DNA of 46,765 nucleotides from Tepidiphilus sp. J10 (GTDB lineage: Bacteria > Pseudomonadota > Gammaproteobacteria > Burkholderiales > Thiobacillaceae): contig CAMDGQ010000033.1 in assembly GCA_945897955.1 (NCBI GenBank), positions 1 through 46,765 of the forward strand, written 5' to 3'. Below, in pieces: positions 1-46,765 of the stretch (the stretch's first letter is position 1; each line of letters starts with the position of its first letter). The translations under genes and the position numbers were made by a program. A model generated the notes under the pieces. It ran no database searches. It was not told where the DNA came from and saw nothing but the letters and a program-made list of their open reading frames with translations.

Positions 1-832
1 CGTAGTAATTGTGGCCTTCCGGATGCAGCAGGCGGACGGTGTTGTGGGCGCGCTGAATGACGACGCGATCGCCAATCTGCAAATCGGCATGGCGTTGACC
101 ATCGAAGTGAACGCGGCCGTCATCGGCATGGATCAGGTTGATTTCTATCTCGGAGCGGCTGTTCACCGCAATCGGCCGCGCCGAAAGGGTGTGCGGACAG
201 ATCGGCACCATCACTACCGCTTCCAGCGTCGGATGCAGAATCGGCCCGCCGGAAGACAGTGCATACGCGGTTGAACCGGTCGGTGAAGCCACCACCAGAC
301 CGTCGGCGCGCTGGCTGTAGACAAACTGGTTGTCGATGTAGACCTCGAATTCGATCAGCCGCCCGGTGGAACTCTTGCTCACCACAACGTCATTGAACGC
401 ATACGAGGCGATCAGCACATCCTCGTAACGCTCCACGCTGGCCTCCAGCATGATGCGTTCTTCTGCAACATACTGGCCGGAAAGCATCTCCTCCAGGGTC
501 GAAAACATGGTGTCGATCGACACATCGGCGAGAAACCCGAGCCGTCCCTGGTTGATACCGATCAGCGGTACGCGTTGATCGACCAGCGTGCGCGCAATGT
601 TCAGCAGGGTGCCGTCGCCGCCCATGACAATGGCCAGATCGACCACCGCACCGATGTCGTTCAGCGTCGCCACCTCGAAATCACGAATCTCGCAGACATC
701 GGCGGTATGCGCGGTGATCATCACCTGATGCCCGCGACGGCGCAGAAAATCGGCCAGACGCAGCAATGAAGTGGAACATCCCGGGCTGTTGAATTTGCCC
801 ACCAGGGCGATTGTCTTGAAATCAGCATTCAT
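1..832 (-). CDS. nadK: NAD kinase (C-terminus cut by window edge)
   Basis: Makes NADP from NAD with ATP (or polyphosphate) in the cytoplasm. Reading the minus strand from the ATG at 832 gives a frame open to the window edge, about 277 residues, so only the last few residues are missing. The diagnostic GGDGTLLN phosphate-binding motif lies near residue 71, followed by [13 protein letters not shown] and the substrate loop with SPTGSTAY and GGPILHP, the usual NadK order. It is divergent from hrcA with only 38 bases between the starts, an arrangement common in Betaproteobacteria. Family assignment is very secure; the exact stop is not visible. Confidence 0.96.
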
Positions 833-870
833 GGCGCGAAATTATAGCCATCCCGTTATCATCTCCCGCC

Positions 871-1890
871 ATGCTTAATGATCGCGCCCGCATCCTGCTC
901 AAGTTTCTGGTTGAGCGCTACATCGAAGATGGCCAGCCGGTCGGCTCGCGCACATTGTCCAAGCACTCCGGCCTCAACCTGTCGTCCGCGTCGATCCGCA
1001 ACATCATGTCCGACCTGGAGGAAGGCGGTTACATCATCAGCCCGCATACTTCGGCAGGCCGCGTGCCGACGCCGCGCGGCTACCGTTTGTTCGTCGATAC
1101 GCTGCTTACCGTGAAACCTCTGGCGCAAGGCGAAGTGCGCCAGATCGAAGCCACCCTGTCGCCACACGATCCGCAACGTCTGGTCAGCGCCGCTTCGCAT
1201 CTGCTGGCCGAGTTGACCGCCTATGCCGGTGTCGTACTGATACCGAAGCGGCGCAATCAGGGTCTGCGCCAGATCGAATTCCTCAGCCTGTCCGAAAAGC
1301 GGATTCTGCTGATCATGGTCACCGCCGACGGCGAAGTGCAGAACCGGGTGATTGTCACGGATCGCAACTACGACCCGAATCAACTGGTGCGCGCGGCCAA
1401 TTATTACAACCAGCATTTCGCCGGCTATTCGTTCGAACAGGTGCAGCCGCGCCTGGCCAACGAACTGGTCGAGTTGAAGTCCGACATCAGCCGCCTGATG
1501 GAAATGGTGGTGGCCGCAGGTACCGATGCATTCAGCGATGTCGGCAAGGAATATGTCCTGTCTGGCGAACACAACCTGATCAACGCACCTGAACTGACTT
1601 CCAACATGTCGCGTTTACGCGAACTGTTCGGCCTGTTCGAACAGAAAACCGAGTTGATGCAACTGCTTGATGTCGGCCATGCCGCCAATGGCGTGCAGTT
1701 GTTCATCGGCGCCGAATCCGGTGTCGCCAGTCTTGACGAATGCAGCGTCATCGCTGCGCCCTATGAGGCCAATGGCGAAGTGGTCGGCACGCTCGGCGTT
1801 ATCGGTCCGACCAGAATGGCCTACGAGCGGGTCATTCCCATTGTCGATATCACCGCCAGACTTCTGTCCAACGCACTGTCCTATCACTGA
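871..1890 (+). CDS. hrcA: Heat-inducible transcription repressor HrcA
   Basis: Represses groESL/dnaK-type heat-shock genes by binding the CIRCE inverted repeat. The 339-residue length is typical. The N-terminus is a winged helix (residues 1-75; [18 protein letters not shown] is the recognition region, followed by the [12 protein letters not shown] wing). The C-terminal half is the GAF-like HrcA domain ending in [16 protein letters not shown]. The ATG at 871 begins with [10 protein letters not shown] as in homologues. hemH starts 7 bases after its stop, so the two are probably co-transcribed. I saw no CIRCE element in the short nadK-hrcA gap, and its chaperone targets are not in the window. 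Confidence 0.96.
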
Positions 1891-1897
1891 GCTTTTC

Positions 1898-3004
1898 ATG
1901 CCCTTCTACCAGCCCGAACCTCCCTACAGCCACGGTCAGGCAGCCCAAGTCGGCATCCTGCTGATCAATCTGGGGACGCCGGAAGCACCCACTGCGCGCG
2001 CCTTGCGCCCCTATCTGAAACAGTTTCTGTGGGACCGCCGTGTCGTCGAAATTCCACGCCCGATCTGGTGGTTGATCCTGAACGGCATCATCCTGAACAC
2101 GCGCCCAGGGAAATCTGCCGAAAAATACGCCTCGATCTGGCGGCCCGAGGGTTCTCCGCTGAAGCATTTCACCGCCCGCCAGGCCGAACTGCTGCGGGCT
2201 GAACTGGCCCGGCGCAGCCCGCAACCGGTCATGGTGGAGTACGCCATGCGCTATGGCCAACCTTCTGTCGAAACAAGAATTCAGGCCATGAAAGCGCAAG
2301 GCGTCGATCGCATTCTGGTGCTGCCTCTGTATCCGCAATACGCCGCCAGCAGCACCGGCTCAGCGCTTGATGCGGTCTGGCAAAGTCTGCTGCATCAGCG
2401 CAATCCGCCGGAGGTACGCGCGCTGAAACATTTCCATGCCGATGCCGGTTACATCAACGCACTCAAGCAAAGCGTACAAACCTTCTGGGCCGAACATGGC
2501 CAGCCCGATGTGCTGGTGATGAGCTTTCATGGTATTCCGCGCCGCTCGCTCGACCTGGGCGACCCTTACCATTGCGAGTGTCTGCGCAGCGGTCGTCTGC
2601 TGGCTGAAGCGCTGAATCTGGCGCCGGAGCAGTACCGGATCAGTTTCCAGTCGCGCTTCGGCCGCGCCGAATGGCTCAAACCCTACACCACCGCCACGCT
2701 GGAAGAACTCGGTCACAAGAAAACCCGTCGTGTCGATGTCATCTGTCCAGGCTTCATTGCCGACTGCCTTGAGACGCTGGAAGAAATCGCGCTCGAAGGC
2801 AAAACCGATTTCCTCAAGGCGGGGGGGGGAGAGTACCGCTACATCCCGGCGCTGAACGATCGCCCCACCTGGATCAGCGCGCTCGCCGATCTTGCCGTTA
2901 AACAAATGTCGGGTTGGCTACCCGAGACATGGGATGCCGAAACGGACGAACAGGCCAGGGCGCAACAACGTCAACATGCGATGGCGCTAGGCGCAAAGAA
3001 CTAG
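1898..3004 (+). CDS. hemH: Ferrochelatase
   Basis: Inserts ferrous iron into protoporphyrin IX, the last step of protohaem synthesis. 368 residues, normal for the family. I chose the ATG at 1898 because it gives the usual short lead into [15 protein letters not shown]; the frame is open further upstream but that part only overlaps hrcA. Conserved blocks: SGxxP region replaced by the [11 protein letters not shown] block, MRYGQPS, the catalytic-histidine segment [16 protein letters not shown], and [15 protein letters not shown], then [15 protein letters not shown] with the acidic metal-channel residues. A run of nine G (2821-2829) lies inside the 3' part and encodes AGGGE. It follows hrcA by 7 bases. 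Confidence 0.96.
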
Positions 3005-3085
3005 CCCGGATGTTTCATAAACTTGTGACTGCATCGAGAAGCGCTTTTCGCGTCGTATGCAGGGCTGGAACCTCGGTCAAGGGCG
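3002..3085. repeat. Possible decayed insertion-sequence end
   Basis: From the hemH stop codon onward the sequence begins tagcccggatgtttcataaa, which resembles the outer end seen next to several proteobacterial insertion sequences. It continues into non-coding sequence with no transposase frame. Only this end-like motif supports the call; no partner inverted end or target duplication was found. Resemblance is from memory, not from a search. Confidence 0.25.
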
Positions 3086-3375
3086 GGCTTTGGCGAGCAT
3101 GAGTAATCCCGCACCCGACACCAAAAGCGGATTGAATTCGGCAGGGTGCATGCAAGTAAGCACTAGGTAAAAAATACCAGCCCGGAAATGCCGAAATACC
3201 CGCCAAGGCCCGCCAATATTAGAGTTCGCTTGTTGACGCGGGTAAAAGCGACATGACAGCATCCAGCCCTGCTTTGATCCTGGTCAATTCTGTCAAGACC
3301 GCTTGTACGCTCCAGGGTTTTAGCTCCGTTCGAAGGACGGTTAACCGTCTTTTTTGTCCCAACCTGGAGGAAGAC
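3005..3375. other. Gene-free stretch between hemH and fccA
   Basis: 371 bases without a convincing gene. Contents: a possible IS-end remnant at the left, an AT-richer middle with no credible reading frame, and a hairpin followed by a T-tract at 3336-3355 just upstream of fccA. No convincing -35/-10 pair for fccA could be picked out by eye. The short minus-strand open frames here lack ribosome sites and protein-like composition. Confidence 0.6.
3336..3355 (+). promoter_or_regulatory. Hairpin plus T-tract in fccA leader (attenuator-like)
   Basis: GACGG-TTAA-CCGTC forms a perfect 14-base palindrome (5-bp stem, TTAA loop) immediately followed by six T. It ends about 20 bases before the fccA ATG. 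It could be a weak intrinsic terminator or attenuator controlling fccAB, the end of an upstream transcript, or an operator. The stem is short, so function is uncertain. Confidence 0.4.
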
Positions 3376-3675
3376 ATGAAGAAATCCCTCGCAATTACCC
3401 TGCTCCTGGCGGGTACTCTGGGCGCGGTATCCGCTCAAGCAATCGACACCAAGGCTCGTTTCATGGCCGCAAACTGCGCCTACTGCCACGGCCCTGAAGG
3501 CAAGAGCCGCGGCGCCATTCCCAGCCTGGCCGGTCTTGAGCAGAAATATTTCGTCGAGCAGATGAAAGCTTTCCGTGATGGCTCGCGCCCGGCTACTGTC
3601 ATGCAAAAACACGCCATGGGTTACACCGACGCCGAGTTCGAGCAGTTGGGTGCCTGGTTCTCTGCCATCAAGTAA
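3376..3675 (+). CDS. fccA: Monohaem cytochrome c subunit of flavocytochrome c sulfide dehydrogenase
   Basis: Takes electrons from the flavoprotein FccB during periplasmic sulfide oxidation. 99 residues: a Sec signal peptide ends near AQA-ID (about residue 22), then a single haem motif CAYCH near residues 34-38, and a C-terminal methionine region (KHAMGYTDAEFEQLGAWF) of the class I cytochrome type that can supply the distal haem ligand. GGAGG at 3366-3370 fixes the ATG at 3376. fccB follows 20 bases downstream. The classic Allochromatium subunit is larger and dihaem; this is the short monohaem form. Its role is inferred mainly from the partner gene. Confidence 0.88.
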   Translation: MKKSLAITLLLAGTLGAVSAQAIDTKARFMAANCAYCHGPEGKSRGAIPSLAGLEQKYFVEQMKAFRDGSRPATVMQKHAMGYTDAEFEQLGAWFSAIK

Positions 3676-3695
3676 ACAAATACTGGAGATACATC

Positions 3696-5024
3696 ATGGC
3701 ATTTGATCGCCGCGAATTTCTGAAGATTTCCGCCGGTGTTACCGGCGCAGCATCGCTGGGCGCCCTTTCAGGCTGCGCCTCCGGCCCCGCCACGGGTGGC
3801 GCTCCCTACAAAGTTGTTGTCGTGGGAGCCGGTTTTGGTGGCGCCACCTTCGCCCGCTACCTGAAGATGTGGGAACCGAAGATCGAAATCACCATCATCG
3901 AGCCGAACGCGAATTTCGTTTCCTGCCCGACCTCCAACGAAGTTTTGGCTGGTCTAAACAAGCTGGAAGACATTACCTTCACTTATGACCACCTGAAGAA
4001 GTCGGTTGATAACTGGGTGCAGGACACCGTCACCAGCATCGACACAGTTGGCCGCAATGTAAAAACCGCGGGCGGCAAGAGCATCGCCTATGACCGGCTG
4101 GTCCTTGCCGGCGGCATTGAGCTGATGTTCGACAAGGTCGAGGGGTATAACGCCGAAGCCCAGCAGACCATCATGCATGCCTGGAAAGCAGGTCCGCAGA
4201 CCGCCACATTGCGCAAGCAACTGGAAGCCATGCCCGACGGCGGCGTCTTCGTCATGTCGGTACCGATGGCGCCCTACCGCTGCCCGCCCGGCCCTTACGA
4301 GCGCGCTTGCCAGGTCGCCACTTACCTCAAGCAGGCCAAGCCCAAGTCCAAGATCATCATTCTTGACGGCAATCCGGACATCGCTTCCAAGAAGCCGCTG
4401 TTCCTGGCAGCCTGGACCAAGCATTACGGCTACGGCACCGACAACAGCATGATCGAATACCGTCCCAACAACATGCCGCGCTCGGTTGACCCGGTCAAGA
4501 TGATGGTCGGTACCGAATTTGACGATGTGAAGGGCGATGTGATCAACGTGGTGCCGCCGATGCGCGCTGCGACGATCTGCGAAATGGCAGGCGTCCGCAA
4601 CGACTCATCCAACACATGGTGTCCGATCGATTACCGCACCTTTGAATCCCTGACAGTGAAGAACGTCCATATCCTGGGTGATTCGACGCTGACCAACTTC
4701 CCGAAATCGGGCTCGGTAGCCAACAACACCGGCAAGATGTGTGCCGCCGCGATCGTGGAAATGTTCAATGGTCGCGAGCCCGACTCCGCACCGGTAGTGA
4801 CCAATACCTGTTACTCGGCCGTCTCCGAAACCACAGCGATTCACGTCGCCACGGTATTCCGCTATGCGGCCGCGAAGACGGGTCCGGATGGCAAGGTCAC
4901 ACCGGCCTCGATGGTTGCCCAGAAGGGGGGCGGCATTTCCAAGGAAGAAAGCGAACTCGAATTCGCTTATATGGAATCGTGGGCCAAGAACGTTTGGGCC
5001 GACACACTTGGTCTGCCCGGCTGA
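3696..5024 (+). CDS. fccB: Flavocytochrome c sulfide dehydrogenase, flavoprotein subunit
   Basis: Oxidises sulfide to sulfur or polysulfide in the periplasm and passes electrons to the cytochrome subunit. 442 residues. The N-terminus carries a twin-arginine signal (DRREFLKI, RR at 5-6), so it is exported folded. The FAD-binding fold starts at VVVGAGFGGATFARYL. Cys77 in SCPTSNEVLAG sits where the covalent FAD-cysteine lies in Allochromatium. Cys196 (YRCPPGPYE) and Cys372 (NTCYSAV) have the same spacing from it as the redox disulfide pair. All key cysteines are therefore present. Ends 15 bases before a strong terminator. Confidence 0.93.
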   Translation: MAFDRREFLKISAGVTGAASLGALSGCASGPATGGAPYKVVVVGAGFGGATFARYLKMWEPKIEITIIEPNANFVSCPTSNEVLAGLNKLEDITFTYDHLKKSVDNWVQDTVTSIDTVGRNVKTAGGKSIAYDRLVLAGGIELMFDKVEGYNAEAQQTIMHAWKAGPQTATLRKQLEAMPDGGVFVMSVPMAPYRCPPGPYERACQVATYLKQAKPKSKIIILDGNPDIASKKPLFLAAWTKHYGYGTDNSMIEYRPNNMPRSVDPVKMMVGTEFDDVKGDVINVVPPMRAATICEMAGVRNDSSNTWCPIDYRTFESLTVKNVHILGDSTLTNFPKSGSVANNTGKMCAAAIVEMFNGREPDSAPVVTNTCYSAVSETTAIHVATVFRYAAAKTGPDGKVTPASMVAQKGGGISKEESELEFAYMESWAKNVWADTLGLPG

Positions 5025-5039
5025 TATCGAGCCGACCAG

Positions 5040-5070
5040 AAAAAAGGAGGGGGTGACCCCTCCTTTTTTT
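5040..5070. terminator. Bidirectional intrinsic terminator
   Basis: A perfect 13-bp stem (AAAAAAGGAGGGG paired with CCCCTCCTTTTTT, loop GTGA) flanked by A and T runs. It lies between convergent fccB and the metallo-hydrolase gene and should work in both directions. Confidence 0.92.
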
Positions 5071-5092
5071 ACGCCCGTCGCTTTCGCAACAA

Positions 5093-5878
5093 TCAGATAT
5101 GCAGGATCTGTCCTTCCATCAGCGCATTTGCCAACTTGCCATTCGCCGCCAGTTCGCCACCCAGCTCGGTCATGATGGACGCCTCGGCGCCAGGTTTGAG
5201 GTGAGTGATCCACACCTCGGGACCGGCTTTCAGGCCGGCCAGATCGGCTGCCAACTCGGCCGTATGGTAGTGCCGTGAAGCATGCGCGAGTTCACGTTGT
5301 TCGTTGGCGAAGGAACACTCCACCACCAGATGCAGCAGATCAGGAATCAATCCGGCCAACGCCCAGAGGGCTGGATGGCTGTTGGTATCGCCGGAAAACA
5401 GCAGACTGCCTTCCGTCCCACGCAAATGGAAGCCGCATGCCGGCACGACGTGATGGGCGGGAATGGGCGTGATTTCCCTGATTGCACCCGTTGAATCGGG
5501 CAGATGGCGGGTCTGCCCAAGCGCGATCGGTGCATAGCGCATGAAAGGTTCTTCCTGCGAGGGAATACGCGAAAAGTCGGGCCAGATTCGCCAATTGAAC
5601 AGATGATCCTTGAGGATTTCGAGGACTTCAGGCATCGCATGCACAATCAATGGCCCTTCGCGCTCGCCGGCAACGCTGTCCAGCAGCAAGGGCAGGCTCA
5701 GGATGTGATCAAGATGGCTGTGGGTAATGAAAACATGGTCGATCCGTGCCAGAGCTGCACGCGTCAGCCGAGATACGCCACTGCCGGCATCCAGCAGGAT
5801 GTCATCGTCGATCAGGAATGATGTCGTATGGCGGCCATCACCGATGCCGCCGGAACAACCTAGAACTTGAACTTGCAT
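5093..5878 (-). CDS. Metallo-beta-lactamase-fold hydrolase, class II cyclic-nucleotide phosphodiesterase-like
   Basis: 261 residues. The zinc motif HSHLDH (residues 53-58) followed by ILSL resembles the signature of class II cyclic-nucleotide phosphodiesterases (yeast PDE1, Vibrio CpdP). Later elements also fit the fold: FSGDTNS, VVECSF, HYHTAELA and WITHLKPG. No signal peptide is obvious, so it is probably cytoplasmic. It is the last gene of a long minus-strand run and starts 15 bases after the stop of the CHASE2 cyclase gene. A cAMP or cGMP phosphodiesterase closing the loop with that cyclase is the attractive reading. An RNase Z-like or other MBL hydrolase cannot be excluded. Confidence 0.75.
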   Translation of the reverse strand: MQVQVLGCSGGIGDGRHTTSFLIDDDILLDAGSGVSRLTRAALARIDHVFITHSHLDHILSLPLLLDSVAGEREGPLIVHAMPEVLEILKDHLFNWRIWPDFSRIPSQEEPFMRYAPIALGQTRHLPDSTGAIREITPIPAHHVVPACGFHLRGTEGSLLFSGDTNSHPALWALAGLIPDLLHLVVECSFANEQRELAHASRHYHTAELAADLAGLKAGPEVWITHLKPGAEASIMTELGGELAANGKLANALMEGQILHI

Positions 5879-5893
5879 GCGTCGGGCGGTGGA

Positions 5894-8110
5894 TTACTTT
5901 GTTGTAAAAGTGAATACGCCATCCCAGTCTGCCGGCGGCGGGCTCTCACGGAAATGCGCGATGCGATCGAGATAAACCTCGTACAACTTGCTCGGATGGC
6001 GCTTGTTCGCTTTACGCAGGATGTCTTCGGCAACATCGAAGTCATACAACAGGAAAGCCGCGCAGGCCTGTTCGAAATCCTGTTTGCGCTTGATCGCGGC
6101 AATATCGACCTGATCCTTCATACCCAGCGGCTCATAGATCGTCACCGGATGTGCCTTGCCCTTGACGCGTACGACATCAACCTTCATGAACTCGATATCC
6201 GGGCAATGCGCAACCGCTTCTTCGCCGACCAGAATGCCCAGACCATATTGCTTGGTCAGTCCTTCCAGACGTGAAGCCAGATTCACCGCATCTGCCATCA
6301 CGGTGTAAGCCATGCGGAACTCGGAGCCCATGTTGCCGACATTCATCTTGCCCGAATTGACGCCAATGCCGATCTTGATTTCCGGCCAGCCCTTCTGCTT
6401 CATCAACGGGTTGAGCTCATCCAGATCACGTTGCATCTGCATCGCGGCCTGAATCGCGTCGCTGGCATGATTGGTGTCAATCAACGGCGCTCCCCAGAAG
6501 GCCATGATCGCATCGCCGATATATTTGTCGATGGTGCCCCGGCGTTGCTGCACGATGCGGGTCATCGACGAAAGGTAGAAGTTGAGCATCTCGGCCAGCG
6601 ATGAGGCCGACAAGCCCTCGGAAATGCTGGTGAAATCGCGAATATCCGAGAACAGCACGCTCATGTCTCGCGACTCGCCCTTCAGGTTGTAGCGGTCCGG
6701 GTCGCGGCTCATTTCCTCGACCAGTTCCTTCGGCACATACTGGCCGAACAATTTGGTGATCTGGCCCTTGGCGCGCGTCTCGACAAAGAAACCATACGAC
6801 ATGTTGACCACGAACATCCCCAGCACGGTGATCAGCGGCGCGCCGAGCGGAAAATCCATATTCAGCGCATTCCACGCCCAGACATCGAGCGCGATCACCA
6901 GAATCAGGAAAGCGAGTGTGGAGGTTGCAGCGATCAGGGGCGTGGTCATTGGTAACAGGATGCCAATCAGCAAACCGAGCACGACCACGCTGGCCACGGT
7001 CAGCATGGTGACCTGGCGAGGTTTCCATTTCAGGTTCTGATCGAGAATCCCGGAAAGCAGAGAAGCGTGAATCTCGACCCCCGGGAATACCTCGCTGACG
7101 GGGGTAACGCGGATATCGGCCAGTCCCGGCGCAGTGGTGCCGACCAGAACGATGCGTCCTTCAAGCTGGCTGACCGGAGCTTGTCCGCTGATCACGTCGG
7201 TCGCGGAGACGAACTGGTATGCGCCTTGACTGCGGTAGGGGACCAGCACGCCACCATCCGGGTCGAACGGCACTTTGAGGCCGTCTATATCGAGCGAGTG
7301 CGGCAGGTAACGATGCAGACCATCGCCGCCGGGATTGGCCAGTTTGATGTCCTTCGCCCCCATCGCCGCCTGAGTCAGCATGATGGGCAGCGAAGCGTAG
7401 TAGCCGTTCTGATAATTGATCATCACCGGCATGCGTCGGATCACGCCGTCGTTGTCCGGCAACGAGTTGTAAAAGCCGGCCGAAGCTGCCTTCTCCAGCA
7501 ATCTAGGCAAGGAACCGCCATAACCCTGGGCATGCATGAAGCCGCCGCCGAGTCCGCCGAGTTGATCCTGCGTAAACAACGGCTTCGGCAGCGTGGCGAT
7601 ACGCTCTGCGCCCTGATTCACGTTGAAGTAATAGCCCAGAACGGACATGCCCTTGGCGAGCGATTCGGCCATCAACCCATCGTAATCAAGGCTTGGCCGC
7701 AACTGTTCGATCAGACCAAGAAAATTCGGCTGATCCTTCAATTCGTTGGCGGCGAGTCTTTCCAGCACCGGCAAGCCTGAACTGGCGTCAGGTTCGGAAA
7801 ACACGATGTCGAAACCGACTGCGGCGGCGCCGTATTGCTCGAACAGATTGCTCTGCATGCGCGCCAATTTTTCGCGCGGCCAGGGCCAGCGGCCTTCGGC
7901 CTGGAGGCTCTTGTCATCGATATCCACAATCACGATGCGATCGTCGATGCCATGCGCCTTGGTCGTCTGGACCTTGAGGTCATACATCGTGTTGTCCAGG
8001 ATATCGACGAAACCCAGATGCAGCACGCCAGTCAGGTGCAAGGTCAACAAAATGACCAGCAGCGCACTGAGGGTGAATTGACCGATGAATCGACGACTAC
8101 GCAAGGTCAT
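5894..8110 (-). CDS. CHASE2-domain class III adenylate/guanylate cyclase
   Basis: Membrane receptor that probably makes cAMP. 738 residues from the ATG at 8110, chosen because GGAG lies about 10 bases upstream and the longer frame would run into the preceding gene. Order: a membrane helix (about 8-30), a periplasmic CHASE2 sensor (about 30-360), three helices (about 367-440), then the cyclase domain. Metal aspartates are in FSDIRDF (D489) and KYIGD (D533). K529 and D607 (MADAVNLASRLE) favour ATP, and N610/R614 are the transition-state pair. All catalytic residues are present. It follows the HD-GYP gene by 37 bases. Substrate (ATP rather than GTP) is inferred from motifs only. Confidence 0.92.
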   Translation of the reverse strand: MTLRSRRFIGQFTLSALLVILLTLHLTGVLHLGFVDILDNTMYDLKVQTTKAHGIDDRIVIVDIDDKSLQAEGRWPWPREKLARMQSNLFEQYGAAAVGFDIVFSEPDASSGLPVLERLAANELKDQPNFLGLIEQLRPSLDYDGLMAESLAKGMSVLGYYFNVNQGAERIATLPKPLFTQDQLGGLGGGFMHAQGYGGSLPRLLEKAASAGFYNSLPDNDGVIRRMPVMINYQNGYYASLPIMLTQAAMGAKDIKLANPGGDGLHRYLPHSLDIDGLKVPFDPDGGVLVPYRSQGAYQFVSATDVISGQAPVSQLEGRIVLVGTTAPGLADIRVTPVSEVFPGVEIHASLLSGILDQNLKWKPRQVTMLTVASVVVLGLLIGILLPMTTPLIAATSTLAFLILVIALDVWAWNALNMDFPLGAPLITVLGMFVVNMSYGFFVETRAKGQITKLFGQYVPKELVEEMSRDPDRYNLKGESRDMSVLFSDIRDFTSISEGLSASSLAEMLNFYLSSMTRIVQQRRGTIDKYIGDAIMAFWGAPLIDTNHASDAIQAAMQMQRDLDELNPLMKQKGWPEIKIGIGVNSGKMNVGNMGSEFRMAYTVMADAVNLASRLEGLTKQYGLGILVGEEAVAHCPDIEFMKVDVVRVKGKAHPVTIYEPLGMKDQVDIAAIKRKQDFEQACAAFLLYDFDVAEDILRKANKRHPSKLYEVYLDRIAHFRESPPPADWDGVFTFTTK

Positions 8111-8147
8111 GGCTGTTGCTGCTCCTGGTTTAAAACATTGATATCGG

Positions 8148-9863
8148 TTACAGGGCCGCTTCCGAGGATCCTGCTGAATATCCCGGGATGGCGGATTCAT
8201 CCACCGCGTCGATCTGCTCCGGCTTGAGATGCGCGCGGGCGTATGTCAGATACACCTTCTCGCGCACGAACACATCAAACAGATCGGGGTCGATGTGATT
8301 ATCCAGCTTCATGCGCCCAAGAATAGCCAGAGATCGCGACAGGGACATACCCGGCTTGTAGGGTCGGTCACTGGCTGTAAGCGCTTCGAAGATATCCGCG
8401 ATTCCCATGATGCGCGCCTGCACCGACATCTGTTCCCGTGTCAGCCCCTTTGGATAGCCCTTGCCATCCATGCGCTCGTGATGGCCTCCGGCAAACTCCG
8501 GCACATTGCGCAAATGACGCGGCCAGGGCAGCGCTTCCAGCATATGGATGGTGGAAACGATGTGGTAATTGATGATGTCGCGCTCCTCGTTCGACAGCGT
8601 GCCCTTGGCGATGCAAAGTTTGTCGGCCTCCTCGTCACTGAGCAACCCGACGTACTCCCCGGCTGAATTGCGCCACTGATATTCGCGCCCGATGGCGCGC
8701 ACCCGCGCCTGCATCTCGGGCGACATGAATTCGCCGCCGATATTGGCTTGGCGAAGGAAAGCGCGGGCCGCATCAAGTCCTTCGCAATAAGCGTCGTATT
8801 CGGCTTGCGGGGCCGGAGTCGCTTCCGGCGCCTTCAGACTGGCCTCCAGCATGCGGATACGCGCATCGCGCTTGAGCACTTCAAAGCGCAAATCGATCAG
8901 ATGGATACGGTCGAAGATCGACTCCAGCTTGGTTGCCTTGTCGACGATATGCACGGGCGTCGTGATCTTGCCGCAGTCGTGCATCAGCGCGGCGATCTCC
9001 AGTTCGCGCCGATCCTTTTCGCTGAGATGGAAATCCTTCAGCGGACCGTGGTCGGTCCGATCGGCCGCAGCCGCCAGCAACATGGTGATTTCCGGCACGC
9101 GCTGGCAATGACCATGGGTATAGGGTGATTTCTCGTCCAGCGCGTTGGATATGACCTTGATGAACGAAACGAACAATTCTTCCAGCCGATCAATCAATTG
9201 ACGGTTGGTCAATACCACCGCTGCCTGGGAAGCCAGGGACTCGACCAGATACTGATCATCGTGATCGAAGGCAATGATCTCGCCGCTGTCCGGATCTTCG
9301 GCATTGATCAACTGCAATACGCCGATGACTCGCTCCTCGTGATCCATCATCGGCACGGTCAGGAAGGAGCGCGACTGGTAACCATTGAGCGCATCGAAAC
9401 GGTGTGTGCCGGAAAAATCGTACTCGGATGCATCGTAGGCATCCGCAATGTTGATCGTTTTTCCGTACAGCGCCGCAGATGCGGAAATGGTTGAAAGATT
9501 CGGGCTGCCATCCGGCAGGTACATCGGGATGGGGTTGTGGGCCAGCGCATCGCCACCCTTGCCGCCCTGATGAATGCCGAGGGTGTTATTGCGGATGATG
9601 GCGAATTCGAGATGCTGCTCGCGAATCAGGTAGATCGTGCCGCCATCGGCATGAGTCAGCACCTGCGCTGCTTCCAGTATGCGGTTCAGAAGTTCGCCGA
9701 TATCGCGCTGACTGGACAACTCGATACCAATGGAAACCAGGCGTTCCAGACGATCCAGCGACAGACCCGATTGCGGCGGGATCGTTGGCGCTTCAGCGCT
9801 GACGAATCCGGCATCCTTTTTCTGCGAGGGAATCCGGCTGTCCTGACTTTCTGGTGATGTCAT
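8148..9863 (-). CDS. GAF and HD-GYP domain protein, probable c-di-GMP phosphodiesterase
   Basis: 571 residues, no signal or membrane segment. A GAF domain covers about residues 36-225, ending at ASQAAVVLTNRQLIDRLEEL. The HD-GYP domain follows: HGHCQRV (about 250), HDCGK (295-299) and HHERMDGKGYP (461-471), so the HD dyad and the GYP signature are complete. An insert of about 100 residues separates HDCGK from the HHE motif, with an unusual stretch (about 330-415) lacking clear homology. The likely reaction is hydrolysis of c-di-GMP to pGpG or GMP. The start codon overlaps the stop of the upstream SH3/pseudo-M48 gene by 4 nt (ATGA), and the cyclase follows by 37 bases. Confidence 0.9.
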   Translation of the reverse strand: MTSPESQDSRIPSQKKDAGFVSAEAPTIPPQSGLSLDRLERLVSIGIELSSQRDIGELLNRILEAAQVLTHADGGTIYLIREQHLEFAIIRNNTLGIHQGGKGGDALAHNPIPMYLPDGSPNLSTISASAALYGKTINIADAYDASEYDFSGTHRFDALNGYQSRSFLTVPMMDHEERVIGVLQLINAEDPDSGEIIAFDHDDQYLVESLASQAAVVLTNRQLIDRLEELFVSFIKVISNALDEKSPYTHGHCQRVPEITMLLAAAADRTDHGPLKDFHLSEKDRRELEIAALMHDCGKITTPVHIVDKATKLESIFDRIHLIDLRFEVLKRDARIRMLEASLKAPEATPAPQAEYDAYCEGLDAARAFLRQANIGGEFMSPEMQARVRAIGREYQWRNSAGEYVGLLSDEEADKLCIAKGTLSNEERDIINYHIVSTIHMLEALPWPRHLRNVPEFAGGHHERMDGKGYPKGLTREQMSVQARIMGIADIFEALTASDRPYKPGMSLSRSLAILGRMKLDNHIDPDLFDVFVREKVYLTYARAHLKPEQIDAVDESAIPGYSAGSSEAAL

Positions 9864-11209
9864 TGTTGATTACGCTCCTGTCTGCCCTGCCTGTCCGCAG
9901 GCAAAGCGAACTGCCTGAAACGGCCTGCCTGTGATTGTGCTGTGAAGCTGTCGAATCGGCTACTTCCAACACCGGCATCCATCGCCGCAGCCAGTTGCTG
10001 CAAGCGCGCCGAAGGCGACGGACGGGTACGCGAAAACAGCGCCAGATTGGGGTCATCACGCCCTATCGAGTCCAGTTTCTGCAAAACAGAAGCAAACGCG
10101 TAAGGCTCGTATCCGGCCCGAACAGCCAGCACCAGACCGGCGCGATCCGCCGCGAACACTCCCTGCGGATCAAGGTTGCGGCTCAGGTAATCGCCAGCAT
10201 CGCCAATCAAGTCGATCAGAAACAGCGTGCCGCTCGCCGCCGAGTCCGCCGCAGACTCGGCCACTTCCGGCGCCGCCAGGGTCTGTGCGATTTCCTTCAG
10301 ATAAACCATGGGCTGATGGCGCAATACCTGCGCCATCTCGCTGCCTAGCATGGCCGCCAGTTCGGCCTCGCTTTCCAGCCTCTGGTAGAGGCCACGCGTC
10401 AGGAACACAAATCCACCCGGTGCGGAAACGGTGAATATTTCGTCGCTGTCCAGCACGCCAAAACGCCATGGCTGCTCCGGTTTTTCGCTCTGCATGACCA
10501 GCCAGCCGCCTACCTGATTGACATAGCGCTGCACCGCCGCTTCCCGCACCAATGGTGCTTTCCGCTCGATCTGGCTGGCGATATGCGCGCCGATGCGCTG
10601 CTCGTCGGCTGGTGTTGCCTTGCCCAGCAGCAACGCGCCATGCAACGACAGCGCGGGCGATTCGGATGCAGCACCGCCCCCGCGTTTCAACCAGCGCACC
10701 AGGCCGGCATCCTCCTGGCCGGGAGGATCGAGATAAGCCAGTTGCTGAGGATTGAGTTCGCCTGCCTGTGCAAAAGCCGCAACCTCGGCGGGACCGGGAC
10801 GGTAAACATCCAGCGCGCGCGTGACGGCGACATCCCGCGCCGCGACACCCTGGGTTGAATCAATGCCACGCAGGCCGGCCACGGCGACGATGCCGCGCGC
10901 ATCGCCACCGCCTGGCAGAAAGACGCTCTTGATCCTGCCCCAAAATCCGACTGCGGGCGCCTCCTCATTGCTGCCGCGCAGCGAGAAAACGCGCAACCAA
11001 CCTTCTCGCCTGCCAGCCTGGACACGCACCCAGCCGCCAGTACGTTGCAGAATTTCGACTGATGCGCCGCGCGCCAACTGTGCGATCGGCGCCGCATCCG
11101 CCGAAGCGTTTTCACGCAAAACCTCATTTCGCAACAACACGCCGGATGCGGCATTCGCGGTCTGCGCGACCAGCATCACGAGCCCGAGCCAAAGATTCCT
11201 GCTGTTCAT
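9860..11209 (-). CDS. Exported SH3b-M48 fusion with a destroyed zinc site (pseudopeptidase)
   Basis: 449 residues. Signal peptide (about 1-20), a bacterial SH3 domain (about 22-78), a conserved module with IVAVAGLRG (about 107-115) also found in two neighbouring genes, and an M48-like domain (about 200-430). Against the intact paralogue encoded at 15002-15901, HEIGH is replaced by SEMAQ (290-294) and the third ligand region EAD is AAD (about 353). All three zinc ligands are gone, while the surrounding sequence (SAPGGFVFLTRGLY, AELAAMLG, ADRAGLVLAVRAGY) is well kept. It is therefore probably a non-catalytic binding or regulatory protein in the periplasm. It is translationally coupled (4-nt overlap) to the HD-GYP gene. 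Confidence 0.88.
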   Translation of the reverse strand: MNSRNLWLGLVMLVAQTANAASGVLLRNEVLRENASADAAPIAQLARGASVEILQRTGGWVRVQAGRREGWLRVFSLRGSNEEAPAVGFWGRIKSVFLPGGGDARGIVAVAGLRGIDSTQGVAARDVAVTRALDVYRPGPAEVAAFAQAGELNPQQLAYLDPPGQEDAGLVRWLKRGGGAASESPALSLHGALLLGKATPADEQRIGAHIASQIERKAPLVREAAVQRYVNQVGGWLVMQSEKPEQPWRFGVLDSDEIFTVSAPGGFVFLTRGLYQRLESEAELAAMLGSEMAQVLRHQPMVYLKEIAQTLAAPEVAESAADSAASGTLFLIDLIGDAGDYLSRNLDPQGVFAADRAGLVLAVRAGYEPYAFASVLQKLDSIGRDDPNLALFSRTRPSPSARLQQLAAAMDAGVGSSRFDSFTAQSQAGRFRQFALPADRQGRQERNQQ

Positions 11210-11256
11210 CGAGCTACCTCTTCACGTTGACGGCGTTGTTGACTGTTTTTGACCGG

Positions 11257-13614
11257 TCAATCCACCAGGCCGGTCAGGTAGAAACTCGCCCAGAAAAACG
11301 GTGCAGCGCCGCGGCCAAGCAATTCAAGTTGTGCACCGCGCAACGCATCGCGCTTGTTTTGTCCATCCAGGCCGGCATAGAACTTTTGCATCAGCTCGGC
11401 CGTCGCTGCGTCATCCACCGACCAGTAACTGGCCAGCAACGTGCGCGCACCGGAATAGAAAAACCCGCGCACAAGTCCGACCACGTCATCGCCGGCGCTG
11501 CCCTTGCCGAGGCCGGTTTCGCAGGCGCTGAGGGAAACCAGATCGGCGTTCAGCTTTAGTCCGTAGATTTCATCCACCGTAAGCAGTCCATCGTATTCAG
11601 CGTCGCCCGCCAGAAGCAGGAACGATTTCAAGGGCGCGGAGGACTGGAATTTTCCATGTGTCGCCAGATGCACATAGGCGTAAGAACCGCTCTCGCTGCG
11701 CAGAGCCCGTTCCGATGCCGCCACGCGCGTAAGCAGACGAGCATTGGGGAAATTTCGGCTGATGCCGCGCGCTTCCAGTTCGGCATGCGCGAGATCGTTG
11801 GCCACCACGCCGGTGTCCGGATTGGCCAGAATCAGGACATTGGGCGAAGCGGCGCGCGGCATGGCTTCCAGCAGCCGTTCAACACTGGCGCTGGGCAACA
11901 TGCGCACGCTGTGCCGTTGCAGCAACCAGTTCTGGCCATCATGCAGCGCGGCGAACGGCAGGTAGTGCAGCGGACTGTGCGGCACGATGGTCAGATGCTT
12001 GCGCAGGCGGGTCTGCGCCGGACGCAGCAAGCGGTCGTAAAGCGCCCGCGCGCGCGCCTCGGATTCCGGCTCCATGCGGTTGATAGAGGCGCGGAAGTCG
12101 GCGATCTGACGTGATAACGGCTGGCGTGCAGGCTGCGCATTGTCGAGCTTGAACGCTGCGGCTTCGTCGCTGTTGATCACCAGAAGGTAAAGGTCGGGAC
12201 CGGAGGCGAAGTATTCCAACAGGCTTTCGTCAGGCCGCAAGCGTGCACTGACTTCCGCCAAGCCGACGCCCTGGACGGCGACCAATGACGCGAACATCGG
12301 GTCGGCCAGAAGCAGGCCCTGGCGGCTGGCATCCAACTCGGTCAGCAAGGCCCGCGCGTCGCCGCTGCCGCTTTGATATTGCGTTTGCTCATCGAGCCTG
12401 AGATAGGCGTTGAACTGCTCGACCGCCGCGCCCGCCAACTTGGCGGGCGGCTTTTCACGCCACTTGTAGGCGAGCAGATCGACCAGCGCGCGCGCTTTCG
12501 CGCGCTCCACATACTGAAACATGCTGGCGGTGTCGCCGCGCCGATACAGCACATCGACCAATGCGCCGTAGACCGACTGACGATCAGCGGCAAAGCCGAT
12601 CTTGTTGACCTCGGTATCGATATTGAGTCGATGCCGTTCGATGACTGCAACCGCCTGGCGCAGATAGTCGGCCGCCGCCACCAGATTGCCATCGGCATCG
12701 GCCAGCCGTCCCAGGTCGTACAGCAATTGCCAGTAGATTTCGCCGTTTTGTTGAATACGCGGGTTGCCAAGCAGCTTCTTGAAACGTTCTGCCGCTTCCT
12801 GCCGCTGCCCTGTTTCGAGCAGGGATTTGCCGAACATGTACTGGCGGGGCACGTCCTGCCAGAGCCAGAGGTTATTGCCGGTAAGCAAGGCGCCGCTGAA
12901 CAGGCGATCGAGAAAGGCGTTGGCCTCGAACAGATAGTCCTTGTTCAGCGCGTCATAGGCCTGCCTGTAGGCGCCCAGCGCCATGAAGCTGCGCGCCAGG
13001 GCGAGCGATTTGGATGTCTTGAATTCGTTGCTGAACAAACCGCCGGCTTTGACTTTCTCCAGGCGGCGCACATAGCTCCAGGCCGCATCGCGCTCGCCCA
13101 TCTTGTTGAGCGCGACAACGAGAGCGGCAAGCGAGTCGATTTCCACCAGAACTTCGGCATCGCCCTCTTTCTCGTACCAGTCGAGCGCGCGCCCGGCTTC
13201 ACCGACGGCGAGCGCGTAATCGCCCAGTTCGTTGGCGGACTCGGCGCGCAGGATGGCGGCGTAAGGCGTCAGATCTTCCGCCCCGAACAAACGCCCCTCT
13301 CGATCGCCCTGCCGAATGCGCATCTCCAGGTGCGTCAGGCATTGCTTCAGGCGGCGGTATTGCTTGATCTTGTGATAGGCAAAGCACAACCCGTGAATAT
13401 CCGCAGCCGCAGCCTTGGGTTGATCAAGGAGAAACTCGAAACGCTCGACCAGTTCCTCGTAACGCCCCTCGCCCAGCAACTTGATCTGTTGCTCGCCATC
13501 AGGCTGCCTGGCCTGCGCCGGGGCAAGCAGAATCCCGAGCGCCACAATCAACACACCCAACACCCCGCTTCGGCCGCAGCAAGGCTTCCAGATCATGCAA
13601 GGGCGTCGTGGCAT
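11257..13614 (-). CDS. Exported TPR-CHAT domain protein (caspase-like peptidase)
   Basis: 785 residues. A hydrophobic signal segment lies at about 14-35 (LIVALGILLAPAQA), so the protein should be periplasmic or further exported. The middle (about 40-400) is helical and TPR-like. The C-terminal CHAT domain carries the caspase-type dyad: His653 in HLATHG and Cys698 in SLSACETGLG, followed by GDDVVGLVRGFFYSGA. Both catalytic residues are intact. The ATG at 13614 lies 3 bases after the stop of the outer-membrane-protein gene, suggesting translational reinitiation; an in-frame ATG at 13596 is an alternative. Substrate unknown. The neighbouring SH3/M48 proteins and barrel are the natural candidates for partners. 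Confidence 0.9.
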   Translation of the reverse strand: MPRRPCMIWKPCCGRSGVLGVLIVALGILLAPAQARQPDGEQQIKLLGEGRYEELVERFEFLLDQPKAAAADIHGLCFAYHKIKQYRRLKQCLTHLEMRIRQGDREGRLFGAEDLTPYAAILRAESANELGDYALAVGEAGRALDWYEKEGDAEVLVEIDSLAALVVALNKMGERDAAWSYVRRLEKVKAGGLFSNEFKTSKSLALARSFMALGAYRQAYDALNKDYLFEANAFLDRLFSGALLTGNNLWLWQDVPRQYMFGKSLLETGQRQEAAERFKKLLGNPRIQQNGEIYWQLLYDLGRLADADGNLVAAADYLRQAVAVIERHRLNIDTEVNKIGFAADRQSVYGALVDVLYRRGDTASMFQYVERAKARALVDLLAYKWREKPPAKLAGAAVEQFNAYLRLDEQTQYQSGSGDARALLTELDASRQGLLLADPMFASLVAVQGVGLAEVSARLRPDESLLEYFASGPDLYLLVINSDEAAAFKLDNAQPARQPLSRQIADFRASINRMEPESEARARALYDRLLRPAQTRLRKHLTIVPHSPLHYLPFAALHDGQNWLLQRHSVRMLPSASVERLLEAMPRAASPNVLILANPDTGVVANDLAHAELEARGISRNFPNARLLTRVAASERALRSESGSYAYVHLATHGKFQSSAPLKSFLLLAGDAEYDGLLTVDEIYGLKLNADLVSLSACETGLGKGSAGDDVVGLVRGFFYSGARTLLASYWSVDDAATAELMQKFYAGLDGQNKRDALRGAQLELLGRGAAPFFWASFYLTGLVD

Positions 13615-13617
13615 GGC

Positions 13618-14862
13618 TTAGAACCAGTATCCAAACTCCAGATTGAAACCGCGATCCTTGGGTGCATGGATCAACGAAGCACCGACCCGGAATACGCCGG
13701 TAGCGGCCAGATTGGCGGCGCGCGTGGTGCCCAGCGTGAACTTGAGTTCCTGGTAGTTATCGCTGTACAGATCGGTGCCGAAGAAGCGGGTATCGATCAG
13801 CGCCACCTCGAAATGCATCTTGCCGCCCAGCATTCGGGTCGGCCGCGAGTAAAGAACACCATTTCGCAGCACCGTGTTGGAAATATTCGGGTCATAGCTG
13901 TAGTTCCGGTACTTGAACGGCATCGTCGTCATGTAGCCGAGCATGTTGCCCATGCCCAGGTCATACCCCTGATTGCGCCAATAATACGTACTGGTGATGG
14001 CTGCGGCGGCAACCTGAGCGGCAGAACCCAAATCCGCGGAGCCGGTCACGGCATAGTTGAAACTGGGAGTCAGCGACCAGCTACGCGACATTGGCACGCG
14101 ATAGGAAACCCCCAAACCCAGGTTGTATACCTTGGCGCCTTCAACATCCGTCAACGAGATCGGCAGGCGGAAGGTCAACTGGCGTCGCGGGTCCAGGTCG
14201 TTTCGGATGGTGTAGGACAAAGGCACTGTCGTGGTCCTTACGCGGGTATTGCCGAGGCCCATGTTCATCTGGGTGTAACTCAGGCCGATGCCGACGTAAT
14301 TGCGGGATTCGGCAGTCGAGACGGACTGGCCGGATTGCGTCGCGACATCGGATGGATCGGCAATATTGGAAAACTCGGCATTGAAGGTCTGATTGAAATC
14401 GTTGGCGACCAGACTCGACATCATGCTGTTCGGATTGCCGGCAATAGGGTCCAAAGGCGAATTCGCGGCAAGGTAACTGGCAATCTGTTCAAGCAATCCG
14501 GCGCTCTTGAAATAGTCGTTCATCAGACTCGCGCTTTCATCGCGCGTCGCTCCGAGAAACAACTGTGAAATTCCGAGCGAAGGGATGCTCAGGCTCAGTT
14601 CCTGTGAGCCTGCGGGAAAAAACGTGTTGATGGTGAGGCCGCGAAAGCCGAGCACCATTTCGGCCTGGGACGAGGCCGTATAGGTAGGCACAAGCGCTTG
14701 AATGGCCCCGGTCTGGGCAGCCAGAATCAGGCTTTCCGCCGACGAATAGCCTGCACTGCCCTGTTCAGCGCCGACCGAAACGAAAAAGGTAAAGGGCTCG
14801 GCCGCTTCACCTGAAACCGGCGCAAGCAGCGCAACCAGAAGTGCGAATACAGGTCTTCTCAT
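13618..14862 (-). CDS. Putative outer-membrane beta-barrel protein
   Basis: 414 residues from the ATG at 14862, chosen for the AAGGGG ribosome site and because the signal peptide (MRRPVFALLVALLAPVSGEA) then starts at residue 1. The C-terminal half has repeated alternating strands (YVGIGLSYTQMNM, LTFRLPISL, YNLGLGVSYRVPM, WSLTPSFNYAV) and the chain ends in EFGYWF, a terminal aromatic as expected for Bam-assembled barrels. The N-terminal third (about 25-190) is not barrel-like and may be a periplasmic or passenger region. I do not recognise the family. It lies 3 bases upstream of the CHAT gene, suggesting joint production. Confidence 0.75.
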   Translation of the reverse strand: MRRPVFALLVALLAPVSGEAAEPFTFFVSVGAEQGSAGYSSAESLILAAQTGAIQALVPTYTASSQAEMVLGFRGLTINTFFPAGSQELSLSIPSLGISQLFLGATRDESASLMNDYFKSAGLLEQIASYLAANSPLDPIAGNPNSMMSSLVANDFNQTFNAEFSNIADPSDVATQSGQSVSTAESRNYVGIGLSYTQMNMGLGNTRVRTTTVPLSYTIRNDLDPRRQLTFRLPISLTDVEGAKVYNLGLGVSYRVPMSRSWSLTPSFNYAVTGSADLGSAAQVAAAAITSTYYWRNQGYDLGMGNMLGYMTTMPFKYRNYSYDPNISNTVLRNGVLYSRPTRMLGGKMHFEVALIDTRFFGTDLYSDNYQELKFTLGTTRAANLAATGVFRVGASLIHAPKDRGFNLEFGYWF

Positions 14863-15001
14863 GACTATCCCCTTGAGATTGAAACCGACAACTCTTGGCA
14901 AGCAGCCCTAATCGGACAACGCCATCGGTTTAATCATAGGTAATAGTCAGACAAGTAAAGCAGCAAAGAACGGGGCTTATCCCCTCGCCTTCCACACCTG
15001 C

Positions 15002-15901
15002 TCAGCGCAGCCGGTAGAAGCGTCCAGCACCGCTCTGGCCTTCCGGCAAGGCGTCCAGTTTCTCTCCTACCGCTTCCGACAATTGACCAAGCCGCTCTTC
15101 CGGATGCGGATGCGTCTTGAACAGCAGCGATACGCTCTTGTCGGTTTTGGCGACATGTCCGATTTCGGCCAGCACCGCAGGCAAGGCATAAGCATCGTAG
15201 CCGGCACGTGCGCTCAACACCACGCCAATTCGGTCAGCCTCATACTCGGCATCCTTGTCCAGACCGCGCGCCACCACCTCCGCGCCATTGCCGATCAGGT
15301 TCTGCAAGACCTCGTTCTCATTCTTCAACTTGCGGCCGAGGATGCCGCCCAAAGCGGCAATTCCCTGCGATTTCTGCAACAACTTGAGGTGATGTTTACG
15401 CAGCACATGGCCAATTTCATGCCCCAGAACCCCGGCCAACTCGGCTTCGTTGTTCAGTTTTCTGTAAAGCCCCTTGGTCAGAAAAATGTAGCCGCCCGGC
15501 GCCGCAAATGCATTCAGATCGTCGCTCTCGATCACCCCGAAATGCCAGGCCAGATCTGGTCGCTCGGTTTGCAGGGAAACCCAGCGCCCCACCCGGTTGA
15601 CGTAGCGTTGCAGGCCATCATCGCGCACCAGCGGCGCCGCACCGAGCAGATTGCCGGCGATCTGCTGGCCGATGCGCACTTCCTCTTCCAGCGAAACATT
15701 GCCGCCCATCAACGCCTTCAACAACTGATCGGCCGGTTTTTCCGCCGCTGCGGCCGGCTGCGCCGGGTTTACCGGCTGCTCCTGCGCGGGCGGTGCAAGT
15801 TTCTTCTTGAGCAATCCCTTGAACAGGCTTTCAAGTTCATTTGCCTGTACCTGACTGATGCTCAACATGCCGGCAACAAGCCAAAGATATCTGCTTTTCA
15901 T
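15002..15901 (-). CDS. M48-family periplasmic zinc metallopeptidase
   Basis: 299 residues from the ATG at 15901 (AAGGAAAT ribosome site; signal peptide to about residue 20, VQA-NE). The M48 domain has HEIGH at 161-165 and the third ligand in EADRIGV (221-223), so the zinc site is complete. Flanking motifs AFAAPGGYIFLTKGLY and the C-terminal HPHPEERLGQL are typical of BepA/LoiP-type envelope proteases that degrade misassembled outer-membrane proteins. A Pro/Ala-rich linker lies at about 36-55. It sits 40 bases downstream of an SH3 protein gene. The same SH3-plus-M48 pair recurs as one fused but inactive protein at 9860-11209. Confidence 0.92.
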   Translation of the reverse strand: MKSRYLWLVAGMLSISQVQANELESLFKGLLKKKLAPPAQEQPVNPAQPAAAAEKPADQLLKALMGGNVSLEEEVRIGQQIAGNLLGAAPLVRDDGLQRYVNRVGRWVSLQTERPDLAWHFGVIESDDLNAFAAPGGYIFLTKGLYRKLNNEAELAGVLGHEIGHVLRKHHLKLLQKSQGIAALGGILGRKLKNENEVLQNLIGNGAEVVARGLDKDAEYEADRIGVVLSARAGYDAYALPAVLAEIGHVAKTDKSVSLLFKTHPHPEERLGQLSEAVGEKLDALPEGQSGAGRFYRLR

Positions 15902-15941
15902 GGATCGATTTCCTTCCTGAGAATTTTGCTTGCCGGACGGC

Positions 15942-16496
15942 TCATTGGCCTGGCGTGGCGAGATATGGCATGTCTCTTGCCCGCAAACCGGCTGACTCGG
16001 CAAACTGCTCGGCCTCGGCGCGGCCCATGAGATAACCGTGCAACAAGGCGATTTCAGCTTCGCTATAACTGGCAGCCTTCAAATTTTCCTCATCCAGGCC
16101 GCGCGTGCCCGCCACCGCAACCACCCTGCCCTGCGGCTTCCTGCCCAACGCCCCGAGATCGGAGAGATCCACCGCATCGCGAGCCTCACTGCTCACTGAA
16201 AGTACGCGCACCCAACCCGTCTTGTTAATGACGGTGATCTGGCTCCAGCCACCCTGACTGACAAGCAGGCGCACGCGTGCGCCCTTTTCTATCCGGGACA
16301 ATTCCGCTGATTCCGCATTCGGCGTGGCGCGCAATACATCGGCTTTGAGCATGACCGCGTTGGCATTGGACTCGGCGACCGTCCTGGCGGTTTTTTGGGG
16401 CGGTGTGCCCATGGCCTGAGACATGGCGGAAAAACACAGGCATCCGGCGCTGATCACACCAATAAGCGTGAAATTAATCAGGGGCAGTTGCGTCAT
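15942..16496 (-). CDS. Exported SH3b-domain protein with conserved C-terminal module
   Basis: 184 residues. An N-terminal hydrophobic export segment is present, then a bacterial SH3 domain (about 45-102: VLRATPNAESAELSRIEKGA to TGWVRVLSV) and a module containing RVVAVAGTRGLDEENL and AEQFAESAGLRARDMPYL. The same module occurs in the upstream neighbour (16493-17044) and in the pseudo-M48 fusion. The start overlaps the upstream stop by 4 nt (ATGA), so translation is coupled. SH3b domains often bind cell-wall peptides; here the ligand is unknown. Confidence 0.85.
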   Translation of the reverse strand: MTQLPLINFTLIGVISAGCLCFSAMSQAMGTPPQKTARTVAESNANAVMLKADVLRATPNAESAELSRIEKGARVRLLVSQGGWSQITVINKTGWVRVLSVSSEARDAVDLSDLGALGRKPQGRVVAVAGTRGLDEENLKAASYSEAEIALLHGYLMGRAEAEQFAESAGLRARDMPYLATPGQ

Positions 16497-17044
16497 AAAT
16501 TTCCATCGCCAAAGCCAATGCCACTGGAGTTGCCGCTCGGACGGCTCTCCTGTTCACGCCTGGCTGCGTTGATGTAGGCGACATCTCGGCTGCGCAAACC
16601 CGCGCCACGCGCAAATTGCTCGGCATCGACTCGGCTGCTGGAGAATTGGTCGAGACGCGCCAATTCATTCGCGTTGAAGCGCGCACCACGCAATTCTTCC
16701 TCATTCAGGCCGCGCAAACCGGCTACTGCGACAACCCGGCTGGGATCACGTCTTTCGGCACCCATCTGGACAATCCCGCCAAGAACATTGCCGCCTGACT
16801 CGGCACTTGATCGGACCGACAGAATTCGAACCCAGCCAGTTGCGCCGGCATGGCGAATCTGCGTCCACCCCCCCTTCCGCGTCAAAACATCAACACTGGC
16901 GCCCTTGGCGACCCGACCGACAGCGGCCGAGTTCGCACTGGCATTTGTCCTCATTTCATCATCCTTGATCATGGTTCCCGTCGCCGCCCAGACCGGCGCG
17001 GCGAGCAGGCATGCAAACAACAATCCGGAAAAATACAATTTCAT
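16493..17044 (-). CDS. Exported SH3b-domain protein, first gene of the nine-gene run
   Basis: 183 residues. Signal peptide MKLYFSGLLFACLLAAPVWA, then an SH3b domain (about 22-80; MRTNASANSAAVGRVAKGA, GGWTQIRHAGATGWVRILSV) and the conserved module RVVAVAGLRGLNEEEL ... AEQFARGAGLRSRDVAYI. The C-terminus is a Gly/Ser-rich tail. AGGGTGA just before the ATG is a plausible ribosome site. It starts 96 bases from the divergent MlaE-type permease gene. A TATGAT on the minus strand at 17081-17086 is a candidate -10 for the whole run, without a good -35. Confidence 0.85.
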   Translation of the reverse strand: MKLYFSGLLFACLLAAPVWAATGTMIKDDEMRTNASANSAAVGRVAKGASVDVLTRKGGWTQIRHAGATGWVRILSVRSSAESGGNVLGGIVQMGAERRDPSRVVAVAGLRGLNEEELRGARFNANELARLDQFSSSRVDAEQFARGAGLRSRDVAYINAARREQESRPSGNSSGIGFGDGNL

Positions 17045-17080
17045 CGCATCACCCTACTGGTTTGTTCGCCTGTTGCAAGC

Positions 17081-17086
17081 ATCATA
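17081..17086 (-). promoter_or_regulatory. Candidate -10 for the nine-gene envelope-signalling run
   Basis: TATGAT on the minus strand, 37 bases upstream of the first SH3 gene, in the short divergent gap to the permease gene. No good -35 hexamer is present at normal spacing, so an activator or another sigma factor may be needed, or this is chance. Confidence 0.28.
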
Positions 17087-17140
17087 GCAAGGCCACGCCA
17101 CCCGCACTCGGCCAGAAACGGCGGTAGTAATATCAAACCC

Positions 17141-17935
17141 ATGAACTTCTTCACCAATTTCCTCAACCGACGCGGCGCAGCCTTGCTGGCTACCTGGCGA
17201 ATCTGGCGCGATACCCTTCAGTTTGCCGCTCGTGCCATCATCATCGCTTGCTCCCCATCCGCCTACAACAGCGCCACGCGCACGGTGGTAATGAAGCAGA
17301 TCTACTTCACGGCAGTGCAGATTCTGCCCGGATTCACTTTGTTCGCGGCATTGCTTTCTTTCGTGCTGATCCAGATCGTAGTCACAACTGCGGCGCAATT
17401 CGGGCTGTCGGATTACGCACTCGAAGTGTCCATGCGCTTGCTGGTGCTGGAACTGCTGCCGTTGATCACAGCGCTGTTCGTGGCATTGCGCTCAAGTTCC
17501 GCAATCAATACCGAAGTGGCCTTGATGAAGATAAACGGCGAAATCGAAGCGCTTGAAAGCGCCAGTGTCGACACCATGCGCCTCGAATTCATGCCGCGTG
17601 TCATCGGAGGCATGATCTCGGTCCTCGCACTCACTGCCGTCACCAGTGTGCTGGCGCTGATCCTGGCCTATCTCGCGGTATATGGCCTGCAAACCTGGAG
17701 CCTGCCGGATTTCAATCGCGTCATGGGCAAGGTGTTCGATAACGCCGTGCTGGTTGGCATCATCCTGAAGAGTACGGTCTTCGGCCTTGCGGTCACTGTT
17801 ATCCCGGTCGCCGAAGGTCTGGCGACTCCCAGAAAACTGTTCATGGCCCCTATTTCCGTTCTGCGCGGCATGGTTCGTCTGTTCTTCGCACTGATGCTGA
17901 TTGAAGTCGCATCCCTGGCTTTCAAATACATTTGA
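17141..17935 (+). CDS. MlaE-family ABC transporter permease (orphan)
   Basis: 264 residues, the usual MlaE/YrbE length. An N-terminal amphipathic segment (MNFFTNFLNRRGAALLATWR) and about five membrane helices are seen, with the family loop TEVALMKINGEIEALES and the conserved end VLRGMVRLFFALMLIEVASL. Such permeases move phospholipids between inner and outer membrane with an MlaF ATPase and MlaD substrate protein. Neither lies in this window, so it is either an orphan or its partners are elsewhere. I chose the ATG at 17141 because the open frame upstream runs into the divergent SH3 gene. The surrounding outer-membrane and protease genes fit an envelope role. Confidence 0.85.
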   Translation: MNFFTNFLNRRGAALLATWRIWRDTLQFAARAIIIACSPSAYNSATRTVVMKQIYFTAVQILPGFTLFAALLSFVLIQIVVTTAAQFGLSDYALEVSMRLLVLELLPLITALFVALRSSSAINTEVALMKINGEIEALESASVDTMRLEFMPRVIGGMISVLALTAVTSVLALILAYLAVYGLQTWSLPDFNRVMGKVFDNAVLVGIILKSTVFGLAVTVIPVAEGLATPRKLFMAPISVLRGMVRLFFALMLIEVASLAFKYI

Positions 17936-18043
17936 TGACTCACATGGCATCGGCAGCATGGGGACACATTCACACCTCTGCGGCAACGCCTTGTTTACGC
18001 CTCCAATACCAGTTTCACCCCCTGCGGCAGTACGTCTGAGCGA

Positions 18044-18072
18044 TTTATTCGTCAATTCGCCTCCGGCATAAT
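18044..18072 (+). promoter_or_regulatory. Candidate promoter for the YeeE pair
   Basis: TTTATT (18044-18049), a 17-base spacer and CATAAT (18067-18072), about 107 bases before the TTG start at 18179. The -10 matches five of six consensus bases; the -35 is weak. The 243-base gap from 17936 to 18178 otherwise shows nothing clear. Confidence 0.33.
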
Positions 18073-18178
18073 CCCCTGCTTGCCGCAGAACTTTGCCGCA
18101 TCCTCACAACTCTGATCGGTTTATCCATCTAGCTCGCTTCCCGTATTACGCTCACCACGCTTCAATCTGGAGAAAAAT

Positions 18179-18733
18179 TTGGACTGGCTTTACCACCCCT
18201 GGCCCTGGTATGTGGCGGGCCCACTGATTGGCCTGATGGTTCCGGTAATGTTGTTCATCGGTAACCGTTCGTTCGGCATTTCCAATAATTTGCGTCATCT
18301 TTGTGCAATAACGCAGCCACCGAATGTCGATGTCGATTTCTTTCGCTACAACTGGAAGGAACATATCTGGAGCCTGGTTTTCGTCATCGGGACAGGATTG
18401 GGCGGATTTCTCGCCGGCGTGGTGTTCGCCAATCCGGACCCGGTGAATTTGAGTCAGGCTGCACAAGATATGTTGCTGGCCTGGGGGTTTACACAACCCG
18501 GGACTTTTCTGGTGCCTGACGAGTTGTTCCATACCAGTGTGCGCAATTTCACATTTCTGTTCGCTTCCGGCGTTCTGGTCGGTTTCGGCACGCGTTATGC
18601 CGGTGGCTGCACATCCGGCCATGCGATAACCGGCTTGTCTACACTGCAATTGCCGTCTCTCTATGCCGTGCTGGGCATCTTCGCGGGCGGCTTGTTCTCG
18701 TCCTGGATTCTGGTACCCAGAATGTTGAACTGA
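18179..18733 (+). CDS. YeeE/YedE-family transporter half, first of a split pair (TTG start)
   Basis: 184 residues, membrane protein of the YeeE/YedE (thiosulfate or sulfur-compound uptake) family. The family signature [21 protein letters not shown] is at about 138-158, with Cys144 in the conserved position used in sulfur-substrate transfer. The TTG at 18179 is preferred: GGAGA lies at the right distance and the next ATG would delete part of the first membrane helix ([19 protein letters not shown]). The second half-gene follows after 10 bases. Together with fccAB upstream it suggests handling of reduced sulfur compounds; the substrate is inferred. Confidence 0.85.
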
Positions 18734-18743
18734 GGATAGTTTC

Positions 18744-19163
18744 ATGACGCGTTATCTCCCCTATCTGCTGGTTGGTGTCCTGTTCGGTTTTGTCCTGATC
18801 AAGTCGGAAGCTGCCTCTTGGTATCGCATCCAGGAGATGTTCCACTTCCAGAGTTTTCATATGTTCGGGATCATGTTTTCGGCTATCGCCACAGCCTTTG
18901 TAAGCACCCAGATCATCAAGCGCATGGGCAGCCACAAGGCGCTGGATGGCCAGGTCATCGAGATACCGGACAAACCTGCGGGTCGGGTCAGCTACATCGC
19001 GGGAGGTGTAGTGTTCGGCTTGGGCTGGGGCTTGATCGGACTGTGTCCGGGGCCGGTATTCGCGCTCGCCGGCGCGGGCTCGGTTGGTGCGATTGTGGTA
19101 CTGGCCGGCGCCCTGCATGGCACCTGGCTATATGGCGCGCTGAAGCAGTACCTGCCGCATTAA
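18744..19163 (+). CDS. YeeE/YedE-family transporter half, second of the pair
   Basis: 139 residues, about four membrane helices. The signature GLGWGLIGLCPGPVFALAGAG (about 92-112) contains Cys101 in the LCPGP motif, the partner of the GGCTSGHA motif in the first gene. The pair therefore reproduces the two repeats of a full-length YeeE in separate polypeptides. GAGGATAG gives a weak ribosome site before the ATG. It ends before a 111-base gap carrying the promoter of the SCP2-like gene. Confidence 0.87.
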   Translation: MTRYLPYLLVGVLFGFVLIKSEAASWYRIQEMFHFQSFHMFGIMFSAIATAFVSTQIIKRMGSHKALDGQVIEIPDKPAGRVSYIAGGVVFGLGWGLIGLCPGPVFALAGAGSVGAIVVLAGALHGTWLYGALKQYLPH

Positions 19164-19194
19164 TTCGATTAACCCGCCCATTACCAGGCTTTTT

Positions 19195-19223
19195 TTGACA
19201 GTACCCGACGTGCGGGCTAACCT
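19195..19223 (+). promoter_or_regulatory. Candidate sigma-70 promoter for the SCP2-like gene
   Basis: TTGACA (19195-19200), perfect -35, a 17-base spacer and TAACCT (19218-19223) as a weak -10, 51 bases before the ATG at 19275. Confidence 0.4.
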
Positions 19224-19274
19224 TGCCGCCGTTTTTTCGAGTGTATGTTTCCGCACTATTTGGAGGAGAGCACG

Positions 19275-19778
19275 ATGCGTATGATTTCCCTTGCCCTGGC
19301 CGCTGTTGGCCTGGTTTCCCTGACCGCTCAGGCGGCCCCCCTGATGTCTGCTGAATGGGCCGCACAAGCCTGTCAGTCGTGGAATAACAACCCTGTTCTG
19401 ACCGATGAACTGGCCGAGAAATGGATCAAGAATGACAAGGGCCGCGGCTACAAGGTCATGCATATGTATCGGACCGACTGCGGTGAAGCAAGCAAGATCG
19501 AGATGACCATCTCCGCCAAGAACGGCAAGGCCATGTGTACTTACGCCGGCAAGATCCAGCACAGCACGCTTGACCTGGAGTCAGACTATCTGATGCACGC
19601 TGAAACCAAGCGCTGGAAGGAAATGGGCGCCGGCGAGTACGGCCCGATGCGCGCCATGATGTTCGGACGCCTGAAGTTTGAAGGCCCCAAGGGCGAGGCC
19701 ATGCGAGTCATGGGCCCGTTCGAGCAGTTCCTGTTGATCCCCGGCAAAGTGCATGGTGACGAATCCTGTCCGAAGTAA
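19275..19778 (+). CDS. Exported SCP2-like (sterol/lipid-binding fold) protein
   Basis: 167 residues from the ATG at 19275, chosen for GGAGGAGA directly upstream and the signal peptide starting there (MRMISLALAAVGLVSLTAQA-A). The mature part, KIQHSTLDLESDYLMHAETKR onward through MMFGRLKFEGPKGEAMRV and FLLIPGKV, resembles the SCP2 sterol-carrier fold. Two cysteines (about 35 and 76) could form a disulfide. Periplasmic SCP2-like proteins are found near sulfur-oxidation genes in related bacteria, but their ligand is unknown. Ends just before a strong terminator. Confidence 0.7.
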   Translation: MRMISLALAAVGLVSLTAQAAPLMSAEWAAQACQSWNNNPVLTDELAEKWIKNDKGRGYKVMHMYRTDCGEASKIEMTISAKNGKAMCTYAGKIQHSTLDLESDYLMHAETKRWKEMGAGEYGPMRAMMFGRLKFEGPKGEAMRVMGPFEQFLLIPGKVHGDESCPK

Positions 19779-19792
19779 TCGTCCGCATGCCC

Positions 19793-19825
19793 AAAAAACC
19801 CGCTCTAAGACAGCGGGTTTTTTTT
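19793..19825 (+). terminator. Intrinsic terminator after the SCP2-like gene
   Basis: AAAAAACCCGCT paired with AGCGGGTTTTTT, loop CTAAGAC, T-run of eight. It closes the YeeE/SCP2 unit before pgi. Confidence 0.92.
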
Positions 19826-20004
19826 CGCCCGGTTTTGCCCGCCGACCAACCGCAACCCCATGAATCAGACCGTGGGAATACCTCGCCCTTGATGGACGGT
19901 GAGCGAGTCGAACCAAGCCCCCGCCAGCCGCCCTCGTTATACTGTCGTCGATTCGCTGCGAACTGCTGCGCACGTAATTTCCGAACTACTACCGCGATTT
20001 CACC

Positions 20005-21648
20005 ATGCCCGACCTGACTTTATCCCCCGCCTGGAAAGCACTGAAAGAAGAACGCAAAGCCTGGAAAGGCCTGCATCTGCGCGACCTGTTCGCCAAGGAC
20101 AAAAAACGCGCCGAGCGCTTTTCCATGCAACTGGACGACCTGTTGCTGGATTATTCCAAGAACCTGATCCGACCGCAGACCTTAAAACTCCTGCTGAAAC
20201 TTGCCGGTGAACGCGGGGTGGAATCGTTGCGCGACGCGATGTTCGCAGGTGAAAGAATCAACCTGACGGAAGGTCGCGCGGTATTGCATACCGCGTTGCG
20301 TAACCGTGGCGAACAGCCGGTAATGGTTGATGGCCATGATGTGATGCCGGATGTGCGCGATGTGCTGGCGCGCATGCGTGCTTTTGCCGACCGTGTTCGC
20401 ACCGGCAAGTGGAAGGGCTTCTCCGGCAAGCCGATCACTGATGTCGTGAACATCGGCATTGGGGGCTCCGATCTGGGCCCGGCAATGGCCTGCCTGGCGT
20501 TACGTTCCTATGGCGGCAACATCAACGCGCACTTCGTTTCCAACGTCGACCCGAGCCATTTGCATGACACGCTGGAAGATCTCGATCCGGCGACAACATT
20601 GTTCATCGTTGCATCGAAAACCTTCACCACCCAGGAAACCCTGCTCAACGCAAGCGCCGCGCGTACCTGGCTGCTGGATGCTGCGAAAAAGGACATGAAG
20701 GCAGTTGCAAAACATTTTGTTGCGGTATCGACCAACGAAACCGCCGTGCATGAGTTCGGTATCGACACAGCCAACATGTTCGGCTTCTGGGACTGGGTAG
20801 GTGGCCGTTATTCGCTCTGGTCCGCAATTGGTCTGCCCATCGCGCTGTTTATCGGAATGGACGAGTTCGAGGAACTGCTCTCCGGCGCCTACGATATGGA
20901 TGAACATTTCAGAACAGCACCGCTAGCGGAAAACATGCCGGTGGTTCTGGCTTTGCTAGGCATCTGGTACAACAATTTCTGGGACGCCCAGAGCTACGCC
21001 GTGCTGCCCTATGAACAGCGCCTGAGCCGGTTTGCTGCCTACTTGCAACAACTTGACATGGAGAGCAATGGCAAGAGCATTACCCGCTCCGGCAAACCGG
21101 CCAGGGTTTCCACCGGCCCGGTGCTGTTCGGCGAACCAGGAACCAATGGCCAACACGCTTTCTACCAACTGATCCACCAGGGTTCCAAATTGATCCCTTG
21201 TGATTTTCTGGCAGGTGCGGAATCGCACAACGATGTCAATGGTCAGCATGCCGTGTTGCTGTCCAATTTCCTGGCACAGACCGAAGCGCTGATGCGGGGC
21301 AAGACCGGCGAAGAAGTCGCCAGTGAATTGACGGCTTCCGGCATGAACAAAGCGGAAATCAAAGCACTGCTGCCGCACAAGATATTCCCCGGCAACCGCC
21401 CCAGCAACACCTTGCTGTATCGCAAGTTAACGCCACGCACTCTGGGACGCCTGATCGCGCTCTACGAACACAAGGTCTTTGTCCAAGGTGCGATCTGGGA
21501 TGTGAATTCCTACGATCAATGGGGTGTCGAACTAGGCAAGCAACTGGCCAAGGCCATATTGCCTGAATTGACCTCCAAGGCCGCCAGCAACGCCCATGAT
21601 TCATCGACCAATCGTCTGATTGCCCGCTTGCGTGCAACAACAGACTAG
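20005..21648 (+). CDS. pgi: Glucose-6-phosphate isomerase
   Basis: Interconverts glucose 6-phosphate and fructose 6-phosphate in the cytoplasm. 547 residues, as expected. Conserved blocks: [17 protein letters not shown] (phosphate binding), [11 protein letters not shown], the family signature [18 protein letters not shown], the catalytic region [22 protein letters not shown] with the ring-opening histidine, and the C-terminal signature [18 protein letters not shown]. It is alone between two terminator-bounded units. The 179 bases upstream show no obvious promoter. Confidence 0.98.
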
Positions 21649-21664
21649 CGAAAACAGAAATTCT

Positions 21665-21673
21665 TGCTAGAAT
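21665..21673 (+). promoter_or_regulatory. Extended -10 promoter candidate for the lipoprotein gene
   Basis: TGCTAGAAT is an extended -10 (TGn plus TAGAAT), about 80 bases before the lipoprotein ATG. The -35 is poor. The leader downstream holds TCAACATGTTGA (21717-21728), a perfect 12-base palindrome, overlapping TTGATCAA. Confidence 0.4.
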
Positions 21674-21753
21674 GCTGCCCGTTAGCGCAATCGCTACCCG
21701 TGAAACCCGCTAGCAATCAACATGTTGATCAACACTTTTAAGGAATTACACAA

Positions 21754-21984
21754 ATGAAATATACCGTCCTGCTCGCCGCTCTCCTGGCTTTCTCCCTGTC
21801 TGCCTGTGGCAAAAAAGAAGAAGCCCCGGCTCCGGCTCCCGAAGTCGCCGCTCCGGCTCCTGAAGTTGCTGCCCCGGCTCCCGCCGCTCCGGCTGATGCT
21901 GCCGCTCCGGCTGCCGATGCTGCTCCGGCTCCTGCCGATGCCGCTGCTCCGGCTCCCGCCGACGCTGCTGCACCCGCCAAGTAA
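21754..21984 (+). CDS. Small Ala/Pro-rich lipoprotein
   Basis: 76 residues. Signal peptide with lipobox LSAC (Cys18), then GKKEE and a tail of about 55 residues made almost only of Ala, Pro, Asp and Glu in imperfect repeats (APAPEVA, ADAAAPAP). Ser/Lys after the cysteine are not Asp, so outer-membrane sorting is possible. The repeat tail is probably an extended spacer across the periplasm or wall. TAAGGA provides the ribosome site and a clean terminator follows 16 bases after the stop, both signs of a real, expressed gene. Function unknown. Confidence 0.82.
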   Translation: MKYTVLLAALLAFSLSACGKKEEAPAPAPEVAAPAPEVAAPAPAAPADAAAPAADAAPAPADAAAPAPADAAAPAK

Positions 21985-22000
21985 TATCCGGCAAGCAAGA

Positions 22001-22028
22001 AAACCGGCCTTCGGGCCGGTTTTTTTTC
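22001..22028 (+). terminator. Intrinsic terminator with TTCG loop
   Basis: AAACCGGCC-TTCG-GGCCGGTTT followed by a T-run; a very stable tetraloop hairpin 16 bases after the lipoprotein stop. Confidence 0.94.
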
Positions 22029-22124
22029 GTCTTTACATCCCCCCCTTGATCGTTTGCCTTAATTTCGACAACGCTGTCGGAGTCTCCCCTGTGCCACTGA
22101 GCCTCTGGCGCCATGCATCGCACA

Positions 22125-22137
22125 TAAAGCATTGATT
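22125..22137. promoter_or_regulatory. IHF-binding-site match
   Basis: The minus strand reads AATCAATGCTTTA, an exact match to WATCAANNNNTTR. It lies 17 bases upstream of the -24/-12 promoter, where IHF commonly bends DNA to bring an enhancer-bound activator to sigma-54 polymerase. Confidence 0.5.
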
Positions 22138-22154
22138 TATATGAATTAAGCAGC

Positions 22155-22171
22155 CTGGCACACATTCTGCA
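22155..22171 (+). promoter_or_regulatory. Sigma-54 (-24/-12) promoter of the PEP-CTERM gene
   Basis: CTGGCACACATTCTGCA has GG at 22157-22158 and GC at 22169-22170 with exactly 10 bases between them, the invariant sigma-54 spacing, plus the TGGCAC block. The start would be near 22182, giving a 20-base leader with GGAGG at 22193-22197. PEP-CTERM genes are known to be controlled by RpoN with the PrsK/PrsR system in some Betaproteobacteria. Confidence 0.75.
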
Positions 22172-22202
22172 TAGAACCATGCAACTAGACATGGAGGCTG
22201 TT

Positions 22203-23003
22203 ATGAACAAGATGCTGATGCACTCAATGATCCTTGCCGGAACCCTGGTCTCGGCAACTGCCCAGGCCATCACGATTGACGGAGCGCTTAATGATTGGGG
22301 GCTGCACCAAACAGGTCAGGCCAGCGATTGGATCCCCGATCCCGGCCTTGTTACCGATGCAAGTCAATACTCCATCGAAGATCAGACCGGCGGCTCAGGC
22401 GTTCGCCTGTTTCCCGGCTGGGGCGGACAGACCTACGACGCAGAGGCGCTCTACGTTCATCTCACCAGCAGCCACCTTTATCTCGCCCTGGTGACCGGAT
22501 TGTCACCCAACACACCTAACAATCCCGCCGGCAACAGTTACGGCCCGGGAGATTTCGCAATCGACTTCGGCCAGAATGGAAGTTACGAATTCGGCGTCGA
22601 AACCCTTGGCGCCAATGCAGGCAAGGTGTATCGGGTTGCCGCGTGGGAGTATGGCTTGTGGGATGTCGGTAGCAACTACAACCCGGCGAATCCTGACCTC
22701 CTGCATCCCACCTCGATCAAGACAGGTAACGAAGTAGGCGTCGGCAATCTGGTTTACACGAGTACACCCTTCGCAAATATGGGGGTCAATACCGGCGACA
22801 GCCACTATGTCATCGAGGCGGCTATTCCCCTGAGTTCCTTCGCCGGATACTCTGGCAAATTCGATGTTCACTGGACAATGAATTGCGCCAACGACTGGAT
22901 CATGGCGGACCCCGACCTGACCGTACCGGAACCAGGCACCCTGGCCTTGATACCGTTGGGGCTGTTCGGCCTGCTGGCCTTGCGCAGACGTAAATCCGCT
23001 TAA
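22203..23003 (+). CDS. PEP-CTERM sorting-domain protein
   Basis: 266 residues. GGAGG five bases upstream fixes the ATG at 22203. Signal peptide MNKMLMHSMILAGTLVSATAQA, then a beta-rich domain starting ITIDGALNDWG, which looks like an extracellular carbohydrate- or cellulose-binding type (CBM9-like) fold, and a classic C-terminal sorting signal: VPEPGT, hydrophobic helix LALIPLGLFGLLAL, then RRRKSA. Exosortase (XrtA/EpsH) would cleave at PEP and release or attach the protein at the surface, usually linked with exopolysaccharide and floc formation. No exosortase gene is in this window. A sigma-54-type promoter precedes it. Confidence 0.92.
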   Translation: MNKMLMHSMILAGTLVSATAQAITIDGALNDWGLHQTGQASDWIPDPGLVTDASQYSIEDQTGGSGVRLFPGWGGQTYDAEALYVHLTSSHLYLALVTGLSPNTPNNPAGNSYGPGDFAIDFGQNGSYEFGVETLGANAGKVYRVAAWEYGLWDVGSNYNPANPDLLHPTSIKTGNEVGVGNLVYTSTPFANMGVNTGDSHYVIEAAIPLSSFAGYSGKFDVHWTMNCANDWIMADPDLTVPEPGTLALIPLGLFGLLALRRRKSA

Positions 23004-23009
23004 CCGGAC

Positions 23010-24164
23010 TTAACCGAGCATGACTTCGATTCGCCGCACTGCTTCCTGAATCCGTGCCAGGGAAGTGGTGTAGGCGAAGCGAACATTATGGTTCGCTCCA
23101 TGTGAACCAAAATCCGTTCCCGGAGTAATGGCGACACCCGCATCCAGCAGCAAGCGTTCACACAGCGCTTCAGAACTCATCCCGAAACGGCTGACATCAG
23201 CGTAGCAGTAGAACGCGCCTTGCGGCGCGACTTTTACCTCAAAACCCAGCCGCGCCAACTCCGGCAACAAGGCATCTCGCCGGCGCTGCAACTCCGCCTT
23301 GCGTTGATCGAGCAGCACGCGCGTATCGGCGGCCAGCGCCACCAGCGCCGCATGCTGCGACATGGTTGTAGCGGAGAGAAAAATGTTCTGCGCCAGCTTG
23401 TCGATACTCGGCAGCAACATTTCGGGAATCAACATCCACCCCAGACGCCAGCCGGTCATCAGGAAGTATTTCGAAAAACTGTTGAGCACCAGAACGTCTT
23501 CGCCCAGGTTCGCCGCACTTGGCGGCGAAGTGTCATAGACCAGCTCGTGATAGATCTCGTCGACGATCAGCCAGGCATTGCGTGCACGCGCTTCGGCATG
23601 GATCGCGGCAAGTTCCTGCGGAGCGATCAATGTGCCGGTCGGATTGCCCGGATTGGCCACCAGTACGCCGCGCGTGCGCGGCCCCCAGTGGCGGGCGACC
23701 AACTCGGCGGTGAGTTGATAACCAGTCTCCGGACCGACCGGAATGCCCACCGCGCGGGCCTCCACCAGACGAGCGAAATGTCGATTGCACGGATAGCCGG
23801 GATCCGCGAGCAAAATTTCATCGCCCGGATTGAACAATGCCGCCATTGCCAGCAGCAATGCACCGGATGCGCCGGGTGTCACGCAAACCCGAGCGGGCGC
23901 GACATCAAGGTCGTAGCGCAAGCCGTAATAGTCCGCGATTGCAGTGCGCAGGGCCGGCATGCCGAGCGCCGGGGTGTAATGGGTATGTCCGGCGCGCAGA
24001 GCAGCGATACCCGCTTCGACAACAGGCTCCGGCGTAGCGAAATCCGGTTCCCCGACCTCCATGTGGATGATGTCGCGCCCGGCCGTTTCCAGCTCGCGCG
24101 CTCGCGCCAGGATCGCCATGACGCGGAACGGCTCGATGTCGTTGGCGCGCCGGGCGGGATTCAT
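23010..24164 (-). CDS. Class I/II pyridoxal-phosphate aminotransferase
   Basis: 384 residues. Fold-type I motifs in order: THYTPALGMPALR, VTPGASGALLLAM, NPGNPTGTLI, VDEIYHELVY (Asp202, Tyr205), the PLP lysine in SFSKYFLMTGWRLGW (Lys232) and the substrate-carboxylate arginine in NHNVRFAYTTS. It probably transaminates an amino acid with 2-oxoglutarate; the exact substrate (aspartate, alanine or other) cannot be read from sequence. Last gene of the typA-mtfA-thioredoxin run, 11 bases after the thioredoxin stop. Convergent with the PEP-CTERM gene at 6 bases. Confidence 0.92.
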   Translation of the reverse strand: MNPARRANDIEPFRVMAILARARELETAGRDIIHMEVGEPDFATPEPVVEAGIAALRAGHTHYTPALGMPALRTAIADYYGLRYDLDVAPARVCVTPGASGALLLAMAALFNPGDEILLADPGYPCNRHFARLVEARAVGIPVGPETGYQLTAELVARHWGPRTRGVLVANPGNPTGTLIAPQELAAIHAEARARNAWLIVDEIYHELVYDTSPPSAANLGEDVLVLNSFSKYFLMTGWRLGWMLIPEMLLPSIDKLAQNIFLSATTMSQHAALVALAADTRVLLDQRKAELQRRRDALLPELARLGFEVKVAPQGAFYCYADVSRFGMSSEALCERLLLDAGVAITPGTDFGSHGANHNVRFAYTTSLARIQEAVRRIEVMLG

Positions 24165-24175
24165 CTCAAGTGGGC

Positions 24176-24556
24176 TTACAGATGTTCTGAGATGAACTCA
24201 CGCACGAAATGCTCCGGCTTGGCGCTATGAAAACGCGCCACTTCCTCGCCGTTCTTGAACAGCAACACAGTGGGAAAACCGCGCGCGCCGTAACGACCTG
24301 CCAGCTTCATGTTTTCGTCTTCATCAACTTCGACCTTGGCCAGCTTGATCCTGCCGGCGAACTCGGGAATCACCTTGGCCAGCACCGGCGTCAGAAAATG
24401 GCAGGGGCCGCACCATTCCGCCCAGAGATCGACCATGACCAGATGCTGGTGCGAGGCTTCTATGACATCGCGTTCAAAGTGGTGCAGGTCGGTATCGAAA
24501 ATGCATTGATCCTTGCAGAGGTTTTCATGTTTGTGATCATGATGTTGCAGCGTCAT
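24176..24556 (-). CDS. Thioredoxin-family protein with His/Cys-rich N-terminal extension
   Basis: 126 residues. The thioredoxin fold has the active site WCGPC (48-52), the cis-proline loop GFPTVLLFKNGE, and the usual KVEVDEDENMKLAGRYG stretch. The first 18 residues (HHDHKHENLCKDQC) add four histidines in six positions and two extra cysteines, a likely metal-binding or redox-sensing tail absent from ordinary thioredoxin. No signal peptide, so cytoplasmic. The start overlaps the mtfA stop by 4 nt (ATGA). It may serve the MtfA zinc site or handle metal stress; this is inference. Confidence 0.9.
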   Translation of the reverse strand: MTLQHHDHKHENLCKDQCIFDTDLHHFERDVIEASHQHLVMVDLWAEWCGPCHFLTPVLAKVIPEFAGRIKLAKVEVDEDENMKLAGRYGARGFPTVLLFKNGEEVARFHSAKPEHFVREFISEHL

Positions 24557-25365
24557 TGGGTATCCATTCCTTGCAAAAACGGCATCAACCGGATTAGCGG
24601 ATCCTGCCTGTAATACTGGCGCATCTGGCCATAGACCGCCGGATAAGTCTCGAACAAGACATCCGGCGCTTCAAAGAAATACTCGCTCAGCACGGCAAAA
24701 AACTCGGCCGGACTTTCGCAGGCGTACGGGTCGATTTCGGGGTCTTCGTCCGCATCGACGCGCCGACAAAAATCAGCATAGGCCGCACTGAAGACTTCCG
24801 CCCAGGCTTCGATCGACATGCCCGAATGCAGCGCAGGCAATCCATCCACCGCACCATTGCGCATATCCAGCTTGTGGGCGAATTCGTGGATCACCACGTT
24901 GTAGCCCTGGCAGTGGCCGGAAGCGGCGACATCGTCGAGCGACAGCACCAGCGGCCCGCCTTCCCAGGCCTCGCCGCTCAAGGGATGCCGCACCCGATGC
25001 ACGATGCCGAAATCGTCGGTAATTTCGCGATCCGGCACGAATTCGCCGGGATAAAGCACGATTTCCCGCCAACCGGGGTACACCGAATGGCCCAGATTCA
25101 GAACCGGCAGCGCCGCCTGCAACGCGATGGCAGCGCGCATGTGAGCATCCAGCACCGCACCGGAAACCGGCGTCAAAGCTTTATCCGCCAGCAATTGTTC
25201 GGCCAAGCCGCGCAAGGTTGCGATATCCGCTTCCGACAGGCCGAAAAAAAGTGGCAGGGCCAGTGTCGAAGACACCGCTTGCTGCCACTCCGCGTCCGAA
25301 ACCGGGCGCTCAACGCCCGGTTCTGATCGAGCAAAGAGCGTGTTCCAGAACCCCGCCACAAACAC
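24553..25365 (-). CDS. mtfA: MtfA-family zinc-dependent peptidase
   Basis: 270 residues. The catalytic HEFAHKLD (His160, Glu161, His164) and the downstream conserved segment SPAEFFAVLSEYFFEAPDVL match MtfA, which in E. coli binds and inactivates the glucose-PTS repressor Mlc. No signal peptide. The start at 25365 is GTG behind GGGGAG; no closer ATG keeps the normal N-terminus. It follows typA by 16 bases and overlaps the thioredoxin gene by 4 nt. No Mlc-type ROK repressor was seen in the window (the ROK gene at 43150 is a kinase), so its target here may differ. Confidence 0.92.
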   Translation of the reverse strand: MFVAGFWNTLFARSEPGVERPVSDAEWQQAVSSTLALPLFFGLSEADIATLRGLAEQLLADKALTPVSGAVLDAHMRAAIALQAALPVLNLGHSVYPGWREIVLYPGEFVPDREITDDFGIVHRVRHPLSGEAWEGGPLVLSLDDVAASGHCQGYNVVIHEFAHKLDMRNGAVDGLPALHSGMSIEAWAEVFSAAYADFCRRVDADEDPEIDPYACESPAEFFAVLSEYFFEAPDVLFETYPAVYGQMRQYYRQDPLIRLMPFLQGMDTQ

Positions 25366-25381
25366 ACTCCCCGATCCCGAG

Positions 25382-27208
25382 TTACACGCCTTCGCGGTTC
25401 GCCCGCTTGCGCTCGTGCTCTTTCAGGAAGCGTTTGCGGATGCGGATGCTCTTCGGCGTGATTTCCACCAGTTCGTCGTCGGCGATGAATTCGACGGCGG
25501 CTTCCAGGGACATCAGGACTGGCGGCACCAGACGCACGGCTTCGTCGGTACCGGAAGAGCGCACGTTGGTGAGCTGCTTGCCCTTGATCGGGTTGACCAC
25601 CAGATCGTTGTCGCGGCTATGCACACCAATAATGATGCCTTCATACAGCGGGTCGTTGTGCTTGACGAACATGCGACCGCGATCCTGCAACTTCCACAGC
25701 GCATAGGCGACTGCAGGGCCGTCTTCACCGGAAATCAGCACGCCGTTGCGACGCTCCGGCATGTCGGGACGGATCGGCCCCCAGTCGTCGAAGACATGGC
25801 TCATGATGCCGGTGCCCCGCGTCATGGTCATGAATTCGCCCTGGAAGCCGATCAGGCCGCGCGCGGGAATACGGTATTCCAGGCGCACCCGACCCTGGCC
25901 GTCCGGCACCATGTCGAGCAGATCGCCACGACGGCGACCAATTTCTTCCATGATGCTGCCCTGATGTTCTTCTTCCACGTCGATGGTGAGCAGTTCGTAC
26001 GGCTCCTGCTTCTCGCCATCCATTTCACGCGTGACCACGCGCGGCCGTGACACGGCCAGTTCGAAGCCTTCGCGGCGCATGTTTTCCAGCAGGATGGTCA
26101 GATGCAGTTCACCGCGACCGGAGACGAGGAAAACATCGGTGTCATCCGTGTCTTCCACACGCAGTGCGACGTTGACCAGCAGTTCCTTCTGCAGACGATC
26201 GCGGATGTTGCGGCTGGTGACGAACTTGCCTTCCTTGCCGGCGAACGGCGAAGTATTGACCATGAAGTTCATCGTCAACGTCGGCTCGTCGATGGCGATC
26301 ACCGGCAGGGCTTCAGGCTGATCTACATCGGCAATGGTGGCGCCGATGGCGACGTGCTCAACGCCGGAAATGATGATGATGTCGCCAGCTTCGGCTTCTT
26401 CAACCGGCACGCGATCGAGACCACGGAAACCAAGGATGGTGCCGATGCGGGCCTTTTCCTTGAACTCGTCACCCAACAGCACCATGACTTCCTGGTTCAG
26501 CTTCATGCGACCGCGCTGAATGCGACCGACGCCGAGACGACCCAGGTACTTCGAGTAATCCAGCGCCGCGATCTGCATCTGCAGCGGCTCGTCCGGGTTG
26601 CCGCTAGGCGGTGCGACATGTTTCAGAATGGTCTGATACATGGCTTCCATATCGGTCACCGGATTCTTCGCGTGCTCTTCCAGATCCAGCGTCGCCCAGC
26701 CTTGCAGGGCGGAAGCGTAAACCACCGGGAAATCCATCTGCTCGTCGGTCGCACCGAGCTTGTCGAACAGGTCGAATGTCTCGTTGATGGCCCATTCCGG
26801 ACGGCCGCCGGGACGGTCGACCTTGTTCACCACGACGATCGGCTTCAAGCCATGTTGCAGCGCCTTGCGGGTGACAAAACGGGTCTGCGGCATCGGGCCT
26901 TCGACCGCATCGACCAGCAGCAGGCAACCATCGACCATGCCGAGCACGCGCTCGACTTCACCGCCGAAGTCGGCGTGGCCGGGTGTGTCGACGATGTTGA
27001 TGCGATAACCCTGGTAGTCGATGGCGGTATTCTTGGCCAGAATGGTGATGCCCCGCTCCTTCTCCAGGTCGTTGGAATCCATTACGCGTTCAGTCACCTG
27101 CTGGTGAGCGGCGTAAGTGCCAGCCTGTTGCAGGAGCTTGTCGACCAATGTGGTCTTGCCATGGTCAACGTGAGCGATGATGGCAATATTGCGAAGGGCG
27201 CGGGCCAT
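25382..27208 (-). CDS. typA: Ribosome-associated GTPase TypA/BipA
   Basis: 608 residues. GTPase motifs: [15 protein letters not shown] (G1), RGITILAKN (G2), [14 protein letters not shown] (G3), [12 protein letters not shown] (G4), then the EF-G-like and C-terminal BipA domains ([12 protein letters not shown]). It binds the ribosome and assists large-subunit assembly, cold and stress growth. I chose the ATG at 27208 ([17 protein letters not shown], the standard N-terminus) over an upstream TTG at 27235. No strong ribosome site precedes it. First gene of the run typA-mtfA-trx-aminotransferase. Confidence 0.97.
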
Positions 27209-27236
27209 TTGAGGTGTCCGTTCAGAAAAACGCAAG

Positions 27237-27245
27237 ATTCTAACA
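27237..27245 (-). promoter_or_regulatory. Extended -10 promoter candidate for typA
   Basis: On the minus strand TGTTAGAAT is an extended -10, about 29 bases before the typA ATG, giving a short leader. No clear -35 is present. Confidence 0.4.
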
Positions 27246-27300
27246 TTGCCATGTTGCTATTACTTGAACGCTACCTGGCAGAAATGGCAAAGCCGTTGAT

Positions 27301-27960
27301 TTATTTGCCTCTTTTTGCAACAGCCTTGCCGGTAGCCGGAGTTGGCAAATATTTTGCCAACTCGCCATTGCATAGACTGCCCAGATGCCGATACGACTCG
27401 GGACTGTCGATCACCGGATGCCGCATGTCGCCCAGCGACTGATAGACAAAATTGAATTGCTGGAAGAATCGGTTGCGGGCGCGAGCCTGGTTCAGGGCGC
27501 CGGTGCGATCAATGTCGTCGGTATCGAAAACATCGTGACTGAAACGTCTGATTTCATCAGGCATTGCACGCAACACCTCCAGGTCGTAGTCCTGATGCTT
27601 GAGTTCATGCGCCAGCACCAGCTTGTAGGCGCAGGATTCCAACGGCAATTCGCTGGCGATGTAGATCACCGGCGCGGTAGTGATTTTCGTGGTCGCGAAC
27701 AAACGCTTGCCCGACGGAGATACTTCCGCAAAGGCCAGCTCGGTCTTGATTCGATTCTGGAACAGGCCGACGCCGTGGTCAGCCTTGAACCCGCCCCTCG
27801 CCTGCGCAGCGGTGATTTGCTTCACGCTCCTGCCGTGATCCACCGTCAAGGCGCCGTGCTCGATGATCACGCGATTGCTGATCTGCCAGGCCGCAGCGCT
27901 ATGCGCGCTGATCAGCAGCGCACAAGCGATGGCGAAACGAAACCGGGGGCGGGCAGGCAT
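27301..27960 (-). CDS. Exported protein with HELKH motif, putative metallopeptidase
   Basis: 219 residues from the ATG at 27960; an alternative start at 27984 would overlap the upstream gene by 7 bases. Signal peptide RFRFAIACALLISAHSAAA. A zinc-protease-like HELKH motif is at 118-122 (KLVLAHELKHQDYD), preceded by a strand-rich region (TTKITTAPVIYIASEL). The predicted helix continues into EVLRAMPDEIRRFSHDVF. I do not recognise the family, and a third zinc ligand is not obvious. 17 bases after the glutamine amidotransferase stop, so probably co-transcribed. Confidence 0.72.
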   Translation of the reverse strand: MPARPRFRFAIACALLISAHSAAAWQISNRVIIEHGALTVDHGRSVKQITAAQARGGFKADHGVGLFQNRIKTELAFAEVSPSGKRLFATTKITTAPVIYIASELPLESCAYKLVLAHELKHQDYDLEVLRAMPDEIRRFSHDVFDTDDIDRTGALNQARARNRFFQQFNFVYQSLGDMRHPVIDSPESYRHLGSLCNGELAKYLPTPATGKAVAKRGK

Positions 27961-27977
27961 CCGGACTGTCGGCAAGA

Positions 27978-28733
27978 TCAACACGGCGGCGGGTCGCTTC
28001 TCGCGCGCAACGGGTTCACGCTGCGCAGAAGCCGAATACCGTCACGGTAGATCCGCATTTCTCCAGCCTCGAACGGCATCCAGGTGGCATCGCCGCTCAA
28101 CGGCTCGGTCGCGACAAGCGCGATGGCCTCGCCACGCCCGGACGATTCCAGGTAATGCAGCCGATCATGTCCGTAGGCAATCAGATAGTGGCCGTCGGAA
28201 AGCAGGAAATTGAATTTCCCGTGTCGGGCAATCAACGCACTGGCCTCGCCCAATTCATCCAGCCATACCGCCTCCGGCTCGGAATAATGACGCGTGACAT
28301 TGCTGAGCAGATGACAAAAGGCGAACTCCGAATCGGTTTCGCCTTGCGGACGGCAGACCTGATCTCCGCTGCCGGCCTCCAGCGCCACGATCTCCGGCAC
28401 CAGACCGTTATGGGCGAACGCCCAGATGCGACCGCAGCAGGCATGCAGAAACGGGTGTGTATTGTTCAGCGTGTTCACCGGCGGGAATCTCGCCTTGCGC
28501 ACATGTGCAATCAGCAGATCCGAACTCAAGGACGCGATCACGCTGGCGCAGCGCGCGCTCTGGAAGGCTGCTTCCGGCGCCTTGTCCAGCCGCATTGCAA
28601 CGCCGTCGCGCCAGGCCATGCCCCAACCGTCGGGATTGTCCGCACAGCCGCCGCCACGATCGCGAAAGGCTGCCAGAGGCAGGGCGCTTCCGGCAATGCG
28701 ACGGCTGGAGGAAATGCCGAACAACTCGCACAT
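27978..28733 (-). CDS. Class II glutamine amidotransferase (YafJ-like)
   Basis: 251 residues from the ATG at 28733, chosen because class II enzymes need Cys at position 2 (MCELFGISS) as the nucleophile after Met removal. Further family motifs: NPDGWGMAW, HVRKARFP, NTHPF and AFAHNG. It releases ammonia from glutamine for transfer to an unidentified acceptor; no synthetase domain is fused. Overlaps nothing upstream; the ArsR-rhodanese gene ends 32 bases before it. Confidence 0.9.
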   Translation of the reverse strand: MCELFGISSSRRIAGSALPLAAFRDRGGGCADNPDGWGMAWRDGVAMRLDKAPEAAFQSARCASVIASLSSDLLIAHVRKARFPPVNTLNNTHPFLHACCGRIWAFAHNGLVPEIVALEAGSGDQVCRPQGETDSEFAFCHLLSNVTRHYSEPEAVWLDELGEASALIARHGKFNFLLSDGHYLIAYGHDRLHYLESSGRGEAIALVATEPLSGDATWMPFEAGEMRIYRDGIRLLRSVNPLRARSDPPPC

Positions 28734-28765
28734 GGGCAGTCTCTGTCGATCTCGCCGCGAAGCAG

Positions 28766-29437
28766 TCAGGCCAATGAAGGCGAAGCGCCGGTATCGACCG
28801 GCCGGTGTTCCGCTTTCCACTCGGGAAAACCGTCCTCCAGGCGGCGCGCCTGGTAACCCGCCTCCCGCAGCCTGGCCACCGCATCAAAAGCCAGCATGCA
28901 GTAGGGACCGCGACAATAGGCAACGATCTCCAGTGCATGCGGCAGGCTTTCCAGGTGCGAAGGCAGTTCATCCACCGGGATGTTGATCGCACCGGGTATG
29001 TGACCGGCCTGATACTCCATGGCGGGCCGCACATCGATGACCATGGTTTCACCCCGCCTGGCGCGCGCCAGCAACTCGTCACGACCGATCGGAGTGAGCG
29101 AATCGCGGCTATGGAAATGCTCGCGCACAATGCGCTCCACCTCGGCCAGATGCTTCTCCGCGAGGTGGCTGATACACCCCATCAGCGTCGGAATCTGGTC
29201 ATCCGAGAGGCGGTAGATCACCTGCAAACCTTCCCGGCGTGATTCGGCCAGACCTGAATCGCGCAGGATCTGAAGGTGATGCGAGGTGTTGGCAACCGAC
29301 ATGCCGGTTGCCTGCGCCAGCGCATCGACACTTTTCTCGCCCTGCGCCAGGGTTTCCAGCAATTCCATGCGATTCGGACTGGAAAGCGACTTGGCGACGC
29401 GGGCGAATTGCTCAAACAGTTTTTTCTTCGGACTCAT
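28766..29437 (-). CDS. ArsR-family regulator fused to a rhodanese domain
   Basis: 223 residues. Residues about 8-95 are an ArsR winged helix (MELLETLAQGEKSVDALAQ, ANTSHHLQILRDSGLAESRR). Residues about 115-212 are a rhodanese domain with VIDVRPAMEYQAGHIPGA and the active loop YCRGPYC (Cys175, with Cys180). No classical ArsR metal-binding cysteine pair is seen in the HTH helix, so sensing may go through the rhodanese cysteine (persulfide or thiol state). This fits a bacterium oxidising sulfide. Targets unknown; the co-directional neighbours are the amidotransferase and the HELKH protein. Confidence 0.93.
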   Translation of the reverse strand: MSPKKKLFEQFARVAKSLSSPNRMELLETLAQGEKSVDALAQATGMSVANTSHHLQILRDSGLAESRREGLQVIYRLSDDQIPTLMGCISHLAEKHLAEVERIVREHFHSRDSLTPIGRDELLARARRGETMVIDVRPAMEYQAGHIPGAINIPVDELPSHLESLPHALEIVAYCRGPYCMLAFDAVARLREAGYQARRLEDGFPEWKAEHRPVDTGASPSLA

Positions 29438-29556
29438 GGGCCGGGATTATCGTGGAAACAACCGCTTCCTGAACCCAGCGATGGCCGGCAGCAGAAAATT
29501 CAAGCTGGAATTCCTCAACGCAGTCGAAAACGTCGTGTTCGGGCTGCCTCGCCCGG

Positions 29557-30288
29557 TCATGCGCCGGAGTCATACCTCGCCGCCAGCCGCGCCGCCGACA
29601 CGCCCCGCCAGTAATCGAAACGCAGCCGCCACATCAGCAGGATGGTGCGCCAGATGCCATGCCGCTCCCAGCGTCGGCCCGAGGTGGTCACCCGGCTGAC
29701 AAGACAGGCGGGACGCACGCTGCGCAGCATCCGCCTGCTGAATTCGATGTCCTCCATCAGCGGCTGCTCGGGAAATCCGCCAATGGCCTCAAAGGCTGTG
29801 CGGGTGACGAAGATCGCCTGATCGCCGGTTGCGATGCCGCTCAGGCGCGAACGCAGATTCATCAGCCAGGCTATGACGCGCAGCATGCGTGGACGCCCGG
29901 CGATACGTACATCAAAGCGGCCCCAGACATGCTTCGGCAAAACCGACACAACGGCAGCGATCGCATCGTCCGGCAACAAGGTATCGGCATGCAGGAACAA
30001 CAACACATCACCACGGGCGGCAGCGGCGCCCGCGTTCATCTGGCGCGCGCGGCCACGCCCGGCTGTCACCACCTGATCGACCAGGGAAGCGGCCAGCACC
30101 GGCGTGGCGTCAACGCTGCCGCCATCGACCAGGATGACCTGATGGCCGCCGCTGCGCAACGCTTGCAGCGGCGTCAGCGCAGCATTGATCGAGGCGGCTT
30201 CGTTCAACACCGGCATGATGATGCTGAAGCGAACATCCTCGGCGCGTCGAAGAGACGGCAGGCTTGAATCTAAACAGCGGACGGACAT
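29557..30288 (-). CDS. Family 2 glycosyltransferase, rSAM/selenodomain-associated transferase 2 type
   Basis: 243 residues. GT-A fold: FSIIMPVLNEAASI, VDGGSVDAT, the nucleotide-sugar metal site FLHADTLLP, and the distinctive FDVRIAGRPRMLRVIAWLMNLRSRLSGIATGDQAIFV. The C-terminal WRTILLMWRLRFDYWRGVSAARLAARY is also characteristic of this TIGR04283-like group, linked elsewhere to arsenosugar or selenium-linked clusters. Which sugar and acceptor are used cannot be told. The gene stands alone between the ArsR-rhodanese gene and divergent prpD. The 119-base gap to the ArsR gene shows nothing clear. Confidence 0.87.
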   Translation of the reverse strand: MSVRCLDSSLPSLRRAEDVRFSIIMPVLNEAASINAALTPLQALRSGGHQVILVDGGSVDATPVLAASLVDQVVTAGRGRARQMNAGAAAARGDVLLFLHADTLLPDDAIAAVVSVLPKHVWGRFDVRIAGRPRMLRVIAWLMNLRSRLSGIATGDQAIFVTRTAFEAIGGFPEQPLMEDIEFSRRMLRSVRPACLVSRVTTSGRRWERHGIWRTILLMWRLRFDYWRGVSAARLAARYDSGA

Positions 30289-30477
30289 CGGAGGCAGTGA
30301 CTAGGTGTGTACAAGCGGGTTCGGATAGTAGCCATCGACCGCCCCGCGACCAAGCGCCTCGCCATGATCAGTTATGCGGCAGTGCAAAAAAAAGCCGCTC
30401 GATGAGGCAATTTCGGCTTCTTGCCAGACCGGCAACAGTTGTAACCTTCACCTCCCCAACGCAATCAGAGGAACCCC

Positions 30478-31929
30478 ATGTCCGCCCATGACATCCGCTC
30501 CGCCGAGCGCCCGCCTTTCGACAGCATCCTGCAAGCCATGGCCGATTACGTCATGGACTACGACGCCAGCCAGTCCGCGCTGGCGATGGAAACCGCCCGC
30601 TACTGCCTGATCGACTCCCTCGCCTGCGGTCTAATGGCGATGGATTACCCCGAATGCACCAAGCTGCTCGGACCGATTGTGCCGGGCGCGAGCCTGGCCG
30701 GCGGCACACGCGTGCCCGGCACCGCGTATGAGCTCGACCCGGTCAAGGCGGCGTGGGACATCGGCTGTCTGGTGCGCTTCCTCGACTTCAACGACACCTG
30801 GCTGGCCGCCGAATGGGGCCATCCGTCCGACAATCTGGGCGCGATTCTCGGCATTGCCGACTGGCTGTCGCGCAAGCGGGTCAGCGAAGGCAAAGCGCCC
30901 CTGCTGATGAAGGATGTCCTGATGGCGATGGTCCAGGCACATGAAATCCAGGGCGTCACCGCGCTGGAAAACGCCTTCAACCGTGTCGGCCTCGACCATG
31001 TCATGCTGGTTCGCATCGCCTCCACCGTGGTGGCCGCGAAGATGCTCGGCGGCAGCCGCGAGGAAGTGCTCAACGCCGCATCGCACGCCTGGATCGATGG
31101 CTGTTCGCTGCGCACCTATCGCCACGCGCCGAACACCGGCTCACGCAAATCCTGGGCGGCCGGCGACGCCAGCTCGCGCGGCGTGCATCTGGCGCTGATC
31201 TGCCTGACCGGCGAAATGGGCTATCCGTCCGCGCTGACCGCCAAGACCTGGGGATTCCAGGACAGCCTGTTCCGTGGCAACGAACTCAAGTTCAGCCAGG
31301 GCTTCGGCTCCTATGTGATGGAAAACATCCTGTTCAAGATCAGCTTCCCGGCCGAATTCCATGCCCAGACCGCCGTCGAATGCGCGATGCAACTGCATCC
31401 GGCCGTGAAGGATCGTCTGGATCAAATCGAACGCATCGAGATCGAAACCCAGGAAGCCGGCTGCCGCATCATCGACAAGACCGGCCCGATGAACAACTAC
31501 GCCGACCGCGACCACTGCATCCAGTACATGGTCGCCGTACCGCTGATCAAGGGTTCGCTGACCGCCGCCGACTATGGTGACGCAGCCGCCGCCGACCCGC
31601 GCATCGACGCGCTGCGCGCGATCACCACGGTCAAGGAAAATCCGCGCTTCTCGAAGGAATACCTGGAAGCCGACAAGCGCTACATCGGCAACAGCGTGCA
31701 GGTGTTCTTCAAGGATGGCAGCAACACGGAAAAGGTCAGCATCGACGCCCCCATCGGCCACCGCCTGCGCCGTGGCGAAGGCATCCCGGTACTGGTAAAG
31801 AAATTCGAAGCCGCCATCGCCAGCAAGCTGTCAGCCAAGAAATGCGCCGCCCTGAACCAGATGTGCGCCGATCAGGCCCGGCTGGAAGCAACACCGGTGC
31901 AGGAGTTCATGGAGTTGTTCGCGGTGTAG
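30478..31929 (+). CDS. prpD: 2-methylcitrate dehydratase (MmgE/PrpD family)
   Basis: 483 residues, typical of PrpD. Motifs: YCLIDSLACGLMAMDYPEC, GTAYELDPVKAAWDIGCLVRFLDFNDTWLAAEWGHPSDNLGAIL, MVQAHEIQG, SHAWIDGCSLRTYRHAPNTGSRKSWAAGDASSRGVHLAL. It dehydrates 2-methylcitrate to 2-methyl-cis-aconitate in the propionate methylcitrate cycle. AGAGGAA gives the ribosome site. prpB, prpC and the AcnD/PrpF pair are not in the window, so this copy is separated from the usual operon. It could also act on related tricarboxylates. Confidence 0.94.
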   Translation: MSAHDIRSAERPPFDSILQAMADYVMDYDASQSALAMETARYCLIDSLACGLMAMDYPECTKLLGPIVPGASLAGGTRVPGTAYELDPVKAAWDIGCLVRFLDFNDTWLAAEWGHPSDNLGAILGIADWLSRKRVSEGKAPLLMKDVLMAMVQAHEIQGVTALENAFNRVGLDHVMLVRIASTVVAAKMLGGSREEVLNAASHAWIDGCSLRTYRHAPNTGSRKSWAAGDASSRGVHLALICLTGEMGYPSALTAKTWGFQDSLFRGNELKFSQGFGSYVMENILFKISFPAEFHAQTAVECAMQLHPAVKDRLDQIERIEIETQEAGCRIIDKTGPMNNYADRDHCIQYMVAVPLIKGSLTAADYGDAAAADPRIDALRAITTVKENPRFSKEYLEADKRYIGNSVQVFFKDGSNTEKVSIDAPIGHRLRRGEGIPVLVKKFEAAIASKLSAKKCAALNQMCADQARLEATPVQEFMELFAV

Positions 31930-31940
31930 GGAAGCGGCCT

Positions 31941-32035
31941 ACGCCAAGTGAAGCTTGGCGTGGCCGACACGCCGGTGGAAGCCGGCATTCAGTGCTGATT
32001 CAGACTGAGCTTCTGAACCCCGGTCGCCGCCGGGG
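31941..32035. repeat. Cluster of three stem-loops after prpD
   Basis: Between the prpD stop and the next gene: ACGCCAAG-tgaag-CTTGGCGT (31941-31961, 8-bp perfect stem), GCCGG-tggaag-CCGGC (31971-31986) and CCCCGG-tcgccg-CCGGGG (32018-32035). None has a T-run, so they are not ordinary intrinsic terminators. They may be a REP-like block or a transcript-stabilising 3' structure for prpD. Confidence 0.55.
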
Positions 32036-32094
32036 CGACGAATAGAACCCAATGATTCCGTAGGGCACGCCTGCCGATTACTTCTCTGACAGGC

Positions 32095-32829
32095 TTACAG
32101 CCTGGCCCCCGCCGCTTTTTCCTGGCCCGGCAAGGAAGTCTGCTCGGCGGGCGGTGCAGCGGGGGTTTCGGCGGCCGGCTCGGCAGCGGGCATGTCGCTG
32201 AAAGGCGCATTCAACCAAGGTGTATTGGCTGGATCGCCAAGGGCTTCGAACCAGACCCGGGCAGTCTCCGGGTTGGCCGCCTTGGCCAACAGTTCCTGCG
32301 TTTTCGGGTCCACCGGCGCCTTCAACCATTTCAGCCAGGTATCGGGATTGGCAGCATTGCCGAGCACACTCCAGGCGCGACCATCGATCGGCAGCATGAC
32401 CCAGCGCATGATTCGACTGGTGTCGAACAGGATGTTGGTCACGGCGCCGTAGAACTGCTCGTCACTTGCCGCCTGCGCCCATTGTTCGTAAATCTCCGGG
32501 TTGCTCCACTCCAGATAGTTCTTCGGCGTGCCCGGGTCGATCAGGCTGGACAGCGTTCGAACATAGGATTGCGGATCAAGGCTGCGATTAGCGAATTCAA
32601 AATAGATTCCGGGGTCGGTGAATGCATCCAGCCATTTCAGAAAGTTGCGTGGCGCCTTGAACGACCAGCCGTTGCTGGTGAAGTCGGTGCAGCGGTCGGC
32701 AAGTCGTTGCGTGTTGCTGATCGCGCCCTCGGCAGGTTCGACGGGTTTGGCGGCAGCATCCGGCGTGTCGGCCTGCGCGACGGAGATGAACAAGGGGAAC
32801 AGCGCAAGGAACAGGAGTCCGGGTTTCAT
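32095..32829 (-). CDS. Exported protein with W-x-DP repeats, unknown function
   Basis: 244 residues. Signal peptide MKPGLLFLALFPLFISVAQA, then a Trp-rich middle with a repeated pattern of about 35-40 residues: NFLKWLDAFTDPGIYFEFANRS, SYVRTLSSLIDPGTPKNYLEW, TWLKWLKAPVDPKTQELLAK, ARVWFEALGDPANTPWL. Each repeat pairs a W-L helix with a DP turn. The C-terminal 40 residues are low-complexity Pro/Ala (AAEPAAETPAAPPAEQ). I do not recognise the family; it looks like a periplasmic or surface structural protein. It starts 66 bases from the stop of the AEC transporter gene. Confidence 0.75.
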   Translation of the reverse strand: MKPGLLFLALFPLFISVAQADTPDAAAKPVEPAEGAISNTQRLADRCTDFTSNGWSFKAPRNFLKWLDAFTDPGIYFEFANRSLDPQSYVRTLSSLIDPGTPKNYLEWSNPEIYEQWAQAASDEQFYGAVTNILFDTSRIMRWVMLPIDGRAWSVLGNAANPDTWLKWLKAPVDPKTQELLAKAANPETARVWFEALGDPANTPWLNAPFSDMPAAEPAAETPAAPPAEQTSLPGQEKAAGARL

Positions 32830-32895
32830 GAGGGTTCTCGGCGAAAGACGAAGTTGGGCTGACCACGATATTAGCCCGAAGTATCAGCTTGCTGG

Positions 32896-33786
32896 TTACG
32901 CCAGCGCCAACCAGAAGGGCAAGGTAAGCATCGAAAGCAACGTGGTTAGCGCAACCTGGGCAGCGGTCACCTGCGCATCACCGCCCATGCGCAGCGCCAG
33001 CACATAGGCCACGGTGGACATCGGCAATGCCGCAAACAACAGGACGATTTCGAAATGCATTCTGTCGAGGCCGATCGTTTTGCCCAGCCACCAGGCCAGC
33101 GCCGGCAACACCAGCAGTTTTACCAGGGCACCATACCAGAGGTGGCCGCGCGCATGCGACAGGCTATCCAGTCGCAGACCGGCGCCGACCACGATCAAAC
33201 CCAGCGGCAGCGACGCGCGGGCAAGCAACTCGAGGGTTTCCGACAGCAACGCCGGCAAACTCCAGTCAGCCAGCGCAAAGGCGACGCCGCCGGCAGTGGC
33301 CATGATCAACGGATTGCCGAGAATTTCGCGCAGCCAGTGCGATTCGCCATGCTTGGCCAGCACCGCCACCGACGCCACATTGGCCAGCGGCACCAGAAAC
33401 CCCATCAGCAAACCGATCGCGGCGATACCGGGCTGGGCATGCAGCGCGCCGGCCACCGCCAGACCAACATAGCTGTTGAAGCGAAACGAACCCTGAAAAG
33501 CGGCGGCGTAAACCCTGGGCGGATCATCAAACAGAAACTGGCTGACATAGCCCAGCACCATGCCGATCAACGTGACAAACAGGCCGGTCAGCAGCATCGG
33601 CAACGCGGCCTCGAAATCAATCCGCGCGTGCGACAGGGAATGGAACAGCAGCGCGGGAAAGAACACGAAGTAGATCAGCCGCTCGATGCCGCGCCAGCCC
33701 TCTTCCGCTACTTGAGCATGGCGCTTGAGCCCGACGCCGAGCAGGATCAGCGCAAAGATGGGGAAGATGATCAGCGCCAGTCGCAT
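32896..33786 (-). CDS. AEC-family transporter (auxin efflux carrier family)
   Basis: 296 residues with about ten hydrophobic helices. The N-terminus (IIFPIFALILLGVGLKR) and the middle segment LPLGLIVVGAGLRLDSL match the AEC family of small-carboxylate or related exporters, and the conserved turn LLFAALPMSTVAYVLALRMGGDA is near the C-terminus. Substrate unknown; malate, malonate or aromatic acids are known for relatives. It begins 28 bases downstream of the flgA stop and may share its transcript. Confidence 0.9.
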   Translation of the reverse strand: MRLALIIFPIFALILLGVGLKRHAQVAEEGWRGIERLIYFVFFPALLFHSLSHARIDFEAALPMLLTGLFVTLIGMVLGYVSQFLFDDPPRVYAAAFQGSFRFNSYVGLAVAGALHAQPGIAAIGLLMGFLVPLANVASVAVLAKHGESHWLREILGNPLIMATAGGVAFALADWSLPALLSETLELLARASLPLGLIVVGAGLRLDSLSHARGHLWYGALVKLLVLPALAWWLGKTIGLDRMHFEIVLLFAALPMSTVAYVLALRMGGDAQVTAAQVALTTLLSMLTLPFWLALA

Positions 33787-33814
33787 GCCGCGCGCAGTTG
33801 TTCAAAGCCTTGCA

Positions 33815-34516
33815 TCAGGGCCGCACATCCACGCTGCCATCCTGCCGCGCCGTGCCCTGCACGATGCGCCCGCCCGGCGTCTTCACGCGCACCATCTCGC
33901 CTGGCGCAGCGGCATTCAGCGCGGTCCCTTCCTGGCTGACGGTGAAAGCGGCGGTGCGCGCTTGCAGACGCACCTTGCGGCCGGCCTGGATCACCGCAGG
34001 CAGGCTCAGCCAACTGATCAGAATCGGCTGACCGGCGGCGAGCGGGCGATTCACCCTGACATCAGGCGGCAGCACGCGGGGATAAAGATCGGGCGACTGC
34101 GCATATTCAATCTGGCGCAATTCGATATCGCCGCCGGCAGGCTGTTCACGCGCAGCGAGCGGCCGGGTGGCGACCAGTCCGGGGCCGCGCAGACGACTCT
34201 GGTAGGCAAGATAGAGCAGCCAGCGCGTTGGCGCTTCGCAGCGTGCACCGAGACTGCCGCGTCCCCACAGCGGCGCATTGGCGGGAAGAAAAAAGCGGGG
34301 CTCGGCGCAGGCGGGAAGGCGCAGGCGGGGATCGACCTCTCCAATCTCGGCCTCGGCGACGCTGCCCGGAAACGCGGTCGTCGCCTGTTGCATCAGCCAG
34401 GCGGCGGCCTCCGCCCGCAGCCTCGGCACATCAAGCAGCCCGCCGCCTGCCGTCGCACGCGACGGCCAGAACAGCAGTTCAACCAGGAGCAGAAAAAACA
34501 ACATATTCACGCGCAT
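33815..34516 (-). CDS. flgA: Flagellar P-ring assembly chaperone FlgA
   Basis: 233 residues from the ATG at 34516 (a GTG three codons upstream is possible). Signal peptide MRVNMLFFLLLVELLFWPSRATA. The C-terminal SAF/FlgA domain is recognised by LPPDVRVNRPLAAGQPIL, VIQAGRKVRLQAR, ALNAAAPGEMVRVKTPGGRIVQGTA. It helps FlgI polymerise into the P ring in the periplasm. No other flagellar gene lies in the window, so it is separated from the flgB-type operon. Divergent from the diguanylate cyclase gene with 72 bases between starts. Confidence 0.9.
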   Translation of the reverse strand: MRVNMLFFLLLVELLFWPSRATAGGGLLDVPRLRAEAAAWLMQQATTAFPGSVAEAEIGEVDPRLRLPACAEPRFFLPANAPLWGRGSLGARCEAPTRWLLYLAYQSRLRGPGLVATRPLAAREQPAGGDIELRQIEYAQSPDLYPRVLPPDVRVNRPLAAGQPILISWLSLPAVIQAGRKVRLQARTAAFTVSQEGTALNAAAPGEMVRVKTPGGRIVQGTARQDGSVDVRP

Positions 34517-34588
34517 GGAAGCCACTTTTCAGCAAATTTGGGCAAAACTACCCGGACAGCCATTTTCCTCCGAGATATTTCGCCCGTC

Positions 34589-36259
34589 ATGAAACATCCG
34601 AATCAGCCCGCCGCAAAGCCCGCGCCCGGCAAACAACCGAACGAACTGGCGCGCGAAGCCATCCGCCTGTTGACTTCAAAGCGATTGCCGCCGACGCCGG
34701 ACAACTTCCAGAAAGCCTACAACGAAGTCGCCGGACTACCCGAGCAAGCAACAGAGGCCGGCGACACGGCCGAAGTGCGGGAACAGCCCAAATGGCCTGA
34801 CCTCCTGCGCGGGCTGGTCAAACAGTGGGATCTGCACCAGACCGGGCTGACCCCGGCACGCAAGAAGGAAATGCTCGAACGCGTGCTGATCAATTTTGGC
34901 AACGACACACATGCGCTGCACGAAAAGCTGGGCGCGCTGACTCAATCCTGGGCGCGCGGCGCGAATGACAAGGAAGCCACCGCGCCGACGGCGCGTGACG
35001 CTGACGCGGCATCCGTCGCAGCAGAAGCATCGGCGCCGAAGTCGAACTATCCCTTGCCCGCCGCAACCGATTGCCAGCCATTGCTGCAAGCACTGGAGAA
35101 CAATCTTCGCCAGCTTGCCGGCGCCTGCCAGTCGCGATTGCCCGATCTTGCCGCCCGTGCCGAGCATCTGGCCGCCGAGCTGCCCGGCCGCAAGCAGCTC
35201 GAAGCGCACCACTACGAAGCCTGGTCGGCGCTCTGGCGCGCGTTGCTGATCCATGTCGAGGACGACCATGAACTGGCCGCCGGTCTGAAACGGCTGATGG
35301 GATTGCTGTTCCTCAACATCGGCGAACTGGTCGGCGACGAAGACTGGTTGTCCGGCCAGCTTGCCGCCATGCAGAACCTGATGGCTGGCGAACTGCACGC
35401 TGAAGTCCTGCTCGAAGCCGAGCGCGGCTTGCGCGATCTGGCCTACAAGCAGGGCGTCCTCAAGGGCGGCCTGGAAGAAGCCCGTTCGCGCCTGAAAAAT
35501 CTGGTCTCCACCTTTATCGACCGGGTCGGCGAAATGAGCCAGAGCGCGGATGGCTATCACGCACGCATCGGCGAGTATTCCGAGAAAATCAACCAGGCGC
35601 GCGACATCTCGGAACTCGGCGATGTCGTGGGCGGTTTGTCGGCCGATATCGGCGATCTGCGCGATGCCTTGCGCGGCAACCACGCGGAACTGGTCGCCGC
35701 GCGCAGCCAGGCCGAGCAAGCCGAGAAGCGGGTGCTTGAACTGCAACAGGAGTTGACCCAGGTCTCCAACCTGGTGCGCGAAGACCAGCTCACCGGCGCG
35801 CTCAACCGGCGCGGCATGGATGAAGCCTTCGGGCGTGAACTCGCACGCACCGCCCGCCTGCAAGCGCCGCTGTCCATCGGCATGCTCGACCTCGATCACT
35901 TCAAGAAACTGAACGACAGCCTCGGCCATCAGGCCGGCGATGAAGCGCTGCGCCACCTGACCCGCGTCGTGCATGACCTGTTGCGCCCGACCGACACGCT
36001 GGCGCGGTATGGCGGCGAGGAGTTTCTGATCCTGCTGCCGAATACCGATCTCGACGAGGCGGAGCATGTGCTGAAGCGCATTCAGCGCGAACTGACCCGC
36101 CGTTTCTTCATGCACGACAACGAACGCGTGCTGATCACCTTCAGCGCCGGCGTCGCCCAGCTTCATCCGGACGAGGTGCAGAGCGCGCTGGTGGCGCGCG
36201 CCGATGCCGCGATGTATGCAGCCAAGAACCTCGGCCGCAACCGGGTGGAACGGGGCTAA
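34589..36259 (+). CDS. Diguanylate cyclase (GGDEF domain) with long helical N-terminus
   Basis: Makes c-di-GMP from GTP. 556 residues from the ATG at 34589, no membrane segment. Residues 1-390 are charged, largely helical and coiled-coil-like (for example SQAEQAEKRVLELQQELTQV), with LPPTPDNFQKAYNEVAG near the start, a type seen in cytoplasmic cyclases with unknown sensing domains. The GGDEF domain has LTGALNRRGMDEAF, MLDLDHFKKLNDSLGH, an inhibitory-site RPTD (466-469) and GGEEF (475-479), so it should be active and product-inhibited. Divergent from flgA, which fits motility control. Its stop overlaps the GIY-YIG stop. Confidence 0.94.
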   Translation: MKHPNQPAAKPAPGKQPNELAREAIRLLTSKRLPPTPDNFQKAYNEVAGLPEQATEAGDTAEVREQPKWPDLLRGLVKQWDLHQTGLTPARKKEMLERVLINFGNDTHALHEKLGALTQSWARGANDKEATAPTARDADAASVAAEASAPKSNYPLPAATDCQPLLQALENNLRQLAGACQSRLPDLAARAEHLAAELPGRKQLEAHHYEAWSALWRALLIHVEDDHELAAGLKRLMGLLFLNIGELVGDEDWLSGQLAAMQNLMAGELHAEVLLEAERGLRDLAYKQGVLKGGLEEARSRLKNLVSTFIDRVGEMSQSADGYHARIGEYSEKINQARDISELGDVVGGLSADIGDLRDALRGNHAELVAARSQAEQAEKRVLELQQELTQVSNLVREDQLTGALNRRGMDEAFGRELARTARLQAPLSIGMLDLDHFKKLNDSLGHQAGDEALRHLTRVVHDLLRPTDTLARYGGEEFLILLPNTDLDEAEHVLKRIQRELTRRFFMHDNERVLITFSAGVAQLHPDEVQSALVARADAAMYAAKNLGRNRVERG

Positions 36260-36573
36260 ACGCGCAGTGCGGCAACACCCGCGCCTGCTGCCTCGGCGGG
36301 CTGTGCGATCAACGCCAGCTTGCCGGCTCGATCCAGCCGCTTGATTTCCCGTTCGCGGCGGAGCGCAGCACCGCGATCACACACAGTTTCGCAATACGCC
36401 AGCGCCACCGGCCGGCGCGCGCGGGTATAGCGCGCGCCCAGCGGGGCGCCCGCGTTGTGCTCTTCGACTCGGCGCGCGACATCGGTGCTGATACCGGTAT
36501 AGAGCGTGCCGTCGGCACAGCGCAGGATGTAGACAAACCAATCTTGCCGAGCAGACTTTCCCGGATTTTGCAT
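36256..36573 (-). CDS. GIY-YIG domain protein (UPF0213/YhbQ type)
   Basis: 105 residues from the ATG at 36573, chosen over 36627 because the GIY-YIG core begins right after (MQNPGKSARQDWFVYILRC). Catalytic motifs WFVYILRCADGTLYTGIS, the Arg in ARRVEEHN and the C-terminal EREIKRLDRAGKLALI fit small stand-alone nuclease-like proteins. The role in the cell is unclear (DNA repair is proposed for relatives). Convergent with the cyclase gene; the stops share four bases (ctaa). No sign of an intron or mobile element. Confidence 0.9.
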   Translation of the reverse strand: MQNPGKSARQDWFVYILRCADGTLYTGISTDVARRVEEHNAGAPLGARYTRARRPVALAYCETVCDRGAALRREREIKRLDRAGKLALIAQPAEAAGAGVAALRV

Positions 36574-36646
36574 TAGGTCGAATTCACGTATTTGCCCATT
36601 AGAATACCCGCACGATCGGGTCGGCAATCAATTCTGTACCGAAGAA

Positions 36647-37735
36647 ATGGGAACAGTCATGCATGATTTTCAGGGCCTCGTTGAACCCGCCAATACGCGC
36701 CACACCTTACATGACGAGCAAGCCGGCTTGGCGTCCGGTCAGAACCTGCAACGCCGCCGATTTCTGCGGGCCTCACTGGGCATCGCCCTGCTTGCCGGCA
36801 CTGGCACGCTTTCCGGTTGCTCGATCAACCCGGAACCCGGTTTACGCATCGCCACCAACCCCTGGATCGGCTACGAACTGCTCTACCTGAGCCGCGACCT
36901 TGCTGAATCCGAAGCGGATGACGCCCACCGCGTGCGTCTGGTCGAACTGCTCTCCAACTCCGATTCGCTGCAAGCCTTGGCCGCCGGCACCGTCGATGGC
37001 GCCGGCCTGACCCTGGATGAAGCGATCGCCGCGCGCGCCGCCGGACTGGATCTCAAGATCGTGCTGGTCTTCGATTTTTCCGCCGGCGCCGATGTGCTGC
37101 TGGCCCGGCCAGGCATAGATCAACTCGGCGCACTGAAAGGGAAACGCATCGGCGTCGAACAGACCGGCGTCGGCGCCCTGATGCTGGACGCGGCCCTGAA
37201 ACAGGCGGGCCTGGCAGCCAGGGACATCGAGGTGGTCAGCCTCACAGTGGACCAGCATCTGGCCGCCTTCAGCAGCGGCAAGGTGGATGCCCTGGTCACC
37301 TTCGAACCCATTGCCGGTCAGGTTGTCGCGGCCGGCGGTCGTCGACTGTTCGACAGTCGCGCCATTCCTGGCGCCATCGTCGATGTACTGGCGATCTCAT
37401 CCTCAGCGCTGATGGCCAGTCCGCGCACCGCGCGCACACTGTTGGCGCGCTACTTCAAAGCACAGACCTATCTGCGCGAGCATCCGCGCGACGCGCATCG
37501 ACGCATGGCGCCCCGTCTTGGGCTGACGCCCGAGGCCATGCAGGCCGGTTATCAGGGCCTGGTATTGCCGGACCTCGCGGAAAATCGACGCCTGCTGGGT
37601 GGCGCACCTTCACCCCTTCAGGTTGGCGCTGCAAAACTGGCGACATTGATGCTGGAAAAGAAACTCCTCGCCCGGCCGATAGAGGTATCCGATTTCATCG
37701 TCGACACCTACTTGCCTGAGGCTTGGGAAGCATGA
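36647..37735 (+). CDS. Periplasmic substrate-binding lipoprotein (NMT1/SsuA-like) upstream of a c-di-GMP receptor
   Basis: 362 residues. After a 35-residue lead comes RRRFLRASLGIALLAGTGTLSGCS, combining a twin-arginine-like motif with a lipobox (LSGC). The mature part is a type II binding protein: LRIATNPWIGYELLYL, LAAGTVDGAGLTLDEAI, LKGKRIGVEQTGVGALML and KVDALVTFEPIAGQV, as in nitrate, sulfonate or thiamine-precursor binders. No ABC permease or ATPase follows. Instead its TGA overlaps the ATG of the HAMP-PAS-GGDEF-EAL gene by 4 nt. It probably senses a ligand for that receptor. An ATG at 36659 or a TTG nearer the signal are possible starts. Confidence 0.88.
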   Translation: MGTVMHDFQGLVEPANTRHTLHDEQAGLASGQNLQRRRFLRASLGIALLAGTGTLSGCSINPEPGLRIATNPWIGYELLYLSRDLAESEADDAHRVRLVELLSNSDSLQALAAGTVDGAGLTLDEAIAARAAGLDLKIVLVFDFSAGADVLLARPGIDQLGALKGKRIGVEQTGVGALMLDAALKQAGLAARDIEVVSLTVDQHLAAFSSGKVDALVTFEPIAGQVVAAGGRRLFDSRAIPGAIVDVLAISSSALMASPRTARTLLARYFKAQTYLREHPRDAHRRMAPRLGLTPEAMQAGYQGLVLPDLAENRRLLGGAPSPLQVGAAKLATLMLEKKLLARPIEVSDFIVDTYLPEAWEA

Positions 37736-40602
37736 ACATCGCAAAGCCCGCACCGCCGTCCCTGCCCGCCGCCAGGCGCCTGCCGCTGCGCATCGTCCTG
37801 CCCTTCGGCCTGCTGGCGTTGTGGTTGCTGATTCTTGGCCTGTCGATGAGCAACACGCTCTGGCACCACGCCCGCCTGGTCCACGCCCAGGCCCGCATCG
37901 ACCTGCTGAGCGAAACCGCCCACCTGGCGCGCATGGCCGAGCGCGGCCTGGTCAGCGCACCGCATCTGGTCGAAGCCGATGTCACGCATATCGGCGCCAA
38001 TGAGCAGGTAACCTTCGCCGCAGTGCTCGACCCCGACGGGCGAGTGATTTTCGCCAATCACCTGGCCTGGAAGGGCAAGCCGGCCGACGCGGTGATTCCC
38101 GGCTTTGACCGCCAGCGTTTCGAACGCAGCGTGCATAGCCGACTGCCCGACCTGACGACGAACATGGACAGCCCGCGGCCCTCGGCGATGATGGCCTTCA
38201 CGCCGCCGTCTAGCGAGCCGGCAGTGCGAAACCTGAAACAAGGCGTGGTGTATCTGGAATTCGATCTGCGCAAGCCCGAATACCAGGCACGCCTCCATGT
38301 CCTCAAGTCACGGCTGCCTGATCTGCTAGCTGCCCTTGCGCTCACCCTGCTCCTGGTCTGGCTGCTGCACCGGCATGTAAGCAAACCGTTGACCGCGCTC
38401 GACAAGGCCAGTCGCCGCATCGCGGAAGGTGACTTCACTGCGCGCGCTGACGAGGCGGGGCCGAGCGAGATCGCCGAACTGGCGCGATCCTTCAATGTCA
38501 TGAGCGAGCGCCTGCATAACGCCATGGAGAATCTGCAGGTCAGCGAGGAACAACTAACGGTGACCCTGCATTCGATCGGCGATGCCCTGATCGCGACCGA
38601 TCTGGCCGGACAGATCACCCTGATGAATCCGGTAGCCGAGCGGCTGACCGGCTGGTTGCTGGATGAAGCGCGCGGGCGGGGCATCGGCGAGATATTCCGC
38701 ATCGAAAACGCCAGGACTGGCGCGAGCGCGGAAATCCCCATAGATCGCGTTCTGGCCGAGGGCATGGTGGTCGGACTTGCCAACCATACCGTGCTGATTT
38801 CCCGGGATGGATGCCGCTATCACATTGCCGATAGCGCGGCGCCGATTCGCGACAGCGAGGCGCATCTGGTCGGCGTGGTCATGGTGTTCCACACAGTCGA
38901 TGAGGAATACCGCCTGAACGAAGCGCTCGCCGAAAGCGAAAAGCATTTCCGCACCCTGGCTGATTCGGGCCAGGCGTTGATCTGGACTTCGCGCCTGGAT
39001 AAGAGCTGCGATTACTTCAACCAGGTCTGGCTCGATTTCACCGGACGCCCGCTGGAGCAGGAACTCGGCATTGGCTGGACCCAGGGCGTGCATCCGGAGG
39101 ATTACCAGCACTGCCTCGAAACCTACGTCCAGGCATTCGATCGGCGCGAGGCCTTCAGCATGGTTTACCGTTTGCGCCGCCATGACGGCGAATACCGCTG
39201 GCTGCTCGATGAAGGCATGCCGCGCTTTGACACGCAGGGCAATTTCCTCGGCTATGTCGGTCATTGCCTGGATGTCACCGAACAGCGCCAGGCGGAAGCC
39301 GACATCCGTCAACTGGCTTATTACGACGCGCTCACCGGTCTGGCCAATCGGCGTCTGTTCATGGATCGCCTGACACAGGCGCTGGCGGCCGCACGACGCG
39401 GCGAACATTTCGGCGCGCTGTTGTTCATCGACCTCGACCAGTTCAAACGCGTCAACGACGCGCGTGGCCACGACATCGGCGACGCCGTCCTGCGCCAGGT
39501 GGGCAACCGCCTGACCCGTTTCATGCGCGAGGAAGACACCGTCGCACGGCTCGGCGGCGACGAGTTCGTCGTCCTGCTGGTCAACCTCGCGAATACCCCG
39601 GAGGGATCGGCGCGCCTGGCGCTGGGCGTTGCGGAAAAGATTCGCGGCATCATGCATACACCGTTCCTGGTGGACAACGCCGACTATCACATCGGCGCCA
39701 GCATCGGCATCACGGTCTTTCCCAAAGCGGGAGAAAACGAGGATGACCTGCTGCGTGAAGCCGACACCGCGATGTACCGCGCCAAGGATGCCGGCCGCAA
39801 CACCGTGGTCTACTTCGAACCCGCCATGCAGGAAAACGTGCAGGCCCGACTGGCGCTGGAACAGGATCTGCACCTCGCCATCGACCAGAACGAACTGCGC
39901 CTTTTCCTGCAACCGCAGGTTGATCGCAACGGACACCTGGTCGGCGCCGAAGCCCTGCTGCGCTGGCAACACCCGGTGCGCGGCCTGATTTCGCCGCTGG
40001 CGTTCATACCGGTAGCGGAGGAATCCGGCCAGATCATCGAACTGGGGGAATGGGTGCTGGGCGAGGCGGCGCGTCTGCTGAAGGAATTCGACGATCTCGG
40101 CCGCCCGCTGCGCCTGGCGGTCAACGTCAGTCCGCGCCAGTTCCGCCACCCCGGTTTTGTCGCCCAGGTACGCGAGATACTGCGCGCGGCCGGCGCCGAC
40201 CCGACGCATCTGCTGCTGGAAGTCACCGAAAGCCTGGTCATTGAGAACGTCCATGACACCATCGCCAAGATGGAGGAATTGAACAAGCTCGGCATTCATT
40301 TCTCCATCGACGACTTCGGTACCGGCTATTCCTCGCTCTCCTACCTGAAACGCATGCCCCTGCACGAACTGAAGATCGACCGTACTTTTGTCCAGGATGC
40401 CCCGCGCGATCCCAATGATGCCGCGCTGGTGGAAACCATCCTGTCGGTGGCGCGGCACCTGAACCTGTCGGTGGTGGCAGAGGGCGTGGAGAACGAAGCC
40501 CAGTTCTCGTTCCTGAAAGACCGTCATTGCGGCAGTTATCAGGGCTACCTGTTCGACCGCGCGCTACCGATGGATGAATTCAGGGCGAAGTGGCGCGCTT
40601 GA
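37732..40602 (+). CDS. HAMP-PAS-PAS-GGDEF-EAL transmembrane c-di-GMP enzyme
   Basis: 956 residues from the ATG at 37732. Order: membrane helix (about 20-40), a periplasmic sensor (about 41-195), a second helix (198-213), HAMP (214-266), PAS (about 270-390), PAS/PAC (about 400-517), GGDEF (about 530-690) and EAL (about 700-945). The cyclase site GGDEF (608-612) has an inhibitory REED (599-602). The EAL part has AEALLRW, ESLVIEN and DDFGTGYSSLSYLKRMP. Both sites look complete, so it could make or degrade c-di-GMP. It overlaps the substrate-binding lipoprotein gene, so the periplasmic domain probably reads that protein's loaded state. Confidence 0.94.
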   Translation: MNIAKPAPPSLPAARRLPLRIVLPFGLLALWLLILGLSMSNTLWHHARLVHAQARIDLLSETAHLARMAERGLVSAPHLVEADVTHIGANEQVTFAAVLDPDGRVIFANHLAWKGKPADAVIPGFDRQRFERSVHSRLPDLTTNMDSPRPSAMMAFTPPSSEPAVRNLKQGVVYLEFDLRKPEYQARLHVLKSRLPDLLAALALTLLLVWLLHRHVSKPLTALDKASRRIAEGDFTARADEAGPSEIAELARSFNVMSERLHNAMENLQVSEEQLTVTLHSIGDALIATDLAGQITLMNPVAERLTGWLLDEARGRGIGEIFRIENARTGASAEIPIDRVLAEGMVVGLANHTVLISRDGCRYHIADSAAPIRDSEAHLVGVVMVFHTVDEEYRLNEALAESEKHFRTLADSGQALIWTSRLDKSCDYFNQVWLDFTGRPLEQELGIGWTQGVHPEDYQHCLETYVQAFDRREAFSMVYRLRRHDGEYRWLLDEGMPRFDTQGNFLGYVGHCLDVTEQRQAEADIRQLAYYDALTGLANRRLFMDRLTQALAAARRGEHFGALLFIDLDQFKRVNDARGHDIGDAVLRQVGNRLTRFMREEDTVARLGGDEFVVLLVNLANTPEGSARLALGVAEKIRGIMHTPFLVDNADYHIGASIGITVFPKAGENEDDLLREADTAMYRAKDAGRNTVVYFEPAMQENVQARLALEQDLHLAIDQNELRLFLQPQVDRNGHLVGAEALLRWQHPVRGLISPLAFIPVAEESGQIIELGEWVLGEAARLLKEFDDLGRPLRLAVNVSPRQFRHPGFVAQVREILRAAGADPTHLLLEVTESLVIENVHDTIAKMEELNKLGIHFSIDDFGTGYSSLSYLKRMPLHELKIDRTFVQDAPRDPNDAALVETILSVARHLNLSVVAEGVENEAQFSFLKDRHCGSYQGYLFDRALPMDEFRAKWRA

Positions 40603-40630
40603 AGGCCAGCAGGCTTGCGGAATCGGCCTG

Positions 40631-42028
40631 CTAGCGGGCCGCCTGCTCGTCCGGCAGTTTCTTGCCCGGATTGAGCAGGCCGAGCGGGTCGAACAGGCGC
40701 TTCACGTCACGCATCATCGCCAGCGTCGCGGCATCGAGTTCGCGCCCGACGTAATGCCGCTTCTCGCTGCCGATGCCATGTTCGCCGGACAGACTGCCGC
40801 CAAGGCCGATAACCGCCTCGATCAGCGCGTCGCGACAATTGCGTGCGCGCGTCATTTCATCGGCATCGTCCGCATGCACCATCAGATTCACATGCAGATT
40901 GCCGTTGCCGGCATGGCCGAAACTGACGATAGGCACGCCATGATGCTTGCCGAGCGCGTCGATGGCGTTGACCAGATTGGCCAGGCGCGCCACCGGCACC
41001 ACCACATCCTCGTTGATTTTCAGCGGCGCGATTTTCTTTACCGCGTGCGACAGCGATTTGCGTGCAATCCACAGCGCCGCGATGGCTTCGGCGGTGAATC
41101 CGCTCTGGATTTCCAGCAAGCCGTCGCCGACCAGCGAATGTTCCAGCGCCGCGATCTGGCGCGGCACATCTGCCGCAACGCCATCGGCTTCCACCATCAG
41201 CACAGCCTGTGTGCCGGTCGGCAGGCCTTCCGCCGCGCCGTATTCGCGAATCGTGTCGATCGCGCGGCGATCCATGAATTCAAGTGCGCTGGGCACGACG
41301 GGTTGCGCCATGATCCGGCTGACCGCCGCGCACGCCGCCGCGTTGCTGGCGTAGCAGACGCGCAGCGTGGCGACGCTTTCCGGCGCCGGAATCAGCTTCA
41401 ACGTGGCCTCGGTAATCAATGCCAGCGTGCCCTCCGAACCGACCAGCAAGCGGGTCAGATCGTAGGCGGTCGCGTATTTGGTGGTGCGCCCGCCGACGCG
41501 AATCTCGCGGCCGTCGCCGGTCACCGCGCGCAAACCGAGAACATGGTCGCGCGTCGCGCCATATTTCACGCAGCGCGGCCCGGCCGCGTTCATCGCCAGA
41601 TTGCCGCCGATACGGCAATAGGCGCCGGAGCCGGGATCGGGCGCGTACATCAGCCCGACCGTATTGGCCAGCGCGTCGATGTCGTCGGTCACCACGCCTG
41701 GCTCGACCACAACCAGCCGATTGGCGGCGTCGAACTCGATGATGCGTGTCATGCACTCGAAGCTGACCACCAGGCTCCCTGTGACCGGCATCGCGCCGCC
41801 GACATTGCCGGAACCAGCGCCGCGCGCCACCAGCGCCAGTCGATGCCGGTTGGCCAGTTGGACGATGGCGACCACATCGTCATGACTGGTGGGAAACAGC
41901 ACCGCGTCGGGCAGACAGGATTTCGGCGTTTCATCGCTGGCATACAGCGCCAGCGTGGCGGCATCGGCAAACACCCGGTCAACGCCCAGCAGCGCCTGCA
42001 ATTCAGCCAGGATGGCGGCGCTCAGCAT
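40631..42028 (-). CDS. FAD-binding oxidoreductase of the GlcD/lactate dehydrogenase type
   Basis: 465 residues from the ATG at 42028; longer frames upstream overlap the preceding gene. The VAO-type FAD domain includes FPTSHDDVVAIVQLANRH, VARGAGSGNVGGA, the PDPGS loop, GGNLAMNAAGPRCVKYG and LLVGSEGTLALITEATL. The C-terminal FAD-oxidase part has FGHAGNGNLHVNLMV (FAD histidine) and SLSGEHGIGSEKRHYV, ending in DPLGLLNPGK. It oxidises a 2-hydroxy acid such as D-lactate or glycolate. No GlcE or GlcF partners follow, so substrate remains open. Starts 7 bases after the unknown gene's stop. Confidence 0.9.
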   Translation of the reverse strand: MLSAAILAELQALLGVDRVFADAATLALYASDETPKSCLPDAVLFPTSHDDVVAIVQLANRHRLALVARGAGSGNVGGAMPVTGSLVVSFECMTRIIEFDAANRLVVVEPGVVTDDIDALANTVGLMYAPDPGSGAYCRIGGNLAMNAAGPRCVKYGATRDHVLGLRAVTGDGREIRVGGRTTKYATAYDLTRLLVGSEGTLALITEATLKLIPAPESVATLRVCYASNAAACAAVSRIMAQPVVPSALEFMDRRAIDTIREYGAAEGLPTGTQAVLMVEADGVAADVPRQIAALEHSLVGDGLLEIQSGFTAEAIAALWIARKSLSHAVKKIAPLKINEDVVVPVARLANLVNAIDALGKHHGVPIVSFGHAGNGNLHVNLMVHADDADEMTRARNCRDALIEAVIGLGGSLSGEHGIGSEKRHYVGRELDAATLAMMRDVKRLFDPLGLLNPGKKLPDEQAAR

Positions 42029-42035
42029 GTGTGGT

Positions 42036-42569
42036 TCACCCCAGCGCCGGCTCGACCACCTCGGCGACACTGGCCAAGGCATCGCTGTCGGCATAGCGGC
42101 CGTAAACCTCCTGCACGGCGGCTTCATAGATGATGCGGTTGAACGCCGAACTGTTCTGGTCCTGCATCGTGTGCCTGATCGCCTGGGTCATCACCTTGTC
42201 GAGCGAAACGATGCGCTTGGCCCGGATCACGCCGTCTTCGGCATCGACCAGAATCATCCGGAAGCGCGCCCGGTCGCCCGGCGTTTCATTCGGCAACTCG
42301 CGCTGCGCCTCGGGAACCAGATGGATATTGAACGCCACGTCGGACCACTCGCAAACGTCCTTGATCTTGTAAAGCAGAAACGCCGCCGGCCCGTGCGTGA
42401 ACAGGCCGACTTCCATCGGCTGGACGCGGAAGCCATCGACTTCGGTCGGCGTCGGGCTGCCCCAGAACAGCACCAGTTCATGCGCGCCGCCAATGTAGGC
42501 GTAGCGCGCACCCTCGTCGTAGCGGGCATGGTCGGGGCTGTAGACCTCGCCGACCTGGCGCGTGGTCAT
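42036..42569 (-). CDS. Conserved hypothetical protein
   Basis: 177 residues, no signal peptide or membrane helix. Begins MTTRQVGEVYSPDHARYDEG and contains AHELVLFWGSPTPTEVDGF, VGLFTHGPAAFLLYKI and ARFRMILVDAEDGVIRAKRIVSL, an alpha/beta composition with a predicted DNA- or ligand-free fold I cannot place. It overlaps the SseB-like gene stop by 4 nt (ATGA) and lies 7 bases before the FAD oxidoreductase, so it is clearly an expressed member of a three-gene unit. Function unknown. Confidence 0.72.
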   Translation of the reverse strand: MTTRQVGEVYSPDHARYDEGARYAYIGGAHELVLFWGSPTPTEVDGFRVQPMEVGLFTHGPAAFLLYKIKDVCEWSDVAFNIHLVPEAQRELPNETPGDRARFRMILVDAEDGVIRAKRIVSLDKVMTQAIRHTMQDQNSSAFNRIIYEAAVQEVYGRYADSDALASVAEVVEPALG

Positions 42570-42985
42570 TGATCCTGCTCCGGCAGCAGCGATGCCAGCA
42601 TCGCCACCATGTCGGGGTCGAAATCAAAGCCCGGCTCCTGGCCCGGATTGATCGACAAAGCCATGTCTGCGCCCATGCGCTTGACGATCCAGGACACCTC
42701 GGTCAGCAAGCCGCCGCTGTAGCCGGGGAACTCGGCGGTAAAAGCCTTGGCGCGTTCGGGTGAGGAAAATGCGATGAACACCCGATTGCCCTCCTCGTCC
42801 TCGATGACCATGGGATCAGCCTTGGTAGAGAGCTGAAAACCGGCAATCTGGTGTTTTTCATCCTTGATCGGCATGAAAACCTGATGATCGAGCAACTGGC
42901 GGGCGAAGGTTTCCGGGTCGATATTGCCCTGGTCCATCTCGGACAACAGGCGTTCCACTTCGTTACGGGCGGTGATTGAGTTCAT
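42566..42985 (-). CDS. SseB-family protein
   Basis: 139 residues from the ATG at 42985; the longer open frame upstream is Arg-rich noise. The SseB N-terminal-like core is HQVFMPIKDE, GNRVFIAFSSPERAKAF, and the C-terminal MALSINPGQEPGFDFDPDMVAMLASLLPEQ. Family members are small cytoplasmic proteins with poorly known roles, sometimes linked to enhanced serine sensitivity or type III secretion chaperoning. Its stop overlaps the start of the next gene (42036-42569) by 4 nt. Confidence 0.8.
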   Translation of the reverse strand: MNSITARNEVERLLSEMDQGNIDPETFARQLLDHQVFMPIKDEKHQIAGFQLSTKADPMVIEDEEGNRVFIAFSSPERAKAFTAEFPGYSGGLLTEVSWIVKRMGADMALSINPGQEPGFDFDPDMVAMLASLLPEQDQ

Positions 42986-43085
42986 GGGATGTGCTGCAAT
43001 GCGGAAGAGCGGGCAGGATACCACCGCCCCCCAAGCCCGGAAACGGCCCGAACATCCCATGCCGGCCGTGCCGGAAGCAAACAGG

Positions 43086-43117
43086 TAGCCTGGATGGAGC
43101 GATAGCGGAATCCAGGG
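43086..43117. repeat. REP-like TAGCCTGGAT...ATCCAGGG element
   Basis: TAGCCTGGATGGAGCGATAG followed by CGGAATCCAGGG matches, by memory, the widespread proteobacterial repeat of the form TAGCCCGGATGGAGCG...AATCCGGG. Its arms CCTGGAT (43089-43095) and ATCCAGG (43110-43116) form a 7-bp stem. It lies in the gap before the ROK kinase gene. Confidence 0.5.
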
Positions 43118-43149
43118 CAGGAATCCCTCAAGTTGATGGAAAGGAAACC

Positions 43150-44043
43150 ATGCTGAGACTGGGCATAGATCTGGGCGGAACCAAGATCGAAATCGCCGCC
43201 TTTGATGAACATGGACGCGAATTGCTGCGCCGCCGCGTCGCCACGCCGCAAGGCGACTACCGCGCCACCGTCGGCACGATCGCCGCGCTGATCGAGGCGG
43301 TAGAAAGCGAACTGCATGCGCGCGGCAGCGTCGGCATCGGCATGCCAGGCGCCGAATCAAGAAACAGCGGCCTTATCAAGAACGCCAACTCCACCTGCCT
43401 GATCGGCCAGCCCTTGCGGCGCGATCTGCAAACCCTGCTGCAACGCGAAATCCGCCTCGCCAACGACGCCAACTGCTTTGCCCTGTCGGAGGCGGTCGAT
43501 GGCGCGGCAGCCGGCGCCGAAGTCGTGTTCGGCGTCATCCTCGGCACCGGCTGCGGCGGCGGCATCGTCGTGCGCGGCCAGGTGCTCACCGGCACCAACG
43601 CCATCGCCGGCGAATGGGGCCACAACCCGCTGCCCTGGCCGACCGACACCGAACGCCCCGGCCCGGCGTGTTACTGCGGCAAACACGGCTGCAACGAAAC
43701 CTGGCTGTCCGGCCCCGGCCTGGCGCGCGACCACTTCGCCCACAGCGGCCAGACGCTGACCGCCGACGCCATCGCCAACAGCCCCGACCCCGCCTGCCAG
43801 GCCAGCCTGGCGCGCTACGAAGACCGCCTCGCACGCGGCCTGGCGAATGTCATCAACCTGCTCGACCCGGATGTCATCGTGCTCGGCGGCGGCCTGTCCA
43901 ATATCGCCCGACTGTATGAAAACGTACCGCGCCTGTGGTCGCGTTACGTCTTCTCCGACCACGTCGCCACCCGCCTGGTCGCGCCGCTGCATGGCGACTC
44001 CAGCGGCGTGCGCGGCGCCGCTTGGTTGTGGAATACGGCCTGA
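43150..44043 (+). CDS. ROK-family sugar kinase (fructokinase/N-acetylglucosamine kinase type)
   Basis: 297 residues from the ATG at 43150, with AAAGGAAA just upstream. ATP-binding IDLGGTKIEIAAFDE, the catalytic region GMPGAESRNSGLIKNANS, LANDANCFALSEAVDG, GTGCGGGIVVRGQVL and the zinc motif CYCGKHGCNETWLSG of ROK kinases. No DNA-binding domain, so it is a kinase not a repressor. Phosphorylates a hexose such as fructose, glucose or GlcNAc; which one cannot be read by eye. It stands alone; no sugar transporter is nearby. Confidence 0.9.
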   Translation: MLRLGIDLGGTKIEIAAFDEHGRELLRRRVATPQGDYRATVGTIAALIEAVESELHARGSVGIGMPGAESRNSGLIKNANSTCLIGQPLRRDLQTLLQREIRLANDANCFALSEAVDGAAAGAEVVFGVILGTGCGGGIVVRGQVLTGTNAIAGEWGHNPLPWPTDTERPGPACYCGKHGCNETWLSGPGLARDHFAHSGQTLTADAIANSPDPACQASLARYEDRLARGLANVINLLDPDVIVLGGGLSNIARLYENVPRLWSRYVFSDHVATRLVAPLHGDSSGVRGAAWLWNTA

Positions 44044-44137
44044 CGCAACCTCCCGGGGTTCAACCAGCGGCGCCCCTTGGTCAAGCCACGCTCAAACTCG
44101 ACGCAACCCAAGAAGTTTCAGGCGCGCCCCTAAAAAT

Positions 44138-44151
44138 TTGCCGTAGATCAA
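44138..44151. promoter_or_regulatory. FNR/CRP-type site candidate upstream of the NHL/cytochrome unit
   Basis: TTGCC-GTAG-ATCAA agrees with the FNR/ANR pattern TTGAT-N4-ATCAA at eight of ten fixed bases, with one half perfect. TAGCAT at 44193-44198 is a possible -10, which would place the site near -61. The 199-base gap from 44044 to 44242 otherwise shows nothing clear. Confidence 0.35.
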
Positions 44152-44242
44152 CCGTACCAACGTTAATGGTTTTGCATTCCGCAATTTGCTCCTAGCATGA
44201 AATCGGCCGGAGCACCGGCGAACATGAGACGAGGAGACTGAC

Positions 44243-44512
44243 ATGGATACCCAGACCGAACCCCAGCAGCATGGCGCTCATTCCGAGCGCCGCCATCATC
44301 CCCACTTGCGGGCCATTTACCCGGATGCCTGCCGACATATCGAGCATCTTTTCCACCACCGCCAGGACTGGGCCGGCAGCCCGATCGACTATCTGGCGCA
44401 GCGCCTCATTCATGAGGCCTATCCGCAGCTTGGCAGCAGCGATGTCCGTGCCCTGGTCGGCGCGATCGAGCGCGTGCATCAAGCCCGGACAAAGGCCAAA
44501 ATAGCGCATTGA
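44243..44512 (+). CDS. Small His-rich hypothetical protein
   Basis: 89 residues, no signal peptide or membrane helix. Starts MDTQTEPQQHGAHSERRHHPH and contains nine or more histidines, then a helical region ending AIERVHQARTKAKIAH. GAGGAGA upstream is a good ribosome site. It lies directly upstream of the NHL-repeat and multihaem cytochrome genes, so co-expression is likely. The many His residues could bind a metal or haem, but that is inference only. Family not recognised. Confidence 0.7.
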   Translation: MDTQTEPQQHGAHSERRHHPHLRAIYPDACRHIEHLFHHRQDWAGSPIDYLAQRLIHEAYPQLGSSDVRALVGAIERVHQARTKAKIAH

Positions 44513-44652
44513 TGCTTCATTGGCGCGCGGGGCGGGGCGAAAGTCCATCCCGCCGCATGGGGTGTCGCAACGATCCTCATGGAGTCCGCGTGGCCACTGC
44601 AAGCATCTGTAAATTCGTGTTGGAAGTGACCGCATTTCGCGGCAATGTCGCC

Positions 44653-46092
44653 ATGCGATTACGTCTGGCACGAGTTCTCGCTTTGTTGGCGCTGGCGGGA
44701 TTGCATATTTTGACACCGCTTGCCGCGCATGCGGCCTGTCGGGAAGCCGTCAACTCCACGCTGCCCATGCCGACCTGGACCTGGTTGCGCGGCTGGCGCG
44801 CGGATTTGGCCGCGCCGACGCGGCTTGCGGTGGATGGGGCGGGTCGCGTCCTGGTCACCGATCCGGGCAAGGGTCAGGTCGTTTCGCGCGCTTCCGACGG
44901 TGCGATTGCCTTCCGCAGGACCGGTCTTGGCAGCCCGATCAGCATTGCCGTCGATGCCTCCGGCAACACACTGATCGGCGATCGTGATCGCGGTCGTGTC
45001 ACTTTTCATGACGAGCAATGGAATGCGCGCCATGCGCTCGGCATCGGCGACGGCGAATTCGGCCTGCCCGGCGACATCGCCATCGACCCGGCTGGCGGCG
45101 AGATCTTTGTCAGCGATACCGCTCGCCATGTCGTCGTCGTGTATTCGGCGGCAGGCTTGCGTCTGCGTACCATCGGCGCCCCGGCGCCGAGCGACGATAC
45201 GCCCGCCGCCGATGGTCTGTTTCGCACACCGACCGGCATCGCCATCGCCGGCAACGAACTGCTCGTCGCCGACCAGCTCAATTTCCGCATTCAGGCTTTC
45301 GACAAGACCAGCGGCGCATTTCTGTACTGCATCGGCAATTACCGTTCGAGCAGCTTCTTTGCTCCCGCCAGCGGCCCGGCGCGCACGCTCGGCTTGCCGC
45401 AAGGGCTGTGGGTCGATACCGCCGGCCGGCTTTATGTCGCCGACGCCTACCAGGGCCAGATTCACGTCATTGATCGCGGCAACGGCGCACTCATCGGTTC
45501 GATCGGCGTACTTGCCGACGAAGCCGGCACGCTGCACGCGCCGAGCGATATCCTGATTGACGCCAACGGTCGCCTGTTTGTCGCCTCGGCCAATAACGCC
45601 CGTCTGGATATGTTCGGTCTGGATGCCTACACCGATCCGGAACGCTTCGCACCGGCCGTCGCCCGCATCGTTCCGGAGCGGATCGAGCGCCCTTCGGCGG
45701 CCACAAGAATCGATGCATTTATCGAAGTGCCGGGCTACCGGGCGCTCGACATCGCCCCCGCCTCGTTGCGCATCAACGGTTTGACCGCAACACCGATCTC
45801 TACCCTGGATGGTGACGGCAACGGCATTCCCGAATTACGTCTTTCGGTCAGCGGCGCGGCGCTACTGCCGACATTGGGCACGGGTGACAGCGGCACGGTG
45901 CGGGTCATCGGCACGATCGGCGCGCTGCGTTTCGAAACAACAACCGCGCTTGCCATTGTCGATCGCGCAGTCGTCGCGCCACCACCCCAGGTTACCCCGC
46001 CGCGCGGTCGCGGCCCGTTCAGCCGCTATTTCAAGGCGGTCCGCAATTTCAAAATCCCGGTCAGGAAATCTTCCCCGGCGAGGCGCCCATGA
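44653..46092 (+). CDS. Exported NHL-repeat beta-propeller protein
   Basis: 479 residues from the ATG at 44653, chosen because a signal peptide (RVLALLALAGLHILTPLAAHA) starts there; no strong ribosome site is seen and longer frames are possible. At least five NHL-type blades follow: PTRLAVDGAGRVLVTDPGKGQV, SPISIAVDASGNTLIGDRDRG, LPGDIAIDPAGGEIFVSDTARH, TPTGIAIAGNELLVADQLN, LPQGLWVDTAGRLYVADAYQ and APSDILIDANGRLFVASANN, then a C-terminal beta domain (about 340-440). Its stop overlaps the cytochrome start (ATGA), so the two are coupled. NHL proteins elsewhere act as scaffolds next to surface multihaem cytochromes. Confidence 0.87.
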   Translation: MRLRLARVLALLALAGLHILTPLAAHAACREAVNSTLPMPTWTWLRGWRADLAAPTRLAVDGAGRVLVTDPGKGQVVSRASDGAIAFRRTGLGSPISIAVDASGNTLIGDRDRGRVTFHDEQWNARHALGIGDGEFGLPGDIAIDPAGGEIFVSDTARHVVVVYSAAGLRLRTIGAPAPSDDTPAADGLFRTPTGIAIAGNELLVADQLNFRIQAFDKTSGAFLYCIGNYRSSSFFAPASGPARTLGLPQGLWVDTAGRLYVADAYQGQIHVIDRGNGALIGSIGVLADEAGTLHAPSDILIDANGRLFVASANNARLDMFGLDAYTDPERFAPAVARIVPERIERPSAATRIDAFIEVPGYRALDIAPASLRINGLTATPISTLDGDGNGIPELRLSVSGAALLPTLGTGDSGTVRVIGTIGALRFETTTALAIVDRAVVAPPPQVTPPRGRGPFSRYFKAVRNFKIPVRKSSPARRP

Positions 46093-46765
46093 AATTTCCT
46101 TACCTGGACTGGCGCCGTCTGCGCGCGTTGACCGCCGGCCTGCTGGGTTTGAGCGTCGTCGCCAGTGTGCTGGCGCTTGATCCGCCGCACGACGCCTCGC
46201 GCAATATCCAGTGCATCACCTGCCACGCACTGCACAACTCCCCCGGCGGCACACTCAATCGCGTTGCCGGCAATGCCAATGTCTGCCTCGCCTGTCACAT
46301 TCCCGCCGGCCAGGCCGCCGCGCGACCGCTTGCCAGCGCCGACCAGGCCTTGCCTCCAATGCCCAACCCATCCGGCTGGACTGCCGGACGCGGTATTTCG
46401 CATCGCTGGGATTCCGGCCCGAGCGGCCACGTAAAACCGGTTTCCGGCAATACCTCCACCGGCATCGTTGCCTCCGGCGGCGCTTACAGCGGCCGTATCG
46501 AGGAGGTTTACACCATCACCATCGCCACGGCGGGGGCAGCCGGAAGCGCGACCTTCAACTGGAGCAGCCTGCGCGATGGCAGCGGAACCGGCGTACTTAC
46601 CGGTATCAACATCGCGATCGGCGGCAAGGGTCTGACCTTGAGCTTCGCCAACGGCGCGGCGACGCCGTCGTTCAAGGCGGGAGACCAATGGACGCTGTAC
46701 GCGCGGACCGATCTGCGCCTGCCGACCACCACGGATGCGTTTGAACGACCGCTCGGCCAGCGCGT
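46089..46765 (+). CDS. Multihaem cytochrome c, N-terminal part (cut by window edge)
   Basis: Starts at the ATG overlapping the NHL gene stop and stays open to the edge, about 225 residues. A hydrophobic export segment (LTAGLLGLSVVASVLAL) is followed by two c-type haem motifs, CITCH (42-46) and CLACH (66-70), then a Gly/Ser-rich beta stretch (SGRIEEVYTITIATAGAAGSATFNWSSL) more like a calcium- or FlgD-type Ig/hook fold than a cytochrome. More haems are expected beyond the edge. It resembles large surface cytochromes of metal-reducing or oxidising bacteria, used for electron transfer across the outer membrane. Confidence 0.85.
   Translation, partial: MKFPYLDWRRLRALTAGLLGLSVVASVLALDPPHDASRNIQCITCHALHNSPGGTLNRVAGNANVCLACHIPAGQAAARPLASADQALPPMPNPSGWTAGRGISHRWDSGPSGHVKPVSGNTSTGIVASGGAYSGRIEEVYTITIATAGAAGSATFNWSSLRDGSGTGVLTGINIAIGGKGLTLSFANGAATPSFKAGDQWTLYARTDLRLPTTTDAFERPLGQR

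Follow-up and report, generated by a model that had tools for sequence, protein, structure and literature searches.

The locus described here is a mosaic of four blocks: a CHASE2 adenylate cyclase with an MBL-fold hydrolase (cyclase-MBL), an exported SH3 protein with an M48 protease (SH3-M48), an HD-GYP gene, and a cassette made of a barrel, a CHAT protein and a dead SH3-M48 protein. The cyclase-MBL pair is a widespread signal-making pair that carries interchangeable cell-envelope parts. We give about an even chance to the reading that the locus encodes a CHASE2-cyclase signalling unit built from such blocks, in which the SH3 and protease proteins of the envelope would set the state of CHASE2 and hence the level of cAMP. 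The earlier note had proposed a single nine-gene system, to be given up if relatives did not conserve the gene set, and they do not: all nine genes were found together in no other genome examined, one relative (G012) being cut off by the end of its contig.

The window, that is, the whole analysed stretch of 46,765 nt of contig CAMDGQ010000033.1 from Tepidiphilus sp. J10, holds nine open reading frames on the minus strand from 5093 to 17044, a stretch free of N, in the following 5' to 3' order, with a hairpin at the end.

16493..17044, minus strand: SH3a, exported SH3 protein, 183 aa, with SH3_3 and a conserved second region carrying an AVAGxRGL motif
15942..16496, minus strand: SH3b, paralogue of SH3a and likewise an exported SH3-AVAG protein, 184 aa
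15002..15901, minus strand: M48 zinc metalloprotease, probably exported, 299 aa, ATG at 15901, HEIGH intact
13618..14862, minus strand: predicted outer-membrane beta-barrel, 414 aa, first cassette gene, no Pfam family over the cut-off
11257..13614, minus strand: TPR-CHAT caspase-like protein, exported, 785 aa, PF12770 at 236 bits, signal-like N-terminus
9860..11209, minus strand: psM48, exported protein that joins SH3-AVAG to an M48 domain lacking the zinc motif (SEMAQ)
8148..9863, minus strand: GAF-HD-GYP protein, 571 aa, HHERMDGKGYP motif, no hydrophobic segment
5894..8110, minus strand: CHASE2 class III adenylate cyclase, 738 aa, Pfam CHASE2 at 203 bits and Guanylate_cyc at 72 bits
5093..5878, minus strand: MBL-fold class-II cAMP phosphodiesterase-like hydrolase (MBL), 261 aa, motif HSHLDH
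5028..5072, minus strand: terminator-like hairpin with a U-run just 3' of MBL, the last gene, -19.9 kcal/mol, z -3.7

Re-examination of the open reading frames bore out the layout given before, with one strand, the same gene order, gaps of 3 to 139 nt and two overlaps. With the starts chosen here, the overlaps are of 4 nt each (SH3a/SH3b and psM48/HD-GYP) and the gaps measure 40 nt (SH3b-M48), 139 nt (M48-barrel), 3 nt (barrel-CHAT), 47 nt (CHAT-psM48), 37 nt (HD-GYP-cyclase) and 15 nt (cyclase-MBL); the nine genes may be transcribed together. A promoter and terminator scan gave 1 promoter-like site against 4.1 expected and 11 terminator-like sites against 11.8 expected, counts not above expectation, and is therefore uninformative on transcript breaks within the cluster. 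Pfam matches were SH3_3 in three genes, Peptidase_M48 in two, CHAT, GAF with HD_5, and, at the 3' end, CHASE2 with Guanylate_cyc in the cyclase and PDEase_II/Lactamase_B_2 in MBL. An N-terminal hydrophobic segment exceeded our script threshold in SH3a, SH3b, CHAT and psM48; those of M48 and the barrel stayed below it, so that their predicted export rests on the appearance of the N-terminus.

The neighbours of the cyclase were counted in 40 loci of Thiobacillaceae, 40 of other Burkholderiales (order loci) and 80 named loci, the reading frames of relatives being set from tblastn matches. MBL adjoins the cyclase in 38/40, 28/40 and 37/80 of them, respectively, and the cyclase-adjacent MBL genes carry HxHLDH in 101 of 106 cases and HxHMDH in the remaining five. 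The window cyclase is the only CHASE2 match in its source genome (92% complete), and its residues D489, K529, D533, D607, N610 and R614, whose functional roles we assume, are invariant in 12/12 sequences. The window MBL carries the class-II cAMP phosphodiesterase signature, HxHLDH within an MBL fold, shared with Rv1339, C. glutamicum CpdA and PDE1 (PMC9293780), and judged by this motif it probably destroys cAMP, although it scores far under the cut-off of the NCBIfam cyclic-nucleotide phosphodiesterase family (34 bits, cut-off 400). A gene for a cNMP-binding protein lies at most 6.5 kb from the cyclase at 6/40 of the order loci and 18/80 of the named loci, and at none of the 40 Thiobacillaceae loci; the source genome has 13 cNMP-binding matches, candidates at most for a Crp-family cAMP receptor.

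SH3 (SH3a family) and M48 genes both lie 5' of the cyclase in 33 of the 40 Thiobacillaceae loci (34 for M48, cyclase-overlapping genes included), and this exported pair would be the usual input in the family. Three loci of one genus (g7) lack them next to the cyclase, and a second SH3 gene such as SH3b is present in some relatives only. The SH3 module was also searched in 300 genomes of the order, with any match in 108 genomes and 77 places above 100 bits outside Thiobacillaceae, 40 of which, in other Burkholderiales families, were inspected. All 40 turned out to be SH3-M48 pairs, and 32 lie directly 3' of a different CHASE2 gene, at a spacing of -6 to 245 nt and with at most 32% identity of that gene to the window cyclase, whereas 0 of 20 control regions hold any. 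SH3-M48 therefore seems to partner CHASE2 sensors in general; the pair accompanies CHASE2 genes in 15 sampled Burkholderiales families and in Thiobacillaceae. HExxH is intact in 20/20 M48 proteins of the first batch of these places, as it is in the window M48. With exported SH3 and protease genes linked to CHASE2 in two arrangements and none in the controls, the envelope-to-cAMP part of the relay proposed earlier is a fair model; its c-di-GMP arm lies outside the core.

The same pair could serve envelope quality control first, as a BepA/LoiP-like periplasmic unit for outer-membrane or lipid-transport upkeep, with CHASE2 merely sensing the same stress and no protease acting on it. The M48 protein does score best against the BepA (110 of 570 bits) and LoiP (47 of 365) models, though far under their cut-offs, and MlaE stands divergently upstream of the cyclase unit in 35/40 Thiobacillaceae loci. 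Outside the family, however, where 32 of the 40 pairs adjoin CHASE2, only four adjoin MlaE; these are among the eight places with no CHASE2 gene upstream, the others being one near a contig edge and three with neither neighbour. We regard this explanation as possible but doubtful.

The two remaining blocks vary separately and patchily among relatives. The HD-GYP gene, whose product is a probable c-di-GMP phosphodiesterase judging from its HHERMDGKGYP motif (the role of which we assume), lies directly 5' of the cyclase in 9/40 Thiobacillaceae, 1/40 order and 7/80 named loci, and is a separate, patchy addition. The full cassette occupies this position in 4 of 117 Thiobacillaceae genomes. Barrel and CHAT each score above 300 bits in 7 of the 117, and these are the same seven for both. 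In six of them, a CHASE2 cyclase lies near CHAT on one contig and is read from the same strand; in the seventh, the contig breaks off before that position. In G012, the cassette contig stops after psM48 and no full cyclase orthologue was found (best 1.7e-54). An apparent CHAT-CHASE2-cyclase fusion in another genome (G037, L090) was rejected, since its 1246-aa open frame crosses 100 N and shows neighbours only.

The barrel, whose N-terminus resembles a signal sequence and whose C-terminus, with a final FGYWF, resembles that of an OMP when read by eye, gave DUF6268 as best Pfam model at E 0.027, below the cut-off, and its one PDB match (E 0.55) was taken as chance. In CHAT, H653 and C698, presumably the catalytic His/Cys dyad, are invariant in 7/7 sequences. 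The dead protease of the earlier note was confirmed, with SEMAQ in psM48 at the position of HEIGH in the live M48 and REIAH, REIAR and REIAR in the other three cassette genomes, so that the first zinc His is lost in 4/4 and the second in 3/4.

That the full set occurs in the window genome only, with blocks that come and go separately, would also suit no single system at all, only independently useful genes in one transcription unit with the cassette and HD-GYP as passengers. We think this unlikely. In Thiobacillaceae, two gene contexts have barrel and CHAT next to a CHASE2 cyclase, the records in which HD-GYP again directly precedes a window-type cyclase include some titled Methylobacter, Magnetococcales and Duganella, and psM48 retains its M48 region although the first zinc His is gone. 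A Pycsar system consists of a PycC cyclase and a PycTIR or PycTM effector. A defence or cell-death unit of Pycsar- or caspase-like type, with the cyclase making an alarm nucleotide and CHAT as executioner, is very improbable and was rejected as main explanation: the cyclase domain does hit PycC models of PADLOC (best 1.6e-28) and CHAT resembles Csx29 distantly (38 bits of 300), but the other eight proteins match no PADLOC model at E 0.01, Pycsar effectors included, cyclase-MBL pairs are widely found in Burkholderiales, and CHAT would act in the periplasm because its N-terminus is signal-like.

Returning to the envelope-set cyclase, its core would be a membrane adenylate cyclase with CHASE2 in the periplasm and a class-II-type phosphodiesterase that removes cAMP, to which the window genome would add the GAF-HD-GYP enzyme and the rare cassette. 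The SH3 protein may report on the wall or bind the CHASE2 ectodomain, M48 may cut or free its SH3 partner, and the dead SH3-M48 protein could be a decoy holding M48 in check, while barrel and CHAT might supply a surface-protein trigger. Release of the CHASE2 restraint would raise cAMP, MBL would reset it, and HD-GYP could couple the output to c-di-GMP. Counting against this model are the eight SH3-M48 places with no CHASE2 gene upstream, the g7 loci without the pair, the kinase input found elsewhere, the lack of cNMP-binding genes near the family cyclases, the failure to relate the window barrel to NsrA, and the rarity of the cassette. CyaD1 lacking CHASE2 is described as producing cAMP constitutively (PMC5498481). 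More tentatively, SH3-M48 may be a general periplasmic input of CHASE2, in which the SH3 protein reads the wall and, together with the zinc protease, gates the restraint by proteolysis; in the window genome the decoy would tune this input, and barrel and CHAT would connect it to the surface. If so, CHASE2 would be a proteolysis-gated receptor and not a small-ligand receptor.

At the Sinorhizobium meliloti cyaK locus, a 1190-aa FecR-domain gene, which we take to be nsrA as its length fits, ends where cyaK begins. Homology of the window barrel to its product was rejected (no detectable kinship, hhalign probability 0.1), none of the nine window proteins has a FecR domain at E 0.1, and no protease, CHAT, SH3 or MBL is among the annotated genes within 8 kb of cyaK. 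The likeness to the NsrA-CyaK-Clr relay is one of principle: a CHASE2 class III cyclase, also present in the window, with an outer-membrane barrel, NsrA, through which S. meliloti CHASE2 cyclases are described as answering an extracellular protein signal (PMC7529298, PMC13001267). The earlier statement that no named system of this composition is known stands for the exact gene set in the open-licence literature searched, its working principle having this precedent. No paper in the open-licence PMC literature combined CHASE2 with M48, with Thiobacillus, or with adenylate cyclase and a CHAT domain, which is weak evidence of absence. The BiofilmReg operon of Burkholderia contaminans likewise has an exported wall-binding protein, a CHASE2 sensor and lineage-gained extra genes, although what is described there is LysM-FecR in place of SH3-M48 and a histidine kinase with response regulator in place of a cyclase (PMC5192318); by Pfam, none of the nine genes encodes a CHASE2 histidine kinase or response regulator. 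The same source stated in 2016 that the recognition target of CHASE2 was unknown, and SH3-M48 offers a concrete candidate for its input, with a small testable set of sensor, SH3 protein and protease.

In other Burkholderiales, a CHASE2-kinase/PP2C/FHA group often lies 5' of cyclase-MBL (23/40 order and 23/80 named loci), forming a cluster for which we know of no name, with the same cyclase and MBL genes and kinase input replacing SH3-M48. The locus shows a cAMP core swapping its envelope input blocks (kinase/FHA, SH3/M48, barrel/CHAT) with the output pair kept.

Trees of the cyclase, MBL and M48 left out nine family loci (L028, L029, L032, L049-L052, L054 and L057) plus L058, and label changes were counted against HD-GYP rows only. 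For the cassette, two changes are required on the cyclase and MBL trees and one or more on the M48 tree, which also counts against the proposed unit. The subclade of the window cyclase comprises seven rows, all with HD-GYP and five also with SH3-M48. Its stem is long (0.65) and it falls outside the remaining non-Thiobacillus rows, a placement that may reflect replacement, fast change or long-branch error; unlike the cyclase tree, the MBL and M48 trees place the window subclade among its genus.

The nine genes of the unit (on the minus strand, in order: SH3a, SH3b, M48, barrel, CHAT, psM48, HD-GYP, the CHASE2 cyclase and MBL) are a mosaic of blocks. All nine exist as the earlier note described them, judging by reading frames, Pfam domains and motifs; the window is contig 33 in a draft assembly of 3.9 Mb (G000; completeness 92%, contamination 4.9%). 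The idea of one conserved set did not hold up: SH3, M48, the barrel–CHAT–psM48 cassette, HD-GYP, cyclase and MBL occur all together, among the loci mapped, in the window locus only, and genome G012 cannot be scored for the full set, its contig ending after the cassette. The cyclase matched in 111/117 genomes of the family (Thiobacillaceae) and 227/300 of the order (Burkholderiales), and gene maps were drawn around it in samples of 40 family loci, 40 loci of other order families and 80 named loci (from records with organism names). The family and order loci were chosen from the match lists for near full-length matches; the named ones are the best 80 of 582 matches, taking in Thiobacillus thioparus and further Thiobacillaceae, and not every one is long enough for all neighbours to be visible (66/80 have 2.5 kb upstream, 75/80 have 1 kb downstream).

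Table. Loci with each gene near the cyclase: family (of 40); other order families (of 40); named (of 80). The last six rows are counts within 6.5 kb of the cyclase, without control regions.
MBL directly after: 38; 28; 37
SH3 and M48 upstream: 33; 2; 10
HD-GYP directly upstream: 9; 1; 7
CHASE2-kinase, PP2C, FHA genes upstream: 0; 23; 23
CHAT nearby: 1 (L044 of G022); 0; 0
GAF-PilB-type ATPase: 0; 21; 34
cNMP-binding protein: 0; 6; 18
Two-partner secretion (TPS): 0; 3; 11
ShlB: 0; 3; 9
FecR-type protein: 0; 5; 16
TPR-barrel (SlipAM-like): 0; 5; 2

The co-occurrence in relatives raised by the earlier note was found for SH3–M48 and the cyclase, common in the family; for CHAT it is rare. The family loci in which MBL does not directly follow the cyclase are L023 and L058, and 26/80 named loci have an HD-GYP match >300 bits downstream. 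Among the seven family loci not having both SH3 and M48, L026 and L030 are cut by contig ends, L035, L043 and L060 (genus g7) hold HD-GYP in the SH3/M48 position, L058 is the second cyclase of its genome, and L024 (G018) has an SH3-caspase. In the latter (1-9100), M48 is replaced by a two-partner-secretion protein with DUF5650 repeats, a DUF5650-caspase protein and an SH3-caspase-DUF4384 protein, a second type of caspase-fold protein in the protease slot; the three genes stand upstream of HD-GYP and cyclase.

SH3–M48 (an SH3 gene, then an M48 protease gene) occurs with CHASE2 in two ways: in Thiobacillaceae it precedes the cyclase, elsewhere it follows another CHASE2 gene. The SH3 profile matched 108/300 order genomes, with 77 places >100 bits outside the family, of which 40 were fetched (the 38 best after exclusions, with G138 and G169 added from further down the ranking), selected ahead of any view of their neighbours. 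Left out were a second G317 place and three places next to the core cyclase: those of G395 and G149, which the maps above already covered, and that of G193, recognised from its coordinates. SH3 was followed by M48 in 40/40, and a CHASE2-coding gene of the same orientation immediately preceded the pair in 16/20 places of the first batch and 16/20 of the second, its stop −6 to 245 nt from the SH3 match; 20 control regions, each 8.5 kb long, set at round coordinates and drawn from 20 of these genomes, gave no CHASE2 and no SH3–M48 match. The 32 places span 15 families by label, and, the 40 being related sequences, counts of the 32/40 type are not probabilities. The identity of this CHASE2 gene to the window cyclase does not exceed 32% and MBL is absent from all 40 regions, so we consider it a different gene. 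Ten of these genes were domain-scanned: CHASE2 was present in all, a cyclase domain also in three, and the C-terminal part lacked a Pfam match in seven. CHASE2 proteins of 562–613 aa beside SH3–M48 (L268, L270, L271, L273, L274, L280, L285) share a conserved C-terminal part of ~200 aa, without Pfam match, which we read as an output domain without a name or as a cyclase that was lost. In four of the eight places without CHASE2, all of family f35, MlaE is there in its stead; of the rest, one is within 1 kb of a contig edge and three have neither gene. A fifth f35 genome, G395, reads MlaE–SH3–M48–cyclase. The M48 HExxH is kept in 20/20 of the first batch.

The barrel and CHAT (>300 bits) were each found in 7/117 family genomes, the same seven, with weaker CHAT-domain matches in 11 further ones. 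In G000, G022 and G024 the cassette has M48 on one side and the next core gene on the other (with ~1.1 kb without recognised gene after psM48 in G024), and in G012 the genes keep this order up to where the contig stops. M48 is followed directly by the cyclase in G021, and in trees both cluster with their G022 and G024 counterparts, which makes G021 a cassette-free version of the site. In three genomes, G031, G032 and G037, CHAT adjoins a distant second CHASE2 cyclase (with 100 N between them in G037); an exported protein (~220 aa) and the barrel come after this cyclase in G031 and G037 and lie on another contig in G032. These exported-looking proteins (207–226 aa; L089:7110-7790, L090:977-1627, L092:7534-8157) have no Pfam match, those of L090 and L092 being 53% and 48% identical to that of L089, and sit between cyclase and barrel, or ahead of the barrel in G032. 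A class-wide barrel search gave 7/369 genomes including the window's, strong in G522, G547 and G708 and weak in three. CHAT adjoins the barrel in G522, the contig of G708 stops ~400 nt past the best barrel match, and no CHAT match was seen near the barrel in G547 or around the weaker places.

The cyclase combines CHASE2 and Guanylate_cyc domains (Pfam), with one hydrophobic segment ahead of CHASE2 and three behind (hydrophobicity script). Six residues, to which contacts with metal, adenine and the transition state are commonly ascribed, are invariant in 12/12 aligned relatives. MBL scores 42 bits for PDEase_II (cut-off 23.7), and its THSHLDH agrees with the class-II motifs given in PMC9293780, the typical HxHLDH as well as the atypical [T/S]HxHxDH; it is a putative cAMP phosphodiesterase, scoring far under the cut-offs that NCBIfam sets for RNase Z and for cyclic-nucleotide PDE. 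HD-GYP has GAF and HD_5 domains and a GYP motif, and the script found no hydrophobic segment. In SH3a and SH3b, SH3_3 is joined by another conserved region, which holds an AVAGxRGL motif, and both regions also start psM48 and the SH3-caspase of G018, which occupies the expected M48 position. M48 proteins keep HExxH wherever the script printed the motif (none was printed for L059). The description of psM48 as a dead protease agrees with its motif: the four genomes having it show S, R, R and R in place of the first zinc His, and the second is kept in 1/4. CHAT is a TPR-CHAT protein with a signal-like N-terminus, H653 and C698 being invariant in 7/7.

In S. meliloti, CHASE2 cyclases are described as answering a protein via the outer-membrane barrel NsrA and acting through Clr (PMC13001267, PMC7529298), and CyaD1 without CHASE2 as giving constitutive cAMP (PMC5498481), which suggests that CHASE2 restrains the cyclase. 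The leading model, in which our confidence is evenly balanced, is an envelope-to-cAMP relay: a periplasmic protease with its SH3 partner would lift or set this restraint, psM48 could be a decoy for the SH3 ligand or the substrate, HD-GYP would provide an additional output through c-di-GMP and MBL, by motif and adjacency, might be the off-switch. That SH3–M48 proteolysis is a general gate of CHASE2 seems rather doubtful. Against the relay, cyclase and MBL come without SH3–M48 in most sampled loci of other Burkholderiales, and SH3–M48 without CHASE2 at 8/40 places. MlaE, divergent upstream of the unit in 35/40 family loci, leaves room for a role in envelope upkeep. From the trees, the histories of the blocks may differ. 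Within the relay model, cAMP receptors are conceivable given 13 cNMP-binding matches in the window genome. Barrel or FecR proteins of unrelated kinds turn up repeatedly near CHASE2 cyclases, which agrees with the NsrA case.

CHASE2 cyclases, class-II phosphodiesterases, CHAT, M48 and HD-GYP proteins are already known kinds. In open-licence PMC literature CHASE2 was not found named together with M48; with CHAT it co-matched in a cyanobacterial metacaspase survey, in whose matching passage CHAT is an author's name, and in a conference abstract book. The CHASE2–SH3–M48 link is the part of the finding most worth testing.

The flanks of the unit in the window hold:
17141-17935 (+), MlaE, adjoining the unit
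3355-5024 (+), cytochrome c and flavocytochrome-like genes, convergent with the unit's terminator, FccAB-type by our reading
22179-23003 (+), a protein bearing a PEP-CTERM sorting motif, encoded by the first large frame past phosphoglucose isomerase

An MlaD-like protein and a lipoprotein follow MlaE in relatives such as G027 and lie on a separate contig in the window genome (G000:C76:13153-14145, L253), so the lipid-transport operon is split there or the assembly rearranged. The flavoprotein gene is also convergent downstream of the unit in 14/40 family loci.
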